From Scilla litardierei (Eukaryota > Streptophyta > Magnoliopsida > Asparagales > Asparagaceae): 64,000 nucleotides of DNA. A program made the translations under genes and the position numbers. The stretch is taken from assembly GCA_030789695.1 (NCBI GenBank), contig CM061142.1:281349043-281413042 (forward strand), in the 5' to 3' direction. Each line of letters starts with the position of its first letter. Position 1 is the stretch's first letter. The notes below the pieces were generated by a model. The model had not been told where the DNA came from. It saw only the letters and a list, made by a program, of their open reading frames with translations, and made no database searches. Shown one piece after another: positions 1 to 64,000 of this stretch.

Positions 1-203
1 CCCTCAAGAGAGTCGTCGGTGACACTCCGGAGTGGGTGCATCTCAGAATCACTCCAAATCGCTCCAAATCTCCTAAAATACGACAAAAACTACAAATCGT
101 GAAAAGCTTCGCAATATTGTCGAATAAACATGAAAAACACGATTTGAGCGATCTAAATGGCATGCAAGCATGCGGAAAAAAGGTGTAAAATATGGAGTGA
201 TCA
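1..203 (-). repeat. Partial 3' LTR of the outer Athila-like element
   Basis: This stretch repeats 20884-21087, the end of the complete LTR 19261-21087, and both copies end in GAGTGATCA. Directly after it comes a polypurine tract on the minus strand, so this is the 3' LTR cut by the window edge. Confidence 0.9.
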
Positions 204-217
204 AAATCTCCCAAGCT
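204..217 (-). other. Polypurine tract of the outer element
   Basis: On the minus strand the sequence is AGCTTGGGAGATTT, immediately upstream of the 3' LTR. It has the position and composition expected of the plus-strand primer for reverse transcription. Confidence 0.75.
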
Positions 218-2145
218 TACCTCTTACTCGTCCTCGAGGAAGATAAGTAAAAAGCGAACCCGGTGGATAAAGATAAAGAAAATGGCAGAAAGGCGGAAAA
301 CGGAAATCGAAAAACAAAAATAGAAAACGAAGAGGGAAGTTGCTAGATCATTTTCTAAGGACGTGGGTTTTGCTTACTCATATAGCATGCATCGAATATA
401 AAACACATGTCAAAGACTTTTATTTTGATATCATAGTATAATGGTGCACTTGAAATAGAAAACCCAAGAATATCAATATAGCATGAAAAATGGAATAATT
501 CTAAGATTAACATCGTCTGAAGCATCTAAAGCGGTATACAATACCGTAGATCACACACTTTTCAATTGAATGCTTTCTATAAGGAGTATAAGAGATATCA
601 CACGATAGAGTAGTAAGAATAGAAAAAGTGTGGTTTTCATGAAGTGAATGCTAAGCGTAGATTTCTGGATTTCGTGAAACTTTAGCAATCTCACCGAGTA
701 TAAAATATTACTTAGCCTAGGTTGTCATGCACCGTCAGGTAGTCACTCTCTCACACATCATTGGATTCTCTCCCCCAAGCTTATCAATAAGCGTGGTGGC
801 ATATACAAAACGATATTTACATCCCTGTTTCTTTTATGAAGCTCCAAAAGTAAAAGAAAACAAAAAATAAAAGCTAAAGAGGGAAGAAAGAGAGAAAGTG
901 AATGAGATGGGATCGTTTTCGAACTACTTTTCTCTTTTCTTTTCTTTTCTTCTCAAATCTTTTTCTTTTTCTCTTTCTCTTTTTTTTCATAACATATATA
1001 CACAATGATCCCAAATCAAAGAGAATGATATACAAGTATTTTTTTTCTTTGGATTTTGGGGAATTTGGAGCATGTGATATACTAACGGGGGGATGCCAAT
1101 AATAGAATCGCTAAGGGGGGATTCACCAATGAATATAAAGTAGAGAAATAATGTTCAAGATATGTGGAAAAAGAAATAAATGTATCTCTCAGTTCACTCT
1201 ATAGGACGTGCATGACAACTTCAGCAGGGTAATATAATCTACTCAGTTTAATCTCAAAAAGTAAACTAATCAAGATTTATCAATGCTAGCAGACATTCAA
1301 TCAACCCGAAGTGAAGCGTACAAATCATGCATATAGAAGTGATGTGAGAAAGGAAAGCAGTACTCCAGATATAAGCATCAATGCGTGAATCTTGGTGTGT
1401 TTTCTACGATAGTATACATATGAATCATCAGACATCAGCTAATAATAGAATTTCATCCATTTTCATACAGCAAAAGAGAGTGGGTTACTATTTCTAAATG
1501 CAAAGCAGAACATAGCATATGATATCAAAAATAAAAAATCTATGACATGACAAATATAGCATGCATATAGAGAAAATCTAACACCACGTCATCATCATCA
1601 TAGAAAAGTCATCTCTAGCAAAAGATAAAAGAAATAAAGATAAACGAAAAACAAGGATATTTACAATGCAGCACACAAGGAAAATAAGAAAAAAAACGTG
1701 ATGCATGGTAAAAAGGAAAAACGTGATGAAAAATGGGTGCAAAAGTGGAAAAACGTGAAAAAAACTAAAAATAAAAGGTGATAAAAGCAAAAAGAGTGAG
1801 AACTCACTCCCCCAAGCTAAAGTGCACAGTGTCCTCAATATGCGAAGTGTGGCACACCGAGAGACGGGTAATGGGTGGGGGGTGGGTATGCATGCATGAT
1901 AAAAAGAAATAAAAATAACAAAATGAAAAATATGATGTGAATGCGATGCATGCAAGGATAAGAGTGATGCAGATATGTGTGTGTCACCAAAAATACTCTC
2001 CCTAACTCCCGAAAAAGGATATAGAATTATATGATCAAAATGTGGACAAAAATAGTGAGGGGGGAGGGGTGGGCAAAAATCATCAGGACCAAGCAGAGAA
2101 TGGGCAGCATAACGACAAAAAATATCGATGGCATCAAGGGTGTGC
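204..2145 (-). other. 3' noncoding region of the outer element, with polypurine-tract modules
   Basis: No credible protein is encoded in these 1.9 kb; the short ORFs are low-complexity A/T tracts. The minus strand carries the LTR-adjacent polypurine tract (204-217) and two more tracts of the same type, AGCTTGGGGGAG, at 770-782 and 1806-1818. The first two are followed by short inverted repeats on the upstream side (223-242 with loop TCCT; 779-792). The third has only a weak counterpart. The layout matches the 3' noncoding region of the inner element at 3824-5465. Confidence 0.7.
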
Positions 2146-2211
2146 CTAAGCTGGTGGTGCTGCGCCATCTCCGTCCTGAGGCGGAGGTGGGGGTGGTGGT
2201 GGCTGGGTAAC
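2146..2211 (-). pseudogene. C-terminal end of the outer ORF2, separated by the inner insertion
   Basis: If the inner element and one TSD are removed, the outer ORF2 frame entering at 13119 continues here through a run of prolines to a TAG at 2146-2148. The tail ends in a glycine- and alanine-containing stretch. It is separated from the rest of the ORF by 10.9 kb. The join rests on the perfect GTAAC duplication and uninterrupted proline-rich coding on both sides. Confidence 0.7.
2207..2211. repeat. Target-site duplication GTAAC, left copy
   Basis: GTAAC precedes the LTR starting at 2212 and is repeated exactly at 13115-13119 after the other LTR, proving a single insertion of 2212-13114. Confidence 0.95.
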
Positions 2212-2617
2212 TGACGTGCCCCCGGTTTGCAAGCCGCAAATGGCCGGGGACCCGGTGGAGGTTTAGATATTTGTAACCGCAAGCACACGGTGTTGTAGTG
2301 TGGCTTGGGGGTCGAACACAGGGAGGCTAGGATGTGCTTGTGTCAAAGAGGACCAAAATCACCCCGTGGGTGAGCTAGCCCAGATCGGATGATGGGTTGT
2401 CACGGTAAAGGAATGCAAGGTATATACAATATGAAGGAAAACCCGGGACTCTGGTTTCGACCCCCAACGAGCGGCTCTCGCCGATACGGCCTACGGGTAG
2501 GATGGCGATCGGAATTAGGGTATAATGGTGAGACGTTGCCTCTAAAAGTGGTACCGGCATCCCATGGGCCCGATATTCCGGTCGGTGCCCAGGATGATAC
2601 GCCGGACTTCCCAGGTA

Positions 2618-2655
2618 CGATCAGTGGGCACTCCCGTGTCCATTAACACTGATCG
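2618..2655 (-). other. Leader helix with compensatory change
   Basis: CGATCAGT at 2618-2625 pairs with ACTGATCG at 2648-2655. The related LTR at 21843-23512 has CGGTCAG (23063-23069) paired with CTGACCG (23094-23100) at the same place, so an A-T pair became G-C with pairing retained. Confidence 0.5.
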
Positions 2656-3157
2656 ACTCCGGGAGCACTAAGCTCGCAACGATAACTCCCAACGTTTCGT
2701 CCTGCCGCTCCCACGCGCTAGGATTCGGCGTCTACACTAAGGGCGTGAGCTATGGCTAGGGAGTCAACCGCCAAGTTTCATCCCCCTTGGCCCAACGGTC
2801 AAAAGCGGTCTTTTTCCCGCCGATGACAATAAAACACCCCGCGTAACCGTTAGATTCCTAATCCCTATCGATTTCCTAACCCTATGGACGCATCGGGAAG
2901 AGCCCCCGAAGGGCTTTCCGCCAAAATCCCGGATTTGGGAACTACTCACAAATATTCATAAAAAAGCGATCTAAATGAAAATGGACCGTCAAAATCATAA
3001 TCAGACAATAGAAATGCAATGGTAGTAAAGCAATTAACATAATACTAAAGTTTTACAAAGATCCGAAAACTTACAAAAACTGGAAAATTACCGCCGTCAC
3101 AAAATGAAGAAAATAGTAAAAAATAACCAACTCCCGATTCTGGGAAACCTAGGCTTC

Positions 3158-3165
3158 TATTTATA
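3158..3165 (-). promoter_or_regulatory. TATA box of the inner 3' LTR
   Basis: TATAAATA on the minus strand, about 10 bp downstream of the palindrome array. The 5' LTR has the same box at 12450-12457. Transcription would start roughly 30 bp further on, toward lower coordinates. Confidence 0.7.
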
Positions 3166-3175
3166 GAAAATGACA

Positions 3176-3572
3176 TCACCCGATCGGTTGACAAGTCAAC
3201 CGGTCGGGTGAGCCGCTTCACAAAATCACAGCGCAATGCGGGGGTTTCACCCGGTCAGTATGAACCGGTCGGTTGGAACTTGGTGCGGTCGGTTGGATCT
3301 TAGTGCCGACTGGTTGGATCTTGGTGCGGACCGGGTGAGGAGACCGGTTGGAGCTTCGAGTCTTGGCTGTTGAAATTCAGCTACAGGTGAACCGATCGGG
3401 CGAAGGTCACCCGATCGGTTGGAAATCAGTTTCGAATTTCCAGAGACTTTGAGCTTTTGACCCGATCACTGAACCGACCGGGTGACTTCTCGTGAGCTCC
3501 AAGATGCGTCCGGGTGGTGCACGCGTGCATCACCCGATCGGTTGGAGATGACCAACCAACCGGGTGAGGGGC
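3176..3572. repeat. U3 array of the ACCGATCGGT-type palindrome
   Basis: About a dozen half or full sites of the forms CACCCGATCGGTTG and CAACCGGTCGGGTGA lie within 400 bp, often as facing pairs (3176-3213, 3384-3421, 3530-3570). They sit directly upstream of the LTR TATA box. The same motif recurs at 7157-7505 inside the element and in the LTRs at 11504-13114 and 21843-23512. Confidence 0.85.
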
Positions 3573-3823
3573 TGAAAGATGCAATCTTCGTCGTTTGACC
3601 CCCTGGATCACGCGTGACTCCTCCCATTACTCCAGGGACACATGATATCATCGTTTTACGCCCCAAATGCCAGCAAACTCCTGCAAAACACGGAAAATAC
3701 GGAAAAGTGAAAGAAAACAAGAAAACACAAGAAAACACGAGAAAACGAATAAAAGACGACTGTAAAATACGGAAAAACACGGAAGAAAACATGCGTAAAT
3801 GTATGAAATATAAACGCACGTCA

Positions 3824-5465
3824 AAATCCCCCAAGCTGAACTCTTCCTCGTCCTCGAGGAAGACGAGTGAGAGTAGGAGCTCGGAGGGGAAAAACAGAGA
3901 GAAAGAGAGAAAAAGAAAACTCTATATCCTAGATCGCCCGTCAGGGCCAACAAAATCAAAAATGACACACAAAGCAATCAAACGCCAAATCACATCACCA
4001 AAACAAGGAGTACGAGTCCAGACAAGTGCCGTGGGCCCACGCGATGAAGCGCGAGTGAGTGTGGTCGTGCGCTAGTAGTCAGTGTCACTATCTACGATGT
4101 GCAATAAAGCTCGATATACACAAATCCAGGAAATGACCCAAATATCGATTCGAATTTGAAATTGCGGTGAATATTAGCTCAAGCATGCATGAGAAGAGTA
4201 TAAGAATATAAGCGTATCATGCATCGGGGACTCCACAGCTAGGGACAGGGAAATCACCACACTATAGCCTAGATAATAGCTAAAAAGTTCCTAAGCCAAG
4301 TGTTTTCGAAACCGATGGGGGTTGAGAAGATGTGGAGAAGAACACTCGGTGCAAATTCTCGCCTTCCCTTTATTCTCGGCAAGTAGGAAAATATTCACAC
4401 ATGAATTTTTTTGGGTTTTGGGTATTTGTATTTTTTTTTGGATTTTTGGCTAAACAAATTTTTTTTCTTTCTTTTCTCCTTTTTTTGGATTTTTTGATAT
4501 TGGGATATATACATGTGTACTCTCCCAAGTGGGAGAACGGTACACGACTAGGGGATTTGCACCAAGTAAAACAAAAAAGAAGTCGGAATCTAAACACTTG
4601 GGCAAAGGAAACTATTCTCGCTAAATAGAGCATGGGCTAAATGGGTTATCCTAGTCCTTAATTATGGAATCCCGACACATGCGAAACGAAGAGTACGATA
4701 TATATAGCATGCAGAAGAAGCAGACAGTAGAAATAAGTACCGCATATTCATATCGAAACATGATAATCTAGGGGTCATTCCTGGACAGATATATAAAGTG
4801 AATCACAAAGTAGAAGTACACCACACGGCTAGGCACGACACACAACTCACAAAAAGCTAAGTGGACCCACGATGCTTGAAATGCAAGAGAACTCGAAATC
4901 CTAGGGTTAGTGAATATGATTATCGATGCTATGCTAGGTGTGTGTGATTTTGTGGCAATTCATCATAGGGTTCATCTCTAGGAGAAAGAGATAAAAAGAA
5001 GAAAATAAAAAATAAAAACACGATGAAAACAGCACAAAAACGAAAAAGAAAGACTCAAATGGCGCACAAAGTGCGACTCCCCCAAGCTGAAGCTTGCATT
5101 GCCCTCAATGCAATAAGAGTGAGTACGGGAGGGCAATGAAAAGGGGGGGAATACGCACCGACACAAAAAGAAATGAAAAACGAGGAAAACACAGATACGA
5201 AACCAAAAATAAAGAAAAATGAAAATCAAACCACACGACACGAAAAACGAAAAAGAAAGAAGGAAATTGAACAAACAAGACGACACGACACGACACGACA
5301 AAAGGCACACGACACGATACGACAAAAAGGAAAAAAAGCACACACACACACACACAAAGAAAATAAAACACGACAACACATCAAAACAGACTTCTCCCAA
5401 GCTAGACATGACAATGCTAGCAATGAAATATTAGCGTGAAAGTGCAGAAATATGCAAGGGGTGTG
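3824..5465 (-). other. 3' noncoding region of the inner element, with polypurine-tract modules
   Basis: 1.6 kb without a credible gene. Minus-strand polypurine tracts lie at 3824-3837 (next to the LTR), 5076-5088 and 5391-5403. Each is followed on the plus strand by an inverted repeat: 3842-3863 (9-bp stem, loop TCCT), 5094-5113 (8-bp stem, loop CCCT) and 5401-5421 (5-bp stem). Simple repeats of CGACA (about 5281-5330) and CA (5339-5356) are also present. Open frames here, such as 4978-5409, are low-complexity. Confidence 0.7.
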
Positions 5466-6692
5466 TCAATCGGATTCGCTGGTACTAGAATGGTAGGGGG
5501 AGGGAGAGGAGGGTGGGGAATAGCGAATGAAAGAATCCTCAGAGGATGAGGAGGGCGTGCCTACAGGGGAAGGAGGGGCGACAGGCTGGAGCACGGGTGG
5601 ATCGATATGTACCGGTGGGCTGTGGTGGAGAAAGATTGTACCAGGTGGGCCGACAGTTGGGTGCCAATCAGGAGGATCCAAGGGTGGTAGATGCACTAAT
5701 GGAGAATACCAAGGATCGGGGTAAAACTCCCATGGCAGATGAGACGGGGGGTAGGGTAGCCGCAAAGGTGCTAAAGGTGGCAGGATTGCGAAAGGTGCGC
5801 AGGCGGGGCTATAGAGATAGACTGCACGGTCTTCACCGAAGGGAGTGAGCATATTGATATCGATCAAGTAATCACGATCAATACGGCTACGTCCAGGCAA
5901 AATTGGGAGGTCGGGCGGCACTCTCAAAACACAGCTGACAATAAGAGTGATCATCCCACCACAACAGATGGATCCAGAATTGGCGCGGCTAACAGCAAAA
6001 ATTTCGTGGATGATCCAATGAGCGGTGTTTATGGGCATAGGGATGTGCCTAAGGATCCTGTCTTCGGACATGGCATAGAGAAAGAAAAGCTCATCCCTAG
6101 ATACAGTGGACACATCCACGCGGGCAAAAACAGTGTTGGCGAGGATGCAATGGTCGAGGCGGTAACACGGGTGAATAATGTAGGAGGCAAGAGCCTCAGG
6201 TGGAAAGGCGGTGTACCGGGTAAATCATTACCAAACACCATCAGCCCGAAATTGAGAGTAGATGTCAGTTCGATCGTGGGTGGAATGTTCAGTATTAAGA
6301 TCGGGGTGACGGAGATTGAGGATATTGTTCAACTCGATGAAACCCAGAGAAAAATCGCAGTTGAAAGCACGGAAGGAGAAACCCCCATCAAACACCTCGA
6401 GGAAACTGAGGAATTCAAGCGTGAGATTTCTGTGTGTGTAAGCATGGATGTAAGAAAGGGTATGGCACCCGATACAGTTGAAAATTCTGCCGATGCCGTT
6501 CGAAAGCCCTAGAGCTTCGAGTGTGGGGCGATCGGCAAAGAGAGTAGGTCGCATCGGGTGATGAAGTAGTGCTCGTAAACGGTCAGACTGTTCTTCCGTA
6601 GAAGGGTTTATGCCAAGGAAAGAGGGCGAAAAGGGCCCGTAGAGCGGATCACGGCGTGAAGATGAGGCAATCTCTTTCCCTTTCTTAGACAT
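5466..6692 (-). pseudogene. ORF2 of the inner Athila-like element (protein in the env-like position)
   Basis: A frame of about 409 codons starting at an ATG at 6690-6692 and ending at 5466, broken only by adjacent TAA and TGA codons at 6225-6230. The N-terminal part is lysine- and serine-rich. A central region contains ICCGGMITL (near 5950-5970), matched by ICCGGLITL in ORF2 of the outer element. The C-terminal 150 residues are proline- and serine-rich. I see no signal peptide and no clear transmembrane segment. Athila elements carry an extra ORF after pol that is often called env-like; its function is unknown to me. It lies 450 bp downstream of an internal TATA box. The two stops can each arise by one C-to-T change. 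Confidence 0.6.
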
Positions 6693-7137
6693 GGCGACTA
6701 TGTTGGTGGCGAAAAGGAAAGTGGGAGCGTGCCTATGATGATTATAAAGCAGGTGAAGCAGGTATGACACCAATTCAGGACATTACAGATAAGGTAAGAG
6801 ATGTGTAGAGTGGAAAGGTGTTACCCATCAATGTAGCAAGATCAAGCTCCCGGGGGACTCGCGTAGTAGGAGGAAGCAATTCGGAAAGCCGCCGCTCGCT
6901 GATCCGACGAGAAACAGGTTTTCGAAAATTTTGGGGGCTAGGGTTAGGGTTTGGATGTTTTGATGATGGAATGTTGATGATGGCAAGGTGGCGAGGGTGG
7001 GGAAGTATGGGAGTGAGTGGGGATGAGGGTTTAGGGGCAGTATGTTGGATGGAGGAGGTCGATTCGACAGTTGGAGGGTGTGTAACCTCGTGAAGGGGAT
7101 TTTTGGGGGTCGGGTGGCGGTCATCGTGCGATAGGGG
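6693..7137 (-). other. Presumed untranslated leader of inner ORF2
   Basis: About 445 bp between the internal TATA box and the ORF2 start. A short open frame (6828-7124) is rich in pyrimidine-derived Leu, Pro and Ser and shows no recognisable protein. I read it as 5' untranslated sequence of an ORF2 transcript. Confidence 0.4.
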
Positions 7138-7145
7138 TATTTATA
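7138..7145 (-). promoter_or_regulatory. Internal TATA box upstream of inner ORF2
   Basis: TATAAATA on the minus strand, the same octamer as the LTR TATA box of this element (3158-3165). It lies 12 bp downstream of an array of the same palindrome found in U3. Position and shared motif suggest a separate ORF2 promoter. Confidence 0.65.
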
Positions 7146-7156
7146 GGGGCGAAACT

Positions 7157-7505
7157 GAACCGATCGGGTGAGTTCTCACCCGATCAGGTGGATGAATTTC
7201 GAAAATTTCCTGTCGGCCAACAGCTACAGGTGAACCGACCGGGTGAATAGTCACCCGATCGGTTGACCGCTTCCCAAATCTTTCCCGAGAACATGTGATA
7301 TTTCACCCGGCCACTCACCCGATCGCGATATTACTCAACCGATCGGTTGATGCGATCTCTAAATTTCCCGAAAGTTCAGCATTACCCACACGGTCAGCGA
7401 CCCGGTCTCGGCTATTGTCACCCGGTCGGTTCGTTAGGTAACTGATTCAGCCATTTAGCTGATACGTCCAAACCGATCGGGTGAGTTCTCACCCGATCAA
7501 TTGGG
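7157..7505. repeat. Internal array of the ACCGATCGGT-type palindrome before ORF2
   Basis: Facing pairs of ACCGATCGGGTGA and TCACCCGATCGGTT-type sites lie at about 7157-7191, 7231-7266, 7300-7350, 7386-7433 and 7468-7504. The first and last pair are nearly identical. The array lies between integrase and ORF2 and repeats the motif of this element's own U3. Confidence 0.85.
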
Positions 7506-7638
7506 GTCTTGTTTCCTGCAAAAAATGCACACATGGCATCAGTCCTCAACGGAAGTTTTTGCGGCTGGATTTATTTATCAGAAATAGATAAAATAAAGTT
7601 AGAAATAATTCCAAAGATTGGAGATAGAGATTTTAGAG

Positions 7639-7656
7639 CATGGGTTGCCTCCCATG
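7639..7656 (-). other. Conserved post-pol hairpin, loop AGGCAA
   Basis: On the minus strand CATGGG pairs with CCCATG around the loop AGGCAA. A TTAAAC...AGCGCTT sequence precedes it. The outer element has GTCGGG and CCCGAC around the same loop at 16292-16309 with the same preceding sequence, so three base pairs have changed in a compensated way. Confidence 0.7.
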
Positions 7657-7701
7657 AAGCGCTTTTGTTTAACGTCGTTCGCTCGACACCTATAGCGGTG
7701 G

Positions 7702-8323
7702 TCAATTAGGATCCGGAGGGTTAGAGGAAGAGTTGTCACTCGTTGGGGATCCGACCGGAGAGAATTCTGGTTCTCCAACCGCATAGTGTTTCAGACGCTG
7801 TCCGTTGACTTTAAACGGCTCATCCCTTCCCATTATCTCAATAGCCCCATGCGGGAAAACCTTGGTGACGCGGAACGGTCCCGACCACCTTGACTTGAGT
7901 TTTCCAGGAAAGAGCTTCAGCTTTGAGTTGAATAGGAGAACTAAGTCCCCTTCTTTGAATTCCCTCTTCAAGATTCGATTATCGTGCCACCGCTTCAGCT
8001 TCTCCTTGTAGATCTTGGCGCTCTCATAGGCATTGAGCCGGATTTCGTCGAGCTCGTTGAGTTGTAACTGCCGGTGCCCCCTACCTCCTTGGCATCGAAG
8101 TTCAGATTATTAATTGCCCAAAATGCCTTATGCTCCAATTCCACAGGAAGATGGAAAGCTTTCCCATAGACAAGCAGGTAGGGAGTCAGGCCGATCGGAG
8201 TTTTAAATACCGTCCTGTAGGCCCAAAGCGCGTCAGGAAGCTTCGATGACCAATCCTTTTGGCCACCGTCTTTTCTAGTATGCTTTTAATCTCCCAGTTA
8301 GAGACTTCTGCCTGACCGCTGGT
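7702..8323 (-). pseudogene. pol: Integrase C-terminal domain of the inner element, degraded
   Basis: The frame 7702-7971 encodes the basic gypsy integrase C-terminus: a [24 protein letters not shown] segment followed by WSGPF and the end of the protein. Between 7972 and 8323 the coding sequence is broken by stops and frame changes but still resembles the integrase core end, with the YHP-stop-TSGQ junction at 8324. It is the distal part of the pol reading frame of 2212-13114. Confidence 0.75.
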
Positions 8324-9244
8324 CTACGGGTGGTAGGCACGCCCCACCAGGTGTTGTACCCCGTATTTTTTTAAGAGGGCCTCGAATTTCTTCTCTATAA
8401 AGTGGCTCCCTCCGTCACTGATCAGGACACGAGGTACACCGAACTGCGGGAAGATGTTGCTTTTGAAGAACTTGGCCACCACTCTGGAATCATTCGTTGG
8501 ACTGGCCATCGCTTCAACCCATTTCGACACGTAGTCCACAGCCACCAAGATATACTGGTTCCCTGAGGAGGAAGGGAACGGTCCCATGAAGCCCACTCCC
8601 CACACATCGAAGATTTCTACCTCCAGGATGTAGTGTTGAGGCATCTCATTCCTTTTGGAGATATTCCCCGCTCTTTGGCATTTATCGCAGGCTTGGACAT
8701 AAGCATGTGTGTCCTTGAAGAGTGTAGGCCAGTAGAATCCGCTCTGGAGAATTTTTGCGGTGGTCTTGTAGGTGCTCGCGTGCCCTCCACATTGCTGCCC
8801 GTGGCAGTGGGAAATGATGGAGGTCGCCTCAGTTTCAGGGATGCATCTTCGTATCACCCCATCATTGCAGGTTTTGTATAGGTGGGGGTCATCCCAATAA
8901 AATTTGCGGACCTCATGAAAAAATTTCTTCTTCTGTTGAAAGCTCACATTGTGAGGGACGATGGCACAAGCCAGATAATTTACGATGTCAGCGTACCAGG
9001 GGGTCCAGGAGGAAGAGACAGAGAAAAGATGCTCGCCAGGGAGTGAATCATCGATCGGCGTAGCATTCAAATCGAGGGTAGGCATTCTGGACAGGTGATC
9101 GAAAACAACATTCTCCGCCCCCTTCTTGTCTCTGATTTCTAGGTTGAATTCTTGGAGGAGGAGAATCCATCTAATGAGCCGCGGCTTAGCCTCTTTCTTG
9201 CTCAATAGATATTTAAGAGCCGCGTGATCTGTGTGCACAATCAC
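8324..9244 (-). pseudogene. pol: RNase H end and integrase core of the inner element, catalytic Asp lost
   Basis: A 306-residue frame. It begins with the end of RNase H ([20 protein letters not shown], then the DHLSRM-like end). It continues with the HHCC zinc-binding region (histidines around HCHG and GGH; CDKC) and the integrase core. The first catalytic Asp is expected in a WG.DFMGPFP-type segment, but the sequence reads [10 protein letters not shown]; codon 8591-8593 is GGC where GAC would be expected. The second Asp is present in [13 protein letters not shown] at 8324-8326 cuts the frame before the third catalytic residue. The integrase of this copy is therefore inactive on two counts. 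Confidence 0.85.
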
Positions 9245-9265
9245 CTTGGCGCCAACGAGATATTG

Positions 9266-9487
9266 TCAGAACTTATCCATGGCGTAGATGACCGCTAGCA
9301 ATTCTTTTTCCGTGGTAGTATAATTTCTTTGGGCGGCATCAAGGGTTTTGCTCGTATAATATATGACATGAAGATTTTTATCCTTCCTCTGCCCCAAGAC
9401 GGCACCAACCGCATAATCACTAGCGTCACACATCAGCTCAAAGGGTAGATTCCAGTCCGGTGGCTGTATTATGGGCGCGAAAATCAA
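9266..9487 (-). pseudogene. pol: RNase H N-terminal part of the inner element
   Basis: A 73-residue frame with the RNase H start (LMCDASDYAVGAVLGQ) and the TTEKELLAV segment. It is preceded by a TAA at 9491-9493 and followed by a TGA at 9266-9268, after which the frame continues as QYLVGAK. Both stops fit single C-to-T changes from CAA and CGA. It is part of the same pol frame as RT and integrase. Confidence 0.85.
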
Positions 9488-9490
9488 AGC

Positions 9491-10984
9491 TTACTTCAAA
9501 GTGCGGAAGGCCTCCATACACTCCTCGCTAAAGACGAAAGGCACGTCCTTCACGAGGAGTTGGGTCAGCGGCCTGGAAATCTTTGAGAATTCTTTTATGA
9601 AGCGGCGATAAAATCCTGCATGTCCTAAGAAACCATGGACTCCTCGAAGATTGAGCGGTGGTGGAAGCTTTTCAATCACCTCAACTTTAGCCTTATCAAC
9701 CTCGATTCCCCTCGAAGAGATGACGTGCCCCAGCACAACTCCTTCTTGGACCATGAAGTGGCACTTCTCCCAGTTGAGAACTAATCCCTTTTCTTGACAT
9801 CTCTCCAGGACTTTAGTTAGATTACTGAGGCACGAGTCAAACTTAGTTCCATAGACGGAGAAGTCGTCCATGAAAACCTCCATGATGTCCTGGGAGTAGT
9901 CGGAGAAGATAGCGGACATGAGTCTTTGGAATGTAGCAGGGGCGTTACAAAGTCCGAACGGCATTCTTCTATAGGCATATGTCCCGAATGGGCAAGTGAA
10001 AGTCGTCTTCTCCTGGTCATCGTTATGAATAGGGATCTGAAGAAATCCTGAATACACGTCCATGAAACAGAAATAATTATGCTTCGCCAGTCTCTCGAGC
10101 ATCTGGTCAATAAAGGGGAGAGGGTAATGATCCTTCCTCGTTGCCTTGTTCAGCTTTCTATAGTCAATGCACATCCTGTACCCCGTGACGGTCCTCGTTT
10201 GTATTAGCTCGTTCTTCTCGTTGCGAACCACCGTCATTCCTCCTTTCTTGGGTACAACGTGCACCAGGCTAACCCAGCGACTATTGGAGATAGTGTATAT
10301 AATACCGGCATGTAGAAGCCTAACAATCTCCTTTTTTACAACTTCCATCATTATGGGATTTAGCCTCCGCTGTGGCTCAATCGAGGAGGCTTGCTCATCT
10401 TCAAGCAGAATTCTGTGTGAGCAGAGGCCTAAGCTAACCCCTTTTAAATCTTCAATTGCATATCCGAAAACTCCTTTAAACCTTTTTAAAACACCAAGAA
10501 GTTTGGTCATTTGGTCTTCAGGCAGTGAGGAGTTCACTATGACTGGAAGGGTCGAGCCCGCCCCCAAATATTCATACTTCAGCCCCGGGGGTAACTCTTT
10601 CATCTCAACTTCATGAGGCCCCGACGCATACTTCTCAAGCTGAGCATCCTCAAGGGAAAGGAGTTCTTCGTGGATTTCTTGGAAGCCAGCATCCAGAATC
10701 TCACTCCCAGCCGCGGTTCCGCATGGCAAAGTTTTGCAAGGTATTGTGGGAACGATCAAGGAAGGCACTGGGTCTCTTTCAAGCTCATAATAATTGTCCG
10801 GGAAGAAGGCTTCTAAGTGAAAACAGGTTTCAACCGTCGATGGTTCCCCACAACTGTTTCTAGCTTCCTCATTGTCCAAAGATCCAGGATGCTCGATAGA
10901 AATCTGCAAGGAATAGATCGGTTCCTGTCCAACATAGCCCACAGACTCAGCCTGATGGTTCTCCTGATAAAACTCCGCGAACAA
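9491..10984 (-). pseudogene. pol: Reverse transcriptase of the inner Athila-like element
   Basis: 497 codons. The N-terminal 150 residues are the linker found after protease in Athila-type pol (SPDNYYELERDPVPSL-like). The RT core follows: YRMCIDYRKLN, YPLPFIDQMLERLA, PFGLCNAPATFQRLM and the active-site segment VFMDDFSVYG, with both adjacent Asp residues intact. The frame ends at TAA 9491-9493 just before RNase H. No protease precedes it; the frame is joined upstream, through a TAG at 10985, to a short leader ORF. The RT core itself looks uninterrupted. Confidence 0.92.
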
Positions 10985-11218
10985 CTATTCTTCACTAAAT
11001 TCGGTACTAGGAATGTCGATATATGCCACTTCACCATGAGGAAAGAGAGTTGTCGTGGCAAGGTGCTCCAGCGTATCTCGATATCTCCTCTGATTTTCCA
11101 CGGCGGCAGACAGGAGGGATAGTATATTCGAAGTATTCAGGGATTCCACTAAGCTTCGTGCCAAACAGCGGATATGGTGTGAGTGATCCCAGATGTCTCC
11201 TGAAACTGCATGCAACAT
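10985..11218 (-). CDS. Short leader ORF replacing gag and protease in the inner element
   Basis: A frame of 77 codons, in phase with pol and separated from it by one TAG (10985-10987). It lies where gag and protease should be, only about 260 bp from the primer site. I see no gag, zinc-knuckle or protease motif. It may be a short remnant fused to pol by the deletion that removed gag and protease, or chance coding. No function can be assigned. Confidence 0.4.
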   Translation of the reverse strand: MLHAVSGDIWDHSHHIRCLARSLVESLNTSNILSLLSAAVENQRRYRDTLEHLATTTLFPHGEVAYIDIPSTEFSEE

Positions 11219-11479
11219 CCTCGCCGTGGGGCAAAGAACCTATACGAAAGGAGAGATAGAACTGCACAAGTAGCAAACACGTCAAAAGCACGGGTTGCAT
11301 AAACGGGAACCGAGAGTAGCGATGGTAGCACGGCGATTCAGTCAATTAGCACTATACAATTACTATCTACAATATGTACAAGTGAAATTGAAAAGTGTAG
11401 AGTGCGAAAATTATTGCGAGGTAGGGATAAGAGCTAGACACTAGGGTTCATGAGATCCTAAAATAACAAGCACGTTGCC

Positions 11480-11497
11480 TACCCGGCAACGGCACCA
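11480..11497 (-). other. Primer-binding site of the inner element, tRNA-Asp
   Basis: Minus strand TGGTGCCGTTGCCGGGTA, six bases inside the 5' LTR. It matches the complement of a plant tRNA-Asp 3' end (TGGCGCCGTTGCCGGGGA) with two mismatches. Confidence 0.8.
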
Positions 11498-11503
11498 TAA
11501 ACT

Positions 11504-13114
11504 TGACGTGCCCCCGGTTTGCAAGCCGCAAATGGCCGGGGGACCCGGTGGAGGTTTAGATATTTGTAACCGCAAGCGCACGGTGTTGTAGTGTGGCTTG
11601 GGGGTCAAACACAGGGAGGCTAGGATGTGCTTGTGTCAAAGAGGACCAAAATCACCCTGTGGGCGAGCTAGCCCAGATCGGATGATGGGTTGTCACGGTA
11701 AAGGAATGCAAGGTATAGACAATATGAAGGAAAACCCGGGACTCTGGTTTCGACCCCAACGAGCGGCTCTCGCTGATACGGCCTACGGGTAGGATGGAGA
11801 TCGGAATTAGGGTCTAATGGTGAGACGTTGCCTCAAAAAGTGGTACAGGCATCCCATGGGTCCGATATTCCGGTCGGTGCCCAGGATGATACGCCGGACT
11901 TCCCGGGTTCGATCAGTGAGCACTCCAGTGTCCATTAACACTGATCGACTCTGGGAGCACTAAGCTCGCAACGATAACTCCCAACGTCTCGTCCTGCCGC
12001 TCCCGCGCGCTAGGATTCGGCGTCTACGCTAAGGGCGTGAGCTATGGCTAGGGAGTCAACCGCCAAGTTTATTCCCCTTTGGCCCAACGGTCAAAGGCGG
12101 TCTTTTTCCCACCGATGACAATAAAACACCCCTCGTAACCGTTAGATTCCTAATCCCTATCGATTTCCTAACCCTATGGACACATCGGGAAGAGCCCCCG
12201 AAGGGGTTTCCGCCAAAATCCCGGATTTGGGAACTACTCACAAATATTCATAAAAAAGCGATCTAAATGAAAATGGACCGTCAAAATCGTAATCAGACAA
12301 TAGAAATGCAATGGTAGTAAAGCAATTAAGATAATACTAAAGTTTTACAAAGATCCGAAAACTTACAAAAACTGGAAAATTACAGCCGTCACAAAATGAA
12401 GAAAACAGTAAAAAATAACCAACTCCCGAATCTGGGAAACCTAGGGTTATATTTATAGAAAACGACATCACCCGATCATTGACAAGTCAACCGGTCGGGT
12501 GAGCCACTTCACAAAATCACAGTGCAATGCGGGGGTTTCACCCGGTCAGTATGAACCGGTCGGTTGGAACTTGGTGCGGTCGGTTGGATCTTGGTGCCGA
12601 CCGGTTGGATCTTGGTGCGGACCGGGTGAGGAGACCGGTTGGATCTTCGAGTCTTGGCTGTTGAAATTCAGCTACAGGTGAACCGATGGGGTGAAGGTCA
12701 CCCGATCGGTTGGAAATCAGCTTCGAATTTCCAGAGACTTTGAGCTTTTGACCCGGTCACTGAACCGACCGGGTGACTTCTTGTGAGCTCCAAGCTACGT
12801 CCGGGTGGTGCACGCGTGCATCACCCGATCGGTTGGAGATGACCAACCGACCGGGTGAGGGGCTGAAAGATGCAATCTTCGTCGTTTGACCCCCTAGATC
12901 ATGCGTGACTCCTCCCGTTGCTCCGGGGATACATGATATCATCATTTTATGCCCCAAATGCCAGCAAACTCCTGCAAAACACGGAAAATACGGAAAAGTG
13001 AAAGAAAAAAAGAAAACACGAGAAAACACGAGAAAACAAATAAAAGACGGCGGTAAAATACGGAAAAACACGGAAGAAAACGTGCGTAAATGTATGAAAT
13101 ATAAACGCATGTCA
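11504..13114 (-). repeat. 5' LTR of the inner element
   Basis: A 1611-bp copy of 2212-3823, with the palindrome array at about 12469-12862 and a TATA box at 12450-12457. A few percent divergence from the other LTR is visible by eye. GTAAC follows at 13115. Confidence 0.95.
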
Positions 13115-13119
13115 GTAAC
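13115..13119. repeat. Target-site duplication GTAAC, right copy
   Basis: Exact match to 2207-2211. Confidence 0.95.
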
Positions 13120-15135
13120 AGTCTGTTGGGTGGGTGGTGGTGGGGGTGGTGGTCGTGGAACAGTCTGCTGGGTGGGTGGTGGTCGTGGCAGTCGCTCGAG
13201 AATCTGGGTCAGGCAAAAGTGAATGCCGGGAAGTAGCTCGAGGCGGTGCTGCATGGCGGTGACTGTGGAAGACAGAGCCCTAAAATTGCCCCGGAGTCCA
13301 CTCATCGCCCCCTCAAGAGCGCGAATGCTCTGAACTAAGGCGTCAGGGGGTGGTGGAGCGGAGGGACGGACAGGTCTAGGCTGAGTAGGTCGGGGCTGTC
13401 TAATACGGGTAGTGTAGGTGATCGGGACAGCAGGCATGGGTGGTAAGGGTGCTGTGCTCACTAGTGGATGCCCAGCCTCAGTGCGAGGCTGGGACGCAGG
13501 CTGGTGTGAGGTGGAAGCAGCAGCAGTGGAAGTGGAAGACAAAATCAGTGACGAGGCAGCAAGAGAGGTCAGTGACACAGACGTGGGAACAGACGTCACG
13601 ACACTCTCAGATAGAACAGCTACGGTGGAGACCGAAGGGTCGACCGCTGGGGAGGAAGCGTGGGGTCCAAAAGGTGAAACCCCAACGGATATCAAAGTGG
13701 ATAGGGTCTCCACGACGGAAGCAAAGGAAGGCTCGCCGCTCTCAACTATAGAAGGTGGACGCTCGGGTAGTAGAGAGGTGAGTGGCTCAACCGACAGGGG
13801 CACAGCAGTGGTGGTGGTGGTAAGCGTGGTGGTAGGCGTGGAGGATGGCTCAGCAAGTGTACTCCCGACACTGGCAGAAGTGGGGACAGAAGTGTCGGGA
13901 GCGGCAGAAAGTGCAGGCTCAGGCTGAGGGAACACATGGTCTATAGGTGCAGGGGGTGCCTGCTCAGCCTCCTCGGCCTCAAGCATGTAGGCGGCAGGGA
14001 TCAGAAGATCCATCGCCGGAAGCCAGTCCTCGTGTGCTGGTCCTATGTGTGTCCGAGCGGGGCTCGGGAGGATCACGTAGTAAGCACCGAAAGGACCGTG
14101 CAACCATACCCAGTGTCGCTAGCCGTGCGGACGAAGCATCTTCATCCGGGACATGACGTCTATCGAGAGTGCAGTGGGGCCCGAAGGTCGACGCAGGTCA
14201 GCCGGAAGGTCCTCACCGGTCATCAGGGCTAGCAGGGTGATCAGGCCGCCGCAACATATCGGGGAGCGAGCGCCCACCGATATGATGATGCGGTCCAAAA
14301 ACCAGCTAGCGACGTCAATCTCAACGGCGGGGACCATCGTAACACCATCCCTATCCAGAACTCTGGGGCGAGTCATCGCGTAGAGCATATAGAGCTAAGG
14401 CGTAGACATTGTCCCAGGCTCGTACATCGCTAGAAAGGTGGTCGCCATAAGGCGCTGTGCTATGCGGAGGCAGTGGTGGACTATGGCCGAGGCCTTGGCC
14501 CTACTAGGGTCAAAGGCCTGTGGTAAACCCGTGATCCTGGCCCAAAAGGCATGTGAATCGAAAGATGGGGGAGGGATGTGTGTGTGGGCGTAGGCTCAGT
14601 CGGGCGTGGGGACTGCGGGCCACTGAAAGAATGCTCGAAGCATATCGAGAGTGATCTGACACTCTCGATCCATAAGTCTAAAGGAGCATCCCTCAGCGGT
14701 CCGGGCGATCGAGCTGAGTACCTCGAGTGTAGGACGGACGTAGGTGTCCGCCGACACAGAAAGAAAGTCTCGCCAACCCACGTTGTCATACAACGTGAGC
14801 ATCCCCTCAAGTACCCCCAGGCGGTCTAGGTCAGCTAAATGGGCGAGCCTGGAGGGTACTATCAGGCGCTGGGCGATACGCTCAAATCAGACACGCTGTG
14901 CCTCGTCTCTGAACGTAATCCCCAGCGGCCCGACAACGGGAGCCGGTGGTGGCTGTGCATGAACGAGATCGGCTGGAAGTGGATGTGGGTGGGCGGGGTC
15001 GGCTGGAAGTGGCTGTGTGGGGTGAGGTGGTGACGGTGGTGGGGAGTCCTCCCTAGCATGGGAGAGGCCGGGCTCATCCGTCCACTTCTGCTTGGCGGAA
15101 TCTCCCCGAGTGCGTGGCTGTGTACGGGGCGGCAT
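13120..15135 (-). pseudogene. ORF2 of the outer Athila-like element, main part
   Basis: Starts at an ATG at 15133-15135 with a proline- and histidine-rich N-terminus. It continues through a region with ICCGGLITL near 14240-14260, shared with ORF2 of the inner element, into a long Ser/Thr/Pro/Ala-rich tail. The tail is cut at 13119 by the inner insertion and resumes at 2211. In-frame stops at 14887, 14596 and 14119, and more damage near 14400-14590, make it a pseudogene; the three named stops fit C-to-T changes. No signal peptide or membrane anchor is evident. It lies about 530 bp downstream of an internal TATA box and palindrome array. The function of this protein class is unknown to me. Confidence 0.55.
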
Positions 15136-15663
15136 GTGCGCCCCGAGTGCTCACCCAACTAATATAAAATGCGGCGTGCCAAAAATAATGGAACGAAGGT
15201 ACCTGAACACGCCGCGAGAGCAAAATAGCAGGTGGGTGCGAAGACGACGCCCCCACGAAGCCAATAGCGCGTCCGAAGGCTCCCCTAAGCTCCCCCAAGA
15301 TAGCATGCGCATCAAACAATGATATCAGCGTATAAAATTCAAAATACATGGGGGAGATGGGGCATAACAGATAAATATAGAAATTGATTTGATATAGGGG
15401 CTCAATGGGTACTCGGATCGTCAAAAATGGGGAGAAAATAGGATTTAACGCGAAATAGGGGTTACCGGAGCTTGGCCGGCGGCGAGGGAGGTTGCCGGCG
15501 GTGGGGGTGGTGGCCGGAGCGGTCGCCGGCGGTGGCGCGGCGAGCGGTGGCGGTGGTGAGGTGAATCGGCGAGGGGATTGGTGATCACAGCGGGCGGGAG
15601 CTGAAGCGGCTTGGGCTCGGGCGAAGGTTTGGGCGTTTCGAAAGTCGCGCCGAGCCCGTTCGC
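15136..15663 (-). other. Presumed leader of outer ORF2
   Basis: About 530 bp between internal TATA and the ORF2 ATG. It contains a GC-rich Pro/Ala/Arg-coding stretch (about 15460-15600) within a longer open frame, but no recognisable domain. I treat it as 5' untranslated or weakly coding leader. Confidence 0.35.
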
Positions 15664-15671
15664 TTATATAA
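15664..15671 (-). promoter_or_regulatory. Internal TATA box upstream of outer ORF2
   Basis: TTATATAA, 10 bp downstream (on the minus strand) of an array of ACTCGGCCGAGT palindromes that repeats the motif of this element's own U3. Confidence 0.6.
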
Positions 15672-15680
15672 GTGAAGTTA

Positions 15681-16024
15681 CGACTCGGCCGAGTGACTAA
15701 GTCACTCGGCCGAGTGATCGTAACGAAGAAGTTTTTAAAACTTTCTCCCTCCACTTACGACTCGGCCGAGTGGCTTTGCCACCCTCGACCGAGTGGAAAA
15801 AGTCCATTCGGCCGAGTGGCACAAGCTACTCGGCAATTTTCGCCCTAGGAGTGTATCAGTTTCACTCGGCCGAGTGAAGAAGTATACTCGACCGAGTGGC
15901 AGTTTATACTGAAATCACAAAAAAAGACAGAGAGTTAGGTACAGCAGACTTCCCTCGTTGGTGCGCCACTCGGGCGGACGGCTTTCTTTGCTCGGCCGAG
16001 TGACTATGGTACTCGGCCGAGTGG
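15681..16024. repeat. Internal array of the ACTCGGCCGAGT palindrome before ORF2
   Basis: At least eight full or near-full ACTCGGCCGAGTG sites lie between 15681 and 16024, with degenerate ones such as CTCGACCGAGTG. They precede the internal TATA box. The same palindrome forms the U3 array at 20401-20800. Confidence 0.9.
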
Positions 16025-16291
16025 GGCTCTGTTTTCTGCTTTGGTGCTCCGTTTTGGCTCTACTCTCTGTTTTTCTTCCTCCAGGTGGTTTCTTCCTCCT
16101 CCTAAGCCTCGAGCGCATTCCTGGAGCGCTCTTCTTCGCGTTGGTCATCCTCCTTATGATAGATATCATTTTCTCCTCCTCCTGTCAAAGTAAATAGGAC
16201 CTGTTGTCACAATTTTTCGAGCAAACGACTCAAAAACACTAACAAAGTCTAAAACAAAAATAAAAACTAAAATAGAAAAAATGTGATAACC

Positions 16292-16309
16292 GTCGGGTTG
16301 CCTCCCGAC
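16292..16309 (-). other. Conserved post-pol hairpin, loop AGGCAA
   Basis: On the minus strand GTCGGG and CCCGAC pair around AGGCAA, preceded by TTAAACGAGCGCTT. It is the counterpart of 7639-7656, with three compensated base pairs and an identical loop. Confidence 0.7.
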
Positions 16310-16447
16310 AAGCGCTCGTTTAAGGTCTTGAGCTCGACCCCTTTAAATTTTCAATTTAGCGCGGTATGTTGGGTGCATATGGGATGCACCCATCGAATTT
16401 GCCGGGAAGACCGCTCGGATTTGGATCATGGTGGGGTGTGGTCTTCC

Positions 16448-17176
16448 TCAGCGCCCCTTCGTCATGGGCAATGTTGGGGGGTGGCTTCCCCAAGCTAGAG
16501 CTTGCTCCGGTTTCGACTTTGTCGGTGACACCGATCGTCGTATCGGTGGAGCTTTCTTCGGAGTCCTCAACTTCGAGAGCTTGCAGAGCTCCCGTATTCT
16601 TGCGACATCAGCGTCACCATCATCAATTGCCATGGAGATATCGGGGGAGTGCTCCATCTTCTCTTCTTCGGCAAAATCTTGGCCTTCTTCGAAGCTATCT
16701 TCGTGGGGTGCGCCGATGGAGTGGGGTATTGCCGCTTCAATGACCTCATCAAGGAGGTCCATGTAATCTAGCTCCTCGTGATACAGCATGTGCTTCATTG
16801 CCTTCGGTATATGAAGCTCCACTTCGATGTTGCCGACGTTCAAGGTAAGGATCCCCACCCGTACATCGACGATGACACCGGCGGTGGCGAGGAATGGGCG
16901 TCCAAGTATGAGTGATGTATCGCCCTCCTCCTTGATGTCCATTATCACGAAATCACATGGCAAACATATGCCTCCCGAAACTTGGAGTGGGATGTCCTCT
17001 GCAATCCCAACCAGCCTTGTAATCCACCCGTCCGCTAGTTGAATCCGCATGTCGGTAGGCTTTAAATCCGTGCCGGTATTCAACTTCCGGAACATGGAGA
17101 GAGGCATGAGGCTAACACTAGCCCCCAAGTCTACCAATACTTTTTGTAGGGGGACGCCGCCTAGAGTGCAAGGAAT
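16448..17176 (-). pseudogene. pol: Retropepsin-like protease domain of the outer element
   Basis: An aspartic protease domain follows gag in the same frame: the active-site segment LVDLGASVSLMPLS (DLGA in place of DTGA or DSGA) and the ILGRPFL motif about 80 residues later. The C-terminal 100 residues are charged linker. The frame ends at 16448, where RT should follow. Instead the sequence passes into the post-pol hairpin about 120 bp on, so RT, RNase H and integrase were deleted. A TAG at 17177-17179 separates it from gag. Confidence 0.85.
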
Positions 17177-19117
17177 CTAGAAACTTCCCGGATCTTTAAA
17201 TTTGGCGGGCTCCTTCTCTCTCTTTGTGAACCAAGTCCCTTCCTCCGCGAGCATTATCTTCTCCTTCCTCTTCCTTCCCGTGATCAAGTCCTTTAAGAAC
17301 TTGGCGTAAGATGGGATTTCCACTAAAGCGTCGAGGAAGGTGATATTGAGGCTCACCCCTCTCAAATACTCGAGAAACTTGGCTAGCCGTTTCTCCATCT
17401 TGGCTCTAGCTAGCCGTTGAGGGAAGGGCACCGGTGGCATAAATCGGCGCTCATCAATAAGCTCCTCCATTCTAGATTTTCCTCCTTCTTGCGGCTCCTT
17501 CTCCTTTACCACTTCAATTACCGGCTCGCTTTCTCCTAGATTCTCCACCACTGGCTCCTTGTCTTGAGTCATGGGGGGAGTAGTATCCTTCCCACCTCTT
17601 GTTGTAACCGCAACGACCGCATTGATATGGCCGGTGTTGCCCCGTGGATTCGGCTCGGGTTGAGCCGGCAATTGTTGATTGTTTTTATTGAGCAACGCAA
17701 TTTGCTCCCCAATTTGAGCGACGACGGTGGCGAGAGAATCTTGTCCCGCCTTCAACGTGGCGTTGATCTTTCTTTGTTCCGCCATAAACTCCTCCACCTT
17801 AGCTTCAAAATTCGGACGTGGTTGAGCTTGCGAAGGGTTGGGATTTCTCCACCCTTGATTATACCCGAGTGGCCTATAAGGTCCCACTTGTTGCCTCGGT
17901 GGGAAGTTTTTTTGCGGTGGCCCCCTTGGTGGATAATTTGGTTGTGGTGGTGGAGCCCGGGCTTGAGGAGGTTGGTGTTGCGGGGGGTTCAATACACCAT
18001 CATTATTAGCATATGAGAAACCCGGATGGTTTCTAGCGGCCGGATTGGCCCAATATCCAGAATTCCCCGCGGCATATTGGATTTGCTCCAAAGCTCCTTC
18101 TCCTTGCTCTCCTCCTACATACATGGATTGGGATTGGTCTTGCCAATCGCTCATATGATTTGTCGGCGTGGATGTAGGAGGGGCTCCTTGAGGCTCCGTA
18201 ATGAATTTCTCCAATCTCTCCACTACCTTGTGGAGAGAATCAAATTTGTTGGCTAGCTCCACGACGGCCTTGGCCTCATAAATGCTAGACGGCTTCAAGG
18301 AGGACGAAGAGTGTCCTCGCTCGTCGCCCCACTGTTGGTTGTTCGAGGCCATCTCCTCAAGCAAGGCCGTAGCTTCATTGGGATTCTTCGACAAAATGGC
18401 TCCATTTGCGGTGGCATCAATAATCTGCTTCGTGCCCGGTTGGAGTCCATTGTAGAAACTGTGGACAAGCTCCCAATCCGCAATGCTATGATGGGGGCAT
18501 TGATGTTGTAAGTCCTTGAATCGCTCCTATGCTTCATAGAGAGTCTCTAGTGGTCCTTGCTTGAAGGACATAAGAGCACTTCTTATCTTCACCGTCTTGG
18601 AGGGCGGGTAAAATTTGTCGACGAAGGCACTCGCCAACTCATCCCAAGTGGTGAAGATTCCTTCAGCTTGCGTCCTCAACCAATATAATGCCTTGTCCTT
18701 GAGTGTGAAAGTGAAGAGGCGCAGTCTGATAGCATCCACGGAGACGCCCGGCATTTGGAAGGTGGCACACTTTGATAGGAAGAGCTGGATGTGGTAATGA
18801 GGGTTTTCATGGGAGTTCCCATGAAAAGGATCTTGTTGCATAAGAACCACCAATCCGGTCTTCAACTCGAAATTTTTGTCGGCCGCCAACTCCGGCATGG
18901 CTATGGACGAGGTCGTGGAAGAAGTCTTAGGTCGAAGCCTATCTCTTATGGAAATAATCCTTGCCATTCGCGCTGCCAATTCTTCGGGTGTCTCAGGATG
19001 GGTCATAAAATTTCCTTCCGTAACGGGTCTCCTCTCCGCTCGGATCCTCCTCAATGTACGCTCGATCTCCAGATCGTATAGTATCTCTTCGGGGTTCGCC
19101 GAGGATCTCGTGTACAT
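17177..19117 (-). pseudogene. gag: gag of the outer Athila-like element
   Basis: The frame starts at 19117 and contains a plant gypsy gag core: LRLFTFTLKDKALYWL, then TWDELASAFVDKFYPPSKT and the LYEA segment. It is followed by a Gln/Pro-rich linker (17820-18010) and a C-terminal region that leads into the protease. One TAG at 18527-18529 replaces a likely Trp (YEA-stop-ERF), and a second at 17177 lies at the gag-protease boundary; both fit single C-to-T or G-to-A changes. No zinc knuckle is visible, as is usual in this lineage. The product would be the particle-forming structural protein. Confidence 0.88.
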
Positions 19118-19236
19118 ACAAGGGAAAACAGAGTTTCAAAGAAATAGTTAGCACAATGGAAGGGTGAAACAAAATAAAAAAATGATAGAACAAAAAGAAA
19201 GAAATAGCTAGGTTATAGGAATCAAACAATATTGCC

Positions 19237-19254
19237 TCCCCGGTAACGGCGCCA
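19237..19254 (-). other. Primer-binding site of the outer element, tRNA-Asp
   Basis: Minus strand TGGCGCCGTTACCGGGGA, one mismatch to the complement of plant tRNA-Asp. It is followed by GGCAA and lies six bases inside the LTR. Confidence 0.85.
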
Positions 19255-19621
19255 AAAACTTGGTCGCACTCCAGAGACACGTCCCGGAGCGGCGACACTG
19301 TAGTCTTACCGCAAGCGCACGGTGTAGCGACGAGCGGGTATCGAACACAGGGAGGCCTAATAACAGTGTCTTCTTCAATCACCTGGCTATAAGAATAGTC
19401 GAGAAATGTTCGCAAATATGCGGTCACAGTCGTTCAAATGTATAAAAGAAATAACAAATTAATAAAGACGCTTAGGGGATAGGGAATCCCCGCTACTTGC
19501 TGTATCTCATCATTGTGATTCGTAGGTTTCACAATTGCTAGACTTGAAATTCGTGTGACCTAGTTGCAACTAAATGTAGAACCAAGCTCACGCTCTCGTG
19601 CTATTTCCGGTCTATAGCAAA

Positions 19622-19936
19622 CCTAGGGTAGGGTCCAATCTCTTGCAAACCCTAACCTAGGCAAGCTAGCGTAAAGAACAACATCATCGTTCAATCTTAT
19701 CTCGAGCCCACTCTCATGCAAACTCGAGCTACGACCTAGGTTGGGATAGTTCCTACCCGTCCAATCTCTTGCAAACAGGTATTGGTATAGAATTGCAATC
19801 GAAAACCCCAGTTTCGGTCCAATCTCTTGCAAACCGATTCCGGAGGAATCCAATTGTAACCCAATTCGAATTTCTAGGGCTTCCTATCGAGTTGGGATCC
19901 AATCTCTTGCAAATCCCAATCGGTATGAATCCCTAG
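19622..19936 (-). other. Five hairpins with variable stems and one constant 14-nt loop
   Basis: The plus-strand loop CCAATCTCTTGCAA occurs at 19635-19648, 19761-19774, 19819-19832 and 19899-19912, and a variant (CCACTCTCATGCAA) at 19708-19721. The flanks pair each time with different sequence. Unit 1 pairs 19622-19634 with 19649-19661 (12 of 13 pairs). Unit 2 pairs CTCGAG with CTCGAG (19701-19706, 19723-19728). Unit 3 pairs 19754-19760 with 19775-19781 (6 of 7). Unit 4 pairs TCGGT with ACCGA. Unit 5 pairs TTGGGAT with ATCCCAA, plus an outer CTAGGG/CCCTAG. The region lies in the transcribed leader. Confidence 0.75.
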
Positions 19937-20309
19937 CTATTCGTATTAAATCAATCCCAAACTAACCCTAATCAATCCTAGCAATAGTTTCACCAATTCA
20001 TCACAATTTTGAAATTGGGTTCGTAGGGTTCATCCCTACGTCCTAAGACGATGAACTACTCACAATTCATAATCAAATTCAATAGAAATTCACAAGTAAA
20101 ATGAATGGAATTCATATCAATATTCAATAAATCAATAAAAATGGAGTTTTTGAGAGAGAGAGAGACAAACCAATGAAGAACAAGATAGCATCCAACAAAA
20201 TCTCACTTTTCTCTCCTCCCTAAAAGCTAAATATAATTCCTAAAAAGTCAATCAAAAAAGGCTGCAAAAAGTTCTGAAAAAGCTCCCTAAACTAGGTTAA
20301 AAACTGGGG

Positions 20310-20316
20310 TTAAATA
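20310..20316 (-). promoter_or_regulatory. TATA-like box of the outer LTR
   Basis: TATTTAA on the minus strand, about 85 bp downstream of the palindrome array. Confidence 0.5.
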
Positions 20317-20400
20317 CCCCCCAAAATCGCCCAAAAAAATCCTGACGAAAATGCCCCTGCGCAGCCTCAAAATCGCAGTTTACGCTACAGGCAGCGCGGC

Positions 20401-20800
20401 TCACTCGGCCGAGTGACAAATGTCACTCGGCTGAGTGAGAGACCCTGACGGATTCCAGAGAGTTGGGGGTCTTGGGGGGTCGTCTCCTCGGAGGTCACTC
20501 GGCCGAGTGACTTTTCTTCACTCGGCCGATGGGCGTTCTTCACTCAGGCGGACGACGTTGGTCACTCGGCCGAGTCGGAGCTTGGGACTGTACAGACGAA
20601 AAACAGAGAGTTTAGCATCTTTTGTTGTCGTCGTCTTGGCTCCACTCGGGCGAGGGATGACTCGGTGCTCGGCCGAGTGGTCTGGCGATGCTCGGCCGAG
20701 TGCACGCTGATATTAGCCTTGTTGCGTGTCCGATCTGTTCGGCCGAGCGGGCTGTCTATGCTCGGCCGAGTGACTCCTTCACTCGGCCGAGTGGCATGCG
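20401..20800. repeat. U3 array of the ACTCGGCCGAGT palindrome
   Basis: About ten copies, including TCACTCGGCCGAGTGA at 20401-20416 and 20495-20510 and a one-mismatch copy at 20423-20438. Degenerate copies such as TTCGGCCGAGCGG lie toward 20750. The motif is the same as in the internal array 15681-16024 and is not seen in the inner element. Confidence 0.9.
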
Positions 20801-21087
20801 TAAAATGCCCATTCTTCATGTTTTTGCCTCCTCGTCGCTCCTACGACGTTCTTTCCTTTTCCACTCCTCTCCAATCGCAATACCCCTCAAGAGAGTCGTC
20901 GGTGACACTCCGGTGTGGGTGCATCTCAGAATCACTCCAAATCACTCCAAATCTCCTGAAATACGACAAAAACAACAAATCGTGAAAAGCATCGCAATAT
21001 TGTCGAATAAATGTGAAAAACATGATTTGAGCGATCTAAATGGCATGCAAACATGCGGAAAAAAAGGTGTAAAATATGGAGTGATCA

Positions 21088-21842
21088 CTAACATATCGCA
21101 TTAACCCGTAGGCGCACATGACACGTGCATTAAGAATCAACAATATTCATGCCACTCTCGTGGACGAAATGATCTCGGCTCATGCCACTCTCGTGGGTTA
21201 GAGCTTCGATGTATTTTGGTGGCTTTCATTGATGCAATGGCGGTAGCCGTCAATTAGTAATATATTTCGTCGGTGGATACCATCAAGACATGAGCCGGGC
21301 ATGGTCACGAGTCCCAATTGAATCCACTAACTCCCTAATTAATCCTATATGATACTCCTTAAGCCAATCGATTCCACCAGCCGTGGGCATGATCTCAGTA
21401 CGAGTTCTCCTACAAACTTTGCAAGATCAACCAAAATGCATCCATTTTATACCAACACAACCTAAAAATACTAAATTTGCATCTCAATACTAAAATCTAT
21501 GGTCTAATCCATTAGCCCTAGATAGAACTACTCATGCATCATAGAAATAACAACAAGAGATTCAATAGATGCAATATAATTCATCATAGCAATGGAAAAA
21601 TCAAAAACAATAAAGAGTTTAGAAAAGTGTTATTAACGCGTCGTAGAGCAATAGCAATCCAAAGAGAATTAAGAAGACAAGATTCCTTGTGCAAAATAAT
21701 AATAATAATCCAAGCTTTGCTTCATATAAAATAGCAACGGCACAAATTCTCAAAAACCTAATTAAAACTAAACTCAGAGTTTCTCTAAAGTTCCTCTCTA
21801 AAAATAAAGCTAAAAACGTCCTTAAATACATAGGGTAGTAAT
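21088..21842 (-). repeat. Older LTR-like remnant between two insertions
   Basis: No gene is visible. The style resembles an R-U5 segment in minus orientation: a TATTTAAGG box near 21825, an AT-rich stretch, and two hairpins CCAC/GTGG with loop TCTC at 21152-21163 and 21185-21196. The second has a further GGCTC/GAGCT stem. It is probably the target into which the elements on both sides inserted; GTAAT precedes the LTR at 21843. Confidence 0.35.
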
Positions 21843-22089
21843 TGACGTGCGTTTATATTTCATATATTCACGCACGTTTTCTTTTGTGTTTTTCCGTTAT
21901 TTTCCGCTGTCTCATATCCGTTTTCTCATATTTTCTTGTCTTCTTTCACTTCTCCGTGTATTTACGTGTTTGTAGGAGTTTGCCAGCGTAGGGGATGTTT
22001 AACGATGATATCATAAGTCCCCGGAGCAATGGGAGGAGTCACGCGTGATCCAGGGAGTCATACGACAGAGATCTCCATCTTTCAGCCCC

Positions 22090-22543
22090 CACCCAATCGG
22101 TTGGACACAGCCAACCGATCGGGTGATGTACGCGTGCACGACCCAGACACCAGCTGAAGCTACGAGAGCATCAACCGACCGGGTTGCCGACCGGTTCAAC
22201 CCGACTAACTTCTCGGGAAATTGAAGCTGAAATCCAACCGATCGGGTGATCTTCACCCGATCGGTTCATCTGTAGCCGTTTTCTCGAAGTGATGACCCGG
22301 AGAGCTCACCCGGCCGTCAGTAGACCGTGCCAAAACTTCCGAAGTCTCTGTCTTTTGGGCAAAAATTCCAACCGATCGGTTGATTTATCAACCGATAGGT
22401 TCACTCGACGACGCTCAAGATCCAAACGACGAGCAGCTTCCGCCAACCGACCGTGTCACCTGACCGGGTGAAATTTTGAAGATTGCTGCCGAAGTTCGCA
22501 GCAGGTCACCTGATCGGATGATTCTTTGCCCGATCAGGTGATG
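22090..22543. repeat. U3 array of the ACCGATCGGT-type palindrome
   Basis: Sites such as CAACCGATCGGGTGA (near 22112), TCACCCGATCGGTT (near 22253) and TCAACCGATAGGTT (near 22388) lie upstream of a TATATATA box at 22552-22559. The motif type is the same as in the inner element. Confidence 0.8.
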
Positions 22544-22551
22544 TCGTTTTC

Positions 22552-22559
22552 TATATATA
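22552..22559 (+). promoter_or_regulatory. TATA box of the plus-strand LTR
   Basis: TATATATA directly after the palindrome array, in the same relative position as 3158-3165. Confidence 0.65.
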
Positions 22560-23519
22560 GAAGCCCTAGGTTTCCAGAGAACGGGAGTTGTTATTTTTTG
22601 CTGTTTTTTCTCTTTTGTGACGGCTGTAATTTCTTTGTTATTTGTAAGTATTCTGATCTTAACCAAACTTTGATATTATCTTATTTGCATTGCTCTTACT
22701 ACTTTTCAATCGCCTGATTATATTTTTAACGGTCGATTTTCATTTAGATCGCTTTTTACCTAAAATGTGTGAGTAGTTTCCAAATCTGGGATTTTGGTGG
22801 AAACTCCTTCGTGGGTTCTCCCTAACTCATCCATAGGACTAGGAAATCGATAGGGATTAGGATTCTATCGGTTACGCGGGGTGTTTCATTATCATCGGTG
22901 GGAAAAAGACCGCCTTTGACCGTTGGGCCGAGGGGAAATAAACTTAGCGGTTGACTCCCTAGCTATAGCTCACACCCTTAGCGTAGACATCGAATCCTAG
23001 CGCGCGGGAGAAGCAGGATGAGATGTTGGGAGTTATCGTTGCGAGCTTAGTGCTCCCGGAGTCGGTCAGTGTTAATTGACATGGGAATGCCCTCTGACCG
23101 AACCCGGGAAGTCCGTTGTATCATCCTGGACACCGATCGGAATATCGGGCCTATGGGACACCGGTATCACACTTAGAGGCAACGTCTCACCACTAGACCC
23201 TAATTCCGATCGTTATCACATCCGTCGATCGTATTGGCGAGAATCACACGATAGGGTGGAAACCAAACTCCCGGTTTTCCCTTTATATTGTCTATCCCTC
23301 GCATTCTATTTTCGTGACAACCAATCTACCGATTCGGGCTAGCTCACCCATGGGGTGATTCTGGTCCTTTCTGACACAAGCACAACCACGACTCCCTGAG
23401 TTCGACCCCCAAGCCACACTACAACACCGTACGCTTGCGATTATCAATATTTAAATCTCACGCCCCCAACCATATATTGCACACATCTGACACACACAAC
23501 GCGGGGACGTCAAGCTTTA

Positions 23520-23537
23520 TGGCGTCGTTACCGGGGA
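23520..23537 (+). other. Primer-binding site, tRNA-Asp
   Basis: TGGCGTCGTTACCGGGGA, two mismatches to the complement of plant tRNA-Asp, seven bases after the LTR. It is followed by GGCAACG, which can pair back with the CGTTACC part of the site. Confidence 0.8.
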
Positions 23538-23699
23538 GGCAACGTGCTTGTTATTTTTGGATCTCATGAACCCTTGAGTATAGCTCACATCTCTACCTCG
23601 CGATAATTTTCGCATTCTTATTTTTCACTTTTATTTTCTTATTTTTATTTTCTATCTGTTTCTATCACACTTTTGCTTCACGGGTGTTTGTTGCTTTTC

Positions 23700-25515
23700 A
23701 TGCGTAGGAGTTCAAGGAGTGTCGACGACTTGATTCCTGTTGATCCTGAGATAAACGCCACCCTAAGGCGTCTTGCCGCAGAGAAGAGAAGAAGAGAAGA
23801 GACCGAAGCCATGGGGGAGAACACCTCACCTCACAAGTCCCTGCTGGAATACTCGATGCCTTCCCTCGAGTCCACCTCCGCCATCCGTCCTCCTGCTATT
23901 ACGGCGCAGAGCTTCGAGCTCAAGCGGTCCTTAGTGATGTGGATTCAGCAGGATCAATTCTTGGGGGCACCCATGGAGAGCCCCATCGAGCATTTGGACT
24001 CCTTCTTGGAGAAATGTGACACCTTCCGCATAAATGGTGTCACAACTGAGGCGATCCGTCTGAAGCTATTCACCTTCTCTCTGCGAGATAAGGCCAAGCT
24101 GTGGCTTAGGGGGAAGGATCCGAATACGTTCAGCACTTGGGAGACGCTTTCAAATGCTTTTCTGACGAAATTCTTTCCTCCGGGGAAGACCATGAAGCTG
24201 AGGAGTGAGATCTCCTCCTTCTCCCAAGCCAGCCACGAGTCCCTGCAAGATGCTTGGATAAGATTTAAGGAGATGCAGCGAAGATGCCCTGATCACGAGC
24301 TCCCCAAGTCGCAGATAATTAATCTGTTCTACAACAGATTGAGGGACGACTTGAAGTCTTCAATGGACACCGCGGCTGGGGGGGTCCTTCATGTCCAGAA
24401 GTGAAGAAGATGCCGGGAACATTCTAGAAAATATGGCATCAAACAATGAGCGGTGCTGTGATGAGAGAGCCACACCTAGATCTGGGGGTATCCACAGGGT
24501 CGAGGACGTCGACAAATTATCCAGCAAGTTTGACTTGCTGTCGACCCAGATCTCCACGCTAATGGTAGGATCCGGTGGTGCCGGTACACAACATATTACG
24601 ACGGTGGAATCCGAAGTCATGGGAGACTTCGAGTGTGGTGACATTTCACAACCTTTGGACCAAGCGAGCGCACTATTTTACAATCCTACGAAAAATGCAC
24701 TGTATCCACCACGGACTAGCTCTAATCCGGCCTACTCTCCAAATAACCAGAACCACCCCAACCTTAGCTACCGGGCGCCGTATCAGCAGCCGCCTCCTCA
24801 GCAACAACAGCATCTAATATATCAGCCGGCTAGGCCTCAGCAGCAGCAGTTTCAGCAGCAGCAGCCTCCACAATAGTATCAGCAATATGCTCCCAGGAAT
24901 TAGCAGCCCATTCAGCAGCAGCAGCAATATGGCCAGCAGAGGGCCATCTCTCCGGTTGAGTCCCTCTTGACTTAATACATCACCAACCAGGAAAAGATAA
25001 ATTTCAAGCTGGAGATGGGGTAGAGGGCTCTCACTGACCAAGTAACTCAGCTGGAGTTGCAAGTGACGAACCTTCAAAGGTCGCAGAATCTATTGTCGTC
25101 ATAACCGGAAGTGAACCCGAAGGGAGCAAATCAGACTTTGGCACTCACGCACGAGAATGCGAATGTGTCCGCTATCGTATTGAGAAGCGGGACACAAATC
25201 CCCACAAGAGTGCCCCCCAAGGAACCGAAAGCTCCGTTGGTCGTAGAACGACCAATTGAAAAATTGAATGACGACAGTGCTTTGTCGCCAAAGCAAACGA
25301 CTCCGGAGGGAGTCCCTGAAGAGAAGAAGAACAAAACCGAGGAAGGGAGCCTCAAAGTATTCAAGCCCATTGTGCCTTTTCCACAACGGCTAGCCCAAGC
25401 CAAGATAGATGAGAAGTATGGCAAATTCTTTGCCATGGTCAAGGATCTAAGCTTGCAAATCCCCTTCCTCAAAGCTATCGAGACGATTCCCTCCTACGCA
25501 TAATTTCTAAAGGAT
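23700..25515 (+). pseudogene. gag: gag of the plus-strand Athila-like element
   Basis: Starts at the ATG at 23700. The gag core is clear: LKLFTFSLRDKAKLWLRG, TWETLSNAFLTKFFPPGKT, and a Gln-rich linker of CAG repeats. It is broken by a frameshift near 24390 and by in-frame stops at 24874, 24901, 24973, 25021, 25102 and 25501. All six are TAG or TAA in contexts where CAG or CAA is likely. The C-terminal part (PFPQRLAQAK, KDLSLQIPFLKA) matches gag of the outer element. The product would be the structural protein; this copy cannot make it. Confidence 0.88.
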
Positions 25516-26385
25516 TTGGTGACAAGAGGGTCCAGAAAGGAGAAGGTCGTATTGACGGCGGAATGCAGCGCTCTCATTCAAAGAGCAAATCCGCCCAAGC
25601 TTAAAGACCCGGGGAGCTTCTCTATCCCTTGTGCGATCGGGGAGGTAAAGACCCATCGCGCGCTCGTCGATCTTGGAGCGAGCGTCAGTTTAATGCCTTT
25701 GTCGCTATATAAGAGGATAGGGATTGGCGACTTGGAGCCCACCGGTATGAACCTACAGCTTGCAGATCGATCGGTCAAATATCAGGTGGGGGTTGTAGAT
25801 GACCTCCCTGTCAATGTAAGTGGGGTGCATGTGCCGGTGGACTTCATCGTCATGGACATGCCTGAAGATGCGCACACCCCCATCATCCTTGGACGGCCTT
25901 TCATGGCCACTACTGGAGTTTTAATAGATGTGAAGAATGGAAAGCTTTCCCTTAACGTCGGCAACGAAAAAGTCGAGTTTGACTTAGGGTTGTCAATGAA
26001 GCACCCCAATCCCCCGGATGATCCAAGATGCAATATGCTGGAGTTAGAAGAAGAGAGAGTTGTGGAAGCAAGCTCCTGTGAAATTCATTCAAGAAATCCC
26101 CCCGATAGCTTGAGAGACTTAGAAGAACCAGTCGGCCTGAAGAAATATGATGTTGCTAGTAAAGCGGATGCGGCACACACGGTCCCTCCCGGACTTCAAA
26201 ATGCTCCTCCAACGAGGAGGAAAGGGAAAGAGCACATGGGGCTCACCGGTGACGAGATCCAAATTTTGAAACGAGTGGCGGTAGACGCCAACTTAAGGGA
26301 GAAGCCCCCGGATCCCGTCAACAAAGGGAGGGTCGTCGAGCAAGTTTTCTTGTCACTGTCGACGACACCGAAGGCTGCCAATTGA
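25516..26385 (+). pseudogene. pol: Retropepsin-like protease of the plus-strand Athila-like element
   Basis: A 289-codon open frame in phase with gag. It has the active-site segment LVDLGASVSLMPLS, the ILGRPFM motif and the same spacing as the outer element's protease. The C-terminal 110 residues are a charged linker. It ends at TGA 26383-26385, with no RT following. The domain itself looks intact, but gag upstream is broken, so it is unlikely to be expressed. Confidence 0.85.
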
Positions 26386-26743
26386 GTTCGACAATCTTTC
26401 TATAATATAGCGCATCGTGCACTTACGGAGTTCGTGCTCCCGTGGTGCAAACCTGGGGACCGAACACCTACTCCTCATCAAGCTCGTCGTTGTCATCCTT
26501 TGTGACTGCACATGGATTCTCATTCTTCTCCAAAGACTTCAATATTTTCCTAGTTGTGCCGTTTTTTATAAAGTGTCATCGTTTCTTGCAAAGATAACAA
26601 CATAATAAGTTAGTGATATTGGAAAATATATATATGCATGTTTAAGATTTTTAGCATGATCAAAACACTCAGATATCATTGCATTTTCTACGGTGGTTTT
26701 CATGATTTCTAGACTAGATCCTCTAACCTACTCTGATACCACT
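26386..26743 (-). other. Junction: end of a gypsy fragment and leader of a copia element
   Basis: On the minus strand the primer site at 26731-26741 is followed by an untranslated copia leader reaching to about 26600. Between 26390 and 26600 lies a transition whose exact point I cannot fix. A minus-strand frame of about 24 codons ending near 26470 might be the start of copia coding sequence. Confidence 0.4.
26731..26741 (-). other. Primer-binding site of a copia element, initiator tRNA-Met
   Basis: Minus strand TGGTATCAGAG, an exact match to the plant initiator tRNA-Met complement, two bases from the LTR end at 26744. Confidence 0.85.
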
Positions 26744-28761
26744 TGTTGGATCTGGATCTAAACCTACAGGGGAAGTGAATAGGCTATTAAAAAATCTCGT
26801 GCAACCCACGAGCAATCACACGTAGTTATAGCAGATGCAGAGTAAATAATGAGCAATCACAGAATACGCAGCAGATTTACCCTGGTTCGGTCGTCCCATG
26901 ACCTACGTCCAGCCCCAAGCAGATACTAGCATTAATATGTTTCTTTTGTAAAAATGCAAATGAGTCCCGAGCCCAGCTCCCCACCTAGTTCGTACCACAC
27001 TCCCCGAGAGCAAAATACTATCAACATAGTAAATGATTCATCTTGACAAGCCCCAACTCGTCAAGACCCCCTTGTCTAGTCCCAGACTAAACAAGTCCCC
27101 AAAACGTTACAAGGGTAAAGGTTTCCATACAAATATAGATACACCAAGTACACAAATATAAAGTAATAAGAGTTTAGAAAAGCTCAGTTCGTGTCGGTGT
27201 CATCGTCTCTGTCGATCAGCGCATCGTCAGCTTCACGCTAGGGCAAATGGTGTCTCAATCCGATGTCTGGATCTTAAGTTATAGCCCTCCGAATTTCGAT
27301 GCGCAAATCTGCCCAAATCTGGTCTGTGCGTAAATCAATTCTGTGTTCTGCAGAATCAGCAGCAGTCTGTGCGTAAAGTATGTTTATGCCCCGTCTTCCA
27401 GAAATTGTAGTAAATCGACCAGAGCTCAGAAAAATTCGAATAAATCCTCGTTGGAATCGTGAGGTCGTCCTCTTCAATCGAAAAATAAGGAAGGGCCGAT
27501 TTGGATGCTCTTGTGGAGAGGAATTCTCAGATCTTTGAAGTGCATCCTAGGGCTTGGAATTTGATCTCTTGGACTTTGCTTCTTCAAAGATGGTGGACTT
27601 GGTTGCTTGCTCCTCTAGGTTGAAGATGGCTTATGCTTGGATATGTAGCTTGATGATGGATGTGGTTCCTTATGCTTGCGGCAAGGCTTGAAGATGATTA
27701 AGAACTTTTGCCTAGGAGATGATGAAATATATGATGATATACAAAATACAACTCATGCTAAAATAAATACCACTGATTTAATATAGAGATTAAAATCATT
27801 AAAATATCACCATGTTGTAGAGCACTGAGTTGTGATCGTCCTGGTGCAAAGGTTCGTCAATCCGAGCTTTGTGGAGAAAGTTATACACTTTTTAGTGTCG
27901 TCCGTCGAGCTCCTTCTTCTTCCTGCGAATTTGATGATCTCTTTGAAGCTTGGAGGATAAATTCGGCCAATATGAAGAGAAACGAGTTTAGGGCCGGCCT
28001 TGTGTTTTTTCTCTCTCCTTTGGATGTGGTTTTATATAGGAGTAGATGGGATCAATTAGAATCAAATAGAATCCCAAAATTGGAGGAGATTGGATGGAAT
28101 CCTAACTTGATTAGGATTTGAATAAATCACCATAAAAGATCTCTTTAATAACTATTGAACATGGAGTTTGAATAGCTATAGGATTTCAATTAAGATCTCA
28201 TTTAATCTCTTATATTGATTTGCATGAGATTCTCCATATCTCTCCATCTTTGACCAAGTCTTCAATTTGTATGGCTTTAGGATTTGATTCATGCACCAAT
28301 TGATTTGAATCAATTCAAATATGGATTTGAATTGATTCAAATCAATTGGTGCATGAATCAAATCCTAAAGCCATACAAATTGAAGACTTGGTCAAAGATG
28401 GAGAGATATGGAGAATCTCATGCAAATCAATATAAGAGATTAAATGAGATCTTAATTGAAATCCTATAGCTATTCAAACTACATGTTCAATAGTGATTGA
28501 AGAGATCTTCTATGGTGATTTATTCAAATCCTAATCAAGTTAGGAGATTTGAATTGATTTCCTCCTTATCTCCCCATCTTTGACTTAGTCCAATATTTGT
28601 AGCCATTATCTTCATCTTTGACCAAGTCCACTTTGCTAATGCCTGGCAAATTCTCCATCGCTTTGACTTAGTCTCCCTTTGAGTATTTGCGAGAGTGTCA
28701 TTCCTGAAAAACACTTAGCACACACATTAAATCGTTCACACGCGTTTGTTATCATCAAACA
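26744..28761 (-). repeat. 5' LTR of a minus-strand copia (Sirevirus-like) element
   Basis: On the minus strand it begins TGTTTGATGATAACAAACGC, a Sirevirus-style LTR start, and ends CAGATCCAACA next to the primer site. It is 2018 bp long. It contains a 444-bp palindrome (28101-28544) and repeated CATCTTTGACCAAGTC motifs at about 28245-28670. The internal part of the element is cut off within 350 bp. Confidence 0.8.
28101..28544. repeat. 444-bp near-perfect palindrome inside the copia LTR
   Basis: The arms 28101-28320 and 28325-28544 are reverse complements with about four mismatches in 220 bp, separated by ATGG. The identical short ORFs on the two strands (28176-28361 and 28284-28469) are a by-product. 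A transcript would fold into a very long hairpin. Confidence 0.95.
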
Positions 28762-30074
28762 CGAAGTCATTGATCGTTATATCCAACTACACGTTGTATC
28801 CAACACGTAACCTCAATCTCAGCCGTTCATTCTCATCCAACGGATGTAATCGATCCGTCGATTGTCTTATATGCATCTATTCATATTTTTCTCTCTCCTC
28901 CGATTATATTTCCCCCACACTTCGAGCGGTTAGAAATCTCCCCAACCTCTTTGACTCTGCTAGCGATCATCTCACTCCGACCATCGGTTTACTCCTGCGT
29001 CAGCCACTCGACTCCTCCGTCGTCTCCTCTTTTCTCCTAGGTATCGATTTCTCTCGTTCTCTTCTTTTTCGTGCTCTAGTACGTAGTTTGTTCGCATTTT
29101 CAAACTCCATGGGTCCCAAGCCCGGATCATCTTCTGAGGCTAAGCCTATATCCCTAAAGAAGCCTAGGGAGAAGAAGGTTAGGGTTCCCAAGTATGTTCC
29201 TTCCAAAGTCCATATGAAATGGGCTTAGTCTCCCTCTCCTCTGATCAAGTCTGCCTCTGATTCCGATGAATCATGGGCTAGTGAACCTGAACCTAAGCTG
29301 CTTCTCCATAAGTGCAAATAACCCGTACTTCTTCAGCTGAACCCTAAGTTCAACCTGAACCCCTAGTTAAACACCAAGGCGAACCCTCAAATCCTAAACC
29401 TCAAGCCCAAGATCAGCCTGAAACCACTCCTTCCTCTATTTTAGCCTCTGTCCCTACTTATCATAATGACAAGTGCCTAGGGAAGTTCAATGCTCTTTAG
29501 AATGTCAAATTATTGAAGGAGAGGTTCATTGTATTTTCAGCTTTTCTGTCTGAAAATATATCCCAGCTTCTGACCACGACCAAACTTGTTGATCTTTATC
29601 GTCATTCACCCTCTTATTCTCCCAAACCATACCCTATGCTAGTGAAACTCTTTTATGCTAACTGCATTCGCAGTGAGTATAATGATTTTGGAGTTCTTGA
29701 CACTTTAGTTCAGGGGATGTCCATCAAGCTTGACACCAATCTTTTAGGATCCATCAATGGTATTCCATCTTCAGGATCCCTTCCAGCTGACATTAGCATC
29801 TCCAAAGTTTCTGATCTTGATCAGGCTGTTCTTCACGACATGTTTAGAGTCATCCCTCCTATTCTCACCTCTGGGGTGAAGACTTCCATGTTCTCTAAAC
29901 GTGGGTGGGTTGTCCACCACGTTTTGAAATCAAACATCCTCCCCAAATCAGGATCCTTAGATCAGCCTTCCCATGACATTCTCAAGTGCATGTATGCAAT
30001 CTTTTCTAGCATAGATGTAAATTGGGCTGGTGTCATCCTTGATAGTATGGACCATGTTGAGATCTCTCCTACCC

Positions 30075-30079
30075 TATCT
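30075..30079. repeat. Target-site duplication TATCT, left copy
   Basis: Matches 31801-31805 exactly and bounds the solo LTR. Confidence 0.9.
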
Positions 30080-30483
30080 TGTTGCGTATTGGACTCCCCG
30101 GATTTGGTTTTGGATGATGAGCAAACATAAATATATCATGAACTAACAGTTTGTGAGCGCAGTTATGGAGATCGTTGCCAAAATACCACGTACAACAAAA
30201 GCGACGTCTCAAGACTTCTCAATACGCGTAATCGTATGCCTGGAGCTTCGTTGAAGCTCAAGGAGCAATATTGAAGTCAAAAGGAATGAAGATTGAAGCT
30301 TTGAAGACGGCTCGTAAGGTTTATTTCATAGTCTTCTAGCTTCATAGATTAGAATGTTAAGCCTTGAGTAGGACTTACCTTATAACCTTCATTTCGCTCA
30401 TATCTTAGAGCTAGGATTATCATAGAAGCCATTAGAAACTTTCCCGAAGCCTAACGCTCTTTCCCTCGGCTTCTAGTGCATGT

Positions 30484-31015
30484 TAGTTGGTTCATGAAGA
30501 GTAACCAACCGACTAGATGACGATCTAGTCGGTCGGAAACTCTACTTAAACCGACTAGTTTGCATTCTCTAATTCAGCTCTTTCTTTGACTACAGTTAGT
30601 CGGTCAAAGAAGAGTCACCGACCGACTAGATGACGATTTAGTCGGTCAGTAATCCTTCTTAGACCGACTAGTTGTGTTCACTCATTTTCAGCCTGAGCTA
30701 CTGTTTCGAGTTAGTCGGTCAAAGAACGTTTACCGACCGACTAGTTGAGAAACTAGTCGGTCAGAATTTGTTCTTAAACCGACTAAGTCATCTTGAAGTC
30801 AACCTATCCTATTTCGACGTTAGTCGGTCAAAGATCATTCACCGACCGACTAGTTGGGAAACTAGTCGGTCGGCAAGTCTTCTTAGACCGACTAGTTGTC
30901 TTTGCCTGGAACTTCACCTTTTGGCTGTTCAACCGTTAGTCGGTCTACGTTGTATCACCGACCGACTAGTTGATGAACTAGTCGGTCAGTGATCCTTCTT
31001 TGACCGACTAGTCTG
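30484..31015. repeat. U3 tandem repeats built from the palindrome ACCGACTAGTCGGT
   Basis: Five units of about 112-120 bp starting near 30484, 30596, 30711, 30830 and 30935. Each carries up to four copies of TAGTCGGT or its complement, arranged as facing pairs, upstream of the TATA box. Confidence 0.88.
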
Positions 31016-31065
31016 GTTCAGAATAGAGCCGTTGGGATCTTTTTGAACTCGTTTTTCCTTGCCCC

Positions 31066-31073
31066 TATAAATA
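31066..31073 (+). promoter_or_regulatory. TATA box of the solo LTR
   Basis: TATAAATA about 50 bp after the U3 array. Confidence 0.7.
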
Positions 31074-31430
31074 GAATCCTGATTCATTTCTTGAAGGGGT
31101 TAAGCAACATATTGGAGATATTTTCAGATCAAAAGAGAAGAGCTATCAACTCTATTTCCAAGCTCTCTCTTCTCACAAGAATCTCTCCCTCAAGTTCTTG
31201 AGTCATATATCCTCAAGAGAGATTCTCTCCATTGTGAGCCTTTCAAGCTAGAAGCTTGATTCTAGGTCACCATCTCCACCCTAGGCTTCCATTGCTGGTC
31301 ATCTTCTTGAAGCTAGGGTTTGGTGCCATCTTCCTCCATCAAAATCCTCTTTGCCCTAATTTGGTAAGAAATCTCAAGGCATAGGTATTTTGTTGGTAAG
31401 CATTTCATTTCAGTTATATTTGAATTGTAT

Positions 31431-31579
31431 ACTCTCGGTTGTGAGAGTTTGCGTGATCCCGGGTTGTGGGAATCACGGATATCGATTGTAGGTCGATTGC
31501 ACTTGTGAGGTTTTCGCAAGTGGGCATAGTGGAAATCTTGAGTTAGTGTTTCTAACTCAAGTATCCGGAAGGGATCCGG
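31431..31579 (+). other. Six consecutive leader hairpins, solo LTR copy
   Basis: In order: ACTCTC/GAGAGT (31431-31448), GTGAT/ATCAC (31453-31476), ATCGA/TCGAT (31481-31497), a 9-bp stem with loop GGTTT (31500-31522), CTTGAGTTAG/CTAACTCAAG (31537-31561) and CCGGA/TCCGG (31565-31579). Each has a counterpart in the same order at 34774-34926. Confidence 0.75.
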
Positions 31580-31800
31580 GTGGTTGGGACGTAGGATCAC
31601 CGGGAACAAGTCGGGGAGACTTGGGTGGATCCGAACCCATTAAACCATTTGTTTGCGTTTGCATTTATTCTTGTTGATCGTTGTTATTCCGCATTGTTGT
31701 TTGTTAATTGCACGATAATTAGGAATAACACTCCTTATTATTTAAAAGTACTATTCACCCCCCCTCTAGTACATGTGCAGTAGCTTCCCAGGGCACTACA

Positions 31801-31805
31801 TATCT
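31801..31805. repeat. Target-site duplication TATCT, right copy
   Basis: Matches 30075-30079. Confidence 0.9.
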
Positions 31806-32449
31806 CACCTCCCTTACAGCTGCATCTTAACCCATGTATTCAGGCATTTCAAGATTGATCTTACCGCCTATGAGTCTGTTCCTTTGGGTCCTCTCTTGGA
31901 TGAGTCTGTTAAGCTGAAGTCCTCTTCAGCTCTGCAGATTGCTACCAAGAAGAGGCAAGCTGTTTCTGGCCCCTCCTCCTCTTTAGTGCCTCCAGCTGAT
32001 ACCACCATTCCTTCATCTTCTTCAGCTCCATCACCTCTAGACCCCTTTTTATCTAGTTGGATAAGAAGGTGACTCTTTTGGATCAGAAGGTGACTGTGAT
32101 GTTAGAGATGCTCCACACTTCCCTAGAGCATCAGGGATTACTCGTTCCTTCCTTCCTCCCGTCCATGCTTCATCCATCTGAGCCCATCCCATATGCATGT
32201 GCTCCTCCTGGTGATAATGCTCAGGCTCTTCCAACTGATGTCACCCAGGCTCCTCCTAATGATGATATTCCCTTTGCTGCTGCTGAGCCTGCTGAGACTC
32301 AGGTCATCACTCATACTATCCAGACTCCTGCTGATGTTGCTGCCTCCACTTCAGAGACATAGACTCTGGATTTCTCTGTGGAGATGAGAGCTCCTCAGAC
32401 CTCCTCAGCTGCTCCTGAGCGTTCCACCTTTGTCCAGCTTGATGATTGA

Positions 32450-33329
32450 TGCATCTTGGAGACCTCTCACCCTAGGACATTTTTTTGTATGGTTTGAATG
32501 TCTAAGAGTAGTAATGTGATGTAGTTGTTTATATGGTTGTTTGGATGTGTACTTCATGTTGGGCTATACTTATGTTTAGTTGATGTTATACATTTGTTGT
32601 GAGCTTGTACACCATGATGTACTTGGAGTTGATATCTTTTTGTACACCTTGTTCATGATTATATATATACACACACACACGCGCGCGCACATATACATAT
32701 GGTGAATCTTTTGGCTCCATTATACTCTTGTGTGAATGATGTCTATTCTTTTTGCTCTTGAGTATATGTATTGAATGTTAAGATGTATGCCATTACAATT
32801 TCTTTATTTCATAGCATGGATGTTGCTATTGGACTTCTCTTCCTCTAGTCAACTAGGTTTTTGATGATTTTGATAAGTATTTTTGTGATAACCTTCATGT
32901 TTTCTAGTTTTTCATTTGGTATCACATTAAATACCTATCATATTCTTTATACTCGCGTGATTTTTTTCCTTTTATTTAGCACTAGTTGTTGCTTTTCTAC
33001 TCCCACTTTTTGGATAATGCCATAGGAGGAGAGAAATAAACAAACTCGTAATTCTGTGCTAATTAGAAGCTAAATATGAATCTAATATTGATATAGTCTT
33101 AGATTCAAGGGGAGTAAGATAAAGTGAATTTGGATTCAAAAATCCTACATTCAAATACTTTGAATTCATTCCATGTCACTCATATCATACTCTTTGTTTA
33201 ATTGATCATTTGATGCCTATATCTATGTTGGCTAACTTGATTGGCATCTATGTAGGGGAGTAAGTATTCTTTAAAGCACAATTATTTATTTTTGTTTATG
33301 TATGTTTGTCATCACCAAAAAGGGGAGAA
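32450..33329 (+). other. 3' noncoding region of the Sirevirus-like element with repeated purine tracts
   Basis: AT-rich, no gene. Purine tracts of the AGGGGAG type occur at 33024-33036, 33106-33117, 33251-33262 and 33317-33329; the last touches the LTR. A TA/CA/CG simple repeat lies at 32663-32700. Multiple polypurine tracts have been reported for Sireviruses. Confidence 0.7.
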
Positions 33330-33731
33330 TGTTGAGTATTGACTTCTCCCTACTTGGTTTTGATGATGAGCAAACATAAATACTTGCGACTAATCCCCTC
33401 TATGCAGTTAATTCATTGCATAATCAAAATCATGAAGATCAAATTGCAATGAATGATAATCAAGATCAATCAAAGCTCAAAGAGATGATTGGGTGATCAA
33501 GACAAAGAATAGAAGACTCAAAGACTTCAAGTTCAATCAAGAGAAAGAGAAGAAGCCAAACTCCTTGCAACTCTTTTTCTTCTTCTATTTTTTCTCTTAG
33601 AATGTAGCCTTGAAGCAGAGATAACATGGAGCGCACACACTTCAGTCAATCTATCCTAGGAATCCATTAGAATTCAGTTCATATGACTCCAACTCATAAA
33701 ACCCTAACTTGTGCATTTTGGGTTTCTTACA

Positions 33732-34388
33732 GGCGTCTGCTAAACAAGTTTCAGGCGCATGTCTCCGTACATGCACCTATTATTTGTTTTACAGTCGTCA
33801 GTAATGCACACGTTTTTGATAGGATTCTTTGGCTTTTCATTATACATTTCTAACAGGAGACCTATATACAATTTACATGCACCTTGATCCTTGCATGCGC
33901 ATGTGACTTGTGAGTCAGTCGCATGTATCATCTTGCCCAAAGATCCCAATTTTGTCAACTTACGCACTTATGCTTTCAGGCATTGTACGTTGGTTTTACA
34001 GGCGCATGCCCATTGCACATGCGCATGTATATTCCACAACAGTCTCCTATCGATCCCTTACCCGGATTCTTCATTTTGGCAAGTTATGCACTTATGCACA
34101 CAGGCGCTGAATGTTGGTTTCCTAGTCGCCTGCCCATGGCACACGCACCTGTGGATACCAGATCAGTCGCATGCCTTGCTTACCCAGAATTATTGATTTT
34201 GTCAACTTACGCACTTGGGTTTTCATCCGTCTGCCTTTGGTTTCTCAGGCGCATGTATGTTTGTCAGGCGCATGTCCAACCTTAAGTAGTCACCTGTCCT
34301 ACGTGGTAAGTTACCGTTTGAATTCTCCACTACCCTCTGACACAGTGCAGCTGGCGCCTGATCGTGCTTCATCAGGCGCATGTCCTAG
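33732..34388. repeat. U3 array of CAGGCGCATG motifs
   Basis: Repeated CAGGCGCATGTC, TGCGCATGT and GTCGCATGT sites in both orientations, about 15 in 650 bp. They differ from the U3 motif of the related solo LTR although the leaders of the two LTRs are alike. Confidence 0.65.
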
Positions 34389-34469
34389 CTGTTAAATTAG
34401 CCGTTGAGCCTTTTTCCAACTGATTGTGTTGAGGGTTTTGGGTAAAACGATTGGGGGTTTCAGAGAGCT

Positions 34470-34476
34470 TATATAT
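34470..34476 (+). promoter_or_regulatory. TATA box of the Sirevirus 3' LTR
   Basis: TATATAT about 80 bp after the last U3 motif, in the same relative place as in the solo LTR. Confidence 0.55.
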
Positions 34477-34773
34477 GGGGCTTTTACTGTTCCATTGGAG
34501 AACTCTTGGAACCCTCTAAACTCTATTGATTTGATTTCAAAACTCAAGCTCTCATTTCACTCTAAAAGCCCTAAATCTCCAAATCTAATCTTGTCTTCCA
34601 ACTAAAATCAATTCTTATCATCTAGCTTTGGTGAAGAAAAGTGCAAGGGCTATTCTCTCTTCTAAGAAGAGATCAACACACTCCACATTCTTGCCCTTTC
34701 AAGTTCTACTTCAAGGCATAGGTGTTTGTAAGTGTGTATTTCAATTTCATAACTCTCTCGTTAAATTGGTTTT

Positions 34774-34926
34774 ACTCTCGGTTTGTGAGAGTGTTTGCTT
34801 GATCCCAGGTTGTAGGAGTCAAGGACATCAATATTTGTATTGATTACACTTGTAGGGTTTCTACAAGTGGGTTAAAAGAAAAACTCAAGCTAGGGTTTTA
34901 GCTTGAGTATCTGGGTGGTATCCCAG
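34774..34926 (+). other. Six consecutive leader hairpins, 3' LTR copy
   Basis: ACTCTC/GAGAGT (34774-34792), CTTGA/TCAAG (34798-34823), ATCAATA/TATTGAT (34827-34844), CACTTGTAG/CTACAAGTG with loop GGTTT (34847-34869), ACTCAAGCTA/TAGCTTGAGT (34883-34908) and CTGGG/CCCAG (34911-34926). Order and spacing match 31431-31579, while four or five of the stems have different sequence. Confidence 0.75.
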
Positions 34927-35141
34927 GTGGTATGGACATAGGATTACCAGTAACAAGTCGGGTTTGACGTGGGTGATCCGAACCCTTGAACATCTTTTGT
35001 GTGCTTGTTTTAATTGTTGTTTCATATTATTTCCATATTGTTTGTTGGTTAGGATTTTAATTAGGCGTAATTTCCTCTTTAATTTTATAAACACTATTCA
35101 ACCCACTTCTAGTTTTTTTCTCATAGCATAGGGTCCTTATC

Positions 35142-36675
35142 ATCTTCCCAACCCCACACATCCGATGATCACAAGGTCGATGGTGGGGATTTACAAACCT
35201 CGTCAGCCCTTACACCTCCATACCCAAATCTCTTCCGACGAGCCTTTATATTACAAGGAGGCTGCCAAATCACCAAAGTGGGTAACAACGATGCAGGAAG
35301 AGTTAGATGCTCTCACAATGCAGGAAACGTGAAACTTAGGTCCTCCTCCACCAAAGCTAGTACCATTGGCTGCAAGTGGGTATACTGAATCAAGCGCAGC
35401 GCAGATGGATCTATTGTCCGATACAAGGCTCGTCTAGTGGCCAAGGGATTTCATTAGAAAGAAGATGTTATTTACTCAAAAACCTTCAGTCCGGTGGCAT
35501 AACATAATTCTATTTGGTTACTCATCACTCTGGCTCTGCACTTTGGTTGGTCAGATAGTTGGATGTCTCCAAATGGAGCAACCAATGGGGTTCATAGATT
35601 CTTCTCATCCACAACATTTTTGTTAGCTTTGAATGGCCCTGTATGGCCTCAAGCAGGCGCCCAGGAAGCGGTACGCCTGCTTCTCCCAATTTCTTCATCT
35701 GCATAGATTTTTCCTGAGTGACACTGATTCATCACTGTTCATCACAAATTTAGGTGAACAGAAAACAATGATTTCTTCTTTATGTGGACAACATACTGAA
35801 CATGGCAGTTTGTTCATCAATTTATTGACCCGAAGGCATTCGAGTTTTCTCTGAAAGACCTCTGTGATCTCTCTTATTTTTTGGGGCTAGAAATTCAACG
35901 GGGTCCACAAGACTATTTCATGCATCAAAGCAAATACACGAAATAGTTGCTCCAAAAAGCTAGTCTCGCTCAGTGTAACGCGAGTCAGACGTCTATATCT
36001 GCAAAAAGGCCATCCAATGGCTAGATCTGCCTCTACCAGATGACTCATACTACCGCAGTCCCGTTGGAGCGCTCCAGTGTCTCACCTTAACCAAGCCCGA
36101 TATTGCCTTTGTCGTAAGCCAATTCGTCCATGCTCCACAGGAATCACATCTTACTGTCGCCAAACGAATTCTTTGCTATCTTAAAGCCATACCGACACAT
36201 GATATTCTACTCCGGCTGAGTCCTCTAGCTCTCGTTGCTTTTTTGACATCGATGCGAAGGGGGATCTCGTAGATCATAGATCTATTAATGGCTTTTCTGT
36301 TTTTCTCGGCAACATTCCTTTGACTTATAGTGCGAACAAGCAACCATCCATCGCTTACAGTTTTACAAAATTTGGATATTGATCCCTTGCTCTCACAACA
36401 AAAGAACTCATATGGCATCATCTTCTTCTGACAGATCTGCAAGTTACTCTATATGGTAAACCACTTATATGGTGTGACAATAAGTCTGCAATTTCACTAT
36501 CCTCTAATCTGGTATTTCATTCTAGGACAAAACACTTCGTGGTGGATTATAACTTTATTCAAGAACAAGTTACATCAGGCAACATCCGTGTGCAACATAT
36601 TTCCTCCAAGGACAATCACGCTGACATCTTCACAATAAGCTTAACAGCGGAGCGTTTTGAGTACTTGTCAATCAG
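35142..36675 (+). pseudogene. pol: Decayed copia reverse transcriptase and RNase H
   Basis: Translation in shifting frames shows the copia RT start (HPMITRSMVGIYKP), YYKEAAKSPKWVTTMQEELD, RYKARLVAKGFH, then a broken RT core. Later come RNase H segments (SANKQPSIAYS, WCDNKSAISLSSN, FHSRTKHFVVDYNF). Many stops and frameshifts are present, including TGA for a Trp in ETWNL and a TAG after KGFH. It is an old copia copy into which the Sirevirus-like element inserted; its 5' part is not in the window. Confidence 0.85.
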
Positions 36676-36689
36676 TTTGTGGGGGAGCG

Positions 36690-36977
36690 TGTAATAAAAA
36701 TTGGGCAAATCTCCTCCAGTTCTGGCATCGATCAACTAAATCAGATTGCTTCCAATTTGGTTGGCAACCGATTCATTCTACCAAATCTTCTAGTGATACT
36801 CAATCAATTATTTCTAACAATTCAAGATACATATTATCATGTAAATTACTAATCTTTTTTTTTTGGAAAGTATGTAAATTACTAATCTATCCATGATGGT
36901 TTGTATATGTATTCTCTACAAGAGAAATGAGACATTGCCGGTCCATCTTCCTTCTTTCCCAGGCGTATAATTCAACA
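36690..36977 (+). repeat. Probable 3' LTR of the decayed copia element
   Basis: Begins TGTAATAAAAATTGGG after the purine tract TGTGGGGGAGCG and ends ...ATTCAACA. It is short (288 bp), as in several copia lineages. No partner LTR is in the window, so the ends are tentative. Confidence 0.4.
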
Positions 36978-37922
36978 ATACAAGTGGGTATAATCTTTTT
37001 TTTTGACCATCAGATCCACAGATATCTTTTTCTCTATCCTCTTTCACAGGGTTGACGTTAGCCTGAGAATATGCTGGGCCAAGAAAAGCCTAGCATCTTA
37101 CGGACTAAAGGTTGACTGATGTAAAATTTGAATTCCACTCGGCACAATGGCTAAAAGAGATCAAGTGACTCAAAGTGAATCACTTGTAGCCCATCCCAAG
37201 CCCTAAAACAAATTTCAAGAAGGCCAATTGAGGATGAAGTGAGAAAAGAGATGCCCCATATTCTCTCTCTTCTTTGGATGTGAGATGGTCAGAAGCCCAC
37301 AATCTGTGGCCCAACATAACATTGTCAGCTGCTCCACTCCCTTAGGGGCAGACCATTGTGCAGAGATTACTCGGAATTCCATCACCTTGTTCAACGCAAG
37401 GTAAAGAAAGGCTCCAGCCTTCAGGTCGGTTTGTCGCTTTGCAGAGAGGGAAAGTGAAGAAGAGAAGAAAGATGTCAATATCACTAAAGATGCTCCTTTG
37501 TTCATAATCGGTGGCTTCTCTAATCCATGACATAAGACATTCAAAGATGGTCCCAGTCAACTGACACGAGAATCTTCAGAAACCAAAAAATATGAAGTTA
37601 AAAATAGTGAGATGAGATATACCGCTCGAGTGATCAGCCCAAGCCCCAAACTCTCGGCCAAACTTGATGATTGATCATCAGAAGAAGGCCTAACAAGCCA
37701 GATGATTGAGCTATCAGATGAAGATGGTCTGCACGCTACAGTACAGAATAGGCGAGTGAACAGCCATAACCTGTTACATGAACACACAGATGCCTTAAAA
37801 AGAACAAATTTCTAAAGGTCGCGATGATCAAGACACCAGGGACTGCTCAACAAACCCCCGAGTCAAAAGATTATACAACAAATGTGGCATGCATGAATTA
37901 TAGGTTACAACATTTCTACAAC
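36978..37922. other. Unassigned sequence left of the Tat-like insertion
   Basis: No domain recognised. A minus-strand frame of 109 codons (37215-37544) is the longest; its sequence is not low-complexity, but I recognise nothing in it and see no start context or exon partner. It could be host sequence or an old transposon. Confidence 0.3.
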
Positions 37923-37927
37923 ATTTC
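37923..37927. repeat. Target-site duplication ATTTC, left copy
   Basis: Matches 45621-45625 exactly. Confidence 0.93.
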
Positions 37928-38994
37928 TGATACATCTATTTTGCGGAGGCCCAACAGCATGGGCCCAAAGGCGCAGCCTACTACGCGAAATCATGGAGGT
38001 CCAAGCCCACCAAACGAAGCCCAAAAGACATGAACCCAGAAACCCAACCACCGATCAGAAGCCCGTCTGCGAGATCAGGCCCGCCCGACAAGGCCCCCTA
38101 GAGGACCCCCGAACGGCGATCCGACCCGACCCCGAAAACGCGCAAGTCACTCGCCCACTCCAGCGATAACCGTTCCCCCAGGCCCGCTACCACTTAATGG
38201 CCGTTATGGGGAGGTGCTGGCATGGCGCAGGGAGCGGCGATGGGGAGGCGGATTGAGGGGGCACGATCAGGGGCGGACGAGGGACGTGAGTCATGGGTAA
38301 TCACGACGGGGGGCCTATAAAAGGGCTAGGAGGACGACTAGACAAGGGACCGCATCTCAGGTAACAAAACCTAAGGTACTCCATCAACGACCTAGTTCCC
38401 CCACTTCATCTCCTTCCCCCCGCTCGCGCCGGAGGACGTCGTTCCGATCTCCTCTCGAGTGGAACCGTCCCCGCCGAGCCTCCTCTTTCAGATCATCATC
38501 TGACTTAGGCATCGGAGGGGATTTGGCCGGAACCAAGGTCCGGCCTCCCTGACGAGTGTTCTCGTCTGTTCAGGAGGACGTCAGATCCACGAGCCGAGGC
38601 TTCCCCTCCGCTCCACGCCGGCCGCGCATCAAGCGAGACGACCGAGGCTACCCCTCATCGTCCGACCGACCGAGGCCGAGCGCATCCATCCGAGCCGAGG
38701 CTTCCCCTCCGCTCCGCATCGGCCGTGCATCAAGACAAGGCGCCGAGGCTTCCCCTCGTCGTCCGACCGTCCGAGGCCGAGCATCTCACACCGGGCCGAG
38801 GCTTCCCCTCAGCCCCCTTGAGGCCGAGGATCCAGACCCGGCCCAGCTGACATGCTCTACGTCGTCTGCAACTCCGATTCGCGTCGCGGCTGCACGTGCT
38901 CGACGCACCCAAGGGACCCCAAATCGGCCCCTTGACCACGTTGACCGGGCAATCCACGGTCAACGCTTCTGTAGTGAGAAAACACTCTGAAACA
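37928..38994 (+). repeat. 5' LTR of the Tat-like element
   Basis: 1067 bp, TATA box TATAAAAG at 38316-38323. The transcribed part (38590-38830) contains repeated GCCGAGGCTTCCCCTC motifs, four or five copies. It matches 44554-45620. Confidence 0.95.
38316..38323 (+). promoter_or_regulatory. TATA box of the Tat-like 5' LTR
   Basis: TATAAAAG; the same box is at 44942-44949 in the other LTR. Confidence 0.75.
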
Positions 38995-38996
38995 TC

Positions 38997-39013
38997 TGGC
39001 GTCGTCTGTGGGA
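38997..39013 (+). other. Primer-binding site of the Tat-like element
   Basis: TGGCGTCGTCTGTGGGA starts two bases after the LTR. It has the usual TGG start, but I am not sure which tRNA it matches. Confidence 0.6.
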
Positions 39014-39050
39014 AACGAACTGTCCCACGAAGAAACAAACCGCACTTGCA

Positions 39051-40683
39051 ATGGCACGCGCCTGCAACGGGAAGAGACGCATGCCCCCCATCCCGGAGGA
39101 GGGGAATGGCGCACCCAACAGCAACTTTGAGGGCGCACCCGACGGCAATCACCCCGCCCCCTCAGCCGAAGAGACTGGCGGGTCTGAGCTGGCCACGCAG
39201 GGGCAGCTCCGCGCCCTGGCCCAAGAGACCAACGCGAACATCCAGACGTTGGTCGCGACGGTACAGCAGCTCATCGGCGCCGCGCCAGCCAACGGAGACG
39301 TGTTGGGCGACGGCCATCGTTGGGAGGGGGGCCCCCGCTCCTACGGTCCGATGTGGTCGATGACCACGGAAACCGAAGACCGAACACGGAGCGTCGGTTC
39401 ACACTACCCGGCTTCCACCAGGCGAGATCACGCGCCTCCTCCCCTTATCGTGAAAGGAGCCGGAGGGGAACCGAATGCACGGGGGACGAATCGGTGACCG
39501 CGTCGTCTCGTCAGCCACGATCACCCCACCGCAGAAGAAGCGATCGGCACCACTCGAGGGACCGATCACGGCGAAGCGAAAGCTCCCGCCGGAGGAGCCG
39601 AGAACGCCGGGTCAGCCCCACCCCCAGTGTGGCGAGGGCCGTGGAGCCAGCCCAGCCAGCACCTGTGCCACCTCCCCAACCGAACGAGCCTGAGGTAGGC
39701 GGCTGTCGGACCCCCGGAGGCATCCACGGAGACCGGTGCCCCCTGTCGCGGAGAATAACCGACGCGCGGGTCCCCTCTCGATTCAAGATCCCAGCGCTTG
39801 GGAAGTACGACGGGATATGAGATCCAGGGAACCACGTGATGGACTACGAGGGGGACATGTCCTTCCAGGGAGCCGATGATACCCTGCTCTGCAGGGGCTT
39901 TTATTCGACCCTCAGGGGAGCAGCGAGAACTTGGTACCGCAACCTACCCAGCCGCTCCATTGACAGCTTCGAGGAACTCACCCAGCTGTTCTGCAAACAG
40001 TTCATGGCAGGGCGACAGGTAATGCCTGATGCTGAACATTTTTTTAACATAGTGCAGGGCCCGACCGAGCCGCTCCGACAATTTATGCGCCGCTTCAACG
40101 CGGAACGGCTGAACGTAAACAGCCCTCCCGACCTCGTTGTCCAAACGGCCCTAAAGAAAGGGCTGCGTCATAGAGACTTGAAGAAATCTCTGCATAATGA
40201 TCCCCCGAAAGACCTCCCTGGGATCATGGCGAGGGCCGAGCGCTTCATGTTGACTGAGTAGACCTTGGCCATCGAGGCAGGAAAGGCCAGACGAGGGACC
40301 AAACGCGGCGATAGCGAGCGCCGCAGCCCCGAAGGGTACCGGACAGAGAAGAGGGCGAGAAACAGGCAGCGGAGAGAGGGTACGAGGGACGCCACCCCAG
40401 ACGCCGTTCTCGCTCAAGTGCAGAAGGAAGATCGCGCTGATCGCCCCCCGCCGAAGACAAAAAGAGGGGGCAAAATGGGGAAAAGTATTGCAAATACCAC
40501 AAGGACAACGGCCACGACACTGAAGACTGCTGGCACCTAAAGAAGGACATTGAGAAGTTGATGAGCCGAGGGCACGCAAGGAACTTAGCCGATGAGCCGG
40601 CCCACGGAGAAGGAACCTCCATGCAGCCGGACAAAGGGAAGAAGGTCAACACCGTCCAAGGACCCCTCCGCATCATAGAGTGA
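39051..40683 (+). pseudogene. gag: gag of the Tat-like element
   Basis: Starts at ATG 39051. It has an Ala/Gly-rich N-terminus, an Arg/Ser-rich linker (39490-39650) and a gag core (GFYSTLRGAARTWYRNLP, SFEELTQLFCKQFM). A zinc-knuckle-like segment lies at 40489-40530 (CKYHKDNGHDTEDC). Frame changes occur near 39470 and 40475, with stops at 39818 (TGA) and 40259 (TAG), both one C-to-T step from CGA and CAG. It ends at TGA about 40681-40683, where protease should begin. The product would be the particle protein; this copy is broken. Confidence 0.85.
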
Positions 40684-40920
40684 GCAGGCGAGACCCCTCC
40701 CCCCAGTCGCAGCCTAGTCAGGAGGAGATTATCTAGGTTCACATCCCTCCGTCTAGCTTTATTTCTTTTTTCCTCCAAATGTACTAGTCCAATAGGACCT
40801 TTAAGAGTACAAATGCACTCCTTTTACCTTTTCTTCATCTCCGACGGAATCAACATTTCGCTAAGGGTGCATAAGAGTGAAGACCGCCACCTCACCGGAC
40901 GGGGGGTCAATCAAAACCGG

Positions 40921-41540
40921 TCCTAAGCCGAGGAGCTTCACCCTCGCTGACCGACTCCATCGCTCGTAAGTCTGGGGGCAACTCCCCCAGCCAGCACAGA
41001 CGCCGACTGGTCCTAAGCCGAGGAGCTTCACCCTCGCTGACCGACTCCATCGCTCGTAAGTCTGGGGGCAACTCCCCCAGCCAGCACAGACGCCGACCGG
41101 TCCTAAGCCGAGGAGCTTCACCCTCGCTGACCGACTCCATCGCTCGTAAGTCTGGGGGCAATTCCCCCAGCCAGCGCAGACGCCGACCGGTCCTAAGCCG
41201 AGGAGCTTCGCCCTCGCTGACCGACTCCACCGCTCGTAAGTCTGGGGGCAATTCCCCCAGCCAGCGCGGACGCCGACCGGTCCTAAGCCGATGAGCTTCG
41301 CCCTCGCTGACCGACTCCTTCGCTCGTAAGTCTGGGGGCAATCCCCCCAGCCAGCGCAGACGCCGACCGGTCCTAAGCCAAGGAACTTCACCCTCGCTGA
41401 CCGACTACATCGCTCGTGAGTCGGGGGGCAATTCCCCCAGCCAGCGCAGACGCCGACCGGTCCTAAGTCGAGGAGCTTCGCCCTCCCTGACCGACCCCGT
41501 TGCTCATAAGACTGGGGGCAGCCCCCCAAGCCATTAAGGA
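40921..41540. repeat. 90-bp tandem repeat, about seven units
   Basis: Units start at 40921, 41011, 41101, 41191, 41281, 41371 and 41461 with TCCTAAGCCGAGGAGCTTC. Each contains CTGGGGG and CCCCCAG separated by about five bases, a strong hairpin, except that the last unit is degenerate. The minus-strand ORF with a 30-residue period (40861-41685) comes from the 90-bp length. The repeat lies between gag and the antisense ORF. Confidence 0.93.
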
Positions 41541-42018
41541 CGTCAACCGACTTGTCCACTCGAGGGGCAAGGGGCAACCTCCCGGAGAAAAGAGGCGAGC
41601 GACCACCATCAGCAGAGGAACCGAGGTCGCAGCAACAAAGCAAAATGCGCGGGAAATTCAAGTAGGTCAATTTCATTTCCAACAAATTAACGGAGGTACA
41701 AAAGTGTCTTTTTTACAGGAAATCGAAGTGGAGAAACCTCCTTACAAATAATCCGCTCTCGGCGAACAACAAAATTCGTCATCCCCGAAAACTAGGGTAA
41801 CGCCGGCAGAGCAAAACTTGTCGACCAAGAACACAAAGTTGCTGGCTTAAACGAACATCCTTGCAATCAGCAATTGTTTGCTCCGAAGCAAAGAACCGGT
41901 AAAGAAGCCAATGGAGATTGCGAGGTCAGGGATCCATTTCAAGTAGACCGGGCCAATGCGAAGCGGATGCTAAAAAATTTGAGGATAAAAACAAGGATGA
42001 CAGGCCGGGAAGGATGAC
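41541..42018. other. Spacer between tandem repeat and antisense ORF
   Basis: About 480 bp without a recognisable gene. It is probably 3' untranslated sequence for the antisense transcript. Confidence 0.35.
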
Positions 42019-44181
42019 CTAGGGGGCCCGGGCTCGAGAGGACGCATCCTCGAGTGTCTCGCCCTGCTCGGAGCGAGGGGGATCGACAGGCGGAGGGGCT
42101 TGCCGGACGCGCTCCACACAATCCCGGAAGGAGGACTGGACGACTTCGACGATCCGGGGGCCGATAAGGTCTTCATATTTACCGAAGGCCTCCCTGAGGA
42201 CCTCGAAGATCCTCTCCCCCAGAGTCCCGACGACGCCCCTCTCCACCTCATCCGCAAACCGCGCCACCTGACGCCGATCCGACAATTCCCTCTGAAACTC
42301 CTCCCTCTCCAGTCGGAACGACTCCGCCGCTTCCTCGGCCGACCGCCGAGCGTCCTCCAACTTTCCCTGGAGGTCGTCCACTCGTCCCTCTAGCTCGGCC
42401 ACCCAGAGCTTGAGTTGCCGAGACTCCATCTGGGCCGCCACCGCAGCTACCTCCGCAGCCCCAGCCCGCTCGTGGTCCCTCGCAGAGGACTCCTCCAGCT
42501 CCCTCAAACGGACAGCTCGACGCTGCGACTCGACAGCGAGTGTTGAACCCTGAACGACAAGACATGAGCCAAGAAGAGAGCGAAAGAAAGAAAGGGACAG
42601 CGTGGTAGCCAGACCTGTTGAAGGATCCAGACCAATGTGTCTGACACCGTGTCGGCGGGGGCCCTCTCAAGGAGACTACGGTCCCGGGGGAGGACGGAGC
42701 CCTCGGCCAACTGTTGAGCCAAGGCTCGGTCAACAAACACTGAATCCCCGGGGGTGACCTCGAGGGAGGCCGAGCTGCTCGCCAACAAGGCACCGATTCC
42801 CGATAATGGAGGCGGAGACGCTGCGACGGGGGTGGTCGTCAGGGTCACTGGAAGATCCTCGGCGGCCACCGCCGGGGGCACGGAGCACACCGGACTGGAG
42901 GGATCCACGCCTTCCTTCCTCCTCTTCCCACCGTGGGGCTCGGCAGGCGCCGAAGGGGAGCGCTTCCGCCTCGTTCCACCTCCACCCTCGGGGACAAGAG
43001 GGGGCACGCCAAGCGCAAGAGGAGCTGCACCGGACCCGTCATTACCCCCCGCCACTTGGGCTGGTGGGACGGATCCGGCCCTTGCCCCCCCCCCCCCCCC
43101 CCCCGGGGAGGAGACTACCAGAAGAAGAGGCGGGAGGCGCGGCCACCACCTTGCCCACGGTGGGCTCGGCTCGGCGCAACTCCTCCTCAACGGTCCGCCG
43201 AGGTGCCCTTCCCGAGGTGCTACCTCGGCTCCGAGCGGCTCCACGACGAATCAGCTCATCAACGTTGCGGGTGAACTCGCGACCAGCCATTCCTGCAAGC
43301 GAAACCGAAATCAGGGTAAGCCACGGGGCAATCCAGGACTGAAAAAGCGACCTACCCGGAGACCACAAGACGGCCTTCAGGAGTAGGTCGTCCAGCAAAG
43401 GCCAGATAGACTTCGCCTCCAAGGGGAGGGCCGACAGCAGCGCGACGGCCGCCTGATCAGCCTCGGAGAGGGTTAGCGTTGGGCAAGGCTGACCCGACCC
43501 ACCCCAACCTGTCAAAATCTGGGCATCCTCAAGGAAGACCACGAAGACATAATCCGAGCTCCAATCCCCCGCCCAGTGGGGTAGCCCGATCAGGCATTCC
43601 CTCCCCGCGCGGGCTCGGAGGTGCAACCACGACCCTAGACCGACCGTCTGGATCTGATAAAAATAGAAGAGAAGGGGGAGAGATGGCTCCAGACCGCGAG
43701 TACAGCAGAGCATCACAAAGCCCGTCAGAACCGCAACCGAACAGGGGGTGAACTGGCAAAGGGGCACCATGAGGTACTCCATGACTTGGATAAAGAAGGG
43801 ATTGAGCGGGAAACGAAGACCCAGACGGAACATCTCGACGTAAACGCCGACTTCATTGCTCCTCGGAAGACAGATCCGCTCGTCGATGAAAGGGACACGA
43901 ACATCATACGGGTGACAGAGGTACCTTCCCCGGATCTCCGCAGCCGCCAGAAAAGAAGTCCTCGACGGCGTTCTGAGGACAACCGGAGGTACATTAAGCC
44001 GCACGGCAGCCGACGCCACATCATCGCCAGCATAGTCTGGGAAGAGCTTCCCCTTCCCTTTATCTCGGAGGGAACGGCTCCCCGAGGAGGAACCGGATCC
44101 CACAGATCGGGGCCCGCCCCGCCTGGACTCAGGAGGATCCCTCGCCCCTTGGCCAGAGCCACCTATCCTAAGAGCAGCCAT
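42019..44181 (-). CDS. Antisense ORF of the Tat-like element, putative gypsy-type transposon protein
   Basis: Starts at ATG 44181. A basic Ser/Gly-rich N-terminus is followed by a domain (about 43970-43600) containing YDVRVPFIDERICLP, then MFRLGLRFPLNPF and a CQFTPCSVAVLTGFVMLC segment. This resembles the domain called putative gypsy-type transposon in plants. The middle is Pro/Gly-rich. The C-terminal 160 residues (42507-42019) are rich in Glu, Arg and Ala with heptad-like spacing and probably form a coiled coil. A run of 20 C (43085-43104) shifts the frame by one base. A 65-nt GT-AG segment (42550-42614) joins two frames in phase, and a 63-nt GT-AG segment (43293-43355) could also be spliced. 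A TATA box lies about 143 bp upstream. Function unknown; no transposase active site is evident. Confidence 0.65.
42550..42614 (-). other. Candidate intron in the antisense ORF
   Basis: 65 nt with GT at 42614-42613 and AG at 42551-42550, after a pyrimidine-rich stretch. Removal joins the upstream frame (…WILQQ) to the coiled-coil frame (GSTLAVESQRR) in phase 0. Confidence 0.55.
43293..43355 (-). other. Candidate optional intron in the antisense ORF
   Basis: 63 nt, GTAGGT donor and TTGCAG acceptor. It is a multiple of three without a stop, so both spliced and unspliced forms keep the frame. It is very short for a plant intron. Confidence 0.35.
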
Positions 44182-44323
44182 AATATGAAGATGGGAAAGG
44201 AGTTACCCTTTTGTTTATTTGGAGAAGACAAGGAAACGAAGGCGGTGGGAGACTCCGAGTTTGTGGAAAACCCGGAACAGAGGGAAGAGCGAGGAAGAAG
44301 TTGGGATCAACGCAGCCGGGGCA

Positions 44324-44331
44324 CTTATATA
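44324..44331 (-). promoter_or_regulatory. TATA box for the antisense ORF
   Basis: TATATAAG on the minus strand, about 143 bp upstream of the ATG at 44181 and between that ATG and the 3' LTR. It suggests the ORF has its own promoter. Confidence 0.55.
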
Positions 44332-44553
44332 CAAGACCCAGGGGCGAATTCGAAACGCCTGACAGGAACGCGTGGCAAGCCTCAAAGAGCTGGCGGCGTT
44401 TCGAAATCGGCGCCAAGGAAAGTCCTATCGATCCGCCTCATCATAACCTTCATTTATGACCGCGCCTCGACTGACGCGCCACTCGGAACCCCAGGAGTCA
44501 CATCGGTCGAGCCGAGCCGGCCAAGGCCGATCGGCCCCACCGATGGGGGCAAT

Positions 44554-45620
44554 TGATACGTCTATTTTGCGGAGGCCCAACAGCATGGGCCCAAAGGCGC
44601 AGCCTACTACGCGAAATCATGGAGGTCCAAGCCCACCAAACGAAGCCCGAAAGACATGAACCCAGAAACCCAACCACCGATCAGAAGCCCGTCTGCGAGA
44701 TCAGGCCCGCCCGACAAGGCCCCCTAGAGGACCCCCGAACGGCGATCCGACCCGACCCCGAAAACGCGCAAGTCACTCGCCCACTCCAGCGATAACCGTT
44801 CCCCCAGGCCCGCTACCACTTAATGGCCGTTATGTGGAGGTGTTGGCATGGCGCAGGGAGCGACGATGGGGAGGCGGATTGAGGGGGCACGATCGGGGGC
44901 GGACAAGGGACGTGAGTCATGGGTAATCACGACGGGAGGCCTATAAAAGGGCTAGGAGGACGACTAGACAAGGGACTGCATCTCAGGTAACAAAACCTAA
45001 GGTACTCCATCAACGACCTAGTTTCCCCACTTCATCTCCTTCCCCCCGCTCGCGCCGGAGGACGTCGTTCCGATCTCCTCTTGAGTCGAATCGTCCCCGC
45101 CGAGCCTCCTCTTTCAGATCATCATCTGACTTAGGCATCGGAGGGGATTTGGCCGGAACCAAGGTCCGACCTCCCTGACGAGTGTTCTCGTCTGCTCAGG
45201 AGGACGTCAGATCCACGAGCCGAGGCTTCCCCTCCGCTCCACGCCAGCCGCGCATCAAGCGAGACAACCGAGGCTACCCCTCGTCGTCCGACCGACCGAG
45301 GCCGAGCGCATCCATCCGAGTCGAGGCTTCCTCTCCGCTCCGCATCGGCCGTGCATTAAGACAAGGCGCCGAGGCTTCCCCTCGTCGTCCGACCGTCCGA
45401 GGCCGAGCATCTCACACCGGGCCGAGGCTTCCCCTCAGCCCCATTGAGGCCGAGGATCCAGACCCGGCCCAGCTGACGTGCTCTACGTCGTCTGCAACTC
45501 CGATTCGCGTCGCGGCTGCACGTGCTCGACGCACCCAAGGGACCCCAAATCGGCCCCTTGACCACGTTGACCAGGCAGTCCACGGTCAACGCTTCTGTAG
45601 TGAGAAAATACTGTGAAACA
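44554..45620 (+). repeat. 3' LTR of the Tat-like element
   Basis: 1067 bp, matching 37928-38994. It is preceded by the purine tract GATGGGGGCAAT (44542-44553). Confidence 0.95.
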
Positions 45621-45625
45621 ATTTC
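45621..45625. repeat. Target-site duplication ATTTC, right copy
   Basis: Matches 37923-37927. Confidence 0.93.
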
Positions 45626-45802
45626 CATATGTAAATTGAAAGTGTTAAAATACAACGTGACCTTTTTCACCGGATGGATATTCATTGCTCAAGAGACGTT
45701 ACTTGAAAAAGAATCCAAGTTGCCTTGCAATACACTGAAAACAAGGTTCATCGGCTTTCCATAAAATGCATCAGCATGCACGGCATGAAAGTATACCAAA
45801 AT

Positions 45803-45922
45803 TTAAGCGGCAGCAGCATCAGATCGTTGATGGGTGACCCCCAAAGCCATCGGGGCTTTCTGGATTAGATTACCAATGCCAGGCACTGGAATTCTTCCGT
45901 GTGCATCTAAGCTCCATACTTG
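45803..45922 (-). pseudogene. Possible last exon of an unidentified protein gene
   Basis: On the minus strand a TTCATTCTCAG acceptor-like sequence at about 45923-45933 is followed by 39 codons and TAA (45803-45805). The peptide begins QVWSLDAHGRIPVPGIGNL and ends in four alanines. It is not low-complexity and does not resemble a transposon protein I know. The adjacent gypsy remnant begins 147 bp away. It may be a host exon, a captured fragment or chance. Confidence 0.3.
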
Positions 45923-46069
45923 CTGAGAATGAAATTCATCAGACCTTCATAGAAAGCTTGTCCCCAGGGAATGATCATTTAAATTTGAGAGAATCTGTGA
46001 ACGGGTAGTTCAATTTGATTCGACTTCTCCAGTTGTTGCTCTGGTGGCAACATTTCAAAACTGAGGTAT

Positions 46070-46190
46070 TGTTGGGGGCTCGGGGGAGCACGCCTATCTG
46101 AATATCTGCAGGTTTGAATCTCGAGCATTGACTGAAAAGGAATCTGATCATTGGACCGTCCACATGACCGCCTGCTTGATTAAGTCCATC
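46070..46190 (+). repeat. LTR fragment of the decayed gypsy element
   Basis: TGTTGGGGGCTCGGGGGAGC and the following 100 bp resemble the start of the LTR at 63061 (TGTTGGGTGCTCGGAGGAGC). It passes directly into RNase H coding sequence, so an internal deletion removed gag to RT. Confidence 0.55.
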
Positions 46191-46615
46191 ATCTCGAGTC
46201 AAAAATTGCGACATGGAATCTACAACAAATGGCTCATGAAGCTACAAGCCTTTGATTATATTGTGGAGTATAAACCTGGAAAATTAAATAGAGCAGCTGA
46301 TGGCCTTTTTAGAGAAGTGAAGAATAGCTCAGACATAGAGGATTATTTTGCTGTCACACTGAGGTGTGATTGGTAGCAAGAAATCAAGGATATGGTGTTG
46401 AGACACCCATATTTTCTAACAATTGCTGAAAAGATACAAAGGGGGAGCCAGAGTCCAGCAAATAATGGAATATATTTTTTACAAAAAGAGAATTGTGATT
46501 AGCACATAGCTCTACATATCATCCTCAAAGTGATGGGCAAACGGAGACAATTGCTAAAAGCTTGGAGTGTTCGTCACAGATGTTTTTGCATTCATAAACC
46601 AAAAGCATGGCATAT
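46191..46615 (+). pseudogene. pol: RNase H end and integrase fragment of the decayed gypsy element, left half
   Basis: Encodes KWLMKLQAFDYIVEYKPGKL, the RNase H end, then after a gap an integrase core fragment (YHPQSDGQTET near 46513-46545). It is cut at 46615 by the copia element; the downstream sequence resumes at 62391. Many stops are present. The clade cannot be fixed, but it resembles chromovirus-type integrases. Confidence 0.75.
46611..46615. repeat. Target-site duplication CATAT, left copy
   Basis: Matches 62386-62390 exactly. Confidence 0.92.
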
Positions 46616-47496
46616 TGTTGCTTTTAATGTGTGATGCAAAATTCTATTCCATGGGCCCTCTTCTCCGAATGGCTGTTGGGACTTGAATGCTCCTTGTTTT
46701 CTTTTAACAACTGACAGCAAAGAGGAAGGCCATGGCTCTCATTTCCCGTGGCTCTCATTTCCAGTGGCTCTAATTTTTTCCAGAGAGCATAAAGAAAGGC
46801 CGGCTGCCATTCTTTTTTATAGAGCCGGCTGCCATTTTTGGAGAGAAGATGGAGAGGTCTTGGATCTGAAATTGGTGTGGAAGAAAGCTAGGTTATTGGA
46901 GAACCAAGAGAGCTTCTTCTTGTGTGAGATATATGGTGAGTGTCTTGCTTCTTCCTATAGCTTGAGATCTAGAGTCTCTTGGAGAGTGTCCTAACTTTTG
47001 GGAACTCTATTACCAAGGACTGATCTTCATTGGTGTGGGATTGGTCGCTTAAGAAGCTCTACATGTTGTAGGAGCTTTGTTATCAAGTATTCCCACTTGG
47101 TTGAGAGAGTATGTGAGCTTGGTGAGAGATCTAGGGTTAGGAGCTATTCTCTCATTGTGGTAGAGGAAAACGAAGATGATGAGATCAGTGTATACCTTAC
47201 TTGATCATTAGTGGAACCGGATGCATTGGATGATGCATGTAGGTTGTTCGCTACCGAACCAGGATAAATCTCCGCGTCTCTTTTGTGTTGCTTACTTTTA
47301 TATGATTGTTTCGTGTGCATGCATATTTTTTTCGCAAGATCATTGAGAGTGTTGGTAGTTGGTGACGACTCTCTTGTGCCCGTGAGATGTTTGAGTTTAT
47401 GCATATGTGACGCCTCGGTTGATTTGGGCCTCGGAATCATGTGTGCGCCATTGTGTACCTAGCTTAAGTGTTAGGGATGTGTACAAAGAACTAACA
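46616..47496 (+). repeat. 5' LTR of the copia element
   Basis: Starts TGTTGCTTTTAATG and ends ACTAACA; homologous to 61534-62385 with many differences. Confidence 0.88.
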
Positions 47497-47498
47497 TG

Positions 47499-47510
47499 CG
47501 GTATCAAAGC
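47499..47510 (+). other. Primer-binding site of the copia element, initiator tRNA-Met
   Basis: CGGTATCAAAGC, two mismatches from TGGTATCAGAGC, two bases after the LTR. Confidence 0.7.
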
Positions 47511-47537
47511 TTTCGGTTTACGAATGAGATAGGCTTA

Positions 47538-48300
47538 ATGGCTAGGACAACTATGGTCTTGACGACAAAAGATGGTGTCTTTGTTGAAGCACCAGGGAGT
47601 TTACGGTGTCGTATATGATACGGGCATGCCATGTAAGGAAACGTCATATGATAAGCGAAGGATGGAGCTTAAAGCCATCGACGAGATCATGCAATCCTTG
47701 AGGATGAGATCCTTGGCAATTTGCCGATGTGGAAGTTGTGAGCAACTTATGGAGAATGCTTGAAGCTCGGTACTCGATCAAGACACTCATTGGACGAAGG
47801 TTGCAATTGTGGTAACGCTTCTATACTAACAGGATGAAAAGGAAAACCTCATTGTGGAACCATGTTGTCGAGATGGACAGAATAGTAATGGACCTACGGG
47901 AATTGGAGAGTGTGATAGACGAGATATATGTCATGTCGCTACTTTGTTCTCTTGCTCCGGTGTATTCCAAGTTTGTAGGTTCGATGTTAAATGGTCAAGA
48001 CTCACTCACGTTGGATGAGGTGAAATTCGCATTGCATACGGATGATCTCCAAAGTTTGGTGCTAAGTGACACCGATGGTTGTGATGTATCATATGTCATC
48101 CGGGGTTGCCAAGAGGGCGAACCCACTCCAAGATCCAAGACAGGCCATTCCAAAAGTAGGAATTAGCGACGGTCCAAGTCAAGGGGCCGCAATGACAACA
48201 AATGCTTCCTATGTAAGGAAAGAGGGCATTGGAAGAGGGATTGCCAAAGGATGAAAGCAGGACGTCAATTGGAATTGTGGAAGATGTTACTCAGAGTTCG
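47538..48300 (+). pseudogene. gag: copia gag with zinc knuckle
   Basis: In broken frames: a start (LTTKDGVF), the helical gag segment VVEMDRIVMDLRELESVIDE, LLCSLAPVYSKFV and a CCHC knuckle CFLCKERGHWKRDC at 48202-48243. Stops and frame changes occur near 47620, 47760 and 48164. It is the structural protein of the copia element, non-functional here. Confidence 0.75.
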
Positions 48301-49640
48301 ACTCATGTTGGAGTACGAGACGGGATGTTTTCTTACGAGAATGACTGCTCGGTGTTTGCGACATACTCTGTGGGAGAAGCGCAATTTTTGTGGCTATTGG
48401 ACTCAGCGTGCTCATTCCATATGACTTCGGATCGGAGTGTGTTCGACTCATACACCATGCATTAGAGAGCGGATTCTCATGGGAAATGGTATGGAGTGCG
48501 AGTAGGTTGGAGTGGCATGGTCAGAGTTAGGATGCACGATGTCATCGTTCGTGTGTTTGATGGCATCAGACATGTTCATGATCTTCGTAGCGGCCTGATA
48601 TCGATAGTAGTTTTGACCGGGATGTGCTATATGGGAGTGATCGCAGAGGATCTATTGTGTATTTCCCGAGAATGCCTGGTTGTCATGAGGGGAAAGAAGC
48701 ATGGCAACTTGTATGCGCTCGATGGACACACAGTAGTGGACGAGGATGGCAGATCACAGGAGTCCGAGTGTGGAGATCCAACGAGACAGTGGCATCTCAG
48801 ATTGGGACATGCTGACGAGCAGAGCCTTGACATTCTTCAGAGGAGTGAGATCAGAGGTGATCGTGGGCTCGATTCTTACAGTGACTGTGGTGCGGAGGGA
48901 CCGAACCAAGTGCAGTTTGGGACAGCTGTCAGACACAACATGGAGCCCATAGAGTGCATCTACACCGACACATGGGGTCCATGTCCAGTTACTTCCCTGG
49001 AAGGCGCGAGGTACTTTGCGGCCTTCATGGATGACATCTCAAGGAAAGTCATAGTTTCTCTCATGTGATCTCGGGAGGAGATCCATGAGAAGGTGCGAAT
49101 ATGGAGGAGCATAGTCGAGAGGCAGATGGGTAGACCCGTAAGAGAGATCCGTACCAACGACATAGAGATATGTGATGTTTGCACGTCAGAAAAGATCACG
49201 TGCTGATACACCATTCCTGATGGAGACCATCACGGTGGCATAGCAGACAGCATGATCAAGATATTGGTAAAGAAGACACTGGGCTACTGAGACCATCTGG
49301 CCTTCCTAAGAAACTGTGGGGGGAGAGCCTTGCTACTGCGGCATACCTTATCAATCAAGCACCATCACTAGCCGTAGGCAGTTCTATTCCCGAGGAGTTA
49401 TGGATGGGTAGAATCGTTGACTTCTTGCACTTGCGTACGTTTGGATGTTATGTGTGGCCATACGAGAGGGACGATGACGATGTAGGACAGTGCATGCATG
49501 AGGTACACTGGTGGAGGTGCGAGAGGATACAAGATATGGTGTCCTAGTACCCGCGAGGTGATTGTTAGACGGCACGTCATGATTGACGAGTCTGCAGTGC
49601 TTAGGGCGAAATAGACTCATGATAGTGTGCAGAGAACAGA
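48301..49640 (+). pseudogene. pol: copia protease remnant and integrase
   Basis: A protease-like segment (FLWLLDSACSFHMT near 48390, with the active-site Asp) is followed by the pre-integrase zinc region (WHLRLGHADEQSLDIL). The integrase core follows: YTDTWGPCPVTSLEGARYFAAFMDD, then after stops GESLATAAYLINQAPS and the LRTFGCYVWPY end near 49445. Frames are broken at 48463, 49066 and later. RT and RNase H do not follow. Confidence 0.75.
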
Positions 49641-51042
49641 GGACAGCCCGATCCATAAAGATGATGAGGTGGTGCAAATTCAGACTCAGGTATGTGATCG
49701 GACACGTGTGTAGACGAACATGGTGTAGAGTCCATCCGATGTGGTTAGTGTCAGTAATCAGCCAGCATCTCACGATGTAGCTCCATATTCAGTTCAGTTG
49801 GAGGTGCAGAGGACAGCGGTCTAAGAGGAGCGTTGCAGTCGGTCGTTGTATCGATGCAGTCAGTTGTAGTGTGTGAGGAGACAGATGTCTCTCACAGTTC
49901 CAGTGTGCACGTTGTGGATGCTCTTGAGGAGACCCAGCATGCTGATGTGTGCAGCTTTAGCTTTAAGGTAGAGCCGTAAATCTACAAAGGAGCAGGGCAG
50001 TTGGTTTTCGCACCAATGCTAGAGGTTTGTTGTGGGTAAGGAGACAGAGGTCTCTGACGTTGCTAGCACACATGAGTTGGTTTCTTCTGAGGACCAGCGT
50101 GTTGAGGTGTGCAGCTTCAGCTTCAGGATAGAGAGTTCTTCTAAGGAGCTTGACATCGGGGTAGAGCATTCGTCGTGCATGGTAGAGCAATCTTCACAGT
50201 ATGGACACAGGCGATATGGCTCTCGTTTGGCTAGGGATAATTTATCAGGCGCATCTTCAAATACTTTGGAGGCCAAACCGGTATAGATGTAGAGAAGCAA
50301 GGAATCTGACAGCGTAGTAAATCGTGGAGACTGCGATGGTGGTCCCAGGTGGAGTTTCCACTATGGACATGGAGCTGAGAGTCAGGAGGCAACATATCGA
50401 GTGCGAGCTCCTTCGGTGGGTGTTCATCTCTCACCTTCGGCGAGTTCATCACAGGTCATGACAGATGAGGACGATCTCCAAAGGCTAGATATTGGTGCGG
50501 TGGACAGTTTGGCGCTTGTATGTGTGCATTCGTGTCTTGGGTCGTCGGCACAGTCAGTTGAGACGCAGAGCCGATGAACGACGAGTCTTGATGAGAAGCA
50601 TTAGCAGATAGAGCGGATACGGACAGCATATCGATATGACCTAGCTGGGTCAGTTTGCAGAGCAGCGGAAAAGACGACGTGTTTCTCGTAGATGATGGCC
50701 ATGTGGTGATGATATGGATGTTCATGGATCAACGGAGGGCTCATTTGACGCTGGCACGACGTCATTTGATTCGTTCATGAAGTCTGAGCTCGCATGGTTA
50801 TCCTCAGAGACAGATGACTTTATCGCAAACATGGCAATGGATGAGGCAGAGATGTGTGAGGCTAAGCTCAAACGACTTCTGATCTTGGCATGTCTTGAAG
50901 GATTGAGGCGCTAGAGAGCGCGATTTCTTATGCACATGATGGAGGTTCATATGTCTGATGGTTAAGGCAAGGTGCATGCATACACGATGGAGTGTTGGAG
51001 TTGGAGCTATGCGGAAGAGAGTGGATTTTTCAGCAAGGTAGA
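49641..51042 (+). other. Copia internal region without RT, with a duplicated segment
   Basis: About 1.4 kb after integrase with no RT motif. Two similar segments (about 49870-49980 and 50031-50150) both encode VCSFSFKVE- or VCSFSFRIE-like peptides, suggesting a local duplication. An open frame at 50714-50914 has no recognised domain. The last bases AGCAAGGTAGAGT, interrupted by the next insertion, are the polypurine tract. Confidence 0.5.
51038..51042. repeat. Target-site duplication GTAGA, left copy
   Basis: Matches 61527-61531 exactly. It lies within the copia polypurine tract. Confidence 0.93.
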
Positions 51043-53907
51043 TGTCACACCCCGCTTCCCTAATATGGAAGGCGAGACGTGAGGAGGTCCGCTCAGACGT
51101 GGAGCTGTGAAGCTGCAGTCTGATAAGCGTCTGTAAAAAATTTCGAAAAGTAGCAGGTCCTTGCATTGCGACGAAACAACAACAATAATAAAGCAGATTA
51201 AAGAACATCCACCACAACATCCAATAATTATTAATTATTACAACATCACAGATTAGTCACAAAAGTACAAGTCTGAACAATAGGCCTAAAGCATGGCCGA
51301 AACATAAACATCGAGGCATATAGGTGCTACACACCGAAATCTAACAGCAACTATAAAAGCAGCAACAACTAAAAGAAGTCTCTAGGTGAGACTAGGACTG
51401 GTCACCGGTGTCCTCGAACTCGGTCTCAGTAGGGACCTCAAACTCAGTGTCAACGAACTGCTCGTCCTCTGCTACCTGCTCTGTCTCAAAGTCTGACATG
51501 TGACACCCAAAGAGAAAAGGGCACATGTCAGCAAAAGTCTCCCAAGGGAAGCGGAGAACTTTTGTGCAAGGATACAAATATAGAAAACGACTAGCAGTTC
51601 TAAACAATATGAAATGACATTTAAAGAGTGCAATAGTTTAAATGACATGATGCATGCACGCCGTAGCAGAAACTACGAAAACACTATTTCACGATTTTCA
51701 CGAAACATTAACTTTTCACATTGTGCACAGAGTTTACGCCTTACAGCTGAAGTGGCTGTACGGGCACACTTCTACGCTGAGTGGTCGCTTAACCCTACCC
51801 CTCCACGTGTATCGAGCGTTGGTTTCCCAACAACACTGTGCTCGCTTCTGGATCACGAGCCAGGAAGTGTTTTTCATTTGGCGTAGGGGTGCACCTAGCC
51901 TCAATAGCAATAACATTTGTAGCGTGTGCTACTCAATCATGAAGAACATATGATGCATGACATGACATGGCAATGAGCAGATAAATTGCGTACCGTTAAT
52001 TGAAATTTAAACATGGCATGGCAGCATGAATGAAAGCAGGTAAAGTGTCGGATCTAGTTTCGTTGTCAAACTAGATCAAATAGGGCGTCTAGGCAGCTAT
52101 CATTTCACTGCCTAGTCTCTTTTACGCTAACAAACAAATTGGCCTAAAAACGTGGCCTAAACATTTACTGGCAAGTATCACTTGCCTGTTTCCGGTGATA
52201 TCGGTTGTCGTGGGTTCGTCTGGACGGGTACTACGTAACGACACGTCCGGTTTTCTGTTTTGGTTAAACAAGTTAACGAATTAGGTCCATTGCAAGATAA
52301 GCACAAAATTTAGTTAACCTCTAAATTAGGTTCGTCAGATTTTTATCAGGGTCTCATGCTAGGGTGGTGTTTATATGGCGTTACACTAACATGATACACC
52401 TCATTAACTTAATATTTATCAACCTAACGTTGTTTAAAAAATTACTAAAATGGTGAAATCAAATTAACATTTAAACTTATAACGCTAACTAATATTAACA
52501 ATTAACTAACTAATTAAGCTAATTAACTCACTAGTCTAATTACATGGCTTAACATAGTATTTATTAATTCACCTACTAACTTTGACTAAAAGGGGTAACA
52601 TGTTAACATGTTTCAAAATTTATCATTATATAATAAATAACCCTATCCCTACTCTCTTTCTCTCTCATCTGTCTTTACCCTATACAAAGGCTGCCACCAA
52701 CTTTCTTTAATAATTAATTCTTTCTTTACTCTTCTCTTAGTCTGCTTCTCTCTGTTCTTTCTTTCTTATCCCTTTTTTTTCTTTAGTCTTGTTTTCATTC
52801 GGTTGCAGCAAACACAAGCAAAGGGAGAGTACTCACTCACGGGGAAGAGAAGCGACGCACGCGCGGAAGAGGGGGGCGGACGGCCGGCGACTGGGCGACT
52901 GGGCTTCCGGCGGCGGCGGCTCCATGCGGGGGGCGGCGGTGCTCCGGCCTGTGGCGGCGCAGGGAGCTTCTCCGAGCGGCGGCGCGCGCGGATCTGTGCT
53001 GGAGGCGACGGCGGCGCGCGCGGGTGGCCGGCAGCGGCTAGGGCTGCGCGCGCGTGCGTGCGTGGGTGAGGGGGGGTGGAGGAGATCGGTTCTAGGAAGG
53101 AGAAGGAGGAGGAAGAAGAAGAAGTTGAGGGTTTATTTAAAATTCAAATCTGAAGCTATTTCAGATTTGTGTGTCTCTCTCTCATTTTCAGATTTGGGTG
53201 TTTTTGAATTCTGATTTCTGTTTGGGGTTTGATTTTGAGGATTTTGGTTTTGGGAAGAATTTGGAGATTTGATTTGTTTGAGGGCTGTTTTTGACGGGGA
53301 TTTGGGTTTGATTTCTGAAATCTGATTTGGGAAATTTGGTTGTTGGTTGAATGGGTTGTATCTGGTTTGTTTTGTTTGCAGGAGAAGAGGAAGATTGCAT
53401 AGTTCGTTCATCAAGAGAGAACGTTGGCTTTTAAGAAAATGAGCAGGGAGACATCTTCCTTCATTTTGTCAAAGCAGAATTAATTTGATTGGGATGTGTA
53501 GTTAATGAAATCTTTAGACTTTTGTAGAGACGTGTTACTTTTTCTCAAACGAAAACAAGGAACAAAGAGAAGCCAACTTTGATTTCAGAAGTGATTGTTT
53601 AAAACGTGTGTGTTGTCGTGTAGTTAAGGGTTAAGGTAAAAACGTAATTAACGTAATTAGTCATCATTAAAAATGGAAAAGTAATTAGTGAAATTAATTA
53701 AAGAAATTAAGATTTTGTAATTAGTAAAATGTAATTAGCAGGATAATTAAGTTAAATTAAGGCTTGATGGTAAATATCGACGATACGGTAAAACGAAAAC
53801 AGTGACGCGCTCGCGTTGACACGTACGGACGAAAAAGTAACTGGATAACAGAAATAAAATACTGGCACGCCCAAACGAAAACGCACCTAAAAATACTGGC
53901 CGTTACA
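51043..53907 (-). repeat. 3' LTR of the chromodomain element
   Basis: 2865 bp, TGTAACGGCC on the minus strand to GTGACA. A GC-rich block (52850-53110) holds open frames that recur in the other LTR and are not taken as genes. A TATA-like TTTAAATAAA lies near 53132-53141. Confidence 0.95.
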
Positions 53908-53920
53908 TTCTACCCACCTT
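53908..53920 (-). other. Polypurine tract of the chromodomain element
   Basis: AAGGTGGGTAGAA on the minus strand, directly before the LTR start TGTAACGG. Confidence 0.8.
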
Positions 53921-53952
53921 AGGGAAAATTCCGTCCTCGGAATTCTCATCAA

Positions 53953-54855
53953 CTAAGGAGTAGAAAACAAATATGGATAACGCTCTCGTATCTCATCTTC
54001 TCGCTCCCAGGTAGACTCTCCTGGCGAGTCACGACGCCACATCACTCTGACTAGATCTATAGTCTTGTTCCTGAAGACTTTCTGACGTCGATCTAAGATC
54101 TCCACTGGTTGCTGTTCGTACGTCAGATCTGGTCGAACTGTGATCTCTGAGTAATCCACAGCATGAGAAGGGTCGTTAATATAACGACGGAGCTGGGACA
54201 CATGAAAGACGTCATGAACTCCCTCTAAGGACGGTGGCAAAGCTAAGCGATAAGCTACTTATCCAACTCGCTCTAGCACATCGAATGGTCCAATATACCT
54301 CGGACTAAGCTTGCCTCTCTTCCCAAATCGAATCACTCCTCGATTCGGTGAGATCTTCAGAAACACATGATCTCCCGGCTGAAACTCCAAAGGACGCCGT
54401 TTAGCATCTGCCCAATGCTTATAACGGTCCTGAGCGATTCGAATCTTGTCTCTGATATCTCGCACAACATCAACTGCTTCCACTATCATCTCTGGGCCCA
54501 GGAGCTCTCGATCACCAACGTCGTCCCAACTCAACGGCGATCGACATTTTCTCCCGTAGAGAGCCGCAAAAGGCGCCATGCCAATGCTTGCCTGGTAGCT
54601 GTTGTTGTAGGAAAACTCCACCAGGTGCAAATGATCCTCCCATGAGCCCTTGAGATCCAACATGCAAGCTCTCAGCATATCTTCCAAGATCTGAATGGTA
54701 CGTTCTGACTGGCCATCTGTCTGCGGGTGATACGCAGTACTGAACTTCAGACTGGTACCCAGATTGGTCTGTAGACTCTTCCAGAACTGAGATGTGAATC
54801 TCGTATCACGATCTGATACGATGCTCACAGGGACTCCATGCAAGCGCACGATCTC
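53953..54855 (-). CDS. pol: Integrase end and chromodomain (last pol exon)
   Basis: The frame enters from a candidate intron at 54856-54924 and includes the second catalytic Asp ([13 protein letters not shown]), [14 protein letters not shown] with the catalytic Glu position, [14 protein letters not shown], the [11 protein letters not shown]-terminal domain and SPRYIGPF. It then has [12 protein letters not shown] and a chromodomain-like end ([16 protein letters not shown], then [14 protein letters not shown]). One TAA at 54259-54261 interrupts it ([15 protein letters not shown]), one C-to-T step from CAA. Chromodomains of this class are thought to target integration to heterochromatin. Ends at 53953. 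Confidence 0.85.
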
Positions 54856-54924
54856 CTACACGACATAGTTTACATCACGACTAGTACTAGGAGGAAATTA
54901 TTAAGGTATGAGTTAGGTCATTAC
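54856..54924 (-). other. Candidate intron in integrase
   Basis: 69 nt beginning GTAATGAC and ending CGTGTAG. It separates KYME from [10 protein letters not shown]; removal restores the integrase frame without loss. Retained, it gives stops. Confidence 0.65.
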
Positions 54925-56145
54925 CTCCATATATTTCCTTGCTAATATCTCCGTGGATTGCCCAACTCGGAAAGGTATAAAGTGCGCAGACTTGGTCAAT
55001 CGATCAACTATGACCCAGATCGCGTCGTTCTGCCTGGTGCTCCGAGGTAAGCCAGTCACGAAGTCCATCGTGATGTGATGCCACTTCCACTCGGGAATCG
55101 GCAGAGGTTGTAGTAATCCGGCAATGCGATGATGTTCAGCCTTCACTTGCTGACACACGAGGCACTTGGCAACGCTCCGTGCCACACTTCTCTTCATTCC
55201 ATGCCACCAGAAATTCTGTCGAAGATCCTTGTACATCTTAGTACCTCCAGGATGAATAGAATAAGGTGAACTGTGAGCCTCATTCATCAACTCTTCTCTG
55301 ATATCTCCTGCAGGTACGCAGATCCTGCTACCATATCTTAAAGATCCATCTGCGTGAATCAGAAAATCTGTTCGAAGTCCTGCTTCGACTTGTTCTCTGA
55401 TCTTCTTCAATTTAGCATCTCCATCTTGAGCAGTCTTGATTCGATCCACGACCGTCGATTGAATTTGCATGTTCATCAACGACGATGTGACTCCCGGTAG
55501 AACAGCTTCAACATTCATCCTTCGCAGATCCTGCTGCAATCTCCACTGAGCTGTGAGAATCATCACTTCGGGCAGTCGACTCAAAGCATCCGGTACGACA
55601 TTCACCTTCCCTGGATGATACTGAAGATCGATGTCGTAGTCTGCCATCAATTCCAACCATCTACGATGTCTCATATTTAGTTCCTTCTGGGTGAATATAT
55701 ATTTCAAACTTTTGTGATCAGTGAAAATTTTCACTTTCTCACTCAGTAAGAAATGTCGCCAGATCTTTAGTGCAAAGATGACGGCAGCTAACTCCAAGTC
55801 GTGAGTCGGATAATTCTTCTCGTGGATCTTCAACTGTCGAGAAGCATAAGCGACTACATGACCGTGCTGGTGCAGAACGCATCCAAGTCCCTTGCCTGAT
55901 GCGTCGCAGAAAATTTCGAAGCCTCCGCTTCTGTCCGGAATAGCTAAGACTGGTGCAGTAGTCAGTCTCTCCTTCAAGGTAGAAAAAGCTTGCTCACAAG
56001 AGTCTGACCAACTGAACTTAACATCCTTCCTCGTCAATTTCGTCATCGGCTCAGCTATTCTCGAGAAATCCTTGATAAATCTGCGGTAGTATCCAACCAA
56101 TCCAAGGAAACTCCTGATGTCCGAGGCCGATCGAGGTGCATGCCA
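54925..56145 (-). CDS. pol: RNase H and integrase core of the chromodomain element
   Basis: Begins after a one-base frameshift near 56140-56150 with [17 protein letters not shown], the end of RT. RNase H follows: [56 protein letters not shown]. The integrase zinc region ([13 protein letters not shown]...CLVCQQVK) and the first catalytic Asp ([12 protein letters not shown]) come next. The frame ends at the 69-nt candidate intron. All named catalytic residues are present. Confidence 0.9.
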
Positions 56146-57349
56146 TCACTGACTGCTTTGACCTTCTCCGGATCCACTGAGATACCAGCTCCCGATACTA
56201 CATGCCCAAGAAATGCAATTCTATCCAGCCAGAATTCGCATTTGCTGTACTTGGCATACAGTCTATGGTGACGGAGCGTCTCCAACACTATCTTCAGATG
56301 TTCTGCATGCTCTTCCTCGCTCTTCGAGTACACCAAGATATCGTCTATGAAGATCACTACGAACTTGTCAAGGAAGTCGTAAAAGATAAGGTTCATGAGA
56401 TTCATGAACACAGCAGGAGCGTTGGTCACACCGAATGGCATGACAACGAACTCGTAATGCCCGTACTTAGTCCGAAAAGCGGTCTTGAGCACATCTTCCT
56501 TTTTGACTCTGACTTGATGGTATCCGCTCCGGAGATCCAACTTTGAAAATACCCTCGATCCACCAAGCTGATGGAAGATGTCATCAATACGGGGCAGCGG
56601 GTACTTGGTTTTCACTGTGATCTGATTCAACTCTCGGTAATCAATGCACATTCTCCTCGATCCATCCTTCTTCTTTACCAGCAAGACGGGTGCACCCCAG
56701 GGAGATACACTAGGATGAATGAAACCCTTCTGTAGTAGCTCATCCAACTGCTTTCTTAACTCTTCTAATTCTGCAGGAGCCATACGGTACGGCGCCTTCG
56801 AAATTGGTTGAGCTCCTGGCATAAGATCAATGCCAAACTCCAACGCTCGATCGGGCGGTAGTCCAGAAATGTCTTCAGGGAAGACGTCTTCGAAATCTCG
56901 CACTACTGCAGGCTTCTCTGGTTCAACAATCATAGATGCAATGGTCAATTGGTAAGGCTGGGCTCGGAACTTAACAGGTCCAAGCGAACGTCCTCCGCCG
57001 ACAAACTCGAACACTGGGTGGTCAGGAATTTCGAACACCACTTTCTTCCGGTGACAGTCGATCGTGGCATAAAAAGCTCCTAACCAGTCAATGCCGAGAA
57101 TAGCATCAAAGTTGGGTAGGTCGTGGACGATGAAATTAGCATATAATTCGTGTCCACTAATCACCAACGGGCATGGTCTACATCCCAGTGCAACCTTCAC
57201 TACACCATTTCCAGTTGTAATGTTCCAACACTTGGGAAGTGTATAGGTGGGTATCGAGTGTTCGACTACGAACTTCCGAGATAGGATGCACATGGAAGCT
57301 CCAGAATCGAACAGGGTCAAGGCCGGGTGAGATGAAACTAAGATGACAC
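56146..57349 (-). CDS. pol: Protease and reverse transcriptase of the chromodomain element
   Basis: Starts after the candidate intron 57350-57433. The protease has [14 protein letters not shown] and the GIDWL motif. The RT core has [47 protein letters not shown] and the active-site segment [12 protein letters not shown] frameshift near 56140-56150 separates it from the RNase H frame. The Asp pair of RT and the protease Asp are intact, so these domains look recently functional. Confidence 0.93.
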
Positions 57350-57433
57350 CTAAGGGTAACATGCAACTAAATTAACATGGATATAACTAATCAAATATAA
57401 TGCATGAATAAGGAAGACTAGTATAGAAGTTAC
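57350..57433 (-). other. Candidate intron between gag linker and protease
   Basis: 84 nt, GTAACTTC donor and ACCCTTAG acceptor. Exon 1 (…DGVIAG) is in the gag frame and joins exactly to [18 protein letters not shown] of the protease. The intron contains in-frame stops. Confidence 0.7.
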
Positions 57434-57569
57434 CTGCAATAACTCCGTCCTCAGTCTCGGCCTCCACTGCAGTCATCGTGAAGGCTTGCCTCTTAGGCTG
57501 AACGACCTGCTGGAAAGCCTGTTTCTGAGGAATGAGAGGCGCTCCACGTCCAGCGACTACTGGAGCTCT
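57434..57569 (-). CDS. Linker between gag stop and candidate intron
   Basis: In the gag frame after the TAG at 57570-57572, about 45 codons rich in Gln, Pro and Val and then acidic (VEAETEDGVIAG). It links gag to protease if the TAG is read through or was once CAG. Confidence 0.6.
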
Positions 57570-58529
57570 CTACTGCTGAACTCCAGTTGGTGCCTTCTGA
57601 AGTTGATTGGCATGTCGACAATCCTTCACTGAATGCGTAGCGTCGCCACAAATCAAGCACTGGCCCAGAAACCTCCTGCACTGCTCCTTCACATGACCAG
57701 CCTTGCCACAAAAATGGCACAACTTCGGAGTAGGCCCACCCGGTCTCTTAAACTGCACGGACTGATTAGGCTTGAACCCAGGCCTAACCACAGCTCTGGC
57801 CTGCTCCATAGGCCTCTTTCCAGCACCTGAATACTGCCCTCTCTTCTGATTGGCAATCAGCTCCTGTCTCTTGGCAGCTATCAGTAACTTCTGGTAAGAG
57901 TCTAAGTCCGAAGAGGAAATCAGACTCTGCAGCTCCAAAGATAAACCTTGTAAGAATTTCTGAGCTCGATCCTCAGCAGTCTCCACCATCTTCGGCGTAA
58001 AGCGACTCAGTCTCATGAACTCTTGGTGGTACTGGTCCACCGTCAGATTCCCTTGCTTCAGATTGATAAACTGCTGCATCAGCTCTCTCTTGGCAGCTCG
58101 AGGGAAATACTCATCATTAAATCTCGCCTTGAAAGTGGCCCAGGGGATAGGTTTCGCCAACAGCTGCTCTTCTGACTCCCACCAACTGCGGGCATTGTCC
58201 TTCAGTTGCTTCTTCACTAAGTCAACCCATCCAGCCGGGTTAACCTTCGAGAGAAGCAGGTTATCCTCTGTGTTCTTCATCCATTCATCTGCAGCTAATG
58301 ATCCTTCTGACCCAGTGAAATATGATGGGCCCAGCTCCCGAAACTGCTTCGCTCCTGGCTCGAAGCGAGGGGCATTCTGAAGCATGCCCTGCTGAACCTG
58401 CATCATCTGATGCATCATCCTCATCATCTCAGCCGTGGTGGGTTCTCTATCAGCATCCGCAACACGTCCTGCTCCACCACCAGCTCCAGGTCCACTGCCA
58501 GCTCCTCGAGTAATGCGTCTACCGGCCAT
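57570..58529 (-). CDS. gag: gag of the chromodomain element
   Basis: 319 codons from ATG 58529. It has a Gly-rich N-terminus, a Met-rich helix (EMMRMMHQMMQVQQGML), the gag core (WMKNTEDNLLLSKV, ARSWWE, FKARFNDEYFPRAAKRELMQQF) and two CCHC knuckles: CHFCGKAGHVKEQC and CLICGDATHSVKDC. It ends QQ-TAG at 57570 in a Gln-rich context, in the same frame as pol. The stop may regulate the gag to gag-pol ratio or be a CAG-to-TAG mutation. Otherwise intact. Confidence 0.92.
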   Translation of the reverse strand: MAGRRITRGAGSGPGAGGGAGRVADADREPTTAEMMRMMHQMMQVQQGMLQNAPRFEPGAKQFRELGPSYFTGSEGSLAADEWMKNTEDNLLLSKVNPAGWVDLVKKQLKDNARSWWESEEQLLAKPIPWATFKARFNDEYFPRAAKRELMQQFINLKQGNLTVDQYHQEFMRLSRFTPKMVETAEDRAQKFLQGLSLELQSLISSSDLDSYQKLLIAAKRQELIANQKRGQYSGAGKRPMEQARAVVRPGFKPNQSVQFKRPGGPTPKLCHFCGKAGHVKEQCRRFLGQCLICGDATHSVKDCRHANQLQKAPTGVQQ

Positions 58530-58669
58530 CTAAGACAAGGAAATGTTCAGATTAGACTTAATCATGACTCGAATGTTATGAATATTTAAATGGATGTTGT
58601 TATCATTATTGTTGTTTCGATATTTCGCAGATGCAAAAAGGAGGACCTGCATGGGCCACCACTAAAACC
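58530..58669 (-). other. Leader between gag and 5' LTR, primer site unclear
   Basis: 140 bp. On the minus strand TGGTGGCCCATGC starts about eight bases after the LTR. It begins with TGG but is not the usual initiator tRNA-Met primer site, so I leave the primer unidentified. Confidence 0.4.
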
Positions 58670-61526
58670 TGTCACGCCCCGCTTCCCTAATATGGAAGGC
58701 GAGACGTGAGGAGGTCCGCTCAGACGTGGAGCTGTGAAGCTGCAGTCTGATAAGCGTCTGTAAAAAATTTCGAAAAGTAGCAGGTCCTTGCATTGCGACG
58801 AAACAACAACAATAATAAAGCAGATTAAAGAACATCCACCACAACATCCAATAATTATTAATTATTACAACATCACAGATTAGTCACAAAAGTACAAGTC
58901 TGAACAATAGGCCTAAAGCATGACCTAAACATAAACATCGAGGCATATAGGTGCTACACACCGAAATCTAACAGCAACTATAAAAGCAGCAACAACTAAA
59001 AGAAGTCTCTAGGTGAGACTAGGACTGGTCACCGGTGTCCTCGAACTCGGTCTCAGTAGGGACCTCAAACTCAGCGTCAACGAACTGCTCGTCCTCTGCT
59101 ACCTGCTCTGTCTCAAAGTCTGACATGTGACACCCAAAGAGAAAAGGGCACATGTCAGCAAAAGTCTCCCAAGGGAAGCGGAGAACTTTTGTGCAAGGAT
59201 ACAAATATAGAAAACGACTAGCAGTTCTAAACAATATGAAATGACATTTAAAGAGTGCAATAGTTTAAATGACATGATGCATGCACGCCGTAGCAGAAAC
59301 TACGAAAACACTATTTCACGATTTTCACGAAACATTAACTTTTCACATTGTGCACAGAGTTTACGCCTTACAGCTGAAGTGGCTGTACGGGCACACTTCT
59401 ACGCTGAGTGGTCGCTTAACCCTACCCCTCCACGTGTATCGAGCGTTGGTTTCCCAACAACACTGTGCTCGCTTCTGGATCACGAGCCAGGAAGTGTTTT
59501 TCATTTGGCGTAGGGGTGCACCTAGCCTCAATAGCAATAACATTTGTAGCGTGTGCTACTCAATCATGAAGAACATATGATGCATGACATGACATGGCAA
59601 TGAGCAGATAAATTGTGTACCGTTAATTGAAATTTAAACATGGCATGGCAGCATGAATGAAAGCAGGTAAAGTGTCGGATCTAGTTTCGTTGTCAAACTA
59701 GATCAAATAGGGCGTCTAGGCAGCTATCATTTGACTGCCTAGTCTCTTTTACGCTAACAGACAAATTGGCCTAAAAACGTTGCCTAAACATTTACTGGCA
59801 AGTATCACTTGCCTGTTTCCGGTGATATCGGTTGTCGTGGGTTCATCTGGACGGGTACTACGTAACGACACGTCCGGTTTTCTGTTTTGGTTAAACAAGT
59901 TAACGAATTAGGTCCATTGCAAGATAAGCACAAAATTTAGTTAACCTCTAAATTAGGTTCGTCAGATTTTTATCAGGGTCTCATGCTAGGGTGGTGTTTA
60001 TATAGCGTTACACTAACATGATACGCCTCATTAACTTAATATTTATCAACCTAACGTTGTTTAAAAAATTACTAAAATGGTGAAATCAAATTAACATTTA
60101 AACTTATAACGCTAACTAATATTAACAATTAACTAACTAATTAAGCTAATTAACTCACTAGTCTAATTACATGGCTTAACATAGTATTTATTAATTCACC
60201 TACTAACTTTGACTAAAAGGGGTAACATGTTAACATGTTTCAAAATTTATCATTATATAATAAATAACCCTATCCCTACTCTCTTTCTCTCTCATCTGTC
60301 TTTACCCTATACAAAGGCTGCCACCAACTTTCTTTAATAATTAATTCTTTCTTTACTCTTCTCTTAGTCTGCTTCTCTCTGTTCTTTCTTTCTTATCCCT
60401 TTTTTTTTCTTTAGTCTTGTTTTCATTCGGTTGCAGCAAACACAAGCAAAGGGAGAGTACTCACTCACGGGGAAGAGAAGCGACGCACGCGCGGAAGAGG
60501 GGGGCGGACGGCCGGCGACTGGGCGACGGCGGCGGCTCCGTGCGGGGGGCGGCGGTGCTCCGGCCTGTGGCGGCGCAGGGAGCTTCTCCGAGCGGCGGCG
60601 TGCGCGGATCTGTGCTGGAGGCGACGGCGGCGCGCGCGGGTGGCCGGCAGCGGCTAGGGCTGCGCGCGCGTGCGTGCGTGGGTGAGAGGGGGGGGTGGAG
60701 GAGACCGGTTCTAGGAAGGAGAAGGAGGAGGAAGAAGAAGAAGTTGAGGGTTTATTTAAAATTCAAATCTGAAGCTATTTCAGATTTGTGTGTCTCTCTC
60801 TCATTTTCAGATTTGGGTGTTTTTGAATTCTGATTTCTGTTTGGGGTTTGATTTTGAGGATTTTGGTTTTGGGAAGAATTTGGAGATTTGATTTGTTTGA
60901 GGGCTGTTTTTGACGGGGATTTGGGTTTGATTTCTGAAATCTGATTTGGGAAATTTGGTTGTTGGTTGAATGGGTTGTATCTGGTTTGTTTTGTTTGCAG
61001 GAGAAGAGGAAGATTGCATAGTTCGTTCATCAAGAGAGAACGTTGGCTTTTAAGAAAATGAGCAGGGAGACATCTTCCTTCATTTTGTCAAAGCAGAATT
61101 AATTTGATTGGGATGTGTAGTTAATGAAATCTTTAGACTTTTGTAGAGACGTGTTACTTTTTCTCAAACGAAAACAAGGAACAAAGAGAAGCCAACTTTG
61201 ATTTCAGAAGTGATTGTTTAAAACGTGTGTGTTGTCGTGTAGTTAAGGGTTAAGGTAAAAACGTAATTAACGTAATTAGTCATCATTAAAAATGGAAAAG
61301 TAATTAGTGAAATTAATTAAAGAAATTAAGATTTTGTAATTAGTAAAATGTAATTAGCAGGATAATTAAGTTAAATTAAGGCTTGATGGTAAATATCGAC
61401 GATACGGTAAAACGAAAACAGTGACGCGCTCGCGTTGACACGTACGGACGAAAAAGTAACTGGATAACAGAAATAAAATACTGGCACGCCCAAACGAAAA
61501 CGCACCTAAAAATACTGGCCGTTACA
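58670..61526 (-). repeat. 5' LTR of the chromodomain element
   Basis: 2857 bp, near-identical to 51043-53907; GTAGA follows. Confidence 0.95.
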
Positions 61527-61531
61527 GTAGA
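61527..61531. repeat. Target-site duplication GTAGA, right copy
   Basis: Matches 51038-51042. Confidence 0.93.
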
Positions 61532-61533
61532 GT

Positions 61534-62385
61534 TGTTTTTAATGTGTGCTGCAAAATCATATTCCATGGGCCCTCTCCTCTGAATGGTTGTGGGACTTAA
61601 ATGCTCCTTGTATTCTCTTGGCAACCGACAGCAAAGAGGAAGGCCATGGCACTCATTTCCAGTGGCTCTAATTTCTTCTAAAGAGAAAAAAGAAAGGCTG
61701 GCTCCCATTCTTTTTTGCAGAGCATGCTGCCATTTTCGAAGAGAAAATGGAGGTCTTGGATCTGAAATTGGAGTGGAAGAAAGCTAGGTTATTGAAGAAC
61801 CAAGAGAGCTTCTTCTTGTGTGAAATCCATGGTGAGTGTCTTGCTTCTTCCTCTAGCTTGAGATCTAGAGTCTCTTGGGGAGTATCCTAGCTTTTGGGAA
61901 CTCTATTACCAAGGAGTGATCTCTACTGGTGTGGGATTGGCCCCTTGAGAAACTCTACATGTTGCAGGAGCATTGTTATTAAGGATTTCCACTTGGTTGA
62001 GAGAGTATGTGAGCTTGATGAGAGATCTAGGTTAGGTCTTGTTGCTTGGAGCTATTCTCTCATTGTAGCAGAGAAAAATGAAAATGAGGTCGGTGTATGC
62101 CTTACTTGATCATTAGTGAAACCGGGTGCATTGGATGCTGGACGTAGGTTGTTCGCTACCGAACTAGAGTAAATCTCCGCGTCTCTTTTGTGATGCTCTT
62201 ACTTTGATATGATTGTTTCGTCGCAAGATCGTTGAGAGTGTTGGTAGTTAGTGACGACTCTCTTGTGCATGTGAGGTATTTGGTTTTATGCCTAGGTGAC
62301 GCCTCGGTTGATTTGAGCCTTGGGATCATGTGTGTGCCATTGTGTACCTAGCCTAAGTGTTAGGGAGGTGCACGGAGAACCAACA
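61534..62385 (+). repeat. 3' LTR of the copia element
   Basis: Starts TGTTTTTAATG and ends ACCAACA; counterpart of 46616-47496. It is only two bases away from the TSD of the nested element. Confidence 0.88.
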
Positions 62386-62390
62386 CATAT
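62386..62390. repeat. Target-site duplication CATAT, right copy
   Basis: Matches 46611-46615. Confidence 0.92.
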
Positions 62391-63047
62391 GTGGCTTCCT
62401 TTGGTGAATTTGGTTTAACACAACCTGGAAGAGTTATAGGCATTTGACACCCTATGAAGTCGTGTATGGAAGGCAACCTCTTGCCTTGGTTTCATACGTG
62501 CCTCTGACCTCCAAATAACAAGCTATAGATGCAGCATTATTTTCCAGGAAAATCGTCATGCAATTTCTCAAGGAAAACTTCGTTAAAACAACAGACCGGA
62601 TGAAAAAGATATGCGGATTCTCACAGGATGGAGAGGGAATTCCAGGTAGGTGATTGGGTTTACTTGAGGATCTAGCCTTACAAACAACTCAGCGACTTAG
62701 TTCAAAAACCACACAAGCTCTCACCCAAATTTTATTGCCCTTATCAAGTTCTGAAAAAAAAATGGACCTGTCAAATACAAGTTGGCTCTACCAACAGCGA
62801 AGATTCATCGTGTATTTCATGTTTTCCAGCTCAAGACGAAGGTAGGATCTTAGATTGTAGTGCAAAGCACCCAACCATGCTATGTGGAAGAAATCGTGGA
62901 TGAACATGAATCTATTTTGAGTAGGAGGGCAATAAAAATTCGGAATGCCTTGGTATCCCAGGTTTTAGTAAAGGATTCTACCTAGATAAATTACTTGGAC
63001 TTGGTAAAGAAATTTCAGCCTTCGACCACGAGGCAAGATAGCAAAAT
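62391..63047 (+). pseudogene. pol: Integrase end of the decayed gypsy element, right half
   Basis: Continues the integrase cut at 46615: a WLPL start, TPYEVVYGRQPLALVSYVPL, then a RMKK helix, and in other frames the GDWVYL, KLSPKFY and HRVFHVSQL-like segments. It is full of stops and frameshifts and ends near the purine tract before the LTR at 63061. Confidence 0.78.
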
Positions 63048-63060
63048 AGGGGGGAGAGAA
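63048..63060 (+). other. Polypurine tract of the decayed gypsy element
   Basis: AGGGGGGAGAGAA immediately before the LTR start TGTTGGGTGC. Confidence 0.7.
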
Positions 63061-63639
63061 TGTTGGGTGCTCGGAGGAGCAGACGCAAGCGCGTACATAA
63101 GTATCAGTAAGGTTGAAGCCCAAGCGTTGGATGAAGCGGAGTCTAATCATCAGACCGTCTGTGTGACCGCTGTTCCACCTGCATGCACAAGTCCCAATTA
63201 TAGATGTTGTAAGTGAAGCTTTTGCAGCCGTCAATTGGAACCTAAAGTGTGGGGCCCTTGGCGGTTGAGATCCTAACCGAATGAAGCCACTACTGTTCAT
63301 CTTTTTTCTCAGCTGTGATTCCTCCAGGATCTGTTGGATTCTGTGCTCTCTTTCTCCCTGATTCAAAGACGAAGCCGAACAGAATTCAGGTAATGGTTAT
63401 TAGCTGGTTGTTAGCCCCTAACAGTTGTCCAAAAATCTTATAATTAGGTGTTGTTAGAGCTGTTACAACCACCTAACAAATCTCATTATATAAGTGAGTT
63501 CAATTTTAAGAGAGATGGTTGCCTGAGAAATTACAACAAATTTGTCACTCTCTTGCAATAATCAAATTTCATGCATTACTTTTCTCTCTCAAATTTTAGT
63601 TTTCGTTTCAATTTCATTCCTTATCTCAAGAAATCTACA
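63061..63639 (+). repeat. 3' LTR of the decayed gypsy element
   Basis: Starts TGTTGGGTGCTCGGAGGAGC; a TATATAAG box is at 63487-63494; the end is placed at ...AATCTACA but is uncertain because only a fragment of the other LTR survives (46070-46190). Confidence 0.55.
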
Positions 63640-64000
63640 GCAATGTCGCAAGCCAGCAGCCACGTTGAGGCTAGGTCTCTCTCAACAGATATCCATGGCA
63701 ATGTGATACAATCATCACTTATAGGAGGGGCGCGTGCGCCCGGCTGAACCAGGGGTGATTTCGTAAATTCTGAACTTGGGGGGGGGCTTTTTCGCACAAT
63801 TGTTAAATCTGTATTTTCTCCCTTTATTAGCTAGGGCCGGCCATGTGTATTTTTTTATTGTGAAGATCATTGTTCTAGGTGTCCACAAACCCTAGCCGGG
63901 AGACTTAGGCTTTCGTCTCGAAGAGAAAGCTCGGAGAGAGGCATTCGCTCGAATATAGGCCATTTATCTTTTATTTTCAGATCTTCCAATAATAACAATT
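63640..64000. other. Unassigned right-hand end
   Basis: No gene, LTR boundary or domain recognised. There is a run of nine G near 63779. It could be another LTR or host sequence. Confidence 0.3.

Follow-up and report, generated by a model that had tools for sequence, protein, structure and literature searches.

The window, i.e., the whole 64 kb stretch of DNA analyzed here, contains an Athila element on the minus strand (the outer element), which is interrupted by a second, younger Athila (the inner element) with GTAAC present on both of its sides, at 2207-2211 and 13115-13119. Two arrays of a short palindrome, ACTCGGCCGAGT, lie in the outer element, one in the U3 of its LTR and one between its aspartic protease (AP) region and its ORF2. 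The features of the locus are collected in Table 1.

Table 1. Elements, coding regions and palindrome arrays in the window, in window coordinates
Feature	Position	Strand	Details
Outer 5′ LTR, TG...CA	19261..21087	-	first 203 bp a 95% match to window 1-203 (other LTR)
Outer U3 array	20403..20792	-	10 ACTCGGCCGAGT sites (4 exact)
Outer gag region, broken	17177..19117	-	PF03732 match in ORF 18527-19117
Outer AP	16448..17137	-	weak Pfam match, E=0.003; relative L002 above cut-off
Short hairpin GTCGGG/CCCGAC, after AP and upstream of array	16292..16309	-	identified by reading
Outer pre-ORF2 array	15683..16022	-	9 ACTCGGCCGAGT sites (5 exact, ≤2 mismatches), grouped at 21-23 bp
TATA box TTATATAA of predicted internal ORF2 promoter	15664..15671	-	
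Outer ORF2	13711..15135	-	tblastn 87% over 475 aa to ORF2 of relative L004
Inner Athila, inserted in outer element	2212..13114	-	LTRs about 2209-3823 and 11500-13114, 95.8% identical
Inner 5′ LTR U3 array	12472..12854	-	motif as in 7160-7500
Inner pre-ORF2 array, CCGATCGG-type palindromes	7160..7500	-	TATAAATA 14 bp downstream
Inner 3′ LTR U3 array	3180..3563	-	
Third Athila, U3 array with inner element's motif	22093..22537	+	5′ LTR from 21842
Third-motif array ACCGACTAGT / ACTAGTCGGT in solo LTR	30508..31016	+	upstream of TATAAATA at 31066

Element anatomy and palindrome arrays in the window

Examination of the outer element demonstrated that gag and AP are present and that pol is missing, with no RT or integrase found between AP and the array in the window copy, and no PF03732 match found in the 17177-18394 stretch of its gag region. 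The original prediction placed a post-pol hairpin upstream of the array; the hairpin is there, but since gag and AP lead straight to it and this copy has no pol, it is a post-AP hairpin. The outer ORF2 does not form a single open frame across its whole length in the window copy, and in the intact relative L004 the ORF2 matches PF03078 (ATHILA) above the Pfam cut-off (E=5e-11). We assign the outer element to the Athila lineage on the basis of this PF03078 ORF2; a Retrotrans_gag domain and an integrase (INT) resembling that of the inner element, where INT adjoins RVT_1, also set it apart from Ty1/copia Sireviruses. Most of the other outer-family copies listed by the genome search align from query base 316, i.e., window position 13115, the first base past the inner element.

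The inner element contains RT, RH and INT, as well as an ORF2 stretch matching PF03078 (E=1.7e-9), and no gag ORF was found in it. The ORF2 copies of both elements in the window are broken. The two elements had been described as independent, which does not hold, as their integrases are 75% identical over 161 aa; their ORF2 products are 29-33% identical.

Allowing at most two mismatches, we found 19 matches to ACTCGGCCGAGT across the window, all of them in the two outer arrays; dinucleotide shuffles gave a mean of 1.63 matches and a maximum of 5, and none of 100 shuffles reached 19. This confirmed that the internal array is built from the palindrome of the element's own U3, and the predicted distance of about 10 bp to the TATA box was measured as 11 bp from the last internal site to TTATATAA, reading the minus strand. 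Ten ACTCGGCCGAGT sites are likewise present in the second LTR of the outer element, which lies immediately outside the window on its left. The outer core is CGGCCG, and the two outer array regions have CpG observed/expected ratios of 1.11 and 1.12 and GC contents of 0.48 and 0.53. The sites occur in pairs or threes, with 192 of 251 successive spacings below 60 bp falling at 21-24 bp (≤3 mismatches per site), i.e., about two turns of the helix.

The two elements do not share 12-letter sites, as predicted. With at most two mismatches allowed, the outer motif had no match in any of the six inner regions examined, and the inner motif, AACCGATCGGGT, had none in the five outer regions; the shorter 8-letter cores, allowed one mismatch, do turn up a few times in the other element (0-3 per region). 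The orientation of the inner core, CCG-AT-CGG, is reversed relative to the outer one. A stricter dyad scan (≥5 exact per 500 bp) picked up the outer arrays along with a tandem repeat of 90 bp, and missed the inner and solo-LTR arrays.

Further copies of the two families

Our search of the genome identified at least 39 other copies of the outer family, and we examined 20 of these (17833 first-look candidates, of which 40 were scored, including the window copy). All 20 contain both arrays, with 8-10 sites in each; a TATA box is located downstream of the internal array, at offset 12, in 19 of 20, and TATTTAA is located 84-87 bp downstream of the U3 array, again in 19 of 20. A single stray site was present in one of the 20 copies, and exact CCGATCGG was present in none of them.

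For the inner family we sampled nine copies out of 92 PF03078 matches in the genome, and all nine belong to the inner motif family, so no third family was obtained. A pre-ORF2 array is present in all nine and a U3 array in eight; the ninth U3 piece contains zero sites, and one other U3 piece is inverted. A TATA box lies about 15 bp past the internal array in all nine copies (distances read off the sequence ends). Of the eight copies with a U3 array, seven have a TATA box 14 bp downstream of it, and the inverted piece gave none. The outer motif had no match in the 18 pieces taken from these nine copies.

Constraint on the array letters and explanations for the matched arrays

In both families and in both places, motif columns have diverged less than the spacers between them. 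For the outer family, divergence was 0.054 in motif columns vs. 0.090 in spacers before ORF2 (2 of 338 circular shifts as good), and 0.053 vs. 0.120 in U3 (0 of 387); the corresponding values for the inner family were 0.091 vs. 0.147 (3 of 456) and 0.085 vs. 0.259 (2 of 365). The U3 contrast is one with the spacers, since the U3 flank outside the array has diverged as little as the U3 motifs (0.062 vs. 0.059). Within the outer pre-ORF2 palindrome, the centre letters vary most and the outer letters least.

Analysis of CpG changes separated private changes, present in one copy only and taken as mostly post-insertion, from those shared by several copies. Private CpG transitions were similarly frequent inside and outside the motifs, at 26 of 1493 motif cells and 60 of 3875 other cells (p=0.63), and shared ones were depleted in the motifs (15 vs. 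180 cells, p=1e-12, with cells that are not independent of one another). Counting any change at CpG columns as events, private:shared ratios in the outer family were 32:7 in motifs vs. 82:73 elsewhere (p=0.0009), and in the inner family 23:4 vs. 50:35 (p=0.019). With all columns taken together the difference was retained (p=0.01 outer, p=0.04 inner), and non-CpG motif columns alone gave no significant difference (p=0.76 outer, p=0.47 inner). Broken sites therefore form at the usual rate and seldom spread, a pattern that points to selection acting through transposition. The proposal that the arrays are functional is supported by the retention of both arrays in all 20 further copies, by each TATA offset in 19 of 20, by the lower divergence of motifs than of spacers, and by the depletion of shared CpG changes in both families.

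We consider it likely that the region 15664-16024 is a second, internal promoter for ORF2, in which the nine ACTCGGCCGAGT palindromes would be paired sites for a dimeric activator that also works the U3 promoter. This reading is based on what was observed: matched arrays that precede a TATA box, occur in 20 of 20 further copies, have their sites paired at two helical turns and their letters under constraint, and recur in the inner family in an equivalent layout with another palindrome. Protein binding to the palindromes, initiation of an ORF2 transcript at the TATA box, and the action of a single factor at both promoters are the steps we infer. A dimeric DNA-binding factor would then occupy the paired palindromes in the U3 and pre-ORF2 arrays and drive the LTR promoter and the separate ORF2 promoter together; this factor could come from the host or be encoded by ORF2 itself. 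A switch to another factor would then require an element to change both arrays, which would leave each family with its own motif in both places. The co-evolution of the two promoters put forward in the original prediction is consistent with these data, and is suggested rather than proven, because the motif families sampled are two in number and share a common ancestor.

The match between the arrays could instead have arisen by copying: template switching or gene conversion would have moved a piece of U3 into the internal position of its own element, and descent would account for the shared motif without a common factor. We regard this as rather unlikely. Alignment of the motif-masked arrays of the inner element in the window scored 37 against a shuffle maximum of 23, with one block of about 45 bp, and in 14 of 20 outer copies the masked forward similarity exceeded the shuffle maximum (reverse, 0 of 20); copying may thus account for some of the match. 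However, this similarity is weak (scores of 21-35 in the 20 outer copies), all eight inner relatives tested were not above the shuffle maximum (one tie), and the outer element in the window scored 23 forward against a shuffle maximum of 26, its reverse score of 29 being marginally above a maximum of 28. Moreover, the letters are still under selection afterwards, and copying could explain the origin of the second array but not its upkeep.

A role in RNA, with the palindromes forming hairpins in the genomic RNA (for translation, packaging or export) or feeding host small-RNA silencing, appears decidedly improbable to us. The array RNAs do fold well beyond shuffles (z of -9.6 and -6.95), and in maize Sireviruses small RNAs are drawn to the palindrome clusters, according to the accessible part of a later paper reporting Bousios 2016 (PMC10760457); good folding is, however, expected of any palindrome array, and only 1 of 277 pairs deviating from the canonical motif was compensated on both sides, so it is the letters rather than the stem that seem to be kept. 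The position of the arrays relative to the TATA boxes and the 21-24 bp pairing also point to DNA. We give very little credence to the arrays being a mutational by-product, either a functionless satellite-like expansion or a region whose CpGs are preserved by local protection from methylation. Retand elements do carry tandem-repeat arrays between pol and the 3′ LTR in about half of those surveyed, as far as the accessible text of PMC11963269 describes them, but in the Athila arrays private CpG transitions are not rarer in the motifs, which gives no hint that the sites are shielded from mutation; it is the shared transitions that are depleted, with the event counts agreeing, and the two arrays stand at fixed places in all 20 further copies.

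ORF2, related systems and other arrays

The internal promoter that we favor would serve an ORF2 whose own features can be examined across the family. At least one stop lies within the ORF2 frame in 15 of 20 outer copies. In the five copies with a full N-terminus and at least 440 residues, a basic stretch, KRK or KRKR, is present at residue 15 and looks like a nuclear signal; no strongly hydrophobic segment was found in these five frames (top 19-residue means of 1.51-1.93), and one other long reading frame reaches a 19-residue mean of 3.17 near its end. A search of a protein database with the outer ORF2 gave no match at E 0.001 among 8000 scored candidates, and a scan of viral contigs with the integrase found no relative.

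Loss of pol is common among the outer copies for which upstream flank was available: AP directly precedes the array, without integrase, in 9 of 10 (the one in the window plus eight of the other nine), and INT is present in the flank of 1 of 10. With the inner element lacking a recognizable gag ORF, the two sister families thus show complementary losses. In one outer-family copy (L004:31-1545), integrase stands in place of the protease and connects to the protease region's tail. Across seven pol-less copies, ORF2 pN/pS was 0.55 in frame (bootstrap 0.44-0.71), against 0.91 (0.72-1.22) and 0.79 (0.60-1.07) for the two alternative frames; for all 20 outer copies it was 0.48 in frame vs. 0.94 and 0.97. 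The pol-less copies are taken to derive from one loss, a working assumption rather than the result of a tree, and if loss was frequent the constraint on ORF2 could predate it. The retention of ORF2 and its array after loss of pol suits a product that helps its own carrier element.

The function and expression of the env-like gene of plant retrotransposons is a long-standing question, and the matched sites at the predicted ORF2 promoter, the signs of selection, and the constraint on ORF2 without pol point away from an envelope role. As a tentative proposal, which we hold to be possible and not the likelier outcome, ORF2 might encode a nuclear, family-specific DNA-binding regulator (a transactivator or anti-silencer) that recognizes the element's own arrays and forms a positive loop on the LTR and on its own internal promoter. 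A split between families would then bring joint change of motif and ORF2, much as is seen for VANC and its motif in VANDAL elements, and elements without pol might keep ORF2 for protection or activation in cis.

The two-place design has already been published for Sireviruses (Ty1/copia). In the accessible text of Bousios et al. 2010 (PMC2829016), the RM (repeated motif) boxes are element-specific palindromes with a CGG-CCG core, found 8-32 times per element and for the most part in the LTR's upper half, ahead of the TATA box. An envelope-like gene is present in 9 RM elements (of 13), and in these further boxes stand upstream of it; an internal envelope promoter was already proposed there, and RM boxes were called Sirevirus-specific. 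The outer Athila likewise has at least eight palindromes in the U3 half of the LTR before the TATA box (10 sites) and extra copies upstream of its env-like gene (9 sites), and its CGGCCG core fits the Sirevirus one, whereas the inner CCG-AT-CGG is turned round. Unlike Sireviruses, the outer element is a Ty3/gypsy Athila, i.e., it has arrays that work like RM boxes and is not a Sirevirus. What is new here is the occurrence in Ty3/gypsy Athila, the paired switch of motif between sister families, and the selection test, the latter two being absent from the accessible text of PMC2829016; among the open-licence papers listed, no title or opening of an abstract describes such arrays in Athila. If one factor reads both arrays, the same layout would be present in two superfamilies, Sireviruses and Athila.

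Like the VANDAL elements of Arabidopsis, Athila carries family-specific arrays of short motifs in noncoding parts of the transposon that differ between related elements. For the VANDAL/VANC anti-silencing system, the available portion of Hosaka et al. 2017 (PMC5735166) describes demonstrated VANC binding and loss of methylation, arrays that vary together with the element-encoded protein, and a non-palindromic VANC21 motif, YAGTATTAY; VANDAL differs from Athila in being a DNA transposon with a motif that is not a palindrome, and the Athila ORF2 is known here from its sequence. Retand, also Ty3/gypsy, resembles the outer element in that it has additional ORFs and that its stretch from pol to the 3′ LTR often contains repeat arrays, and its extra protein is predicted to bind DNA; unlike Athila, its ORFs are antisense (TRP28), its repeats are in tandem, and the accessible text describes no palindromes matched to U3 (PMC11963269). 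In addition, a sunflower methylome study reports, in the text available, an Athila clade with a drop in LTR methylation and leaves an Athila-encoded factor as a question (PMC12844716).

Other arrays and elements in and around the window were also noted. The tetramers TCGG/CCGA occur at 17.8-33 per kb in the array regions of the window, where control tetramers occur at 1.8-6.9 per kb; this only says that the motifs contain a half-site in common, differently arranged, and since these letters are partly built into the motifs, the excess is no proof of a common factor. The solo LTR at 30080-31800, which has TATCT on both sides and sits within a PF20167-type ORF, carries a third palindrome arrangement immediately ahead of its TATA box. 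Our search of the genome with PF20167 gave 150 matches, from which seven upstream-of-ORF pieces were taken; none of the seven elements (two of them 89% alike) has a dyad array before its env-like ORF at a threshold that detects all nine inner pre-ORF2 arrays, and the array is therefore not tied to every env-like gene. Two of these seven, L054 and L057, we take to be Ty1/copia from RNase H motifs in their translations; a Pfam search of the two gave no match. In the 40 kb to the right of the window, pol matches were 24-35% at best and no dyad cluster was present; a large inverted repeat (L032:3142 to L035:716) is also located right of the window, with arm pieces about 87-96% identical and its centre near the start of L034. 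Within the window, a Retand-like element with an antisense Transposase_28 ORF occupies 37928-45620 and contains 90-bp tandem repeats at 40826-41635, and a near-perfect inverted repeat (98%), with 221-bp arms and a 4-bp gap, lies at 28100-28545.
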